Assembly: GCA_002841405.1 (NCBI GenBank)
Contig: PGZR01000008.1
Location: forward strand, 1-41,940
DNA from: Firmicutes bacterium HGW-Firmicutes-4
GTDB taxonomy: Bacteria > Bacillota > Clostridia > Eubacteriales > Eubacteriaceae
DNA: 41,940 nt
Direction: 5' to 3'
Made by a program: the position numbers and the translations under genes. Below are positions 1 through 41,940 of this stretch, piece by piece (within the stretch, counting starts at the first letter, position 1; each line of letters opens with the position of its first letter). The notes under the pieces were generated by a model, which was not told the origin of the DNA, did no database searches, and was given only the letters and a program-made list of their open reading frames with translations.

Positions 1-276
1 GGCGCGAATCAGCGATTTAATTCGACCCTTAAAAGTAAAAGCCAGAAAAGGATATTCATTAGCCATCAGTGCATAGAATTCCCGAATCCGCTGCGCCTGA
101 GAAGTCAGGAAATCATTATGTTGCAAAAGTTCCGCAATTTGAAGCAGAAAATTACAATGCAACAGCTCAATCTGGTTATCCGTTTCTTTCGCCGATTGTT
201 TCAAATCTTCCGAATACCGCTGTAAAATCTTCAGAACAGTATCTCCGGAGTATAGGTAATCATTTAATTTTTTCAC
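1..276 (-). CDS. N-terminal part of probable RelA/SpoT-like (p)ppGpp synthetase protein (partial)
   Basis: An open frame runs from a GTG at 276 to the window's left edge (92 codons, 3' end missing). The start is supported by an AAGGAAGG-type ribosome binding site about 8 bases upstream. The protein begins VKKLNDYLYSGDTVLKIL, and its last visible segment contains YPFLAFTFKGRIKSLIR. From memory that segment resembles the entry to the synthetase domain of clostridial stand-alone GTP pyrophosphokinases, where a similar GRIKS motif precedes the catalytic domain. The catalytic residues lie outside the window, so the function is inferred and could be wrong. It lies downstream of a decayed gene on the same strand, so its promoter may be in the degraded sequence. 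Confidence 0.5.
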   Translation of the reverse strand, partial: MKKLNDYLYSGDTVLKILQRYSEDLKQSAKETDNQIELLHCNFLLQIAELLQHNDFLTSQAQRIREFYALMANEYPFLAFTFKGRIKSLIRA

Positions 277-320
277 AGATGGACCTTCCTTTCCTGTTTG
301 TGAGTTTGCGCTCGTATTTC

Positions 321-843
321 TTATAATTCAGTATTATCCGTCTCCTTTTGCTTCAGATACTCTTCGCGAATCTGAGACAAAGTTTTGCCTGTATCTTCAT
401 GTATAGCAAAAGCGAAAGTTTGCACACTAGACAATCCATAAATCTCTTTCAGCCATGTTTGCATTATCATTTCTTCTCCGTTGACCACAACATTACCATT
501 CGCTCGAAGTTCCGATTCACTAACTGTACCCTTAGCCGTGATAATATCCCCCGCTTTGACCACACCCCAATCAAGCATTAAATCAATTTTAGGTAGCGAC
601 CGCCGATAATGTCTGCTCATCAAAATCAGACGCTACCAGTATAATCCTTTGCGTTTCATTGAAGTTCTTCTACGCATCATTGACCTGAAGAAATTCATTC
701 AACTTACGAATACTAAGCTCAAATGAGGTTAGCTCACCAAGTTGAAACGCACTTCTGTATTTTTCAATCATATTCAGTTCTGAAAAAGTGACTGGTTCAA
801 TCCTGGTAACTTGTTTTCCTTTTAAACTAAACAAATTTCCCAT
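321..843 (-). pseudogene. Decayed PD-(D/E)XK-nuclease-like (DUF91/DUF4268-type) gene
   Basis: Three fragments of one protein can be read on the minus strand. From an ATG at 843: MGNLFSLKGKQVTRIEPVTF and so on, ending at an in-frame TAG after VNDA. In the same frame beyond that stop: NETQRIILVASDFDEQTL. After a frameshift: LPKIDLMLDWGVVKAGDIIT through to TDNTEL, stopping near 321. The N-terminus and the TQRIILVAS segment are like conserved proteins with a PD-(D/E)XK nuclease fold, in which about 130 residues normally separate the two. Here only about 30 remain, so an internal deletion is likely as well. The C-terminal piece looks like a RAMA-type modification-associated domain. At least one stop, one frameshift and one deletion make function unlikely. 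The family assignment is from memory. Confidence 0.6.
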
Positions 844-934
844 TCCCTGCTGCTATGTTTTATTATTATTTTAACATATTCTTTATCTCTTTTTCAGTAA
901 ATAAATCCTTTGCGTTTCTCAAAGCCATTTCAAG

Positions 935-968
935 CAAAAATAAAAAAGCCACCTCGCTAAAAAGTGGC
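935..968 (-). terminator. Rho-independent terminator downstream of a tRNA/tmRNA-like 3' end
   Basis: On the minus strand a GCCAC/GTGGC stem (948-952 with 964-968) is followed by TTTTTTATTTTTG. About 30 bases upstream in the same orientation lies GCCTCCACCA (revcomp of 998-1007), which looks like a CCA-ending RNA 3' terminus. The same arrangement, with different hairpins, recurs at 14.1 and 34.6 kb. Confidence 0.5.
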
Positions 969-1004
969 CTTTATTGTATCAAAATCTATATTCATTTTTG
1001 GTGG

Positions 1005-1042
1005 AGGCGATCCGTACCGGTTTAAGGTGACAATTTGCATTG
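1005..1042 (+). repeat. 38-bp repeat, probable terminal end of an IS1380-type element
   Basis: This segment (containing CCGTACCGGTTTAAGG) matches 14191-14228 with two mismatches in 38 bases. The second copy lies about 75 bases upstream of an IS1380-family transposase remnant, so the repeat is most simply read as the left terminus of that IS family. No transposase sequence follows here. About 150 further bases up to the chemoreceptor's terminator contain nothing I can identify, so this may be a solo IS end. Confidence 0.5.
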
Positions 1043-1198
1043 GAGAATATCGGCTTAGTAAAACTTATCCAAACTAAATTAACATTACTTTATCAGTAAT
1101 ACCATCCACCTTCAGTGCTCACTAACTACAGATCGCTCATGAGATCTTTGCTTCAATTAACAGGCTAGTCGAAATCGTACTAGAAATGTACATTTGCA

Positions 1199-1243
1199 TC
1201 AAAAAAGCTTTTAATCCGTAAAAATACGAACCAAAAGCTTTTT
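1199..1243 (-). terminator. Strong Rho-independent terminator of the chemoreceptor gene
   Basis: A long imperfect hairpin has outer arms AAAAAGCTTTT/AAAAGCTTTTT and an inner CGTA-AAAA-TACG stem. It is followed on the minus strand by TTTTTT. It ends the chemoreceptor transcript three bases after its stop codon. Confidence 0.85.
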
Positions 1244-1246
1244 GAC

Positions 1247-4200
1247 TTAATACTTATCCATTTCATCCAATACAATATTTATTGCAGTTGTAGAACTTAA
1301 ATTTTGACCCATTCCTGTTTCGGTGGTCTTTTTCTTGGAACTTCTTTTTGTTTGCCCCCCCGATTTGAGCTGAAAAGCGGCCACCATTTGTTTGAGCATT
1401 TCAGCTTGACCAGAAAGTTCTTCACTGGCCGCCGCACTTTCCTCGGCAGTGGCAGAATTCGTTTGAACCACCTGCGAAACCTGTTCGATCCCCTGATTGA
1501 TTTGAGCAATTTCTGACGCCTGATCATTGGAAGCGCGAGCAATTTCTTCTACTAAGACGGTAACCTTTTCAATTTCAGTTAAAATATCTTTCAAGCTTTC
1601 TGCTGTTTCATCCGCAATTTTCGTACCCGCTTCCACTTTAAAAATGGAACCTTCGATGAGACCAGTCGTTTCCTTGGCAGCTTCCGCACTTCTAGCCGCT
1701 AAAGTTCGCACTTCTTCAGCAACTACCGCAAAACCTTTCCCGTGTTGACCGGCCCGAGCCGCTTCCACCGCGGCATTAAGCGCTAAAATATTGGTCTGGA
1801 AGGCAATGTCGTCAATCACTTTAATGATTTTTGAAATATTATTAGACGAATCATTGATGTCCACCATTGCAGTCACCATTTTTTTCATCTGCATGTTTCC
1901 GACTTCAGCATTAGATCGGACTGTTCTGGCCAATTCGTTGGCCTGATTGGCATTCATGGCGTTTTTCTTCGTTTCATCGGCTACTTCTTCGATCGAAGCG
2001 GTGAGTTCCTGAATTGAACTGGCCTGCTCTGTGGTTCCTTGTGACAGTGCCTGACCACCGTCGGAAATCTGTTGTGAACCGATTTCCACCTGTCCGGCAG
2101 CGATGTTGATGTCACTCATGACGTTATTGAGGGACTCGATAATCACATTGATGGCATTTGAAATTTTGATAAAATCACCGCGATATTCGCGGGCATTTTC
2201 AATATCCAAATTCTTCTCTGCCAGTTGCTCCATTTTAGTTGAAATTTCGCCTATGATCGCATCAAGACGGGTTGCTGTATTGTTGACCGATTCCTTCAAA
2301 CGATTAAAGTCACCCTGATACGATCCCGTTACCAAGACCTGCAGGTTTCCGTTTGAGATGGCCTCCATCACTGTCATGACCTCATTCGTCGGTTTGGAAA
2401 CTTCCACTAGAATATCATTCATACCACTGACCAGCTCTTTCCATGCGCCTCGGAATTTCTGGGTATCCGCCTGCGTGGCTAAATTACCTTCGATGGCGGC
2501 CTGCGTCAGTAAACCAGCATCGTCAAGCATGGTGTTGACCTCATCAATTAATGTATTGAGATTATTCTTGAGATCATTAAAATCCCCTTTGTAATTATCC
2601 ATTATCATTGGTGGAATATCGCCCTTGCTGATTCGATCAATATATGTTGCCGCACCTTGTAGCGGGCCGACCATGGCGTCCAGAGTATCATTAACGCCTT
2701 CGACAATTTTAGCAAAATCACCGTCATGCTTACCGGCATCGGCCCGGATATTCAAGTTTCCTTCAACTCCGGCATTCTTTAACATCTCAGTATCTTCCAC
2801 CAGAGCGTTCACTGCATCAATACAGGTATTGAGATTATTGATCAGTTCGTTGAAGTCACCCTTGTAGGCATCCGTTATTTTAGCTGGTATATCACCCTTG
2901 CTGATCCGGTTAACATAGTCAGCGGCCACGTCAAGGGGCCCTACTACAGCATCCAACGTCGCATTGATGCCCTGAACAATTTCTTTAAAACCACCGTCAA
3001 AGTTATCGGCTTTTCCGCGAGTGTTTAGTTGTCCCGCCACCGCTGCCTGGGAAAGTGTGGTTGTTTCGGCAATCAAACCACGGATGGTTTCAATGGTCAA
3101 CTTAAGCGCCGGGGCAATTTCATCTTCGGGATCGCGGATCTCAATATTGGCGGAGACATCCCCTGCCGCTATCTGGTTCATCGTCCCGATGACGACGTTC
3201 TGCAAATCACCGGCCAATTGGTTCATCGATGCCGTCATTTCGCCAATTTCATCTTTAGTTTCTATTTTTAGGCGCATCCCCAAATGTCCCATAGTCATTT
3301 CCTTAATCATCTGATTGACTGCGATAATCGGTTTTGTTATTCTCCGCGCTAATAAATAGGCTGCCCCACCGCCGATTATCAGAATCGCAGCGGCAATGAT
3401 CAGGATAATATTGCGCAAATTATTCATCGCCGCTAATATATCACTTTCATATTTGGCGACAATCAGGGTCCAGTCAGTGCCCGGAATCGGAGCTGTGGCC
3501 GCGATTTTTGTATCCCCATTCAAACCGTAGGTCAGCATGCCCGTTTGTGCGGTACCCAACTCCTTCAAAGCCAGACCAAAATTTTTCCAGGGTCCATTAT
3601 TATCAATATCTGCAAAAACGTTGGCTTGGTCCAGAACGTTCTGTTTATCAGGATGAGCCATAATAGCACCTTCGGAGTTGACTACAAAACCATATTCTCT
3701 CACCCCGTCACCCATGGCATTAGTGGTGTTCTCTAAGAAGGTAGGTGGTCTGCGACCGACTAACAAGCCCATCACCTGACCATTGTTCATAATTGGTGCC
3801 ACATCAAAAACACAGGGTGCTTTGGTGACCTTACTGATGGCCACATTGGAAATAGCCGTTTCACCTTTAAAACCTTTTTCATACCAGAATTCGCCCCAGG
3901 AGTCAAACTCACCACCGCCGATCACATACTTTGCATGACCACTGAGATTCATTACGGCGATATCCTCATAACCTAATTTTTCCACATCTCCGGCTAAAGC
4001 TGAAACCTGGGTATTGTAATCCATCGTAGTCATCCCAGATCGGCCACTGACTTCGCTTAAAGTCGCCAGATTTCCGGTGACAATCGCACCAATATGGGCT
4101 GCCCCCTCAGTAGCATAAGCCTGGGCATCAGCATTGGATTGTTCCGTCATTGAGATTGAACCAAAATTAATGGCAAACAAGCCCAGAACTAGTACCGATA

Positions 4201-4321
4201 TAGCCAGGATTAGCAACGTAAATGACAATATTTTTGTCGATAAGTGCTGTTTAAACTCAACTTTAGCGGTAGATCCCCCATTTTCGTTTAGAATTCCCTG
4301 AACCATTTTTCTTTCTTTCAT
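1247..4321 (-). CDS. Methyl-accepting chemotaxis protein, dCache + poly-HAMP
   Basis: Transmembrane chemoreceptor of 1024 residues that passes ligand binding outside the cell to the CheA/CheW array. A first membrane helix lies near residues 30-52, followed by an extracytoplasmic dCache-type sensor (about 60-295), a second helix (about 302-324) and a canonical HAMP domain. A long array of HAMP-like units follows to about residue 740. Two or three of these are near-copies, with repeated RISKGDIP and YKGDFN(E/D)L motifs. The signalling hairpin has the invariant tip [20 protein letters not shown] near residues 832-851. There is no C-terminal NWETF-type tether. An AGAGG ribosome binding site precedes the ATG. 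The gene is monocistronic between a weakly defined upstream region and a strong terminator. The ligand is unknown; dCache domains often bind amino acids or organic acids. Confidence 0.93.
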
Positions 4322-4436
4322 TTTTAACCTCTTTCAACTCTATATTTCACAAAATTCCGATACTCTCCACGGCAAATCCCAAGGATATATTCACACTGCC
4401 CTGAATGATTAAAATTTTGAGATAAACTTAATTTCT

Positions 4437-5768
4437 TTACTGGAATTTTCTTTTTATGTCTTCATCAAAAACTCCCATTGCCGCTTCTAAAAACATTGGT
4501 TTTGCATAATGATAACCCTGATAAGCGTCAAAACAAAACAGCTTTAGGCACTCCTGTTGGCGATGATTTTCCACTCCTTCAACAGTCACTTTGAGCTTCA
4601 TGCCTTTTGCTAATGAAGCAATCGCATTAATGATCAGCAAATCTTTCTCCGAATGCGGTAAATGACGGATAAACGATTGATCGATTTTGATGCGATCAAA
4701 TTTTAAATTCACCAACTTTTCAAAAGAAGAAAAGCCCGTGCCAAAATCATCGATTGATATTTTGATCCCCATCTCCTGGATCAGTTCTATCTTCTTTTCA
4801 ATTATGTCGAAATTATTAAAATAATAGGTCTCGGTTATTTCGAACTCCAATCTTTCTAGAAGATTTTCATTTTCTTTAAATAACTCTCTTAAAAATGGGA
4901 TAAATTCTTCGCTCATTAAATCCAATACCGAAATATTAACGGCTAAATAATGTGATTCAAAATGTTCTTTGTAAAATAGCATGGTTTGCTGGCACTCTCG
5001 AAGAAGTTTTTTTGACAACTGAGTGATCATCCCGTCTCTTTCGGCAATTGGAATAAAGACATCTGGTGGTATACTGCCATGCAAGGGATCATGCCAACGC
5101 ATCAGAACTTCATAGCCCTCTACCTTTTTATTATTCACAGAAATAATTGGCTGATAAACAAAGGTAATCCACTTTTCATCAGTACTACTATGAATTGTCT
5201 GCTCAACATAGTCGACCAGTACATTCATTTCCACGTCCACATTCTGATACAGCGATATGGAATTTCCTTTGATTTTTTTCGCGTCTTTTTTCGCAATTTC
5301 TGAGTAATGAATCATTTCCTCCCAGGTTGAAGCATCATTCGGATACTGAACCATGCCACAGCTAATTGAATATTTATAGCTTTCACAATCAAAAAATGTT
5401 GGAAAGTCATCAATTTTCTTGCTGGTATCTTCACGCGTAATGACATAAAAATGGTCTCCATGAGACCGGAAAACGAAGGCTGTGGGAAAATATTTGCAGA
5501 TGTTCGTGTATAGATCAATCAGGACTAGATCGCCTAATCGAAAACCATTTCGCCGGTTGATACTGCAAAACGCATCGACATCGATACAATAAAGCGAAAA
5601 AGATGCTTCTTGATCAATCAGTTCTTTTAATATACCCAGCATGTGGCTTCGATTATTTGCATTTGTCAGGTAGTCTCTTTTTTCATCTGAAGCAAATAAC
5701 GCGTTGAATTTATTTGATTCGTCACCGCTTTCATTCAATTGTTTCCTTGTTTCCACGAGTTCAACCAT
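4437..5768 (-). CDS. GGDEF-EAL protein, probable c-di-GMP phosphodiesterase
   Basis: Cytoplasmic protein of 443 residues with no membrane segment. The N-terminal GGDEF domain (about 30-180) is degenerate: the active-site GG(D/E)EF is replaced by SHGDHF, so it should not make c-di-GMP and may only bind nucleotide. The EAL domain (about 190-435) keeps its signature residues: EVLMRW (the EAL motif), AVNIS, EITET, IDDFGTGFSSF, KID, VEGVE and QGY. It is therefore probably an active phosphodiesterase. It stands alone downstream of a sigma-A-type promoter with a leader of about 160 bases, and it neighbours a chemoreceptor, which suggests motility or surface control. The ATG follows AAGAGG with almost no spacing, so a GTG four codons further in is a possible alternative start. 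Confidence 0.88.
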   Translation of the reverse strand: MVELVETRKQLNESGDESNKFNALFASDEKRDYLTNANNRSHMLGILKELIDQEASFSLYCIDVDAFCSINRRNGFRLGDLVLIDLYTNICKYFPTAFVFRSHGDHFYVITREDTSKKIDDFPTFFDCESYKYSISCGMVQYPNDASTWEEMIHYSEIAKKDAKKIKGNSISLYQNVDVEMNVLVDYVEQTIHSSTDEKWITFVYQPIISVNNKKVEGYEVLMRWHDPLHGSIPPDVFIPIAERDGMITQLSKKLLRECQQTMLFYKEHFESHYLAVNISVLDLMSEEFIPFLRELFKENENLLERLEFEITETYYFNNFDIIEKKIELIQEMGIKISIDDFGTGFSSFEKLVNLKFDRIKIDQSFIRHLPHSEKDLLIINAIASLAKGMKLKVTVEGVENHRQQECLKLFCFDAYQGYHYAKPMFLEAAMGVFDEDIKRKFQ

Positions 5769-5936
5769 CCTCTTAACACTTCCTTCACTAACAATTATTT
5801 TCTGAACAGCCTTTGTTTCGTAATGCCTCTTGATCCCGGTGGTATCCTAATTTACTGTTTTAATTTGTAAAATACGCGATATTTTTCACGAAAAAAAAAT
5901 CAAAACCCGTGCTTCCTGCCGTTCGGTCGCTTCGAC

Positions 5937-5966
5937 ATTATACGCCATATAAATATTACCTGTCTA
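5937..5966 (-). promoter_or_regulatory. Sigma-A-type promoter of the GGDEF-EAL gene
   Basis: On the minus strand TAGACA (5966-5961) and a perfect TATAAT (5942-5937) are separated by 18 bases. Transcription would start near 5930, leaving a leader of about 160 bases before the ATG at 5768. The leader contains a G/C-rich imperfect hairpin followed by a T tract (TTTTGATTTTTTTT) near 5885-5910, which could act as an attenuator. I could not match it to a known riboswitch. Confidence 0.55.
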
Positions 5967-6043
5967 CTGTAAATTTTAGATACATGTTGCTTTTTTATTC
6001 AGTTAGCCTCTTTCGCTCACTCCTGTAAATAAAATTATTCTAT

Positions 6044-6083
6044 AAAAAAAAGAGGCCAGAGCTCATATAAAGCCCTTGCCTCT
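6044..6083 (-). terminator. Rho-independent terminator of the TetR gene
   Basis: Arms AGAGGC/GCCTCT with additional inner AGCTC/GGGCT pairing, followed on the minus strand by TTTTTTTT. It lies about 120 bases past the stop of the TetR gene at 6203. The bases between contain no recognisable gene. Confidence 0.8.
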
Positions 6084-6202
6084 AATCTTCTTTGTTTGTC
6101 TATTTAATTCCAGTAAACCAAACAACCAGAATATTCTTTTTTGATTTGCTTATGAATGCAATTTCAAACATTCAAATTTTTATTGCTCCGTGTCTGGCAT
6201 TT

Positions 6203-6805
6203 TTAAATTGCGACTTGATCTTTTATAAAACGGCTCTCAATACCACCCCAAAAAACAGACCAAACATCCTCTGCAAATTTTGAGATATCACAGTCCCCGT
6301 GATAGATCATGGTTACATCGACCGTACCGTGAAGCATTGCCATAAATGAACAAACAATGGGATAACAAAATGTTTCTGCCTCCGGATTATCCCCAAGCGC
6401 CTTCCCGACAATCTCTTTTACTCGGTTTTCTAATTGCCGTTCATGTTCTTTTAAAGAAGACTGGGCTCTGTCAATCACATTTGCGGTCTCACTGAGTAGC
6501 AACCATTTCCAAAACCGCAACCTGGTGGTGTCACTGTAGTAGTTGATAATTGACATGAAAATCGTTTTTAACTGCTCTGCCGGACTAAGATGATCCAGCT
6601 CATAAAACTCCACCTGTTTTTCGTAAAAATACTTATCGACGTGGATATTGATCACTTCAAAATAAAGTTCCTCTTTACTTTCAAAATAATTATAAATCGA
6701 CTGTTTTTTGATGCCCGCTGCCGCTGCAATTTCAGTCAATGGGATGTTGTATCCTTTCTCGGCAAATTTTTGGTACGCTACTTCTAATATCAGCTCTTTC
6801 CGCAT
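6203..6805 (-). CDS. TetR-family transcriptional repressor
   Basis: 200 residues with a TetR_N DNA-binding domain at about 1-48. The helix-turn-helix is IPLTEIAAAAGIKKQSIYNYF, with the family hallmark Y-x-Y-F before SKEELY. The C-terminal ligand-binding domain (about 60-195) is helical and not assignable to a subfamily. The gene is divergent from a second TetR gene at 6959. A perfect 27-bp palindrome lies 33 bases upstream of its start, so autoregulation is likely. A GGAG-containing site (AAGGAGATTATTC) precedes the ATG. The ligand is unknown. Confidence 0.88.
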   Translation of the reverse strand: MRKELILEVAYQKFAEKGYNIPLTEIAAAAGIKKQSIYNYFESKEELYFEVINIHVDKYFYEKQVEFYELDHLSPAEQLKTIFMSIINYYSDTTRLRFWKWLLLSETANVIDRAQSSLKEHERQLENRVKEIVGKALGDNPEAETFCYPIVCSFMAMLHGTVDVTMIYHGDCDISKFAEDVWSVFWGGIESRFIKDQVAI

Positions 6806-6837
6806 GAATAATCTCCTTCAAATTGTCTAACCCTCTT

Positions 6838-6864
6838 ATGAATATTATATCTTATAATATTCAT
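6838..6864. promoter_or_regulatory. 27-bp perfect palindrome, probable TetR operator 1
   Basis: Arms ATGAATATTATA and TATAATATTCAT around a TCT centre. It lies between two divergent TetR genes, and the arms contain TATAAT/ATTATA elements usable as -10 boxes in either direction. A bound dimer would occlude the promoter. Confidence 0.65.
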
Positions 6865-6896
6865 TACTCCAACTTTTAATTATTAAAACAGCTTGA

Positions 6897-6940
6897 TTAA
6901 TGACTCATTAACCGTTATAATTAAACCTTGAGTTTAATTA
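6897..6940. promoter_or_regulatory. Two further palindromes, probable operator of the second TetR gene
   Basis: TTAATGACTCATTAA (6897-6911) is a perfect 15-bp palindrome. TAATTAAAC-CTTGA-GTTTAATTA (6918-6940) has perfect 9-bp arms and ends 18 bases before the chosen start of the downstream TetR gene. The sequence differs from the 27-bp palindrome, which suggests that each repressor has its own site. Confidence 0.6.
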
Positions 6941-6958
6941 ATGAAATCGGGGTTTAAT

Positions 6959-7603
6959 ATGAGTCGACGAAAAAAAGAATTAGCTGATTTTCACAGAGAG
7001 AGTATCTTAAAAATTGCGGAAACGCTCTTTGAAAAAAATGGTGTTGAGAGTACGTCAATGAATGACATTGCAAGGGAAGCCGAATACAGCAAGGCAACCT
7101 TGTATGTCTATTTTAAAAACAAAGAGGAAATTATCAATTGTATTATTTTGCAGAGTATGAAACTGCTTTATGATCGAATTCAAGCATCTACACAAACTGA
7201 GAAAGACCTGTTAGCAAGGTATAATAGCATCTGTCATGAATTGACAACTTATTGTGATACCTATCCGTTGTATTTTCAAATATTAATTCAAGAAATCAAT
7301 GTCGATGTTAACAATCCCGATACTCCGCCCGTGTTTCAAGAAATTTTTGAACTAGGTGAGAAAATCAATGGTCTGATCGATATCTTCATTAAAGACGGTA
7401 TAAGCCAAGGTATTTTTCGTTCTGATATCAGAATCCCTGAAACCGTATTTTTTTTCTGGGCTAGTTTGTCAGGGATCATCCTGATGGCCAGCCAAAAAAA
7501 GAACTATATTGAGCAATTCATGAATACAACAAAACAAGATTTTTTAAAATACAGCTTTGATACGCTGATAAATTCAATCCTGAAGGAGAATAAAAATGTC
7601 TAA
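6959..7603 (+). CDS. TetR-family transcriptional repressor, co-transcribed with an FMN protein
   Basis: About 214 residues. The TetR_N domain (about 5-50) has the helix-turn-helix TSMNDIAREAEYSKATLYVYF. The C-terminal half is helical with an aromatic-rich segment (VFFFWASLSGIILMA), typical of TetR ligand domains. An in-frame ATG at 6941 directly abuts a palindrome and has no ribosome binding site. The ATG at 6959 has GGGG six bases upstream and is the better start. The frame overlaps the next gene by 8 bases, so the two are translationally coupled and the FMN-binding protein is the likely regulated target. Confidence 0.85.
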   Translation: MSRRKKELADFHRESILKIAETLFEKNGVESTSMNDIAREAEYSKATLYVYFKNKEEIINCIILQSMKLLYDRIQASTQTEKDLLARYNSICHELTTYCDTYPLYFQILIQEINVDVNNPDTPPVFQEIFELGEKINGLIDIFIKDGISQGIFRSDIRIPETVFFFWASLSGIILMASQKKNYIEQFMNTTKQDFLKYSFDTLINSILKENKNV

Positions 7604-7988
7604 AATAAAAACAATCATTTTACCATTGATCATTGCAATTCTTGTTATTGGCTGCTTTTTTGGAGCCTCCTACCTCAGTGACGTCAATAATTATAAAAGA
7701 GCCGTTGCTGAAATTTCAATTGCCGACATCGATCTGTCTCAAGTCCCTGATGGTGTTTATGACGGAAGCTATGATGTCGGGATGATCTCCGCAGAGGTTG
7801 AAGTTGTTGTGTCGCATGGCGTAATTAAGACGATCAACCTGATTGATCATAAAAACGAACGGGGCTCTTCTGCTGAGGTGATTACTGACACCATTATTGC
7901 GCAACAAAAAATCGATGTTGACACTGTTTCAGGTGCTACCAATTCCAGCCAAGTGATCAAAAAAGCCGTTGCCGAGGCGCTGCTATAA
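7596..7988 (+). CDS. Membrane-anchored FMN-binding domain protein (covalent flavinylation site)
   Basis: 130 residues. One N-terminal membrane anchor (about 6-27) is followed by an extracytoplasmic FMN_bind domain (about 50-130). The domain ends in DTVSGATNSS, which fits the ApbE flavinylation consensus D-x-x-[ST]-G-A-[ST]-x-x-S. The Thr of SGAT would carry FMN by a phosphoester bond. Such domains move electrons outside the membrane, for example in RnfG/NqrC and extracellular electron-transfer systems. No ApbE, Rnf or reductase partner is encoded nearby, so the partner must lie elsewhere. It overlaps the TetR gene by 8 bases and is followed by a terminator. Confidence 0.85.
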   Translation: MSKIKTIILPLIIAILVIGCFFGASYLSDVNNYKRAVAEISIADIDLSQVPDGVYDGSYDVGMISAEVEVVVSHGVIKTINLIDHKNERGSSAEVITDTIIAQQKIDVDTVSGATNSSQVIKKAVAEALL

Positions 7989-8103
7989 AAATAATTTGCG
8001 ATACTTGTTTTGCAAACTTGAGATCGTGTCTTTGAAATAGAGATTTCTTTTTTGTTATTATTTCGATCAATTAAATCAAATAAGGTTCTAAAAAGCCTTT
8101 GCT

Positions 8104-8148
8104 ACCTGAGAATCAATTCCAGCCATGAATTGATTTCCAGGTTTTTTT
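8104..8148 (+). terminator. Rho-independent terminator after the FMN gene
   Basis: Nested arms ACCTG/CAGGT and AATCAATTC/GAATTGATT, then TTTTTTT. The gap from 7989 to 8344 otherwise holds an imperfect region with an ATCGTTGT/ACAACGAT inverted repeat (8158-8198) and the promoter described next. Confidence 0.85.
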
Positions 8149-8278
8149 TATACTTGTATCGTTGTCTCAATAAGTCAAATAAGTCGTGAAACAACGATAT
8201 GACACCACGGTTCCGATGTTTAGTGTATCATCACCAAATTTCAGTTACTTATCGAAATCGAACACGATAACCATTGTT

Positions 8279-8331
8279 TAATCTTGACACCGTCTAGATA
8301 GCAGGCTATAATCTTTACAACGTCAAGATTA
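8279..8331 (+). promoter_or_regulatory. Consensus sigma-A promoter flanked by a 10-bp inverted repeat
   Basis: A perfect TTGACA (8284-8289) and TATAAT (8307-8312) have an ideal 17-bp spacer. TAATCTTGAC (8279-8288) overlaps the -35 box, and its exact inverse GTCAAGATTA lies at 8322-8331, just before the AGGAGGA ribosome binding site. The arms are positioned for a repressor to block both RNA polymerase and elongation, presumably the TetR protein encoded next. Confidence 0.7.
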
Positions 8332-8344
8332 CAGGAGGACTATC

Positions 8345-8986
8345 ATGTCTGAAAAACCCTATCACCACGGCCACTTAAGAGACAGCCTGATTGAAGCAGG
8401 CATTGAACTTATTAATAAAATGGGCGAGGATGGCTTGTCTCTGCGGAAGGTAGCAGCTCTTTGTGGGGTCAGTCATTCTGCTCCTTACAGTCATTTTAAG
8501 AACAAAGATGAACTCTTACACGGAATGCAGAACCATGTCACCAAAATGTTTATGCAAGCGCTGGATTCCCAAATCGATATCTATTCTCAAACTGAAGACC
8601 CTGAAACCCTGATCCAGATGGGCAAGGCTTATGTCCTCTTTTTTATCAAGCAACCCCAGTATTTCAATTTCTTGTTTTCCCACTCCAGCATATCGGTAAA
8701 TTTGGCAATGGATGATGATGGCAAAGATAATTTTCCACCCTTTGAATTACTGCGACAACATTCCTTTCGAATTTTAAAAGGCCTGGGAATGGACGATCAG
8801 AAAATTAAAGATGCAATTATCTCCATGTGGGCGACCGTTCATGGACTGGCATCGATCGCAACCATGAAAAATGTCCATTATGACAAATCCTGGGAATCAA
8901 AAATTGAGGATTTGCTCCGGAATACCCAGATAGACTCAAACGATCGACGAAACTCTGAAGTACCGCTTCATGTTCAGAATGATTAA
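8345..8986 (+). CDS. TetR-family regulator with WHG C-terminal domain
   Basis: 213 residues. The TetR_N domain (about 8-55) has the helix-turn-helix LSLRKVAALCGVSHSAPYSHF. The C-terminal part carries WATVHGLASI near residue 160-170, the W-x3-H-G signature of the WHG-type TetR ligand domain. The start has a strong AGGAGGA site. It overlaps the downstream hydrolase gene by 17 bases, and its own promoter carries an inverted repeat, so it most likely represses itself and the hydrolase operon. The inducer is unknown. Confidence 0.88.
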   Translation: MSEKPYHHGHLRDSLIEAGIELINKMGEDGLSLRKVAALCGVSHSAPYSHFKNKDELLHGMQNHVTKMFMQALDSQIDIYSQTEDPETLIQMGKAYVLFFIKQPQYFNFLFSHSSISVNLAMDDDGKDNFPPFELLRQHSFRILKGLGMDDQKIKDAIISMWATVHGLASIATMKNVHYDKSWESKIEDLLRNTQIDSNDRRNSEVPLHVQND

Positions 8987-10046
8987 GAAGATGGTTCTCT
9001 TGATGTTTAGTTTGATCATCGGTTTAGCGATAATATCTTTTGTGACACTTTTTATGTGCAGTCCCGGTGAAATACAACCCTTCACTGATGCCAATGGAAC
9101 TTACTTAGAGGATAGCCTGGCTGAAAAAATATCGGTTGATATCAATGGTATTGCAATGGGCATGATCATTAAGGCTAAAGATTCAAACAAACCGGTGTTA
9201 TTATTCCTCCATGGCGGTCCGGGTATGCCGGAATATTGGCTCAATGAAGCCTACCCCTCAGGTCTTGAAGATCATTTTACGGTAGTCTGGTGGGACCAGC
9301 GCGGTGCCGGACTCTCTTACAACGATGCCATCTCCAGCGATACCGTAACCAGCCAACAAATGATTGATGACACGATTGCCGTTACCAACTACCTGCGGCA
9401 ACGCTTTAACCAGGATAAAATTTTTCTCATGGCCCATTCTGGCGGCACCTATATCGGAATTCAGGCGGCTGCCAAGGCACCTGAGCTGTATCGGGCTTAT
9501 ATCGGCGTAGCTCAGATTTCGAAACCAGCGCTTTCTGAACAACTTGCTTATGATTTTATGCTGGATTTTTATGAAAAATCTAATAACAAAAAAAATCTCA
9601 AGACCCTGAAAGCAACCCCTTATGGAACCCCCGGCTATGATCAGATCCGTGACCGGATGATGCATGAAGCAGGTATTGGCACCACCCATACCATGGATTC
9701 GGTGATAACTGGAATATTTCTAGAAGTCATGAAAAACCGGGAATATACGGTTACCGAGAAAATTAACATCTGGCGAGGAAAAGCTTTTGCCAAAAAAACA
9801 AAGCTCCATGAGGAGTTATGGCAATGCGATCTGAGTAAATCTCTAACCCGGGTGGATGTTCCGATCTACTTTTTTGTTGGCGATTATGACTACACCGTTA
9901 ATCGTTATCTCTCCGCAGCCTATCTGGAAAAAATCCAGGCCCCGGTAAAACACTGCTACCTTTTTGAAAATTCCGCCCACAGCCCGATCTTTGAAGAACC
10001 TGATCAAACAAATGCGATTTTGGAAGCGATTCAGAGCGATTTTTGA
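8970..10046 (+). CDS. Membrane-anchored alpha/beta hydrolase, proline-iminopeptidase-like (S33)
   Basis: 358 residues. An N-terminal hydrophobic anchor (about 5-28) is followed by an alpha/beta hydrolase fold. Visible motifs are the oxyanion-hole HGGPG, WWDQRGAG, the nucleophile elbow AHSGGT (Ser), the acid in GDYDYTV and the catalytic His in SAHSP. HGGPG plus WDQRGxG is characteristic of S33 prolyl aminopeptidase relatives, though the substrate could equally be an ester or small peptide. The start lacks a good ribosome binding site (ATG at 8970 or 8979), which fits translational coupling to the overlapping TetR gene. A second, diverged hydrolase of the same type follows at 10969. Confidence 0.85.
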   Translation: MFRMIKKMVLLMFSLIIGLAIISFVTLFMCSPGEIQPFTDANGTYLEDSLAEKISVDINGIAMGMIIKAKDSNKPVLLFLHGGPGMPEYWLNEAYPSGLEDHFTVVWWDQRGAGLSYNDAISSDTVTSQQMIDDTIAVTNYLRQRFNQDKIFLMAHSGGTYIGIQAAAKAPELYRAYIGVAQISKPALSEQLAYDFMLDFYEKSNNKKNLKTLKATPYGTPGYDQIRDRMMHEAGIGTTHTMDSVITGIFLEVMKNREYTVTEKINIWRGKAFAKKTKLHEELWQCDLSKSLTRVDVPIYFFVGDYDYTVNRYLSAAYLEKIQAPVKHCYLFENSAHSPIFEEPDQTNAILEAIQSDF

Positions 10047-10378
10047 AGATCTTGAAGCCAGGCATTAAAATATTTCTGCATAAGTAAGGTTCAATAAAAC
10101 AGCGAATTTCTAGAACATTGGCAACTAAATGGCCAGCTCATCAATCGATCACACTCAAACGATACTATGTGGAGAATCAAATTTAAGATTAATTTAAGAT
10201 GCCGTTATGGCGTCTGTCAGAATGGATTGCGATAATAATTGTAGCGCTAACACATGCGGCCAAGAGACAAAAGGAACACGGCAAATCAGACAAGAACGCT
10301 TTTAATCAACTGATCGCGTTGGCCTCTTATGTCTTCCGCTTTATTTAGCGAAACCCCATATTGAAAGGAATTCTATCC
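10047..10378. other. Gap without a supported gene
   Basis: About 330 bases between two operon-like genes. A 49-codon frame (10199-10348, starting MPLWRLSEWIAIIIVAL) has one hydrophobic stretch but no ribosome binding site. I do not call it a gene. No convincing terminator or promoter was found, so the PEBP gene may be transcribed from the TetR promoter or from an unseen one. Confidence 0.4.
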
Positions 10379-10972
10379 ATGAAAAATTTATTTCTATTAG
10401 CCTTATTTCTGTTATCCACCCTGCTTGTTTTTACCGGATGTATCAACACGGGTGATTTTAAAGATCCTGATCTCCAGGTTCCATCGATTTCTGTCACGTC
10501 ATCATCAATTGTTGATGGCAAGCTGCTGACGGCCACTGCCGCCGACCGAAAACCCAATGATCCGATTGGCTTAAATCAAAGCCCGGCTTTGAGCTGGACA
10601 GCGGTTGAAGACGCGAACTATTATGCCCTTTGCATGTTTGACGAAGATGCTAATTGGCTTCACTGCTTTGAGACGGACATAACCACCACATCAATCGAGC
10701 AAGGTGTTTTAACCGCCCCCAGTCAATACATAGGTCCCTATCCACCTCAGGCCGGTGGCAAACATACCTATCGAATCGAAGTCTTTGCCATAAAAACACA
10801 GCCCAACGATACGATTGGTAACTTAGATGGACAGAATTCTTACGTTGGACTTATCAATCATCTCAACCAGGTTGGTGGTCACGCTGATAACATTATTGCC
10901 CGGGGCCATCTGACCGCAACCTATGAAAATGGCGATTATAATGTTATCCTCGATGGGGTGGAGTCAGAATGA
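10379..10972 (+). CDS. YbhB/YbcL-type PEBP lipoprotein
   Basis: 197 residues. The signal peptide ends in the lipobox LVFTGC (Cys near residue 20), so the protein is a lipoprotein on the outer face of the membrane. The mature part belongs to the phosphatidylethanolamine-binding (PEBP, YbhB/YbcL) family: it shows the SPALSW segment, the Y-I-G-P-Y-P-P ligand-site loop and the strand HTYRIEVFAI. The biochemical role of bacterial PEBPs is poorly known. The ATG at 10379 is preceded by AAAGGA; an in-frame TTG at 10361 lacks a site. The stop codon overlaps the next start (ATGA), so the two genes are coupled. Confidence 0.85.
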   Translation: MKNLFLLALFLLSTLLVFTGCINTGDFKDPDLQVPSISVTSSSIVDGKLLTATAADRKPNDPIGLNQSPALSWTAVEDANYYALCMFDEDANWLHCFETDITTTSIEQGVLTAPSQYIGPYPPQAGGKHTYRIEVFAIKTQPNDTIGNLDGQNSYVGLINHLNQVGGHADNIIARGHLTATYENGDYNVILDGVESE

Positions 10973-12168
10973 CAACCTTTATTATTTTTAGTCTCCTGTT
11001 GATCTCACTGTTCTTTGTTATACTTACCGGGATGATCCTGACGATCTCCCTGATTATCAAAAAAAGAAAGGGCCACGCAATACGCAAAACCATTATACAT
11101 CTGAAAAGGAACGGCGTTATTTTATGCGTTTTGGTTATTGGCATGTTTGGATTATCATTATTTAGTCAAGTGACCGCTCAGACCCCAGCGATTCTCGATG
11201 AACAGGGTAAGATCAAATCCGGAAGCATCTCGGAGCTGACACAGATCGAATTAAACGGACGGAAAGAATGGATCAGCATTCGCGGACAAAATGCCAAAAA
11301 CCCTGTCCTATTATTTTTAGCCGGGGGGCCGGGTGGTTCACAAATGGCTGCTGTGCGCCATGATCTGGCTGCGCTTGAAAAGGACTTTGTGGTGGTAAAT
11401 TGGGACCAACCCGGATCGGGAAAATCCTTCTACACAACAAATAAAAATAATTTAACGGTGGCTAACTATATCGATGACGGTTCCGACCTCACCGAATACT
11501 TATGCCAGCGTTTTGCACAGGAAAAAATATATCTATTGGGTGAATCCTGGGGCAGTGCCCTCGCTATTTTTCTGGCCGATCAATCTCCAGACCGCTACCA
11601 TGCGGTTATTGGCACCGGTCAAATGATTGATTTTTTAGAAACCGAAATCATCGATTATAACCTGGCTCTGGAAATTGCTCAGGAAAAAAACGATACTGCT
11701 AAAATTGACAAGCTGCTGGCTAATGGCAGCCCGCCCTATTACGGAAAAGATGTTACTTTAAAAAGCGCTGCCTACCTGACTTATCTGACTTCTTATATGG
11801 GTGAAAATCCAGCGATTTATAACAATGGTTATAATACTCTTCGGGATATTTTTTCGCCCGAATACAGCCTTTTGGATAAGATTAATTTTTTCCGGGGTAT
11901 TATCTCCACCTTTAACCATGTTTATCCCCAACTCTATAACACTGATTTACGGCAATCCTACCAGAATTTAGACGTGCCGATATATTTTTTTCTCGGCCGG
12001 CATGATCTTAATGCCCCGACCTCATTGGTGGAAGATTATGTGACGATCCTCAATGCCCCGGTTAAAAAAATCGTCTGGTTTGAACACTCCGGACATAGCC
12101 CCTGGATCAACGAAAGTGATGCGTTTGTCGAAGAACTATTGCAAATAAAAAACACTGTGAACAAATGA
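10969..12168 (+). CDS. Membrane alpha/beta hydrolase with two N-terminal helices
   Basis: 399 residues. Two membrane helices (about 2-31 and 48-70) precede an alpha/beta hydrolase domain (about 95-395). Motifs are AGGPGG (an HGGPG variant with Ala for His), WDQPGSGKS, the nucleophile elbow GESWGS, the acid in GRHDLN and the catalytic His in SGHSP. The architecture parallels the 8970 hydrolase, but identity is low apart from the motifs. It is coupled to the PEBP lipoprotein gene by an ATGA overlap, which suggests a joint envelope function such as processing of a secreted ester or peptide. The substrate is unknown. About 200 bases without a gene follow. Confidence 0.85.
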   Translation: MTTFIIFSLLLISLFFVILTGMILTISLIIKKRKGHAIRKTIIHLKRNGVILCVLVIGMFGLSLFSQVTAQTPAILDEQGKIKSGSISELTQIELNGRKEWISIRGQNAKNPVLLFLAGGPGGSQMAAVRHDLAALEKDFVVVNWDQPGSGKSFYTTNKNNLTVANYIDDGSDLTEYLCQRFAQEKIYLLGESWGSALAIFLADQSPDRYHAVIGTGQMIDFLETEIIDYNLALEIAQEKNDTAKIDKLLANGSPPYYGKDVTLKSAAYLTYLTSYMGENPAIYNNGYNTLRDIFSPEYSLLDKINFFRGIISTFNHVYPQLYNTDLRQSYQNLDVPIYFFLGRHDLNAPTSLVEDYVTILNAPVKKIVWFEHSGHSPWINESDAFVEELLQIKNTVNK

Positions 12169-12368
12169 TAAATCCGAATAGGACGAGGCGATGAGACATG
12201 GAAAAAAATAGAGATTATTTGACAAATGGCATTACCGAAATCATATGATTGATAAATTAAATGAACTGATTGGGAAAAAATCATGTTTCATCTTTACTGT
12301 GTTGATAATGAGGCCCTAGCGGTTTGTGATGAAGATATCAAAAGAGAATGCAACTCAAGGAGCAAGAT

Positions 12369-13082
12369 ATGAACAAAGACGTTATTATTATCTGTCAATC
12401 CATTTACCATGGCAATACGATGAAGTTGGCCCGGGCTTTATCCGGGAAGCTCCAGTGCCGCCTGATCACTGCCAGTGAAGCCCTGCTCGCTGATCTCAGC
12501 GATTATAAGATTGTCGGGCTTGCTTCCGGTATATACTTTACCTCACACCACCCCGAAATCATGGCGATCGTCGATCGACTAAACGCCAATCATAAAACCT
12601 TCATCATCTCAACTCGTGGCCGACCCTATTTAGGTAATTATCATGCGGCCTTAAAAGATGCCTTAACAAACAAAGGGATCGAAATAATCGGCCAATTTTC
12701 AACCAAAGGTTATGACTGCACCGGACCTTTTAATCTAATCCGCGGTGGCAATAAGGGCCGACCCAATGAAAAAGATGAGCTTAGAGGGATCAAATTTATC
12801 GATAAGATCATGCCTGAATATATCCAGGATCTGACTGCTGTTCCCAATGGACGAAATGTCTCGATCGCTCCACAATGTGTTGGCTGTGGCAGTTGTATAG
12901 CAATCTGTCCGATGCATGTCTTTGATATTAAGAGTAATCGTGCCGAGGTAATCAATGAACAAGAATGCATTCATTGTGGCCTATGTCAGAAAGAATGTCC
13001 GGATCAGTCAATTCTGATTCATCATACTACCCGGGAACTAATCGAAATTGTCAAACGTCACTCCCGACGAAAAAGCCTCTAG
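12369..13082 (+). CDS. EFR1-type flavodoxin-ferredoxin fusion
   Basis: 237 residues, soluble. The N-terminal flavodoxin-like domain (about 1-150) starts VIIICQSIYHGNTMKLARAL, an FMN-phosphate loop. The C-terminal ferredoxin domain carries two [4Fe-4S] motifs, CVGCGSCIAIC-P and CIHCGLCQKEC-P. This matches the EFR1 family of flavin/iron-sulfur electron carriers in clostridia. The start at 12369 has AAGGAG with good spacing; an upstream in-frame ATG at 12348 has none. It could supply electrons to a partner reductase. It has no fixed partner here, although an FMN-binding protein is encoded at 7596. Confidence 0.87.
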   Translation: MNKDVIIICQSIYHGNTMKLARALSGKLQCRLITASEALLADLSDYKIVGLASGIYFTSHHPEIMAIVDRLNANHKTFIISTRGRPYLGNYHAALKDALTNKGIEIIGQFSTKGYDCTGPFNLIRGGNKGRPNEKDELRGIKFIDKIMPEYIQDLTAVPNGRNVSIAPQCVGCGSCIAICPMHVFDIKSNRAEVINEQECIHCGLCQKECPDQSILIHHTTRELIEIVKRHSRRKSL

Positions 13083-13109
13083 TGGATTGTTTCTTTGTTT
13101 GGCTATAAT

Positions 13110-13487
13110 ATGATAAAATTAGTTTGTCTTACGATCGTTTCACTCCTTCTACTAACATTTTCTGGTTGTAATATTACCAAGGGAGGCATCATAGTCAACG
13201 AAAAAATTCCAGGTAAAGAATTCGAAATTGAGTTTTCAAAATGGAGTAACGAAAACAAATTCCTACTACCAATGAATCAGAATGATGAGCTTCAGATAGA
13301 AATCATCAACGGTAGCGGTACCATATCGCTTAAAATCTCCGATTTGAAAGGTGACAGCATCTATAATGGCACTGGCCTTGGTAGCGCTTCATTCATCGTA
13401 AAAGCTCCCCATGATGGGGATTATTTGATCACGATGAAAGGTAGAAATGCTAGTGGAGTGATTAGTATTAAAACGCTGCCACGATAA
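13110..13487 (+). CDS. Small lipoprotein of unknown function
   Basis: 125 residues from the ATG at 13110. The signal peptide MIKLVCLTIVSLLLLTFSGC ends in a clear lipobox (FSGC). The rest is beta-rich (EFEIEFSKW, LQIEIINGSG, GDYLITMKG) and resembles a pre-peptidase C-type beta-sandwich. I recognise no specific family. The ribosome binding site is weak, and a TATAAT overlaps the start region. It follows the EFR1 gene by 27 bases and is the last intact gene before a decayed stretch. Confidence 0.65.
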   Translation: MIKLVCLTIVSLLLLTFSGCNITKGGIIVNEKIPGKEFEIEFSKWSNENKFLLPMNQNDELQIEIINGSGTISLKISDLKGDSIYNGTGLGSASFIVKAPHDGDYLITMKGRNASGVISIKTLPR

Positions 13488-14078
13488 TTTATTATTATGG
13501 CAATGGGCGAAAGCAAGAACATTTTTCCTGTTTCAATTACAAAACTGGACAAAGAAGGCGCGTAATTATCACTGTTAGAAGGTTCAGATCATGATTATTT
13601 TTCTTTGTGATCAATACAGAACTACCATGTTGGAGAGCCGAACGCATTATCTGACCGTTTATTCCAAAATCAGCCAGATCACAAGTCATGCCTCGCTTCG
13701 TGGCGTAAGGGATTATCTTATTGAGAGTGATTGTTTCCAATTATGAAGCGAATACCAAATTCAAATAAGATCTAGGGTTTCAGTACTTTACGATTTATTT
13801 CCGTCACACAAGACTGTCGAATCTTGTCTTCATTCAGTGCAGACATTGTTGTCAATCTTTCTATATTCAGCAGCTCCAGAAAATCATGAATATACAGATT
13901 ATTTTTTCACCAATACTGATTCCCTTTTTTATATAACCACCAGTGTCGGTGTCTATCTTCCTTCGCCAGCATTTTTCAAAGGAGCCGATACTGTAAGAAA
14001 CGGTGTTAAAATGCCCCCCTTTCTGGAAAAAGTGAATGCAAAAAACATCAACAATTGTCCCCAAAATAGTATTTGCCA
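13488..14078. other. Decayed intergenic DNA, no supported gene
   Basis: About 590 bases with only short open frames on both strands and no ribosome binding sites. A minus-strand segment near 13870-14060 keeps a coding look (GGHFNTVSYSIGSFEKCWRR) but no recognisable family. Together with the adjoining IS1380 remnant this is most simply a graveyard of mobile-element fragments. Confidence 0.45.
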
Positions 14079-14197
14079 AATTATTTCACTTTATATTATA
14101 AATATTAAATATATTTCGCAGATGATTAAAAAAGCGATTATATTTCGCTATCTAATCGCTTTTTTATTGCTTTATATTCTTATTTGGCGAAGGCGAC
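14079..14197 (-). repeat. Direct repeat copy A with terminator hairpin and CCA-like 3' end
   Basis: 14079-14116 is identical over 38 bases to 34583-34620. The similarity continues through a hairpin (14128-14165: AAAAAAGCGATTA / TAATCGCTTTTTT) to TTCTTATTTGG at 14177. Read on the minus strand this is GCCTTCGCCA, an AT-rich spacer and a Rho-independent terminator, as expected downstream of a tRNA or tmRNA gene. The CCA-end is mutated here compared with GCCTCCACCA in the copies at 1 kb and 34.7 kb. Copies A and B are in direct orientation and bracket about 20.5 kb. Confidence 0.7.
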
Positions 14198-14228
14198 CCG
14201 TACCGGTTTAAGGTGACAATTTGTATTG
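14191..14228 (+). repeat. Probable left end of the IS1380-type element
   Basis: Second copy of the 38-bp sequence found at 1005-1042 (two mismatches). It lies 73 bases upstream of the IS1380 transposase remnant in the position of a terminal inverted repeat. I could not identify the partner repeat at the right end. Confidence 0.5.
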
Positions 14229-14300
14229 TAGGTTATCGACATAATTAATCAATATCTTTCGTCCATACATAACAAAATGAATCAGAGAAAGGTTCTTTGA

Positions 14301-15000
14301 ATGACAAGTCTAAACGATTATACAGTAAATTTCAACCAAAACCTGAAGGTAAGTTTTAATGGCGGTAATCTCTCATCCGATGGGGGACTACTAATTCCAC
14401 GGAGCTCCGACGAAGCACTTGGTTTGAGTCAATTGATCCAAGAGTGTTCCAAAGGGTGCAAGGCGTTGACGTTTAACAGCAGGTGTGATCAGCCAATTGA
14501 TGTATACCACCATTACCGGCTAACATGCGGATGATGCCCCCGACCATCTGCGTATTGATCCAATGTTTACAATGATTCTGGGGAAAAATCGCTGGCCTTT
14601 CAACAAACGATCTCCCTGATGTCTGAATCACTTTGATATATTAATGTTGGAAAAGCTTGACCTGTCTGCTGCTTGATTTTGTCCAAAATGCCGACAAAGT
14701 GAACCTGCCGGAGTATGTAATGCTAGATACCCATATTGACACCTACTGCTTCTAAAAAACAAGTCCTAGGGATTCGTCTACTCTTTTGAACAGATTTTTT
14801 GTGCCTATATAGGAAGCTGCTCAAAATCAGTTTCCTTGCAACGTTTTAAGCTTTTTGGAGTATATCAACCTGAAAACTAGTCTCTGGATGATGCGTTTTC
14901 ACAAACTATCAGGGTTTGTGAAAAATTAGGCTTAAAAGCTATTGTAATTTAGAAACTACAATTTAAAGGGCTTTCCACCCATTAAATTAATTAGAACCTA
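14301..15000 (+). pseudogene. IS1380-family transposase remnant
   Basis: The ATG at 14301 opens an N-terminus typical of IS1380 transposases (YTVNFNQNLKVSFNGGNLSS, then DGGLLIPR). The frame ends at 14534. The expected continuation appears after a frameshift as ADDAPDHLRIDPMFTMILGK, then in another frame LAFQQTISLMSESL, and further on LPEYVMLDTHIDTY. Intact members are about 430-450 residues; here several frameshifts, stops and deletions compress the gene into about 700 bases. It is not functional. The right boundary is approximate, and the remaining bases to 15214 contain nothing I can identify. Confidence 0.85.
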
Positions 15001-15214
15001 CTTAGTAGCAAGATTTATTTCGAATATATATAATATTGCGCATTATTCCATTTTAACCGTTAAAACCATCTTTATTCATTAAGTAGCACGAGCCATCTAA
15101 CGCAAAAATCTACATTCCCGTGAAATAGTTCTGCTATTCCCCGTATACTGTTCGTTGTTTAATCGAATATCCTTTATCACTTCATAATTTACGACAATAT
15201 TATTAAAATACTCC

Positions 15215-17527
15215 TTATTTTCTTAGTTTAAATTGACTAATCATTTGTTTCAGTATTTCAGCTTGACTGGATAGTTCTTCACTTGCGGCAGCACTTTCTT
15301 CTGCGGTTGCTGAATTCTGTAGAACAACCTTAGCGACCTGTTCAATTCCTAGGTTAATCTGCTCAATTCCAGAGGCTTGCTCATTTGACGCTTCAGCTAT
15401 ATTTTCTACTATTCCCGCAACTTTTCCAATTCCGTCAACAATATCATTAAAGGCTACTGCAGTATTGTCAGCAATTCGAGTTCCTGCCTGTACTTTATCG
15501 ATAGAACCTTCGATTAAAATAGCCGTTTCTTTTGCAGCATCGGCACTCCTTGCAGCCAATGTTCTGACTTCCTCGGCTACTACTGCAAATCCTTTCCCAT
15601 GCTGCCCTGCCCTTGCCGCCTCAACAGCTGCGTTAAGTGCAAGTATATTTGTCTGGAAGGCAATATCATCTATGACCTTGATAATTTTTGATATATCTTC
15701 AGAGGATTTGTTTATTTTTATCATCGATTTCTGCATTTCTGCCATTTGCTCTTTTCCTTCTACAGCATTATCTTGGACATCTTTAGCCAGTTCTTGAGCT
15801 TTATTTGCATCTAGCGAATTTCGTTTCGTCTGGTCCGTAATTTCTGTAACGGATGCCGTCAATTCCTGTATACTACTTGCTTGTTCAGTTGATCCTTGCG
15901 CCAAGTTCTGACCGCCATATGAGACTTCATATGAACCAGCGGCTACCTGATCAGCTGACTCATTGATTTTTATTAATAAAGGATTTAATGATTCAATAAT
16001 CCCATTTATGCCATAGGATATACCGACATAATCGCCATCATATATTTTCACATTTTTCAGATCGAGATTTCCCTTTCCGATCTCACAGGTGACAGTTGAA
16101 ATTTCAGTTATTACCCAATTCAATCGAAGCTGTATGTCATTGATCACCTGTTTCAATTCATCGAAAACACCTTGATATAATCCGTTAACCGTGTTTTTCA
16201 AATTTCCGGAACAGAGTGTATCTAGCACATCTAACATTTCTTTTAATGGTTTGTCTACCGCATCAAGAATAACATTCATTCCATTAATGAGGGTATACCA
16301 CGACCCTTTGAATTTTGTCTCATCTGCTCTTTTTTCCAGTTTTCCTTCTGCTACAGCATTCATAAGCATTGTTGCATCTTCAATCGTATTACAAATCGAT
16401 TTTTTAACTTCCTTCAAGTATTTATTAACTCCCTGAAATTGTTCAAACATTTCACCTGTATATTCATTGGGATTCGCTATGTCCAGGTCAAACTCCAGGT
16501 TACCTTCCGCTAGACGTAATAAGTTCTTTTCTAGTCGTAATATTTCTTTGTATGTGTAATCATTAATATTCAAAACCTGCGTCATATCCGTTATAACTTC
16601 TACAAAACCGATATTTTCTTCATTCTTGCTTTTAATATATGCGGTATTCTGTTTTTCTTTTTTTCTACCCCATTCAAAATATGAATTGGTTACGCCCTTT
16701 TTCACAAATTGTTTTACTCCGCAATCTTCGGTATTACAGATACTAGTTCCTGCGGTACAACAATCCATTCCATAAGCTGATTCTCGGTCTGTGATAACAA
16801 CGGCTGAAACTAGGGACTTTTCAAATGCTCTATTCAAAAATGTCCATTTCATATTATTGTCCATCACTTGAATTGGCAACGGTATTGCATCGAGAATTGC
16901 TTCAAACCAATGCATCCTATCAAAAACCTTGTCCATTGTTTGATTGGCATTTAAAATTGTTGTTCTAAAACCACCTTCCAGGTCATCAGCAAGATCGTTT
17001 ATTCTAAGTTCACCATTAGCTGTATCCTCTGAAATCACAGCCATGTGATTAGAAATTGTTTTGACAGAATTTCGGATTTTTAGCAAACTTGTGCCAAGTA
17101 AATCTTTTTTTGATTTTGGTTTAATTTCAATTGACAGATTTCCCTCAGCTAAATGCTTTGCCGTGATTGAATGAATTTTAATATCTTCAACAAATCGATA
17201 TATAGCTCTGCTGAGTTCTCCCAATTGATTCTCAGAATCTGAGGATGTAAATACCATATCAATTTCGCCATGATTCAATCGATCAACTTCTTCAGCCAGA
17301 CTTATTAGTCTCCTTGAAAATCTATGTATACTAAAAATCAAAACACCAATAACCAATAATAATCCCATACCAATAACAAATATCAGTTTGTTCTGCATAA
17401 CACCAAACTGACTAAAATTTTGATTCAGCATATAGATGAATATACCATCAATTATCGCAATAATCAGTATTGAAGGAAACCCTATCAATTGAATCATTTG
17501 TAAAAATAAACTTTTTTTGTGCTCCAT
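15215..17527 (-). CDS. Chemoreceptor with cytoplasmic PAS (Cys-rich) and HAMP repeats
   Basis: 770 residues. Two N-terminal membrane helices (about 12-34 and 44-66) are separated by only a short outside loop, so sensing is probably inside the cell. HAMP and HAMP-like units follow. A PAS domain (about 205-320) contains [19 protein letters not shown] near residues 250-268, with four clustered cysteines that could hold a metal or redox centre. More HAMP repeats lead to the signalling hairpin with the canonical tip [20 protein letters not shown]. The tip region is nearly identical to that of the chemoreceptor at 1247. The gene follows the lipoate ligase gene on the same strand after 85 bases, so it may report on the same metabolism. 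An AAGGAG site precedes the start. Confidence 0.9.
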
Positions 17528-17612
17528 TTTTCTCCTTGCCTTAGAAATCTAAAACCTTAAACAATAATAGCAGGTAATATAGCTATGATTTACAATGATC
17601 TCAAGGGTATTC

Positions 17613-18590
17613 TTAAATAAGACAGTTTACCAATTCATCAATGCTGAACTTGTAAAAAATACTTTCAGCATTAATTTCTTTTAAAACGGCTCTGATATTG
17701 TCTTCCTTGTAAAAACATCCCGCGAGAGAACACGAAACATAATCAATGTCTCCTTTGCAAAAAAAATCTCCATAAATTTTGCATTCCGTAATGCAGCCTT
17801 GCTTGATGTTAAGATGAAATTCAATTTTTCCACCTTCATATCGTTTGCTTTTAATAATGTTAAATTTCGGAGATTTTCCATAGTTCCATTCCCAACTTTT
17901 AAACTTCTGATCTCTAATTTCATTAACTCTATCAATATCTTTCAATGTCAATACATACCGTTTATCATTGTTTCTGAGTATCTCATCCACAATCAAATTT
18001 TTAAAAGCATTTGAATTGATTTTTCTGTCAAAATGATCTTTTACGTTTGTGACTCTCTCCCGCACTGATTTTAATCCTTTTGAAATAATTTTATCATCAG
18101 AAACAGTAATTGCTTTAACAAGCTCGTTTAAATCTGTATTAAACAGAATAGATCCATGATGAAGACCACAGCGTTCGTCACAATACTGAGAATTACCTGA
18201 AATCTTCTTTCCTTTGATATAAATATCATTACGATCATTATAATTTGCTTCAATTCCCTGTTTTGCTAAAGCGTTAATCACCGGTTTAACATACTCAGTA
18301 AAGTCAATATTCATAAATGGCTTTTTTATAATGTAACTAAATTGCCACCCATTTGGATCTGTATATATTGTTCCACCACCAGTTATTCGTCTTACTACAC
18401 AGATTTTTTTTTCTTTTACATAATTACAGTTTATTTCTTCAATTGTATTTTGATGTTTGCCTATCATTAATGTTGGAACAGTTCTCCAAAATAGAAAAAC
18501 ATCATCCTTCAAATCGAGTTCTTTTAATAAATAATATTCGAGCGCAAAATTAAAATAGGGGTCCAGTGAATCATTTTCTATATAAATCAT
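17613..18590 (-). CDS. lplA: Lipoate-protein ligase
   Basis: About 325 residues. It activates lipoate with ATP and attaches it to a lysine of a lipoyl domain. Visible are the lipoate/AMP-binding motif RRITGGGTIYTD (near 70-80), the KGKKISGNSQ loop carrying the catalytic lysine near residue 130, and HHGSILF. A C-terminal accessory domain (about 240-325) is present, as in full LplA enzymes. The ATG at 18590 overlaps the end of lipA by a few bases; an upstream in-frame TTG at 18599 is less likely. Pairing lipA and lplA next to E3, and about 15 kb from a free lipoyl protein, suggests dedicated lipoylation of the E1/E2 complex in this island. Confidence 0.92.
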   Translation of the reverse strand: MIYIENDSLDPYFNFALEYYLLKELDLKDDVFLFWRTVPTLMIGKHQNTIEEINCNYVKEKKICVVRRITGGGTIYTDPNGWQFSYIIKKPFMNIDFTEYVKPVINALAKQGIEANYNDRNDIYIKGKKISGNSQYCDERCGLHHGSILFNTDLNELVKAITVSDDKIISKGLKSVRERVTNVKDHFDRKINSNAFKNLIVDEILRNNDKRYVLTLKDIDRVNEIRDQKFKSWEWNYGKSPKFNIIKSKRYEGGKIEFHLNIKQGCITECKIYGDFFCKGDIDYVSCSLAGCFYKEDNIRAVLKEINAESIFYKFSIDELVNCLI

Positions 18591-18591
18591 A

Positions 18592-19461
18592 TTATGCAAT
18601 CCATTCCCTTCGTATTTTTTCTACGGCTTCTATCGCATTATAAGAACTCCTGACAAGCGATGAACTTGCTACAAACTTTATCCCTTTACTTTCGCCTATT
18701 TCTTTATAGGCATCAAATCTTTTCTGGGAAATGTATTCTTTAACACTGATGTGTTTTTTACTTGGTCTTAAATATTGACCAATTGTTAAAATATCACAAT
18801 TAATTTCAACTAAATGATCCATTACTTTGTATACTTCTTTTTCTGTTTCTCCCAGCCCTACCATAATTCCAGTTTTACTGATAATATTTGGTGCCTCTTC
18901 TTTTATATGTTTCAGTAAAATCAATGATCTAAAATACTGTGCACTTGGTCTTACCGAGTGGTATAGTGATGGCACCGTTTCAAGATTATGATTGATTACA
19001 TCCGGCTCTGCTAAAATTATTTTTTCGATATCTCTCTTATTTCCCTGAAAATCGGGTATCAATACTTCAATGGTAGATTCAGGCATGGCTTTTTTCACAG
19101 CGCTAATGGTTTTAGCAAAATGCAATGCCCCTCCATCTTCGAGATCATCACGGGTTACTGAAGTGATTACGATGTGTTTTAGACCAATTTCTTTTGCAGC
19201 TGCTGCAATATTTTCTGGTTCAGCTAGATCCAAAGGTGAAGGTTTTCCAGTCAAAACTGCACAATAACTGCAGTTCCGTGTACAAATATTGCCCATAATC
19301 ATAAATGTTGCGGTCTTTTTCTTGTAACATTCTCCCATATTTGGACAAGCGGCCTCATTGCAGACGGTATTCAGGGACAAATCGGTTAATATTTTATTCA
19401 TCTTTGAAATTGATTCCGTATCATAACTTCGTCTTAGTTCTGCTGGTAACTTTTCTTTCAT
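18592..19461 (-). CDS. lipA: Lipoyl synthase (radical SAM)
   Basis: 289 residues. It inserts two sulfurs into a protein-bound octanoyl chain. It has both diagnostic iron-sulfur motifs: the auxiliary cluster C34-x4-C39-x5-C45 (VCNEAACPNMGEC) and the radical-SAM cluster C60-x3-C64-x2-C67 (CTRNCSYC). The conserved C-terminal RSSY, whose Ser ligates the auxiliary cluster, is also present. Length is normal. In Pelobacter carbinolicus a lipA homologue (acoS) lies in the acetoin-dehydrogenase cluster, as here. A 32-bp perfect palindrome lies 11 bases upstream of the start, and no strong ribosome binding site is visible. Confidence 0.95.
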   Translation of the reverse strand: MKEKLPAELRRSYDTESISKMNKILTDLSLNTVCNEAACPNMGECYKKKTATFMIMGNICTRNCSYCAVLTGKPSPLDLAEPENIAAAAKEIGLKHIVITSVTRDDLEDGGALHFAKTISAVKKAMPESTIEVLIPDFQGNKRDIEKIILAEPDVINHNLETVPSLYHSVRPSAQYFRSLILLKHIKEEAPNIISKTGIMVGLGETEKEVYKVMDHLVEINCDILTIGQYLRPSKKHISVKEYISQKRFDAYKEIGESKGIKFVASSSLVRSSYNAIEAVEKIRREWIA

Positions 19462-19472
19462 TTCTTACACTT

Positions 19473-19504
19473 ATGTAATGAGAATTTTAAAATTCTCATT
19501 ACAT
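19473..19504. promoter_or_regulatory. 32-bp perfect palindrome upstream of lipA
   Basis: ATGTAATGAGAATTTT is followed directly by its exact reverse complement with no spacer. It lies between lpdA and lipA. It could be an operator (a dyad with no loop) or, in RNA, an intercistronic stem. It is not followed by a T tract on the minus strand, so a terminator is unlikely. Confidence 0.6.
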
Positions 19505-19573
19505 ATTCCTTATTTATAAATTTAGGCTTTCTCAAAAATCCCATGAAATCTGGGCCTCAAGACGAGATGAATT

Positions 19574-20947
19574 TTAAGCTTTGTGAATACTTCTTTTATG
19601 AACATCATGCAATGCTTCCATGATTCCTTCAGACAATGTAGGATGCGGAAAAATCGACTGGCCAACCTGCTTCGCTGTTAAGCCAAGATCAATCGCTAAA
19701 GTCAATATTTGGAGCATATCGGTTCCATGAGCTCCAACAATCTCCCCGCCAATGATTTCATCTTTTCGATTCACAATTACCTTCACAAAACCCGTCGTTT
19801 TGTCTGATGCTTTCGCCTTACCAAGAGCTGCAAAATTAAATGAGCCGATTGTATAAGCAATACTCTGTTTTTTAGCCTGTTCTTCTGTTATTCCCACACA
19901 TGCAATCTCCGGATCGGTGTACACACAACGCGGAACAGCCTTATAACTGATTTCAATAGCATCTCCACAAATATCGTCTACCGCCGTTAGTGCTTCTTTG
20001 GATGCGACATGTGCTAATTGGGGAGAACTGACAATGTCTCCAATTGCATAAATACCCTCAATACTTGTTCGCATCTTTTTATCCACTTCAATCAACCCAC
20101 GTTCAGATACCAAGATATCTGTATTTTCAAGTCCTAAACCAACCGTAAATGGCTGTCTGCCTATTGAAATCAATAGCTTTTCTGCTTCAATTGCTACGCC
20201 ATCTTGAAGTATTACTTGAACCCCAGATGCTGATACATTTACTGATTCAACCTTTTTCTTTGTGATGACTTTGATCTTTTCTTTTTTAAATTGACGTTCC
20301 AGCTGTTTAGCAACATCATCGTCTTCGAAAGGCAGTAAATGTTCCATTAATTCGACAATCGTAACCTCAGTTCCCATCCGTTTCAAAAATTGACCAATTT
20401 CGCAACCGATAACCCCACCGCCAACAATAATAATTGATTTCGGCTGTTCATCCAATTCCAGCATTTCATCACTCGTTACAACACTGTTTTTGTTATAATT
20501 CAAGAATGACGGTATACTCGGTACGGAGCCCGTTGCGAGAATAATTTTATCAGCTGAAATTTCTTCTCTTGTCCCATCAGTTTTATAAACAATTACCGTG
20601 TTGTTATTCTTAAGCTGACCAAAGCCATTAATTACACTTACACCATTTGCCTTCATTAGATAATCAATCCCATTGATCAAGCCGTTCACTACCGTATTTT
20701 TTCGATCAAATGAATATCCGAAGTTATTGATTTCTGCTTGTGTTTCTATTCCAAAAACTGTTGCTTTCTTTACTGTTGCTAACGTATCCGTCACAGCCAG
20801 TAGTGCTTTTGTCGGTATACAACCTTTATTTAAACAGGTTCCTCCCAATTTTTCCTTTTCAATAAGGATAACCTCACAGCCACGTTTAGCGGCATAAATT
20901 GCTGCTTCATAACCTCCCGGGCCAGCTCCAATCACTACAACTTTCAT
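19574..20947 (-). CDS. acoL: Dihydrolipoyl dehydrogenase (E3)
   Basis: 457 residues. It reoxidises the dihydrolipoyl arm with NAD+. It has the FAD-binding GAGPGGYEAA (7-16), the redox disulfide GGTCLNKGC (Cys38/Cys43), a NAD-binding GGGVIGCEIG, and the C-terminal dimer-interface HPTLSE (about His435, Glu440) that completes the active site. Unlike some acetoin-system E3 enzymes it has no N-terminal lipoyl domain. A strong GAGGAG site precedes the ATG. It lies in the same-strand run AOR, MoaD-like, lpd, lipA, lplA. Its partners E1/E2 are encoded about 11 kb upstream on the same strand. Confidence 0.95.
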   Translation of the reverse strand: MKVVVIGAGPGGYEAAIYAAKRGCEVILIEKEKLGGTCLNKGCIPTKALLAVTDTLATVKKATVFGIETQAEINNFGYSFDRKNTVVNGLINGIDYLMKANGVSVINGFGQLKNNNTVIVYKTDGTREEISADKIILATGSVPSIPSFLNYNKNSVVTSDEMLELDEQPKSIIIVGGGVIGCEIGQFLKRMGTEVTIVELMEHLLPFEDDDVAKQLERQFKKEKIKVITKKKVESVNVSASGVQVILQDGVAIEAEKLLISIGRQPFTVGLGLENTDILVSERGLIEVDKKMRTSIEGIYAIGDIVSSPQLAHVASKEALTAVDDICGDAIEISYKAVPRCVYTDPEIACVGITEEQAKKQSIAYTIGSFNFAALGKAKASDKTTGFVKVIVNRKDEIIGGEIVGAHGTDMLQILTLAIDLGLTAKQVGQSIFPHPTLSEGIMEALHDVHKRSIHKA

Positions 20948-21141
20948 TTTTTCTCCTCTTTAAGTCAAGCACCTATTTTAGGATACTTGCGTATTATTTT
21001 TAAGCAAATAGTTCAGAATTTCTGATTCCTTTTAGTATTCTTCCAAACCATTTTTTTTTGTGAAGATTTACATTAGAGACTTTTGGGGCCAGTTTGACGG
21101 CACAGCTGAAGTCTCCAATCTTGCACATACTATTGAATTGG
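20948..21141 (-). other. Intercistronic region with a stem-loop
   Basis: About 190 bases between the ThiS-like gene and E3. GAGACTT (21076-21082) and AAGTCTC (21109-21115) form a stem with partial inner pairing but no T tract. A 61-codon minus frame (21000-21185) overlaps the end of the ThiS-like gene and has no family resemblance, so it is not called. Confidence 0.35.
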
Positions 21142-21351
21142 TTATCCCCCCACTGGTAAATTTCTTGTCTTGATAATATCCCCATCTTTTATAAAGACTT
21201 GATAAATAGCAGCCGGACAGATGATCACATCATTGACGATCACAAGCAATGCAGATGTACTTATCTCATTTTTATTTTTTATGACCTGAAGTAATCCAGC
21301 AATTGTTACATGCTCTAAAAATTCATATTGTTGGTTATTGACGGTAATCAC
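21142..21351 (-). CDS. ThiS/MoaD-like small sulfur-carrier protein
   Basis: 69 residues in a ubiquitin-like pattern (MITVNNQQYEF, then VNDVII and KDGDIIKTR) ending exactly in Gly-Gly (LPVGG). That is the thiocarboxylate-forming terminus of MoaD and ThiS. The start is a GTG nine bases after the stop of the oxidoreductase gene, so the two are one transcript. In many anaerobes a MoaD-like gene follows an aldehyde:ferredoxin oxidoreductase gene and is presumed to provide dithiolene sulfur for the tungstopterin cofactor; that role is inferred here. No MoeB/ThiF-type activating enzyme is nearby. Confidence 0.75.
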   Translation of the reverse strand: MITVNNQQYEFLEHVTIAGLLQVIKNKNEISTSALLVIVNDVIICPAAIYQVFIKDGDIIKTRNLPVGG

Positions 21352-21360
21352 GATTTTCTC

Positions 21361-23049
21361 TTATATTCCCATCATTTCTGCTGGAATGTTGAACGTTTTG
21401 CCGGTAGATGGTAAAGGCTCCGTTCTAAAAAACTCTGGAATTTGATTATCTGCTTTCGTCCATCCCGCTTTTTTATTAAACTCATGTTCCATTTTCAGTG
21501 TTTTATCTGCAGCAGCGAAAAGACCCTCTGCATTTAGATCTCCACCATACATTGCGTTATACAATTCTGCCAGTTGGTCAAGCTGTCCCCCTAAAGTTGA
21601 CATGGTCATCATACAGGTCATGCTGTCAGCCATTGCAAAAATGCGCTGCATGACATTAGATGTTTGAATAGCTCCTGCGAGATCTGTTGGATCATCCTTA
21701 CCCAAGGTGATCCCTGCTGTGTGGTCAGCACCCATAGACGATGTCGCATAAGTGAATCCTGTGCCGATTGTCCCTCTTGGATCATAACCCGGTATTGCCT
21801 GGTTTTTACATGTTGGTATGCGCTTAATGTTGTAATGTTCGCCTACTGCTGCGGTACCCTGACCGATTAAATTTCCAATTTCTGTGCCCTCAGCTATCTG
21901 CTGATATAGTTCTAAAGCTGCATTTGCATCTCCCCAGGGTATGATTTCTGCTTCCATACAAAGTGCAATCGAGGCACCAGTTTCGATCGTATCCAGTCCA
22001 AGATCATCACAAATTCGGTCCATTCTTGCGATGGTTTCAAAATCATAAATATCGCAATTAGGCCCGCAAAGTGCAATGGTTTCGTATTCAAATCCACCGG
22101 TCAAAAATTTACCGTCATTATCCTTGATGATATTTGAGCATTTAATCAAACAACCGGATTGACAAGGATGCTGATTTTTTCCGTTCCGGTTAACAAAATC
22201 AATAAATTTATCTGATTTAAGATTGTCAATTTTCTCTGAAATGGTACCGGTGAAATTATGTGTCGGAATAATCCCAGCAACACCAGTTTTATCAATTGTA
22301 CAGGCCGTCCCTATCAGCGAAAAAGGATTTGTTTTTGATGCCTCTGCAACCGATTTGTTCAGTGCCTTTCTAATTCTTGAAAATTTCTCTTGATCCGCAT
22401 ACGCTGGCTTGCTTTTTTCATCTGCATTTTGAATAACAATTCCTTTGATCCCCTTGGATGCCAGCACCGATCCTAAACCTCCTCGCCCTGCTGCCCGACA
22501 GGGATAATTTGTCCCGTATTCGGTAATTTGTAACGACGAATTCTTATAAAGTCGTTCACCTGCGACACCTATTGAGATCACTGATATGTTTTCGCTATAT
22601 TTTTTCTGCATGTTCTCTACAAATTCATAATTATTCATTCCCTGATACGATGTCGCATCTTCCAGACTTATGCTGCCATCGGAACGGATTAAAATTACCT
22701 TCATTATTCCATCAATTTTTGGTTTGCTTTCGATAATAATAGATCTTATATTATGATCACTCAAAGCCTTAGCTGCGCTACCACCTACGTTTGATTCCTT
22801 TATCCCACCGGTTAAAGGGCTTTTTGCCCCAACTGAAAGACGATTTGCACAAACCAAACCGCTTCCTGCAAACATACTGGTGCAGATAATAATTTTAGCT
22901 TCTTCACCCAATGGATCACAGTCTGGATTAACCTCATCATTCAGGAATTGAGCAATTAAACTTCTTCCTCCCAAACCCATATAAGCATCCTTGTATTCTT
23001 CAGTTTCTATCAGATTTTTATTAGAATTAATTCTTATTGTTTTCCACAT
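21361..23049 (-). CDS. Aldehyde:ferredoxin oxidoreductase (W/Mo-bis-pterin)
   Basis: 562 residues, close to the family's 600. It oxidises an aldehyde to the acid with ferredoxin, or the reverse under CO/H2. It has the N-terminal AOR domain (GLGGRSLIAQFL, then NRLSVGAKSPLTGG and RAAGRGGLGSV, the pterin contacts) and C-terminal domains. The cluster motif is HPCQSGCLIKCSN near residue 293-301. Its cysteine spacing is x3-x3, not the x2-x3 of Pyrococcus AOR. A later Cys (DSMTCMM, about 480) is the candidate fourth ligand. A strong AAGGAG site precedes the ATG. It is clustered with Fe-alcohol dehydrogenase and a CoA-transferase, which fits disposal of an aldehyde product. Aldehyde specificity cannot be read from the sequence. 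Confidence 0.9.
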   Translation of the reverse strand: MWKTIRINSNKNLIETEEYKDAYMGLGGRSLIAQFLNDEVNPDCDPLGEEAKIIICTSMFAGSGLVCANRLSVGAKSPLTGGIKESNVGGSAAKALSDHNIRSIIIESKPKIDGIMKVILIRSDGSISLEDATSYQGMNNYEFVENMQKKYSENISVISIGVAGERLYKNSSLQITEYGTNYPCRAAGRGGLGSVLASKGIKGIVIQNADEKSKPAYADQEKFSRIRKALNKSVAEASKTNPFSLIGTACTIDKTGVAGIIPTHNFTGTISEKIDNLKSDKFIDFVNRNGKNQHPCQSGCLIKCSNIIKDNDGKFLTGGFEYETIALCGPNCDIYDFETIARMDRICDDLGLDTIETGASIALCMEAEIIPWGDANAALELYQQIAEGTEIGNLIGQGTAAVGEHYNIKRIPTCKNQAIPGYDPRGTIGTGFTYATSSMGADHTAGITLGKDDPTDLAGAIQTSNVMQRIFAMADSMTCMMTMSTLGGQLDQLAELYNAMYGGDLNAEGLFAAADKTLKMEHEFNKKAGWTKADNQIPEFFRTEPLPSTGKTFNIPAEMMGI

Positions 23050-23156
23050 GATTTACTCCTTGTTTACAGATATTTGATCAATGATAACTGCCATTGAAAT
23101 TTTTATATATTCTTTTTTCTATCAAACCATTCAAAATAAATAGTGTTTTGCAAGTT

Positions 23157-23189
23157 AATTATCATTACCTAACTTTTTTAATGATAATT
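23157..23189. promoter_or_regulatory. 11-bp inverted repeat upstream of AOR
   Basis: AATTATCATTA (23157-23167) and TAATGATAATT (23179-23189) are perfect inverse copies around an 11-base centre. They lie between the Fe-alcohol dehydrogenase and the AOR start. There is no T tract on the minus strand, so it may be a processing stem or an operator. Confidence 0.45.
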
Positions 23190-23198
23190 TTTAAATTA

Positions 23199-24365
23199 CT
23201 AGTCTGCTAATTCATAGGTTCGGTCAATAATCCATTTTGCTCCGTCGTCATCAAGTTTTCTTGGACAGAAATTTACCATAATGTCTTTAAATGCTAATGG
23301 TATTATTTTTTCATAAGCGACTTGTTTATCAGGAACAAATTCGGTGATATCCGGTATCCCAACAGAGCGATACATTTCATGAATCGTTTCTGAAGTCTTC
23401 TTCGCAATTGACTCCGTGCTATCGGTGTCTTTATAATTGACATCCAGTAAATCTGCAATTTTAATTATTTCTTTGGGACATTCTTCAACCACAAATTCAA
23501 GACATGCAGGCGTAAAGATGGCACAACTAACGCCATGAGGCACATGAAAAATGGCTCCCATCGAATGCGCAAATGCATGGCTCATTGAACATTTTGCATT
23601 TGCTAAGGCAATACCACCCAAATTTGACGCTAAATGCATCTCGGTACGAGCTTCCAGATCATTGCCATTTTCGATGACTTTTTTATAACTGTTTTTCATT
23701 AATCGGATGGCTTCATATGATATACTTTGAGTAATCAAATTTGTCATATTGGATGTTATTGCATCAATTGCATGAGCGAGAACATCAAAAGCACACGCTG
23801 CCGTGACCTTAGGCGGCACACCTAGAACTAGTTCTGGATCAATCAGAGCCATATCTGGCATGGTTCCCATCCCGATAACGACTCGCTTCGAGCCACTTTC
23901 TGTATCCGTGATTACACTTCCCTTAGATGCTTCACTACCCGTTCCAGATGTTGTTGGAATTGCAATCATCGGTACGCCTGATTTTTGGGGAAATGATAAG
24001 TCATAAAAGCTCTGAAGCGGTTCATCGTTATTCAGCAATAATTTAACCCCCTTTCCTGCATCAATACTGCTGCCGCCACCAATTGCAACTACGCCATCAA
24101 CTTTCTCTTTTTTAGCAAAGTCTACCATTTCTGTGATAATCAAATCCGTCGGATCAGCCTCTACTCTATTACTTGTGACTACTTCTATCCCTTCATGTCG
24201 AATAGCATCGATTATTTTTTCGGTTATTCCAGCCGCCTCAACGCCTTTATCATACATGACCAGGACTTTAGTGCATCCCAGTTCTTTTAGTTTTTCACCT
24301 GTTTTGCTTGAAATTCCTACATCAATAAACTGTGGTATTAACATCACGAATGCGTTCGTCTTCAT
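23199..24365 (-). CDS. Iron-containing alcohol dehydrogenase (group III)
   Basis: 388 residues, full length. It interconverts an alcohol and an aldehyde with NAD(P)H. The nucleotide-binding GGGSSIDAGKG is near residue 97, and TTSGTGSEAS near residue 139. The metal ligands are in AFDVLAHAID (Asp and His) and in SHAFAHSMGAIFHVPHG (two His). It follows the alpha/beta-hydrolase gene after 48 bases and precedes AOR, so the pair could turn the same aldehyde into alcohol or acid according to redox state. Substrate specificity (ethanol, longer alcohols or 1,3-propanediol type) is not determined. Confidence 0.93.
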   Translation of the reverse strand: MKTNAFVMLIPQFIDVGISSKTGEKLKELGCTKVLVMYDKGVEAAGITEKIIDAIRHEGIEVVTSNRVEADPTDLIITEMVDFAKKEKVDGVVAIGGGSSIDAGKGVKLLLNNDEPLQSFYDLSFPQKSGVPMIAIPTTSGTGSEASKGSVITDTESGSKRVVIGMGTMPDMALIDPELVLGVPPKVTAACAFDVLAHAIDAITSNMTNLITQSISYEAIRLMKNSYKKVIENGNDLEARTEMHLASNLGGIALANAKCSMSHAFAHSMGAIFHVPHGVSCAIFTPACLEFVVEECPKEIIKIADLLDVNYKDTDSTESIAKKTSETIHEMYRSVGIPDITEFVPDKQVAYEKIIPLAFKDIMVNFCPRKLDDDGAKWIIDRTYELAD

Positions 24366-24413
24366 CTTATTTCTCCTAAATTATAATTATTTAATGTTTT
24401 TCATTTGTGTGAA

Positions 24414-25301
24414 TTATTTAGTTGCTGGATTGTTTTCGATTAGCTCGATAATCTCTTTTATACATTCTTGCTCATTGTTTTCCATCAGCCAATGTCCTGC
24501 TCCGTCAAGTTCAACAAATTTATAATACCCTTTCATGTATTCATGGCCTTTTTCAACCCCTACTCTTCCCAATGCAAAGTCATGATTTCCCCAAATGTAA
24601 CAGGTCGGCGTATATATAGGACCAAACAGAATCTCTGGATTTTGCTCGCTTGGTTTTACCAGCATTAGCGCTCTATACCAATTGAGTATTGATGTGCATG
24701 CTTCTTTATCTGAGAATATTTCAAGAAAATCATCAATATTTTTACTTTCAAATCCATCCCAGATTTCTCTAAGTCTAGCATGGTCATCCTTAATAAGTAG
24801 CTCCTCTGGACGGTCGGGAGTTAGATATTCAAAGATATAATGACTTTGTTTCTGCTGTTCAGGATCATTTGCAACCGCCCATTCAAATGCTGCCGAATGA
24901 GGTGTTGACATGGCTGTCCAAGACTGTATTCTTTCCGGATAGAGGGTAACAGCAGCCCAACCTACACCAGCGCCCCAATCATGGCCAATTAAATGGAATT
25001 TTCCCTTTTCACCAACTGCATCCGCTAAAGCGACAAAATCAGAAGCTAATTTTCGTGTGGTAAAATTTTCCATACCAACTGGTCGCGCACCATCACTGTA
25101 ACCACGTTGGTTTGGGGCCAGACAACGATAGCCTTTATCTGCAAGTTTCTTAATAATATTCTCCCAGATAATAGAACTTTGCGGAAAGCCATGTAATAAG
25201 ATGACCAATTCACCCTTATTATCCAGTCCACAGGTTCGACACGTAAAATCCATTTCATTTGCTGAAATAGTGGTCTTTTTTACTTCATTATTCATCATCA
25301 T
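24414..25301 (-). CDS. Alpha/beta hydrolase, epoxide-hydrolase/haloalkane-dehalogenase type
   Basis: 295 residues. The oxyanion segment is HGFPQSSIIW, and the nucleophile elbow GHDWGAGVGW places an Asp, not Ser, at the active site near residue 110. That is the signature of soluble epoxide hydrolases and dehalogenases. A cap domain (about 145-225) contains Tyr residues (HYIFEYL, NWYRAL) that could activate an epoxide. The acid is in GNHDFAL and the catalytic His in GAGHW. It could open an epoxide to a vicinal diol, which would fit the diol/acyloin enzymes of this island; this is inference. It sits in an operon-like row with the MBL-fold gene upstream and Fe-alcohol dehydrogenase downstream. 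Confidence 0.85.
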   Translation of the reverse strand: MMMNNEVKKTTISANEMDFTCRTCGLDNKGELVILLHGFPQSSIIWENIIKKLADKGYRCLAPNQRGYSDGARPVGMENFTTRKLASDFVALADAVGEKGKFHLIGHDWGAGVGWAAVTLYPERIQSWTAMSTPHSAAFEWAVANDPEQQKQSHYIFEYLTPDRPEELLIKDDHARLREIWDGFESKNIDDFLEIFSDKEACTSILNWYRALMLVKPSEQNPEILFGPIYTPTCYIWGNHDFALGRVGVEKGHEYMKGYYKFVELDGAGHWLMENNEQECIKEIIELIENNPATK

Positions 25302-25323
25302 AATCTCCCTCTTTCTATACTTA

Positions 25324-26094
25324 TCATATTTTAATTGTTTCCATTGTTTCTAAACATACATAAACCTTTGGCAGTGAACTACTATATTTACTGACATTCT
25401 CCATAGCCCTTTCCCTGTAGTGGAATTTGTCATGTTGTTGTAATGGAATATGACAGGAAATAGCCAACTGAGGATTAACTACGTCACTGATAAAAGTGCG
25501 TCCTTTTTTCTGGCTAATTTCTGTAAAATTTATACAAACCGTATCAATCGTTTCATTTCTCAACCAATCAGTAATATTCGAATTACCAGATTCTGCATCT
25601 CCCATAAAAAGGATCTGCTGATCTGCAACACTGATTAAATAGCTAAAGTGATTAACTGTATTATGATATTTGATCCCATCATGGTATGTTCTTGCCGCCT
25701 TAATTTTAATATTTCCAGCTTCAATAACGGTAACTTCACCATATCCAGAATTCAAATACGAAATTGGATTTGGCAGAAGATCCAAATCGTCTTTCATATA
25801 AATTTTATTATTTTCATCAAGTTCTGGTAATATTATTTTTGTTTCCTGATTTTGTACTTCACATAGCTTTTTTAGATCACAGTGATCTTTATGCACATGT
25901 GTAAAAATCAAAAAATCAATATTACTGAACTCTTCCTCACCATTGATAATTTTATTCATTATTTTCTCGGGTATGGGGCTGAAATTGAGTGCCTGTTCAG
26001 TATGAATACCATCAATCAAAATTTTTGTATTTCCATCAGTTAACATAAAACCGGCATTTGATAAATATGTTATTAAAATATCGTTTTTTTTCAT
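25324..26094 (-). CDS. Metallo-beta-lactamase-fold hydrolase
   Basis: 256 residues. It shows the MBL motif THVHKDHCD (near 85-93), an upstream strand with a conserved Asp (ILIDGIHTEQ), a later His (ARTYHDG) and FMGDAESG, so a binuclear metal site is likely. It resembles UlaG/RomA-like hydrolases more than beta-lactamases. The substrate is unknown; a lactone or phosphoester is possible. A strong TAGGAGG site precedes the ATG. It is the first gene of the minus-strand row MBL, hydrolase, Fe-ADH, AOR and is divergent from the LuxR-type regulator, with which it shares a 109-base intergenic region. Confidence 0.85.
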   Translation of the reverse strand: MKKNDILITYLSNAGFMLTDGNTKILIDGIHTEQALNFSPIPEKIMNKIINGEEEFSNIDFLIFTHVHKDHCDLKKLCEVQNQETKIILPELDENNKIYMKDDLDLLPNPISYLNSGYGEVTVIEAGNIKIKAARTYHDGIKYHNTVNHFSYLISVADQQILFMGDAESGNSNITDWLRNETIDTVCINFTEISQKKGRTFISDVVNPQLAISCHIPLQQHDKFHYRERAMENVSKYSSSLPKVYVCLETMETIKI

Positions 26095-26203
26095 CTGTCC
26101 TCCTAAGAGTAAGATTCTCTTGCTTTCTTATATTTTTTTGTTATATAATAATGTTAACGTTTAAGTTACTATAAAAATTAGACTTTAAAGGCGGTGCAGT
26201 GTT

Positions 26204-27334
26204 TTGTCCTTATTAACTATTAACGATTATGAAAAGCTCTTGAATTTTAATTTTTTCATTAATAAAGATTATTCAGACTTTATTAACCGAACACTTACGG
26301 CCTTAATCGATTTTTTTGATTTTAAGCTTACTGCATATGCTGTTTTTGACGTAAATCCAGACGGACAACGTTCCTTATCAAAATTAGAAACTCTTTATTT
26401 GCGCCCAAGTATTCTGAAGGCTTATAAAGAAAATTTTTACGCGTATGATCCCTTTTATAATAAAATTGACACCCTCCGAAATTCGAACGAATTCAAATAT
26501 GTTTATACAACTAACGACCTTTGCTATGACGAATTTTTAAACTCGCCATATGGTGAATCGTTAATGAAAAACGGTATTGCATACCAAGCCATTTTAGGCG
26601 CGAGTGATGCAGCGCATCCTCCAATGCATATTATCAGTATTTTTAAAACCGAGAAAGAAGGAAACTTCACTCCAAAAGAACTGGAATTGTTGTCTCAAAT
26701 TGGAAGAGTATTCCACAAATCGATGAGCCTATTTCGAAAATATACTTCTCAAGTAGATAAGATTTTCCTTGCAAATCGTTTATTCGATCTTACTTCAGTT
26801 GGCTTCGTTTTCTTTAATAAGAGCAAAGATGTTATTGATTTCAATAAAACATTTATCAACTATAGTGCTTTTCTATCTAATAAACCGAATATCAATGAAA
26901 TCGTTTATGATTTTATCAATTTCGTTGAATCTACAAATCAAATTACTCTTGACACTTTAAAAGAGAATTCAATTATTAAAACCAACGGTTTTTTAGTAAC
27001 GTTTTTCCCCCCCCAAATAAATCAGAATCAATATATTGAAACGTTCTATTGCTTGACAATAAAGAAAATTGAGGAAAGACAACCAGGAGATGATATACAA
27101 AATCAACTTGTCGAAGAATACAATCTAACTAAGAGAGAAAGTGAGATACTATCTCTCTTAGTTGATGGTGCAAGTAACCTACAAATCTCAGAAACGGTTT
27201 ATATCAGTGTTTCAACGGTTAAATCACATGTTCGGAATATTTTCAATAAGCTAAATGTATCCACTCGTTCGGAAGCAATCCGAAAAATTCGAAAATTAGC
27301 TATTTTTGAAAACGATAATAACAATTCTAGCTGA
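26204..27334 (+). CDS. LuxR-family transcriptional regulator
   Basis: 376 residues, the only plus-strand gene of the island. The C-terminal GerE/LuxR helix-turn-helix (about 305-365) is clear: NLTKRESEILSLLVDGASNL, then STVKSHVRNIFNKLNV. The N-terminal two-thirds is a probable GAF/PAS-like ligand domain without a receiver Asp, so it likely senses a small molecule directly. The start is a TTG at 26204 behind AAAGGCGGTG; no ATG fits. It is divergent from the MBL gene and convergent with the membrane-protein gene, so it is the natural candidate regulator of this cluster. It is not an AcoR-type sigma-54 activator. Confidence 0.88.
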   Translation: MSLLTINDYEKLLNFNFFINKDYSDFINRTLTALIDFFDFKLTAYAVFDVNPDGQRSLSKLETLYLRPSILKAYKENFYAYDPFYNKIDTLRNSNEFKYVYTTNDLCYDEFLNSPYGESLMKNGIAYQAILGASDAAHPPMHIISIFKTEKEGNFTPKELELLSQIGRVFHKSMSLFRKYTSQVDKIFLANRLFDLTSVGFVFFNKSKDVIDFNKTFINYSAFLSNKPNINEIVYDFINFVESTNQITLDTLKENSIIKTNGFLVTFFPPQINQNQYIETFYCLTIKKIEERQPGDDIQNQLVEEYNLTKRESEILSLLVDGASNLQISETVYISVSTVKSHVRNIFNKLNVSTRSEAIRKIRKLAIFENDNNNSS

Positions 27335-27346
27335 CCATAAGTCTTT

Positions 27347-27856
27347 TTAGGCTGCCTTTTTAACTGCAAGTGCACCCAATGCTTTAAATACCACGGTAAG
27401 GATTAGTGAAAACCAAACAACACCAAATGCGTAAGAAAGAAGTAAATCCAAATAATTACTTTCTGTTAAAAACTGATGTGCTGTTAGGACGGTAATAAAC
27501 AAAAATGTAGCCTTGTTAAGAATGTATGGTAAAAACTCCGTAATATTAAAGAACAAAACAACAAATAATACTGCGATCAGTGCTATTTCAAAAACAGACA
27601 TTCCGTAATTGTGAAGTAAATAGTAAAGCCCAAAACACAACGCAATCCCAACTAATGAACCAACGATATTTTCTACAATATGATCCATTTTGAAGTGATC
27701 AACATTTGCCCAATACCAAAAGAACATACAGCCAGCCCATACGTTCACCAACCCTAACATTCCGCTTACAATTGAGAATACAAATATTGTAATTGTTAGG
27801 ATAACACCCAGGACAATACCTTCCTTAACTCTTTCATTTACTGATTTATTTTCCAT
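27347..27856 (-). CDS. DUF1097-like inner-membrane protein
   Basis: 169 residues with five or six hydrophobic helices. The first begins EGIVLGVILTITIFVFSIVS, and the pattern and length are like YcdZ/DUF1097 membrane proteins, whose function is unknown. The ATG at 27856 is preceded by AAAGGAG; an in-frame ATG at 27874 lies inside that site and is rejected. It could export or take up a pathway metabolite, but nothing in the sequence shows this. The upstream bases include the vestige of a second E3 gene. Confidence 0.7.
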   Translation of the reverse strand: MENKSVNERVKEGIVLGVILTITIFVFSIVSGMLGLVNVWAGCMFFWYWANVDHFKMDHIVENIVGSLVGIALCFGLYYLLHNYGMSVFEIALIAVLFVVLFFNITEFLPYILNKATFLFITVLTAHQFLTESNYLDLLLSYAFGVVWFSLILTVVFKALGALAVKKAA

Positions 27857-27857
27857 T

Positions 27858-27943
27858 TTAAACTCCTTTTTCATTTATTATTTTTTTAAATTTGTGAGTA
27901 ATTCTTTTTTAACATCATGCAACGCTTCCAGGATACCTTTACA
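27858..27943 (-). pseudogene. Vestige of a second dihydrolipoyl dehydrogenase 3' end
   Basis: The minus strand reads KGILEALHDVKKELLTNLKK in the gap between the CoA-transferase and membrane-protein genes. The E3 at 19574 ends EGIMEALHDVHKRSIHKA. The DNA also matches closely (catcatgcaacgcttcc versus catcatgcaatgcttcc). The reading frame carries no HPTLSE and is not initiated. Its 3' end runs through the ribosome binding site of the membrane-protein gene. Confidence 0.65.
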
Positions 27944-27963
27944 AAACCAAGTGTTTATTTCCG

Positions 27964-29304
27964 CTATCTTAATATATTGCGTTTTTTTGCATTTTCTTCA
28001 AGTTCATCCCTAAAGTCTGGATGTGCTATACTAATCAACGCTTTAGCCCGTTCAATAAGTGATGCACCTCTTAATGCTGCAACACCATATTCAGTGACAA
28101 CATAATCAACATCAGCTCTTGACAATGTAATGACAGTACCTTCGGGATGAACATCGACAATCGTCGACTTCAGTACTCTTTCGCCACTCGCGTTTTTTAC
28201 ATTGGCAGTTGAGTGCAATGCTATAAATGATTTCCCGTCTTTCGACATTTTGGCACCTTGAGCTGTCTCAACCTGACCACCGGTACCGCTTATATGCCTC
28301 GTTCCAATAGCTTCCGAAGAACATTGACCGAATAAATCAACTTGAAGTGTCGTATTGACAGATATCATTTTATGGTTTTTTGCTAATTCAAAAGGCGAAT
28401 TACTGTCTCTGACATTTATATGCAGTACGCCAACATTGTCATCGATGAAGTCATATGTTTCCTTGGTGCCAAACGTAAATGATGTTATCATTTTGTTTTT
28501 ATATAGCGTTTTGCATCGATTTGTTACAATACCTTCCTTATACAGTTGAACAAGACCGTCATTCAACATTTCAGTATGAACGCCTAAATCTTTTTTATCT
28601 TTCAACGCCATTGCAACTGCATTTGGTATTCCACCGATGCCCAACTGAAGAGTCGATCCATCTTCAATCATATCAGCAATATGTTTCCCAATAAGAATGT
28701 CTTCACCGCTTGATGCAGCGTTACGACTTGGAAGGTACATCACCTCGTTGTTACCATATAAAACATAGTCAACATCAGATATATGCACCTGGGTATCGCC
28801 AAAAGTTCGTGGTATATTTTCATTTATTTCTAAAATTACCAGATCAGCTTTTTTTAAGTAATCTGGACTGGCAACGCAAATTGGACCAGTACTGAAGTAA
28901 CCTTGCTTATCCATCGGGCTAACTGACAGTGTGAAGATACTAACTGGTTTTCCAGTTACCTGATGATAATATAATCGATCAGTTCCACTTTTACTCAAAT
29001 GATTTGGATAAAAGGTCGTCATTTTTGTTTTTGCGGGATCTCTCATAAAATTCCCATAAAACCCACTAACGTGATTAAGGATGCCGTCATATGTTTCATC
29101 CGAATAAAAATCATAAGGTTTCAGGTTTAATAAATTAATATGGGTAACCCCTTTCACGCCACGATCTTTTAATAAATGAAATTGATCCATGTAAGCCATT
29201 GGCTCAGCTATACCATAGGTGTAAATTGTAGCTCCATTGGTGATCTTTCCTACAGCTTCTTCAATTGTGATTGTTTTCGTATCTAATAATTCTTTATAGT
29301 TCAT
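27964..29304 (-). CDS. Acetyl-CoA hydrolase/transferase-family CoA-transferase
   Basis: About 446 residues. Family-I CoA-transferase of the butyryl-CoA:acetate / 4-hydroxybutyrate type: it moves CoA between an acyl-CoA and a free acid through a glutamyl-CoA thioester. Motifs are LGIGGIPNAVA (CoA loop, near 225), the HTEMLNDG segment with the catalytic Glu near 248, and a C-terminal GTGGQVE plus EYGVAALRG. The ATG at 29304 follows AGAGGTG; a GTG two codons upstream overlaps that site. A terminator-like hairpin separates it from the Zn-alcohol dehydrogenase gene. In this island it could convert the acyl-CoA product of the dehydrogenase complex to acid while activating another acid. Confidence 0.9.
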   Translation of the reverse strand: MNYKELLDTKTITIEEAVGKITNGATIYTYGIAEPMAYMDQFHLLKDRGVKGVTHINLLNLKPYDFYSDETYDGILNHVSGFYGNFMRDPAKTKMTTFYPNHLSKSGTDRLYYHQVTGKPVSIFTLSVSPMDKQGYFSTGPICVASPDYLKKADLVILEINENIPRTFGDTQVHISDVDYVLYGNNEVMYLPSRNAASSGEDILIGKHIADMIEDGSTLQLGIGGIPNAVAMALKDKKDLGVHTEMLNDGLVQLYKEGIVTNRCKTLYKNKMITSFTFGTKETYDFIDDNVGVLHINVRDSNSPFELAKNHKMISVNTTLQVDLFGQCSSEAIGTRHISGTGGQVETAQGAKMSKDGKSFIALHSTANVKNASGERVLKSTIVDVHPEGTVITLSRADVDYVVTEYGVAALRGASLIERAKALISIAHPDFRDELEENAKKRNILR

Positions 29305-29326
29305 TTTCACCTCTCAAATAATAAAT

Positions 29327-29353
29327 GTGCGGCAATCCTTTTCATTACCGCAC
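29327..29353 (-). terminator. Hairpin between ADH and CoA-transferase genes
   Basis: GTGCGGcAAT pairs with ATTaCCGCAC around a 7-base loop, then ATTTATTATTT on the minus strand. It is a weak terminator or an attenuator that sets the level of the downstream CoA-transferase. Confidence 0.5.
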
Positions 29354-29364
29354 TGGTAATTGCA

Positions 29365-30405
29365 TTACGGATGCAATAATACTTTTATTTTATTTGCATC
29401 ATTACATTCAAACGCCTCATTAAAATCTTCAAATTTAAATTTATGCGTCACTAAATCTTTAGTGTTAATCCTTCCATCTGCCATCATTTGAAGCGTTTTT
29501 TTCCATGTCCCCAGATTATGACCATATGAAAACTGTATTCTCATATTTTGCATTACGGCAACTATATATGCTTTTATATTGCTACCTTCTGCACTGGTAA
29601 GGGCTAATTCAACAATTGTTCCTGCCCGTTTTGTCATCATGATTGATTGTGTAATTACGATGTCTACGCCCGTGCATTCAAAAACAAAATCAGCACCTTT
29701 TCCAAAGGTCAGGGCACGCACTTCCTGGATTACGTTGCATTTGTCATTTTCAAAAGTGTAGTCCGCTCCAAGTTTTTTACCTAATTCCAATCGAGCATTT
29801 GCGGAAGAAATGTCCGCTAAAATTGTCTTTGCACCACAGGCTTTTGCAAATTGAAGAACAAGTAAACCGATAGGCCCAGCACCCATAACTACAACAGTAT
29901 CCGTTGGTTTTATGTCAACGTTTTCTAAAACAGCGTGAGCGGCAACAGCGGCTGGTTCAACCAGCGCTCCTTCTTCTAAACTAACATTATCAGGCAACTT
30001 AAAAGTCGCTCCTTCTGGCATGCAAATGTATTCTGCCATTGCTCCGTCACATTCATAACCAATATTGATGGCATCCTGGCATCTCCCAATATCTCCCATT
30101 AAACAAGATCTGCATTTCCCACAGAAACCTTTTGTTACAATACCTGTGACACGATCACCAACTTTAAATTGCGTTACCCCATCACCAATTTCGGCTATAG
30201 TTCCGCTATATTCATGACCCATGGTAAATGGAATTGGGAGCGGAGATGTCGGTGTTTCAAAACCACCAACAATATGTAAATCAGAACCGCAAATTCCACA
30301 ATACTCAACTTTAATTTTAACGCTACCTGGAGCGATTTTTGGCTCCTCAACTTCTACATATCCAAGATAACCAACACCATGTTCTAATTTTTGAACCGCT
30401 TTCAT
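29365..30405 (-). CDS. Zinc-dependent alcohol dehydrogenase, butanediol/sorbitol type
   Basis: 346 residues, MDR superfamily. Catalytic zinc ligands are Cys39 in CGICGSD, His64 in GHEYSG and the Glu that follows. The structural zinc lobe is FCGKCRSCLMGDIGRC. The Rossmann motif GAGPIGLL is near 175, and the Asp in LADIS after it points to NAD+. The length and the EPAAVAAHAV segment match (R,R)-butanediol and sorbitol dehydrogenases. In the operon it follows an SDR and the E1/E2 genes, consistent with diol-to-acyloin oxidation feeding acetoin-type cleavage. Specificity is inferred from context. Confidence 0.9.
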   Translation of the reverse strand: MKAVQKLEHGVGYLGYVEVEEPKIAPGSVKIKVEYCGICGSDLHIVGGFETPTSPLPIPFTMGHEYSGTIAEIGDGVTQFKVGDRVTGIVTKGFCGKCRSCLMGDIGRCQDAINIGYECDGAMAEYICMPEGATFKLPDNVSLEEGALVEPAAVAAHAVLENVDIKPTDTVVVMGAGPIGLLVLQFAKACGAKTILADISSANARLELGKKLGADYTFENDKCNVIQEVRALTFGKGADFVFECTGVDIVITQSIMMTKRAGTIVELALTSAEGSNIKAYIVAVMQNMRIQFSYGHNLGTWKKTLQMMADGRINTKDLVTHKFKFEDFNEAFECNDANKIKVLLHP

Positions 30406-30427
30406 TTTTTCTCACCAATCTTCCTAT

Positions 30428-31240
30428 TTAACGATATATAATTCCAGAATCCACATTTAAACACTGCCCGGTTATATTTTTTGCTTCATCCGATGCTAGA
30501 AACAATACTGCAAAAGCAATATCTTCTGGTGACTGAGTGCGCTTTAATGCAGATCCTGATGCCATTTTTTCAACAACTTGTTCGCTTGTGCTACAATCTT
30601 CGAATGCTCCAGGCACTGCTTTCTTAAAATCTAGTGCATCTGAATAAATATTGGTATTAATAAATCCAGGATTGACACAGTTTACATTCACATTAAAACT
30701 TCCCATTTCTTTTGCAAGAGAATTAGAAAAACTAATCGTCGCCGCCTTAGAGGCACCATATTGAGGCATCATCGGTACTTGCATGAATGCCGCAATTGAA
30801 GAGATATTAATGATTTTACCGCTTCTTTGTGCGTGGAAATTACCATAAAAAGATCGACACATATTAAGCATCCCTACTGTGTTGACATTAAAAACACGTT
30901 TTACATCGTCTGAAGATATTTTTAAAAATGGCGGTCCTATATCTTTTGGACCAATACCTGCACAGTTAACAAGGATTTCTATCTTTTTAAATTTGTCTAA
31001 TATCTCCTTTGAAAATGCAACAACAGCATTTTCATCGCTGATATCCACTTTTCGAAAAAGTGATCTAACCCCTTTTTCTTCAAGCTTCGACGCCATTTTT
31101 TCACCATCTTCAACATCCATATCAACTAAAATAACATTTGCTCCAGACTCAGCAAACTTTTCAGCAATAGCTGCACCAATGCCTTTTGCTGCCCCAGTAA
31201 TAACCGCAGTTTTTTCAGAAAATTCGAATTTGATAGCCAT
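30428..31240 (-). CDS. Short-chain dehydrogenase/reductase
   Basis: 270 residues, classical SDR. It has the cofactor motif TGAAKGIG (15-22), VDMD after the second strand (an acidic residue favouring NAD(H)), NCAG, catalytic Ser in NISSIA, and YGASK near residue 160. The C-terminal DSGIIYR resembles acetoin/diacetyl reductases and 3-oxoacyl reductases. With the zinc enzyme next door it may handle the other stereoisomer of the same diol. The start has AAGGAG. A large stem-loop separates it from the E1beta gene. Confidence 0.88.
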   Translation of the reverse strand: MAIKFEFSEKTAVITGAAKGIGAAIAEKFAESGANVILVDMDVEDGEKMASKLEEKGVRSLFRKVDISDENAVVAFSKEILDKFKKIEILVNCAGIGPKDIGPPFLKISSDDVKRVFNVNTVGMLNMCRSFYGNFHAQRSGKIINISSIAAFMQVPMMPQYGASKAATISFSNSLAKEMGSFNVNVNCVNPGFINTNIYSDALDFKKAVPGAFEDCSTSEQVVEKMASGSALKRTQSPEDIAFAVLFLASDEAKNITGQCLNVDSGIIYR

Positions 31241-31267
31241 ACTACTTATCTCCTTAATTTATATTGA

Positions 31268-31307
31268 GCAATAGAAAGCGATGATTTTCATCGCTCCTGT
31301 CTATTGC
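31268..31307 (-). terminator. Double-stem hairpin between E1beta and SDR
   Basis: Outer arms GCAATAGA/TCTATTGC (31268-31275, 31300-31307) and inner arms AGCGATGA/TCATCGCT around a TTT loop. There is no T run, so it is more likely a mRNA stability or processing element that uncouples the E1/E2 genes from the dehydrogenases. Confidence 0.5.
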
Positions 31308-31318
31308 AAATTATCGGA

Positions 31319-32299
31319 CTACTTTAGTGCTTTTAAAATTCCTGCTTTCATATCTTCAACGGATGGATATAAATATTTCTCTAAATCTCCAAATGGTATG
31401 ATTGAGTTCACACCTGCTACACGAACTGGCGCTGCTTTTAATTCTTTCATGCAATTTTCGACAACCCATGAAAGAATCTGTGCTCCAAAGCCACCTCTTT
31501 CTGGCGCCTCATGTGCAACCATTAAGCGGCCAGTCTTTTTAACAGAATCAAATACAATTTCTTTATCGAAGGGTATTAATACTCTCGGATCAATAATCTC
31601 AATTGTTTTTCCCGTTTCTTCCTCAACTTGAGCTGCTGCTGCCATAGCATTCAGCAATGCTCTATGATAGGCAACAACGGTTAAATCAGCACCCGTTTTG
31701 ACAATTTTTCCAGCTTTTGCTAAAGACGGAACTTCGTCCAACACATCGGGAACCTCTCCTGTCAAACCCATTGTTGCTCTCTGATAAATAAATAATGTCG
31801 GATCGTCATCACGGATAGCTGCACGATAATAAGCCCTAATATCCGCTGGAGTTGTTGGTGCAACAATTTTGAGACCTGGTACATTTGCAAACCAAGCTTC
31901 AACACTTTGAGAATGATGGGCACCACTCTTTCCTCCTCCACCCTGAGGCAAAACAAAAGTTACTGGGCAACTATCGACGCCACCGGAATTAAAACGAATT
32001 TTTGCTGCAATATCTACAATCCCTTCAAATCCCAAGGTTACAAAATCTGCAAACATAAATTCTACAATTGGCCGATACCCACCTAATGCAGCACCGACAG
32101 AGAATAATGTGTAACCAGCTTCTAAAATCGGAAATTCCAATACACGATTTTCTCCAAATTTTTCTTGTAACCCAGTAAATGTTCCCCAGCAACCGCCTTG
32201 TTTACCGAGATCTTCCCCAATACATATAACTTTTTCATCAGCAACCATTTCTTCGAACATGGCAAGATTCAGAGCTTTCATAACTGACATTTCTGACAT
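31319..32299 (-). CDS. acoB: Acetoin/2-oxoacid dehydrogenase E1 beta subunit
   Basis: 326 residues, full length for E1beta. The transketolase pyrimidine domain (about 1-175) contains GEDLGKQGGCWGTF, LEFPILEAGY (the Glu that activates thiamine diphosphate) and GGGGKSGAHHSQS. The C-terminal transketolase domain (about 195-320) contains IDPRVLIPFD and VAHEAPERGGFGAQI. It pairs with the E1alpha encoded immediately upstream; the two genes share one base (TAATG). Together they cleave the substrate and hand an acyl or hydroxyethyl group to the lipoyl arm. Best match by eye is the acetoin (AcoB) type, but branched-chain or pyruvate E1 cannot be excluded from sequence alone. Confidence 0.92.
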   Translation of the reverse strand: MSEMSVMKALNLAMFEEMVADEKVICIGEDLGKQGGCWGTFTGLQEKFGENRVLEFPILEAGYTLFSVGAALGGYRPIVEFMFADFVTLGFEGIVDIAAKIRFNSGGVDSCPVTFVLPQGGGGKSGAHHSQSVEAWFANVPGLKIVAPTTPADIRAYYRAAIRDDDPTLFIYQRATMGLTGEVPDVLDEVPSLAKAGKIVKTGADLTVVAYHRALLNAMAAAAQVEEETGKTIEIIDPRVLIPFDKEIVFDSVKKTGRLMVAHEAPERGGFGAQILSWVVENCMKELKAAPVRVAGVNSIIPFGDLEKYLYPSVEDMKAGILKALK

Positions 32300-33291
32300 T
32301 ATAGTTCACCTCCTGCATTATTTGAATAAACTCTATTGTAATCCAACACCTGTTCTTTTGTTGCAATGGTTTGACTTAATCCTTCATCAAAACCGTCTAC
32401 AATTTCTTTTGTTTGAGATTCTCTTACTGCTTTAATTATTTCATCATCCAGAATCCCCAATTCTATCAAACGTTTTTCGAAACGGACAACAGGACAAATG
32501 GAATCTAGGTCTTCTTTATAACTCAAATCTCGATATTTCTGTGGATCACCAACATAGTGACCTTCCCAACGCATTGTTTTTACTTCAACAACGTTCGGTT
32601 CATTATTAGCTGCCAATTCCATACCGTTTAGAACTGCTTCAGCGACTGCTACTGGATCATCGCCATCAACGGTAACCCCTTTCATGTTAAATGCTGCTGC
32701 TCTATCTGCAAGATTTTCTAACGGGGACTGGTTTTCCACTGGTGTCGACATAGCAATCCCATTATTTTCGATGAAGAACAAAATCGGCAATTTGAAAAGT
32801 GCTGCAATGTTCATAGCTTCGTAAGTTGCACCTTGACTTATAGCACCGTCTCCATATGGTGCAAAACCAATCTGTCGCTTTTTACCATCATTTTTTAGAG
32901 CCCAGGCAAATCCAGCAATTTCTGCCCATGTCCCACCTAGTGCACCTGCTGCAGGGAGTTGCCCATTTTTGAGGTCATGTATATGATACTCACCTGATAT
33001 TCCGTCATTACAACCGCCCGTGCGGCCAAGTAATTCAGCAATAAACGGTTTCCAACCAACTCGATGAGCCATTACTGTCTGAGCTCGATGCGTTTCAGTA
33101 CCATAAGTTATAATGTCTGACTTTTTGAATGCAGTCAGTATACCTGCACTAACAGCTTCCTGTCCTAAACAAGGATGGATTGCACCTGCAATTTTCCCGC
33201 TGAAAATGTACTCAACGATTTTCTCACCGAGGACTCTTGATTTCACAATATCCGAATACATTTCCAGTAGTTCTTCATTTGAAAAGTTCAT
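32299..33291 (-). CDS. acoA: Acetoin/2-oxoacid dehydrogenase E1 alpha subunit
   Basis: 330 residues. It binds thiamine diphosphate and Mg through GDGAISQGATYEAMNIAALF, continuing to IENN (about 147-176). It also has HPCLGQEAVSAGI and the phosphorylation-loop equivalent MRWEGHYVGDPQ. Length and motifs match AcoA, the alpha subunit of acetoin:2,6-dichlorophenolindophenol oxidoreductase. A clean TTGGAGG site precedes the ATG, 20 bases after the E2 core gene. It is the third gene of the likely transcript beginning with the free lipoyl protein. Confidence 0.92.
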   Translation of the reverse strand: MNFSNEELLEMYSDIVKSRVLGEKIVEYIFSGKIAGAIHPCLGQEAVSAGILTAFKKSDIITYGTETHRAQTVMAHRVGWKPFIAELLGRTGGCNDGISGEYHIHDLKNGQLPAAGALGGTWAEIAGFAWALKNDGKKRQIGFAPYGDGAISQGATYEAMNIAALFKLPILFFIENNGIAMSTPVENQSPLENLADRAAAFNMKGVTVDGDDPVAVAEAVLNGMELAANNEPNVVEVKTMRWEGHYVGDPQKYRDLSYKEDLDSICPVVRFEKRLIELGILDDEIIKAVRESQTKEIVDGFDEGLSQTIATKEQVLDYNRVYSNNAGGEL

Positions 33292-33311
33292 TAATTTACC
33301 TCCAAGTTTTT

Positions 33312-34013
33312 TTATTTCAAACCCATAAAGGATTTAGGGTTCAGCAAATATTTTTTAAATGTTTTTAGAAATAGACCACTATGAAATCCATCAATTGCTG
33401 CGTGATTTATTGTCACACTAAAACACGCCATTCTTTTAATGCTTGTGGTGTCATCATCATTCACAACCAACTGTTTTTTTGTTGTCCCGATAGCCATGAT
33501 ACCTGTTTCTGGTGGATTCAAAAATGGTGTCACTTGGTCTATTTCAAGCATCCCCATATTGCTTATGGTGTATGTAGAATCCATCATATGTTCCATTCCT
33601 AATTTTTTTGTTTTCAATTTTGCGATCATATCTTGAAGCTCATCTGAAATTTGGAAAATATCCTTATCTTGAGCTTCTTTAACAACAACCATCATAATTC
33701 CTTCTGGCAAACCAATACCCACGGCAATATTTATAGAATCATAAATAAAGAATTCATCACCGATCAATGCTGAATTTATCAATGGGTGTTCTTTTAACGC
33801 TTCCGCTGCCAGCTTGACAAATACGGAAGTAACACTTACATTAGGATTTTGAACCTTTAGCTTATCTTTAAGGTCAAGGACTGCGTCTACTGGAAAATAA
33901 ATAGATCCTGATCCCTGAGGATAATCTCTAAGGCTCTCTGTCATTTTCTTCCCGATGAATTTTCGCGCACCGGAAATTTTATAACTTTCTTTTACTCTTT
34001 TTGAATCTGCCAT
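33312..34013 (-). CDS. acoC: Stand-alone E2 acyltransferase catalytic core (no lipoyl or E3-binding domain)
   Basis: 233 residues comprising only the 2-oxoacid-dehydrogenase acyltransferase catalytic domain (KISGARKFIGKKMTESL onward). Usual AcoC/E2 proteins have 370-540 residues with lipoyl and peripheral-subunit-binding domains first. Both are absent here, and the lipoyl domain is a separate gene 8 bases upstream. The catalytic motif reads NHAAIDGFHSGLF (His near 204, Asp near 208), whereas E2 normally has DHRxxDG. His and Asp remain, but Arg is replaced by Ala, and the following FHSGLF resembles chloramphenicol acetyltransferase. It has its own TAGGAG site overlapping the previous stop, so the split is genuine and not a frameshift. 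Confidence 0.88.
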   Translation of the reverse strand: MADSKRVKESYKISGARKFIGKKMTESLRDYPQGSGSIYFPVDAVLDLKDKLKVQNPNVSVTSVFVKLAAEALKEHPLINSALIGDEFFIYDSINIAVGIGLPEGIMMVVVKEAQDKDIFQISDELQDMIAKLKTKKLGMEHMMDSTYTISNMGMLEIDQVTPFLNPPETGIMAIGTTKKQLVVNDDDTTSIKRMACFSVTINHAAIDGFHSGLFLKTFKKYLLNPKSFMGLK

Positions 34014-34021
34014 ATTAACTC

Positions 34022-34255
34022 CTATTCTTCAATGTGAGCAAGAATGTCGCCAACAGCAACTGTCTCACCTTCTGCTACTAAGATTTTCACTAAGGTTCCT
34101 GTCGCCGGGCTTTCAATTTCCTGGTTTAGTTTTTCGTTGGAAAGTTCATATAATGGTTCTCCCTTTTCAACGTGTGCGCCTTCTTCAGCTAACCACACTT
34201 CAATTTTCACATCCATTCCAGATTGTCCTATCATAGGAACTTGTACTTCTACCAT
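34022..34255 (-). CDS. Free lipoyl-domain protein (detached E2 swinging arm)
   Basis: 77 residues from the ATG at 34255, seven bases after GGAGG; the adjacent ATG at 34258 and a frame opening at 34285 are less well placed. The whole protein is one biotinyl/lipoyl domain: VPMIGQSGMDVKIEVWLAEE, then KGEPLYELSNEKLNQEIESP with the modifiable Lys near residue 42 (EKL for the usual DKA), then GTLVKILVAEG. It would act as a diffusible acyl carrier between E1, the E2 core and E3, as H-protein does in glycine cleavage. It is the first gene after a sigma-54-like promoter. Confidence 0.88.
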   Translation of the reverse strand: MVEVQVPMIGQSGMDVKIEVWLAEEGAHVEKGEPLYELSNEKLNQEIESPATGTLVKILVAEGETVAVGDILAHIEE

Positions 34256-34317
34256 CATTTCTCCTCCTAAAATTTGTTTAATCATTATGACAATGTAATC
34301 TTAGCATCACAAACGTT

Positions 34318-34333
34318 TGCAAACATCCTTCCA
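34318..34333 (-). promoter_or_regulatory. Sigma-54-type -24/-12 promoter of the aco-like operon
   Basis: The minus strand reads TGGAAGGATGTTTGCA, with GG and GC exactly 10 bases apart as in the consensus TGGCAC-N5-TTGCW; the -24 box has one or two mismatches. It lies about 60 bases before the lipoyl gene. Acetoin operons are classically sigma-54/AcoR dependent. No AcoR gene is in the window. Confidence 0.45.
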
Positions 34334-34488
34334 GAAGATGGTTCAATTATTAATTGAATACTACTTTTTTAAACTCTTCTAATACTTCTCATCCTTTTCT
34401 CATCCTCTTTTACATACTAAATATTAATTTAACTAATCCATAAGTTACTTTGTTCTTAGCAGAAAATTTCACCGCAATAAATAATTTT

Positions 34489-34525
34489 CAAAAAAAAGAA
34501 CGACTAAACTATATTGTCTAGTCGT
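34489..34525 (-). terminator. Rho-independent terminator entering the island from the right
   Basis: ACGACTA/TAGTCGT stem (34500-34506, 34519-34525), then TTCTTTTTTTT on the minus strand. It stops minus-strand transcripts coming from the 34.7-35 kb region before they enter the aco-like operon. The gap 34286-34779 otherwise holds the sigma-54-like promoter and repeat copy B. Confidence 0.8.
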
Positions 34526-34582
34526 ATCATCCCCTTCTTTATTTATTCTGCATAAACTATTGACCAATAATAGTATTCGATC

Positions 34583-34698
34583 AATTATTTCACTTTATAT
34601 TATAAATATTAAATATATTTATCAAAAAATAAAAAAAGCGATCAGATATTGCTATCTAATCACTTTAATATTTCTTTTCTTTCTTATTTGGTGGAGGC
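34583..34698 (-). repeat. Direct repeat copy B with terminator hairpin and GCCTCCACCA end
   Basis: 34583-34620 is identical to 14079-14116. The following hairpin (AAAGCGATcAGATA / TATCTaATCaCTTT, 34634-34667) and TTCTTATTTGG match copy A in position and mostly in sequence. On the minus strand it reads GCCTCCACCA, spacer, hairpin, T run: the layout downstream of a tmRNA or tRNA gene. No intact RNA body is attached, so it looks like an attachment-site scar. Confidence 0.7.
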
Positions 34699-34779
34699 TA
34701 AAATAATGAATCCGAACAGAATATACTTTACTGAATCGGTTTTCCTCTTCACTTCAATGCTCCAATGAATCCGCCCAGG

Positions 34780-35028
34780 CTAAACGCCTGGGCTTTTCGC
34801 TTCAACAAACCATCGTGGTTCCTCATAAAACAGCAGCCGTTCTTTGCCAGCTATCTTACACTTGTATCGGATCCCCAAACCACCGACCGCAATTGATGCA
34901 GCAGGACGGACATCCAACACACGGTCCACATCAAAGACCCGGCCGTCGGGCCAGATGATTTGCAGCGGGGTTATACCGTCTTGGTCAAACTTTGCAGTCA
35001 CGGAAACAAATTTCTTTACTACTTTCAT
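34780..35028 (-). CDS. Small conserved SOS-associated protein of unknown function
   Basis: 82 residues, soluble, beta-rich. Conserved-looking core is WPDGRVFDVDRVLDVRPAAS, then GLGIRYKCKI and FYEEPRWFVE. From memory, similar small proteins in clostridia occur beside Y-family DNA polymerases; that link is not visible here because no polymerase gene is in the window. The promoter contains two near-consensus LexA boxes, which supports an SOS role independently. GAGGTGAT precedes the ATG. A GCCCAGGC/GCCTGGGC hairpin (34773-34793) spans its stop codon. It lies between repeat copy B and the tRNA scar, so it may be ordinary chromosome or part of an older element. Confidence 0.7.
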   Translation of the reverse strand: MKVVKKFVSVTAKFDQDGITPLQIIWPDGRVFDVDRVLDVRPAASIAVGGLGIRYKCKIAGKERLLFYEEPRWFVEAKSPGV

Positions 35029-35045
35029 TTTATCACCTCAAATCA

Positions 35046-35087
35046 GAACGTTTGTTTTATAGTACACTTGTTCTTGCTTTAGGTCAA
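35046..35087 (-). promoter_or_regulatory. Promoter with two LexA-like (SOS) boxes
   Basis: TTGACC (35087-35082), 17-base spacer, TACTAT (35064-35059). GAACAAGTGTAC (35073-35062) lies across the spacer and -10 box, and AAACAAACGTTC (35057-35046) just downstream. Each differs from the Gram-positive LexA box GAACNNNNGTTC at one base. Confidence 0.55.
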
Positions 35088-35128
35088 TAAAAAAGAAGAT
35101 CATCAATCGAGTTCTATTTTTGTATTTG

Positions 35129-35176
35129 TGACCCATGGGCGACTTGAACGCCAGACACCCTGATTAAAAGTCAGAT
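35129..35176 (-). other. 3' half of tRNA-Lys(UUU): prophage attachment-site scar
   Basis: The minus strand reads anticodon stem CTGA, loop CTTTTAA (anticodon TTT, Lys), stem TCAG, variable loop, T arm with TTCAAGT, acceptor strand ATGGGTC, discriminator A, then CAA in place of CCA. The D arm and 5' acceptor strand are missing; sequence upstream of the anticodon stem is unrelated AT-rich DNA. Integration of a phage into tRNA-Lys leaves exactly such a 3' duplicate at one junction. Its orientation predicts the intact tRNA-Lys at the far (right) end of the prophage, outside the window. Confidence 0.75.
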
Positions 35177-35364
35177 GAAAAGTAAAAATTATAAACTATT
35201 TTAATTCGTTGTTTTCTGCAATCCCTTTTCTTATGCGATATTCGAAGAATCAATACTTTTTTTCTTTATAAATTGGTTCTTTCTTGTGTGCTATTTTAGT
35301 GCTATCTATAATTAATTATTATCATATTGAATAGTTACGTTTTTCATTTTGATATTTTAATAAA

Positions 35365-36708
35365 TTATATTGGATAATCCCACATTAAACTAAGCACCTC
35401 TACACTTAATATCTCTTTTAATTTGTTTATTTCTAATTCTTCTAAATTTCCATTGTGAACAACACCCATTTCTTGATATTTAAAATATTTACTAAATGTT
35501 GTAATATCATCGAAAAATTTCTCAGCATCTTCAATTTTATTAGTAATCGTTAAAATCCCTCTACTTAAATTTATTGAATAAATCTTTCTTGATTTCAATC
35601 TTCTTATTGCATTTATTATTCCTAAATATTCATGATAGCTGCTCATTTTAACAACTTCTAACGTAAATCTTATTAAATCATAGTAGTAATCTGGATTAAA
35701 ACCTTTTCCATAATATTCATTAACCAATTTTTTCGGTTTCTGAATTACTTCAATTAGTAAATTTAACTTTCTATAATTTAAATTTTTGAATTTTTCTATA
35801 GTTTCCATATTTAATTTTTCTTCAAGCTCATATTCCAATGTTCGACCGTTCTTTGGTGTTGTTAATAATTCTCCAACATATTCAAAAGCACCTTTTGCTA
35901 CTGGCAATTCAAATTCATAATCAAATATCTTGTCAAAATATTGATGAGTATCATAACTCATCCCATAGAATCCTTTAAGCAGATTTTCAAATGCAACTTT
36001 ATTAATAGCTATAAGAAAATTAACTTTATTATCACTTTTCTTCAGCTTTTTATTTAAATATATCACTTTTTTTATCAATTCCATTGCAAACTTCGGATCG
36101 CATCTGTCTAATTCATCAATAATAATTAAATATTTTTCTTCTTTTATCAACATTTCAATCAAAATATCATAAAAATTCTTTTCGTCTATTATCTGATTTA
36201 GAATTTGATTTCCATATGCTTTATACATTTTTTGTTCTTTGAATTCTTTATATCCATTTGTAATTACTCCTACCGCTTTAGACGCTGGCTTTGGTAGTAT
36301 CGAATCCGAAAATATCTTTGAAAATTCTCCTATCCATTCTTTTCCATGATCTTTCATATATTCTAAGTAAGGTTTGTTTTGATACTTTCTGGATTGTAAT
36401 TCATCAAACATAAACTCTAAAAAAATTGAATTAATATTCCCATAAGCTTGATTTTCCCAAGCATCAAAAACTAACACTTCGAATGTATTTTTTCCTTCTA
36501 TTGCAAGTTTTTCTTCTTCGCCTTCTTCATTTTCATCACATATTTTTTTGATATGTTCAACAAATTTGTCTATAAAAAAGCTTTTCCCACTTCCCCATTC
36601 TCCAACCAAAGCACATATTCTGTTATCCTCATTATTATTAAATTCAATCAACTCTTCTATTAATTGAGTTCTTTGAGAAAACAGATCTTTATTTTCAGCG
36701 ATTTTCAT
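35365..36708 (-). CDS. KAP-family P-loop NTPase (prophage cargo)
   Basis: 447 residues. The Walker A GEWGSGKS (36-43) and Walker B LIIIDELDRCDP (about 196-207) have the D-x-L-D-R-C form diagnostic of KAP NTPases. FDAWEN near residue 85 is another KAP hallmark. I see no inserted membrane helices, unlike classical KAP proteins, so it is probably cytoplasmic. The C-terminal 200 residues are helical and unassigned. The gene is far more AT-rich than the tail genes beside it, has its own upstream spacer, and sits between the lysis cassette's terminator and the attachment site, the usual place for lysogenic-conversion genes. KAP NTPases occur in several anti-phage systems, so defence is a reasonable but unproven role. 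Confidence 0.85.
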   Translation of the reverse strand: MKIAENKDLFSQRTQLIEELIEFNNNEDNRICALVGEWGSGKSFFIDKFVEHIKKICDENEEGEEEKLAIEGKNTFEVLVFDAWENQAYGNINSIFLEFMFDELQSRKYQNKPYLEYMKDHGKEWIGEFSKIFSDSILPKPASKAVGVITNGYKEFKEQKMYKAYGNQILNQIIDEKNFYDILIEMLIKEEKYLIIIDELDRCDPKFAMELIKKVIYLNKKLKKSDNKVNFLIAINKVAFENLLKGFYGMSYDTHQYFDKIFDYEFELPVAKGAFEYVGELLTTPKNGRTLEYELEEKLNMETIEKFKNLNYRKLNLLIEVIQKPKKLVNEYYGKGFNPDYYYDLIRFTLEVVKMSSYHEYLGIINAIRRLKSRKIYSINLSRGILTITNKIEDAEKFFDDITTFSKYFKYQEMGVVHNGNLEELEINKLKEILSVEVLSLMWDYPI

Positions 36709-36785
36709 TAGATCATTTTCCTTTCATCAATCAAACTTTCTTTGATTATAACACCACTTTTTTCTATTGTCTAAAATGCACTTCA

Positions 36786-36817
36786 AAAAATAAGAAAAAG
36801 ACCACCCGAAGGTGGCC
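36786..36817 (-). terminator. Terminator of the phage late operon
   Basis: GGCCACC-TTCG-GGTGGTC, a stable UUCG-capped stem, then TTTTTCTTATTTTTT on the minus strand, just after the endolysin stop. Confidence 0.9.
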
Positions 36818-36822
36818 ACATC

Positions 36823-38337
36823 TTAATAAATGAATTCTCCTGCTTCCTGGTTATATACTCCCCCAAGATCTGACAACTCCAAATGAGCAAACTCTTGTGA
36901 CGGGTATACTCTAACCGCAATTCCAAATACCTGCCATGCGATCCTGGCAAACTCGATGATGTCCAGTCCTGGACAATAACAGTCAATGGCTTCACCCAAC
37001 ATGTGAAGTGAATCCCAAACGCCATTCCAGAATTTATTATTCTCCGGACATCGGATCCCGCATGTTATGACAATTGCCCCGACATAGTCCCGGAGCTGCT
37101 GCAGTTTATCAATGAGCTGTAGCGCTATGATCTGACCATAATTTGTTTCCGGATATCCATTGCAACCACTTGTCGGATCTCCCTTGATACAGCCACACGC
37201 AAATTCGTACCAGCTGAAATTCTTTGAAGCCATTCCTTCAGGTAATGCGACTACCGGGGCCGTTGCTGCGACCGGTGCGTTTGTCACTGAGAACAACGCC
37301 GTAAAAGTATTTGTCCCGATTATTCCATCAATTGTTAGGTTTCTATCTCTCTGGAAGCTTAATACCCGGTCTGTTGTTTGGGTGCCTGCATCTCCCAGGC
37401 GACCATCAATATCGCATTCATAACCTAATTCATTTAACCGAGCCTGCACTGACATGAGCTGACCTCTTAAGCATCGTTCCAGATCCAGCCCGGATTCTCC
37501 GGTTTCGGCCAGGCCATAACCTCTTCTTGCATTATTTCTGGCTGATCTTGTTAAATCCCCGACTTGACCGTCTGCCTCGATGTCTCCATAATTTAAAAGC
37601 CTTAAAACTCGTTGCTCCTCAACAACAGAAAATACCTGGATACTTAAGGGATCCGCTGGTGAAATGACTTCCTGTGACTGACTTGATGGCTGAGTAACAA
37701 CGACTTCCACAGCTTTCGTCGGAAATGGGTTGTCAATATTCACATAATCCTGATAACAGATATTAAGATCGACGTTTCCAGAAATACCTTCAACGGATCC
37801 TTTATCTGAATACTGCCAGATGCTTGGCATAAACTCCGGCTGATCCACATCCCATTGAGCCAGCCATGTGAACCACTTTCCTTTATTGATATCATTAACC
37901 TTATTTTCAAACCAGTCCAATGACGTGTAAACAATGACTTTATACCCGGAATCATGGATCTCTTCACAAAATGCATCAATGATTGGGTTAATGTCGATGT
38001 TCCCCTGATACTGCTGATCCTCAACATCATATGCGATTGGATATGCAAAGGTTGATCGTGGATATTTTGATAAGATGGTTTTAACAAAATTTGCTTCCAT
38101 CTTTGCCTCTTCCACGGTTTGAGCATAGGAGTACATGTATGGCATTGGAGGAATGCCATTGGCAACACAGGCGTCCAAATTGACCAGGGCTTTTGCATCA
38201 AGCTCCCCGCCTGATGCATTCCTGGCTTCACCCCATCCGATCCGGACGCCGGAAAACTTTTTGTTTGAGTTTTTTACGAGTGGCCATTGTATATCGCCCT
38301 GGTGTTGGGAAACGTCAATACCTTCGATTTGCAGCAT
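36823..38337 (-). CDS. Phage endolysin: GH25 muramidase + peptidoglycan-binding + M15 peptidase
   Basis: 504 residues, no signal peptide, so export depends on the holin. The N-terminal GH25 lysozyme domain (about 3-200) shows GIDVSQHQGDIQW, the catalytic YDVED (near 100) and WQYSDKG. The middle has one clear PG_binding_1 repeat (RLNELGYECDIDGRLG, then DGIIGTNTF, about 300-355) and a weaker one before it. The C-terminal peptidase M15A domain (about 373-500) has WYEFACG, CGIRCPENN and the zinc motif S-L-H-M-L-G-E-A-I-D. Two cutting activities, on glycan and on peptide, in one chain is a notable architecture. GGAGGTAG precedes the ATG; the holin gene ends 17 bases upstream. Confidence 0.93.
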   Translation of the reverse strand: MLQIEGIDVSQHQGDIQWPLVKNSNKKFSGVRIGWGEARNASGGELDAKALVNLDACVANGIPPMPYMYSYAQTVEEAKMEANFVKTILSKYPRSTFAYPIAYDVEDQQYQGNIDINPIIDAFCEEIHDSGYKVIVYTSLDWFENKVNDINKGKWFTWLAQWDVDQPEFMPSIWQYSDKGSVEGISGNVDLNICYQDYVNIDNPFPTKAVEVVVTQPSSQSQEVISPADPLSIQVFSVVEEQRVLRLLNYGDIEADGQVGDLTRSARNNARRGYGLAETGESGLDLERCLRGQLMSVQARLNELGYECDIDGRLGDAGTQTTDRVLSFQRDRNLTIDGIIGTNTFTALFSVTNAPVAATAPVVALPEGMASKNFSWYEFACGCIKGDPTSGCNGYPETNYGQIIALQLIDKLQQLRDYVGAIVITCGIRCPENNKFWNGVWDSLHMLGEAIDCYCPGLDIIEFARIAWQVFGIAVRVYPSQEFAHLELSDLGGVYNQEAGEFIY

Positions 38338-38354
38338 TTCGCTACCTCCGTTTA

Positions 38355-38741
38355 TTATTCCGTTTTATAATTTCCAGTATTTTTAACTGTTTCTGCGCTC
38401 TGATCCGCTGATGTGTTCTGTTTTTCTTTGACCTGTTGGATATATTGCTGAACTTCAGCGACCGTTACCAATCCCTGTTTTAATAATTTCAGAACTTCAT
38501 CCGCTGTTTGCGCTGATTTCGTGATTGACATATTTTTCCAGATCCCATAACCGATGCTGGCAAAAACCATTGCCCACGAAACGTATTGAGCTATTTGATT
38601 ATCTGAAACCACAATCGGATTGTGTCCGGTCGCCGTAATAATCGCATTCGTTACAGCTAAAACAATCGTTGCCAGTACCACCCACGTAGAAACGGACACT
38701 CCACTCAGAGCGTCCGCAATTTTTGTTATTTTTTCTTTCAT
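38355..38741 (-). CDS. SPP1-type phage holin
   Basis: 128 residues from the ATG at 38741, which has AAGGAGA at ideal distance; an ATG at 38783 has no site and lies inside the preceding gene. Two membrane helices (about 14-36 and 46-65) flank the stretch NPIVVSDNQIAQYVSW, and GIWKNMSITKSA follows; this layout fits the SPP1/BlhB holin family. A long polar C-terminal tail (about 75-128) is predicted helical. It forms the pores that release or activate the endolysin encoded just downstream. Confidence 0.85.
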   Translation of the reverse strand: MKEKITKIADALSGVSVSTWVVLATIVLAVTNAIITATGHNPIVVSDNQIAQYVSWAMVFASIGYGIWKNMSITKSAQTADEVLKLLKQGLVTVAEVQQYIQQVKEKQNTSADQSAETVKNTGNYKTE

Positions 38742-38755
38742 TTTCTTGTTTCTCC

Positions 38756-39130
38756 TTAATCTGTTTTGAATTTCAGAGCGCACACACGCTCATAAAGTTT
38801 TTTACATGTTCCATTCCCGCCCATGGCCGTATATGCATTATAAAGGTGTTCCAGGTTCTTCAGGTCCTCCACATCAATGCTTTCCTGTTCGATGTAGTGT
38901 TTACATGCCTGGTATACTCGATCATGGAGTATCGCCAATTGCCCGGCGATCAGAATCTTTTGAGTTTTTTCGTACTCATCACACCGCTTATTCAGATCAT
39001 CATGCGGTTTAATAATTTTTTTTCTTAAGCACTCAATGACCGGTGGCCATATCTTTGCTTTAAATGCTAATAATACGAGAACCCCTCCCACTACCTTTAC
39101 CGCCAAATCAAACGCCGTTTCCGCTCCCAA
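38756..39130 (-). CDS. Phage lysis-region protein with one N-terminal membrane helix
   Basis: About 124 residues from a TTG at 39130 (LGAETAFDLAVKV), chosen because GGAGG lies six bases before it; a frame opening at an ATG at 39163 has no site. One membrane helix (about 5-25) is followed by a charged, helical cytoplasmic part with ILHDRVYQACKHYI and LKNLEHLYNAYTAMGGNG. Similar small proteins are common beside holins in Firmicute phages and may regulate lysis timing or act as a second holin. The exact role is unknown. Confidence 0.75.
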   Translation of the reverse strand: MGAETAFDLAVKVVGGVLVLLAFKAKIWPPVIECLRKKIIKPHDDLNKRCDEYEKTQKILIAGQLAILHDRVYQACKHYIEQESIDVEDLKNLEHLYNAYTAMGGNGTCKKLYERVCALKFKTD

Positions 39131-39184
39131 TTCCACCCTCCTGTGTTTCTTTTTCAATGTCATTTTTGCAAATTAAAAAACAGC

Positions 39185-39337
39185 CTAAGCTGCTGCGTTC
39201 AATAACGAAATCAATTCGTTGTATTGATCCTGGTTAATTCGGTTGTTAAGCAAGAACACGTCAAGCTTAATCATCATGTCTTCTTTGGTTCCATAGTTAC
39301 CATTTGTGATCACTTTTTTACAGTATGTATAAGTCAT
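39185..39337 (-). CDS. Small XkdX-like phage protein
   Basis: 50 residues: MTYTYCKKVITNGNYGTKED, then MMIKLDVFLLNNRINQDQYN and ELISLLNAAA. GGAGGTG lies seven bases before the ATG, so it is almost certainly translated although very short. Size, location after the tail genes and the INQDQYNEL ending (compare ITAEQYKEI) recall XkdX-type proteins, whose function is unknown. Confidence 0.75.
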   Translation of the reverse strand: MTYTYCKKVITNGNYGTKEDMMIKLDVFLLNNRINQDQYNELISLLNAAA

Positions 39338-39353
39338 TTTTCACACCTCCTTT

Positions 39354-39623
39354 CTATAATCCTAATTCAATATTAGACAATCTAAAATCTAAATCAACCA
39401 TGTATTCGGCCGTTTGATTTTCCAAGTCTACAATTTTTTGATCCTTATCCCAATCCGGAACATAAACCGCCGATCCGGCTAATAACTTATAGCACCCCGC
39501 CAATATCTTTGGCGGCAATGGCGTTTCCAGTAGCGTTTCGATATAGTCCTCGTAAGGATATTCGATCACATCGGTAACTTTATTTGTGTCTTTTTCTGTT
39601 TGTACATAAAATGTTTTTATCAT
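39354..39623 (-). CDS. Small phage tail-region protein
   Basis: 89 residues, soluble and acidic. It starts MIKTFYVQTEKDTNKVTDVI and ends in the coiled-coil-like DLENQTAEYMVDLDFRLSNI. It lies between the propeller protein and an XkdX-like gene, a position often held by tail-fibre accessory proteins. I recognise no specific family. AAGGATGG precedes the ATG. Confidence 0.7.
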   Translation of the reverse strand: MIKTFYVQTEKDTNKVTDVIEYPYEDYIETLLETPLPPKILAGCYKLLAGSAVYVPDWDKDQKIVDLENQTAEYMVDLDFRLSNIELGL

Positions 39624-39637
39624 ATTTATCCATCCTT

Positions 39638-40954
39638 TTACAATGTATTTAACTTAGGGAATAAGTTTATTTTAATTATTGATCCAACCGAACCACCTTC
39701 TTTTGCTATGCCTATTTTATGTCTTGGAAATGGCAACCATCCAATTGGGGTATCTTCAAACGATGTAATCTTTTGAACAATATCTTTTGCATTAGTTCGA
39801 TAAATAAGCAAACGTGTCCCCTCTCCCACAACCACTTTATTTACACTAGAAACAAATAGATATTTACCGTCTTTACTGAATACAACAATAGAATCTTGTG
39901 TTACGCCTGAGTTGGTATTGTTCGGGTAGATAGCAAGGTTGTTTAACTTTGTGAAAGTATCTCCAACTCTTTTGTACACCACAAGAAAGGGGGAATCGAA
40001 ACACGTTACCGCTAAAAATGTCCCATCTGGACTGAAATCACAAAATCTTGCATTACCACCTATATCTGAGTCTTTAGTCTCTAACAGGGTAAAAGTATCA
40101 CCACTTCTTTTCATTATGATAAGCTTTGATGTACCCTCGGTTGTATAAGCAAGGTATATACCATCTGGACTGAATTTGACACTTTCATAAACATAGCCTG
40201 TTCCTGATACATCGCCATACAGCTTTGTAAATGTGTCTCCATTTCTTTTGTAGATATACGGCATTGTTTTCGCATATATGCCCAACACCATATAATTCAT
40301 ATCAGGGCTGAAATCACAAGAACGACACGGTCCTAAGTTGACATTAAATGTAATTTTGGTAAACGTTGAACCGCTTATTTTGTAGATAGTTGCCGTCAAA
40401 CTTGTCGTATTTCCTGTCTGCCCACACACTAAATACTGGCTGTCTGTGGAAAAACATAAACTCATTACTCCGTTAGTTGGCAATAAACTTGGATTTGCTA
40501 ACTTGGTAAAAGTTTGTCCTGATATTTGATAAATTAATAAAAATGGAGAACCCCCATTGGCGCTGTTGATCGCTAAAAATTTACCATCTGGACTAAAAGA
40601 CAATGCTTGTATTGGTGAAAGAAAACCGCTTGATTCGCTGTATATTTCTGTAAAAACATCTGTATCTTTGTTTACACTAAACACTTTTAAATTATAAACG
40701 GTTGAGTAATAAGACCCAATCGCGACAAGTGACCCATCGTTGTTAACTGTCATTCCCGTAATACCCAGTGACTGTGAACTGTATTGGTTTGGCGACGGTA
40801 CTGCGTCCGCTACCGTGTCAAAACTTCCATACTTGCATGTAACAACTGGATCACCCTTATCTATTGCACCAGCAACAACTTGTGCTAATAGTTCTTCTTT
40901 CCATCCAGCTGGAAAGCCACTGCCACTCTGCCCATTTAATCTCGCTCTGCCCAT
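39638..40954 (-). CDS. Beta-propeller (WD40-like) phage tail-tip protein
   Basis: About 438 residues from the ATG at 40954, two bases after the previous stop; an upstream GTG-frame start at 40978 would overlap that gene. The N-terminus (GQSGSGFPAGWKEELLAQVV, then GAIDKGDPVVTCKYGSFDTV) is a short tail-attachment domain. The body has six or seven repeats of the pattern FSPDGK(F/Y)LA, about 50 residues apart, each ending in a blade such as IYKRNGDTFTKL. This is a beta propeller. In this position it is most likely a receptor-binding or host-recognition module. The final 60 residues (FPRHKIGIAKEGGSVGSIIK) are a separate beta-strand tail. Confidence 0.85.
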   Translation of the reverse strand: MGRARLNGQSGSGFPAGWKEELLAQVVAGAIDKGDPVVTCKYGSFDTVADAVPSPNQYSSQSLGITGMTVNNDGSLVAIGSYYSTVYNLKVFSVNKDTDVFTEIYSESSGFLSPIQALSFSPDGKFLAINSANGGSPFLLIYQISGQTFTKLANPSLLPTNGVMSLCFSTDSQYLVCGQTGNTTSLTATIYKISGSTFTKITFNVNLGPCRSCDFSPDMNYMVLGIYAKTMPYIYKRNGDTFTKLYGDVSGTGYVYESVKFSPDGIYLAYTTEGTSKLIIMKRSGDTFTLLETKDSDIGGNARFCDFSPDGTFLAVTCFDSPFLVVYKRVGDTFTKLNNLAIYPNNTNSGVTQDSIVVFSKDGKYLFVSSVNKVVVGEGTRLLIYRTNAKDIVQKITSFEDTPIGWLPFPRHKIGIAKEGGSVGSIIKINLFPKLNTL

Positions 40955-40955
40955 A

Positions 40956-41940
40956 TCAGCCACCCACCAATTCCACATTGATTGCTGTTGTCGGTTTTTC
41001 GTCCAGACAGGTGACGGTCATGGTATTGGTTGTGCAATCAATGTAGCTGATTGTATTCCAGGCCTCTTTTTCCAGTCGAGCGGTAGCCGGCGTTGTTGAA
41101 TAAATCGGATTGATATCTGGCCGCGAATTGGTCAAACCCGGTACCGTGATTGCAATTGTATACGGGGCTGTTCCGCTCCATCCCGTTGTAGTGATGGTTG
41201 CAGTAAGTAATCGTTCTTGAAGGTCGAGGCGTGTGTCTAGCAATGCAATATCATCCGTATGATTACTAATCGCTGTCTCTGCTAGCGTCATACGATTAAT
41301 CAAATCATTGATCATATTCAATAAATTACCAGCTGTGTTTTCATCAAGAATATCCTGAATTGATGCAAACCAAGCGTTAAAGCTATTCTGGAACGCCGAC
41401 AGCATCGCTGCAATATCGGTTGTTGCATCATCAATTGTCTCGGAATACCAAGCCTGGAATTGATTAAATATGGTTGTTGTATCCACCTGAATGACTACCC
41501 CGTGAACAATTCCGCAATAGGTATTATTCAACCGCAAATCCGTAATATTCGCCTGAGATACACTAACAACTCCATTGCCAATAAAAATATCAGCAACACC
41601 CAATTCCCACACATCGGCATCCCTCTGCAACGCCGGCGCTACTGGCGTGCTGGCGAATGTGCCTTTTTTCACATATGCTTTTATTTCCCGATTCAAAACC
41701 GTGTAGCGCAAAACGATCCTGTCGATCCGCTTCAATACTCCATCAGCAATATCTAAATTTAAAATTAGATTATCTGTATTGTGGTAGTAATAACCGTTAA
41801 TCCACCCTTGTCCAGCTGAGAGAGCGACTGTCATATTTCCTGATGCAATGACCTGGCATGCCGTGGACGGGTTCGGGTAAACACCGTTTCCGATAAAACT
41901 TGCAAAATACTCTGCGAAGAAATCCGCCGCATACGTGCGA
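40956..41940 (-). CDS. Phage baseplate/tail-tip protein (partial)
   Basis: The open frame enters at the right edge (RTYAADFFAEYFASFIGNGV, then YPNPSTACQVIAS), so the true start lies outside; an internal ATG at 41834 is not the start. At least 327 residues are visible. The N-terminal part (continuing GQGWINGYYYHNTDNLILNL, then RIDRIVLRYT) is a domain common at the start of Firmicute phage tail-tip or BppU-like proteins. A helical, coiled-coil-like middle (about FQAWYSETIDDATTDIAAML through LLDTRLDLQERLL) is followed by a C-terminal beta-sandwich ending INVELVGG. It is transcribed directly before the propeller gene, which it probably contacts in the virion. Confidence 0.8.
   Translation of the reverse strand, partial: RTYAADFFAEYFASFIGNGVYPNPSTACQVIASGNMTVALSAGQGWINGYYYHNTDNLILNLDIADGVLKRIDRIVLRYTVLNREIKAYVKKGTFASTPVAPALQRDADVWELGVADIFIGNGVVSVSQANITDLRLNNTYCGIVHGVVIQVDTTTIFNQFQAWYSETIDDATTDIAAMLSAFQNSFNAWFASIQDILDENTAGNLLNMINDLINRMTLAETAISNHTDDIALLDTRLDLQERLLTATITTTGWSGTAPYTIAITVPGLTNSRPDINPIYSTTPATARLEKEAWNTISYIDCTTNTMTVTCLDEKPTTAINVELVGG

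Follow-up and report, generated by a model that had tools for sequence, protein, structure and literature searches.

A divided E2 in an Eubacteriaceae genome: neighbouring genes for a free-standing lipoyl protein and a bare acyltransferase core

The window analysed in this study is the whole 41,940-nucleotide stretch of contig PGZR01000008.1 from Firmicutes bacterium HGW-Firmicutes-4. On its minus strand lie two neighbouring genes that encode a lipoyl protein and the core of an E2 acyltransferase. The genes and their ribosome binding sites, in window positions, are as follows:

34261..34268, minus strand: Shine-Dalgarno AGGAGGAG of the lipoyl gene, read from the sequence
34022..34255, minus strand: free-standing lipoyl protein, 77 aa; PF00364, 68.1 bits against a cut-off of 22.1 (Pfam, with the 87-aa form, 34022-34285, as query); all-beta AlphaFold2 model; predicted lipoylated Lys42 (NEKL)
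34019..34023, minus strand: Shine-Dalgarno AGGAG of the core gene, read from the sequence, overlapping the TAG stop of the lipoyl gene
33312..34013, minus strand: bare E2 acyltransferase core, 233 aa; PF00198, 182.5 bits against a cut-off of 23 (Pfam); His204-x3-Asp208-Gly209; no lipoyl domain, PSBD or linker

The original prediction described two neighbouring genes, each with its own ribosome binding site, encoding a 77-residue lipoyl domain and a 233-residue acyltransferase core. Both statements were borne out, the first by the separate Shine-Dalgarno sequences and a gap of 8 bases between lipoyl stop and core start, the second by the agreement of the ORFs with Pfam. The lipoyl gene could start at ATG 34255 (77 aa) or ATG 34258, and a longer 87-aa ORF from 34285 exists; the position of the Shine-Dalgarno (34261-34268) favoured the shorter form over the 87-aa one. 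The core gene starts at ATG 34013 behind its own Shine-Dalgarno. The two ORFs are in different frames; thus read-through cannot join them. Lys42 of the lipoyl protein was invariant in 8/8 aligned lipoyl proteins, and the all-beta model of the protein had a mean pLDDT of 91.7. A match to GCV_H (PF01597) stayed under the cut-off (15.6 bits against 22.2) and was also below it, among the matches listed, in the lipoyl proteins of the five other split loci described below. In the core, the motif NHAAIDG places the catalytic His in the HxxxDG/NG pattern. The predicted core model, of moderate confidence (mean pLDDT 79.4; residues 154-167 under 50), matched E2 cores, with 3mae as the best hit (E 4.3e-21, TMq 0.77).

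It had also been predicted that neither protein contains an E1/E3-binding domain (PSBD), and the HMM search confirmed this. PF02817 (E3_binding) was not found at E<=1 in the lipoyl protein, the core, or the E1alpha, E1beta, short-chain dehydrogenase, zinc-dependent alcohol dehydrogenase and CoA-transferase of the cluster. It was likewise absent at E<=0.5 from the 175-aa protein, the alpha/beta hydrolase and the metallo-hydrolase (MBL) protein, from the 25 families listed of the 26 matching the cluster E3, and at E<=0.001 from the contig of the window. A genome-wide search, bounded by Pfam sensitivity and by a draft assembly that is 86% complete, gave 5 matches, all on other contigs and in E2 frames of 443-694 aa; a hidden PSBD was therefore rejected. 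The residues outside the domain matches number 2+2 in the lipoyl protein and 8+3 in the core. Since the matches span nearly all residues, a PSBD of about 35 residues cannot fit in either protein. The core chain lacks both the lipoyl domain and the PSBD, indicating that it is not a standard E2.

The remaining genes of the cluster are listed below:

32299..33291, minus strand: E1alpha, ThDP-dependent dehydrogenase, 330 aa (PF00676, 190.9 bits)
31319..32299, minus strand: E1beta, 326 aa (PF02779 and PF02780; within the split clade of the E1beta tree)
30428..31240, minus strand: short-chain dehydrogenase, SDR (PF13561); possibly a diol/acyloin oxidoreductase
29365..30405, minus strand: zinc-dependent alcohol dehydrogenase (PF08240, PF00107; best NCBIfam match, threonine dehydrogenase, below cut-off)
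27964..29310, minus strand: acyl-CoA:carboxylate CoA-transferase (PF13336, 182.2 bits; TIGR03948 below cut-off)
27347..27874, minus strand: hydrophobic protein, 175 aa (no Pfam match at E<=0.5)
26204..27334, plus strand (opposite to the others): LuxR-type regulator (PF00196)
25324..26094, minus strand: metallo-hydrolase of beta-lactamase fold (PF13483)
24414..25301, minus strand: alpha/beta hydrolase (PF00561)
23199..24365, minus strand: iron-containing alcohol dehydrogenase (PF00465)
21361..23049, minus strand: aldehyde ferredoxin oxidoreductase (PF01314, PF02730)
19574..20947, minus strand: E3, dihydrolipoyl dehydrogenase, 457 aa (TIGR01350, 519 bits against a cut-off of 408.8)
18592..19461, minus strand: LipA lipoyl synthase (TIGR00510, 353.7 bits against a cut-off of 310.25)
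17613..18599, minus strand: LplA lipoate-protein ligase (TIGR00545, 390.8 bits against a cut-off of 280)

The genes for E3, LipA and LplA, which the original prediction left unmentioned, belong to the same cluster and lie 13-17 kb from the split genes. Within about 17 kb, the window thus holds a complete gene set for a lipoate-dependent dehydrogenase together with the last steps of making its cofactor. Upstream of the cluster, ORFs judged by eye to be a P-loop ATPase-like gene (35365-36708) and a lysozyme/peptidoglycan-binding-like protein with a small holin-like gene (36823-38783) suggested a prophage remnant.

The same split recurred in five other genomes, and PF02817 was not found in any of the 12 lipoyl and core proteins of the six split loci. 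When one genome per species was scanned with a pattern-based method, five loci came up, four of them split: Acetobacterium bakii DSM 8239, a Spirochaetales MAG, Pseudoramibacter alactolyticus ATCC 23263 and Alkalibaculum sporogenes. The fifth, L097 from a proteobacterial MAG, was rejected as an ordinary fused E2 of 437 aa. A sixth split locus came from a further Acetobacterium genome (G011). The core followed a separate lipoyl gene in 6/6 split loci, and E1alpha and E1beta came next after it in 5/6; in Alkalibaculum they are on the same strand but 4 kb upstream, separated by other genes. E3 was seen in five of the six (in two overlapping frames in the Pseudoramibacter assembly); the A. bakii contig stops short of the E3 position. 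In the Spirochaetales MAG, where the assignment to spirochaetes rests on the binning of one contig, the gene order was conserved (lipoyl, core, E1alpha, E1beta, zinc alcohol dehydrogenase, CoA-transferase, E3). Its proteins shared 53-75% identity with those of the window, except for E3 (40%, cut by the contig end). The catalytic His was present in all six split cores, within HxxxDG in five and HxxxNG in one. Among the three Acetobacterium copies, the dN/dS values of the lipoyl gene (0.016-0.049) and of the core gene (0.041-0.048) indicated strong purifying selection on both. These results bear on the idea that a normal E2 gene has decayed or been misassembled, for which only the shortness of the two genes speaks. 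The same split in six genomes, the low dN/dS, the separate Shine-Dalgarno sequences and an 8-base gap free of leftover linker or PSBD DNA all contradict it. A pseudogene, frameshift or assembly error was accordingly refuted, and we regard the chance that this idea is right as negligible.

The split is rare in the wider surveys. At E<=1e-60, 6/40 genomes of the family matched the core, four with a bare core and two with a 448-aa E2. In the class, 105 of 391 genomes matched the core profile, and a clear bare core was counted in two, the window genome and Alkalibaculum, with short frames in G071, G072, G289, G392, G044 (near a contig end) and G116 (218-aa) left uncounted. In the phylum around the MAG, 84/296 genomes matched; among the matches listed, only the MAG scored close to the split cores, at 6.6e-119 compared with 5.9e-56 for the second-best match.

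The phylum survey also brought up short bare cores of another kind. Six of these orphans from Spirochaetota (L138:6819-7529, L139:6536-7243, L140:6960-7667, L141:3494-4309, L142:4486-5184 and L143:2257-2958) have an intact HxxxDG and stand beside a conserved divergent gene, with a recR-like gene in 5/6 (by eye). Inspection by eye and a simple motif scan, whose two hits both fell on unrelated-looking ORFs, revealed no E1, E3 or lipoyl gene near them. They were rejected as further split cases because partner genes were not found nearby and they form a separate clade.

To place the split cores, an E2-core tree of 83 rows was built, from which 3 of 86 rows were left out (L013, a partial duplicate, and L144 and L147, truncated at contig ends). 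The six split cores formed one clade with support of 91/92. This clade was kept in two rebuilt trees (99/95 and 97/87), each made without one long-branched split row and five other long rows. In an E1beta tree of 38 rows, the six E1beta proteins of the split loci also formed one clade (93/94). The trees suggested that a single origin of the split cores is likely rather than proven, because long branches meet at the split clade. The trees and gene neighbourhoods also bear on whether the core might be a free CAT-like acyltransferase that no longer depends on lipoate, with the lipoyl protein serving something else. This is suggested by a weak match of the core to the CAT family PF00302 (18.2 bits, below the cut-off of 23.5) and by the existence of the orphan cores in Spirochaetota. 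However, the split cores belong to a different clade from those orphans, and lipoyl, core, E1alpha and E1beta genes occur together in 6/6 loci (adjacent in five; in Alkalibaculum, E1beta lies 4 kb from the lipoyl gene). We therefore consider a lipoate-independent role of the core very unlikely.

The C-terminus of the core, a feature outside the original prediction, also differed from that of ordinary E2s. Most fused E2s finish with a proline and then largely hydrophobic residues; the tail of the window core reads NPKSFMGLK, compared with the usual NPxLLL-type tail. We counted the hydrophobic residues in up to five positions after a proline near the C-terminus, leaving out rows without a suitable proline (1/6 split, Pseudoramibacter; 5/71 non-bare). 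Two or fewer were found in 5/5 scoreable split cores compared with 4/66 scoreable non-bare E2s (Fisher p about 1e-5, the split rows being one clade and not independent). The six orphan spirochaete cores also had two or fewer (6/6). It has been reported that a C-terminal 3-10 helix makes the trimer-trimer contact of E2 and that displacement of this helix leaves the actinobacterial E2p as trimers (PMC10415282). Since the usual cage-joining tail is missing, the split core probably exists as a free trimer, as judged from this comparison of tails. Another contact could replace the cage tail.

By its own terms, the original prediction would be refuted by a full-length AcoC elsewhere in the genome as the real partner of these E1 subunits. 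Full-length E2s were found on contigs C97 and C182 of the window genome, each with its own E1alpha, E1beta and E3; the prediction was not refuted by them. There is also an E2 fragment beside an E3 at the end of contig C143, too short to judge, and a third E2, at C196, with PSBD and core and no lipoyl match. The name AcoC was not established for the split system. Acetoin dehydrogenase clusters do not universally carry acoX. The gene is typical of such clusters (PMC3543383), and at C97 an NAD-kinase-like gene of AcoX type lies between E1beta and E2. Neither a gene of this type nor a sigma-54 activator was found among the 17 window proteins scanned (ORFs between positions 15,000 and 34,300), and acetoin dehydrogenase was rejected as a firm label.

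These E2s raise the question of whether the bare core or the lipoyl protein works in a mixed complex, in which a full-length E2 encoded elsewhere acts in trans as the source of the PSBD and possibly of lipoyl domains. PSBD-bearing E2s occur at C97 and C182 and also in the split genomes G008, G011, G051 and the MAG, and the C143 fragment could lend docking or lipoyl domains. A precedent is OdhA of C. glutamicum, which itself lacks a lipoyl domain and relies on the lipoyl groups of AceF (PMC8146983, PMC10415282). However, the C97 and C182 E2s have partners of their own, and the split cluster itself encodes a lipoyl protein, E3, LipA and LplA. In Pseudoramibacter, moreover, the bare core was the only PF00198 match in the genome, so that there is no full-length E2 to borrow; its other two PF00364 matches were a 1150-aa frame (pyruvate carboxylase-like) and a 165-aa frame. 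On this evidence, we consider a mixed complex improbable.

Several other loci with rearranged E2 parts were observed. In Pseudoramibacter, L148:4793-7012 encodes, beside a second E1alpha/E1beta pair, a 739-aa protein in which two PSBDs are fused to an E3-like flavoprotein domain. Its CxxxxC redox pair is missing (GGGFLYGGAVE), and it is possibly a pseudoenzyme scaffold; an E2 core and a lipoyl domain were not seen in this operon. An E1alpha-E1beta-E2 set was found in Acetobacterium at L021:186-2258 (contig C196 of the window genome, G000), L145:3021-4940 and L146:6307-8199. The E2 of this set has PSBD and core and no lipoyl match (Pfam on G000 and G009), and the set adjoins guaB/guaA-like genes in G001 and G009 (by eye). 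In the C196 copy, the active-site His is replaced by Gln (DQRVANG); in a relative, G022 (L062), the E2 still has its lipoyl domain. A free 80-aa lipoyl protein at L018:7345-7587 (contig C88 of the window genome), lying among LplA-like, lipA-like and LplA-like genes (by eye), might be the partner of the C196 E2 that has no lipoyl match. Another free lipoyl protein, of 78 aa, at L019:3934-4170 (contig C121, same genome) follows a LipB-like gene and precedes an SDR and an AMP-ligase-like protein; the neighbourhood is similar in L149 and L151, and the neighbour genes are kept in G009 and G011.

E1 and E3 might still bind the core, or each other, through an unrecognised surface and form a tight complex that is stable without a PSBD. 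Because the E1beta and E2 proteins of the split systems each form one clade, a private interface between them is possible, and direct contact between E1 and E2 domains is known from OdhA (PMC10415282). Nevertheless, E1alpha, E1beta and E3 are of ordinary length (330, 326 and 457 aa), and Pfam showed no additional domain in them. A tight complex of this kind is unlikely, in our view.

The absence of a PSBD, the separate partners of the C97 and C182 E2s and the lack of another PF00198 match in Pseudoramibacter together make a free lipoyl carrier the simplest reading. The original prediction was thus partly supported; the pairing of the carrier with these particular E1, E2 and E3 proteins is one that we infer. 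Taking the evidence as a whole, we consider it probable that the cluster encodes a lipoate-dependent 2-oxoacid or acyloin dehydrogenase with its E2 taken apart, a diffusible lipoyl carrier resembling H-protein and no docking through a PSBD. Lipoyl domains serve E1 well as substrates even in isolated form. In the proposed cycle, LplA and LipA would lipoylate the small lipoyl protein at Lys42. The ThDP-dependent E1 (alpha/beta) would cleave its substrate, more likely an acyloin than a 2-oxoacid, and load the acyl group on the lipoyl carrier. The carrier would then diffuse to the bare core, which would pass the acyl group to CoA by means of His204 and Asp208, and E3 would reoxidise the carrier with NAD+. 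No PSBD would hold E1 and E3, and the core would work as a free trimer. Whether the system is dismantled to the full extent, into bare E2 trimers, E1, E3 and a freely diffusing carrier with no tethered arm, docking domain or cage, in Clostridia and apparently in a spirochaete, we judge to be an even question.

The neighbouring genes offered some indication of the substrate. In the window, the E1 genes have genes for alcohol dehydrogenases and a CoA-transferase as neighbours, and the slot between the iron alcohol dehydrogenase and E3 is occupied by an aldehyde ferredoxin oxidoreductase. In G011, the same slot holds a member of the aldehyde oxidase/xanthine dehydrogenase family together with a flavin/iron-sulfur protein, and a gene with the same pair of iron-sulfur domains begins at the end of the A. 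bakii contig. The presence of two unrelated aldehyde oxidases in one slot suggests that an aldehyde may be formed, as in acyloin cleavage. In Alkalibaculum, genes for a phosphate butyryltransferase and a butyrate kinase lie near the split genes, and a CoA-transferase match was not found in the stretch searched; thus the acyl group may differ there.

The split pair was then compared with known systems. Canonical E2s (AcoC, AceF, BkdB), with lipoyl domain, PSBD and core on one chain, contain the same lipoyl and PF00198 families, and canonical 2-oxoacid and acetoin E2 genes likewise lie in a cluster beside those for E1alpha/beta and E3. In contrast, the split system consists of two proteins, with no PSBD, no linkers and no hydrophobic C-terminal tail. 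Small free lipoyl proteins are also known from glycine cleavage (H-protein, whose likeness would extend to the manner of use) and from the Hdr-like sulfur oxidation pathway, where LbpA is GcvH-like (PMC6067878). The split lipoyl protein differs from both in that it belongs to the PF00364 (Biotin_lipoyl) family rather than to GCV_H and in that its partners would be E1, an E2 core and E3. In the actinobacterial PDH/ODH, E2 is trimeric through a C-terminal change, a state that the split core may share, and lipoyl groups are supplied in trans (PMC10415282, PMC8146983). There, however, AceF supplies the lipoyl groups, OdhA is an E1-E2 fusion, and the C-terminal change is an insertion rather than a lost tail. 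In the C. difficile plasmid locus L098 and in L060, the lipoyl domain is likewise off the E2 chain, but each of these E2s still has two PSBDs and the lipoyl domain forms part of the E3 chain, whereas in the window nothing is fused and there is no PSBD. The split system probably works like an E2 served by an H-protein-like carrier. Judged by titles and the beginnings of abstracts, no description of separate lipoyl and bare-core E2 genes was found among the open-access papers listed. The parts belong to known families; it is their arrangement that departs from a standard E2.

It has long been asked why such enzymes build giant particles in which the swinging arm is tethered. A naturally occurring version made of separate parts would directly test what tethering, docking and the cage add to flux, using proteins evolved for separateness rather than truncated mutants. 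It would also offer those who engineer acyl-CoA formation in acetogens a small and simple set of enzymes. Collectively, the findings suggest that some acetogens and their relatives may operate this celebrated giant enzyme as an unassembled set of parts.
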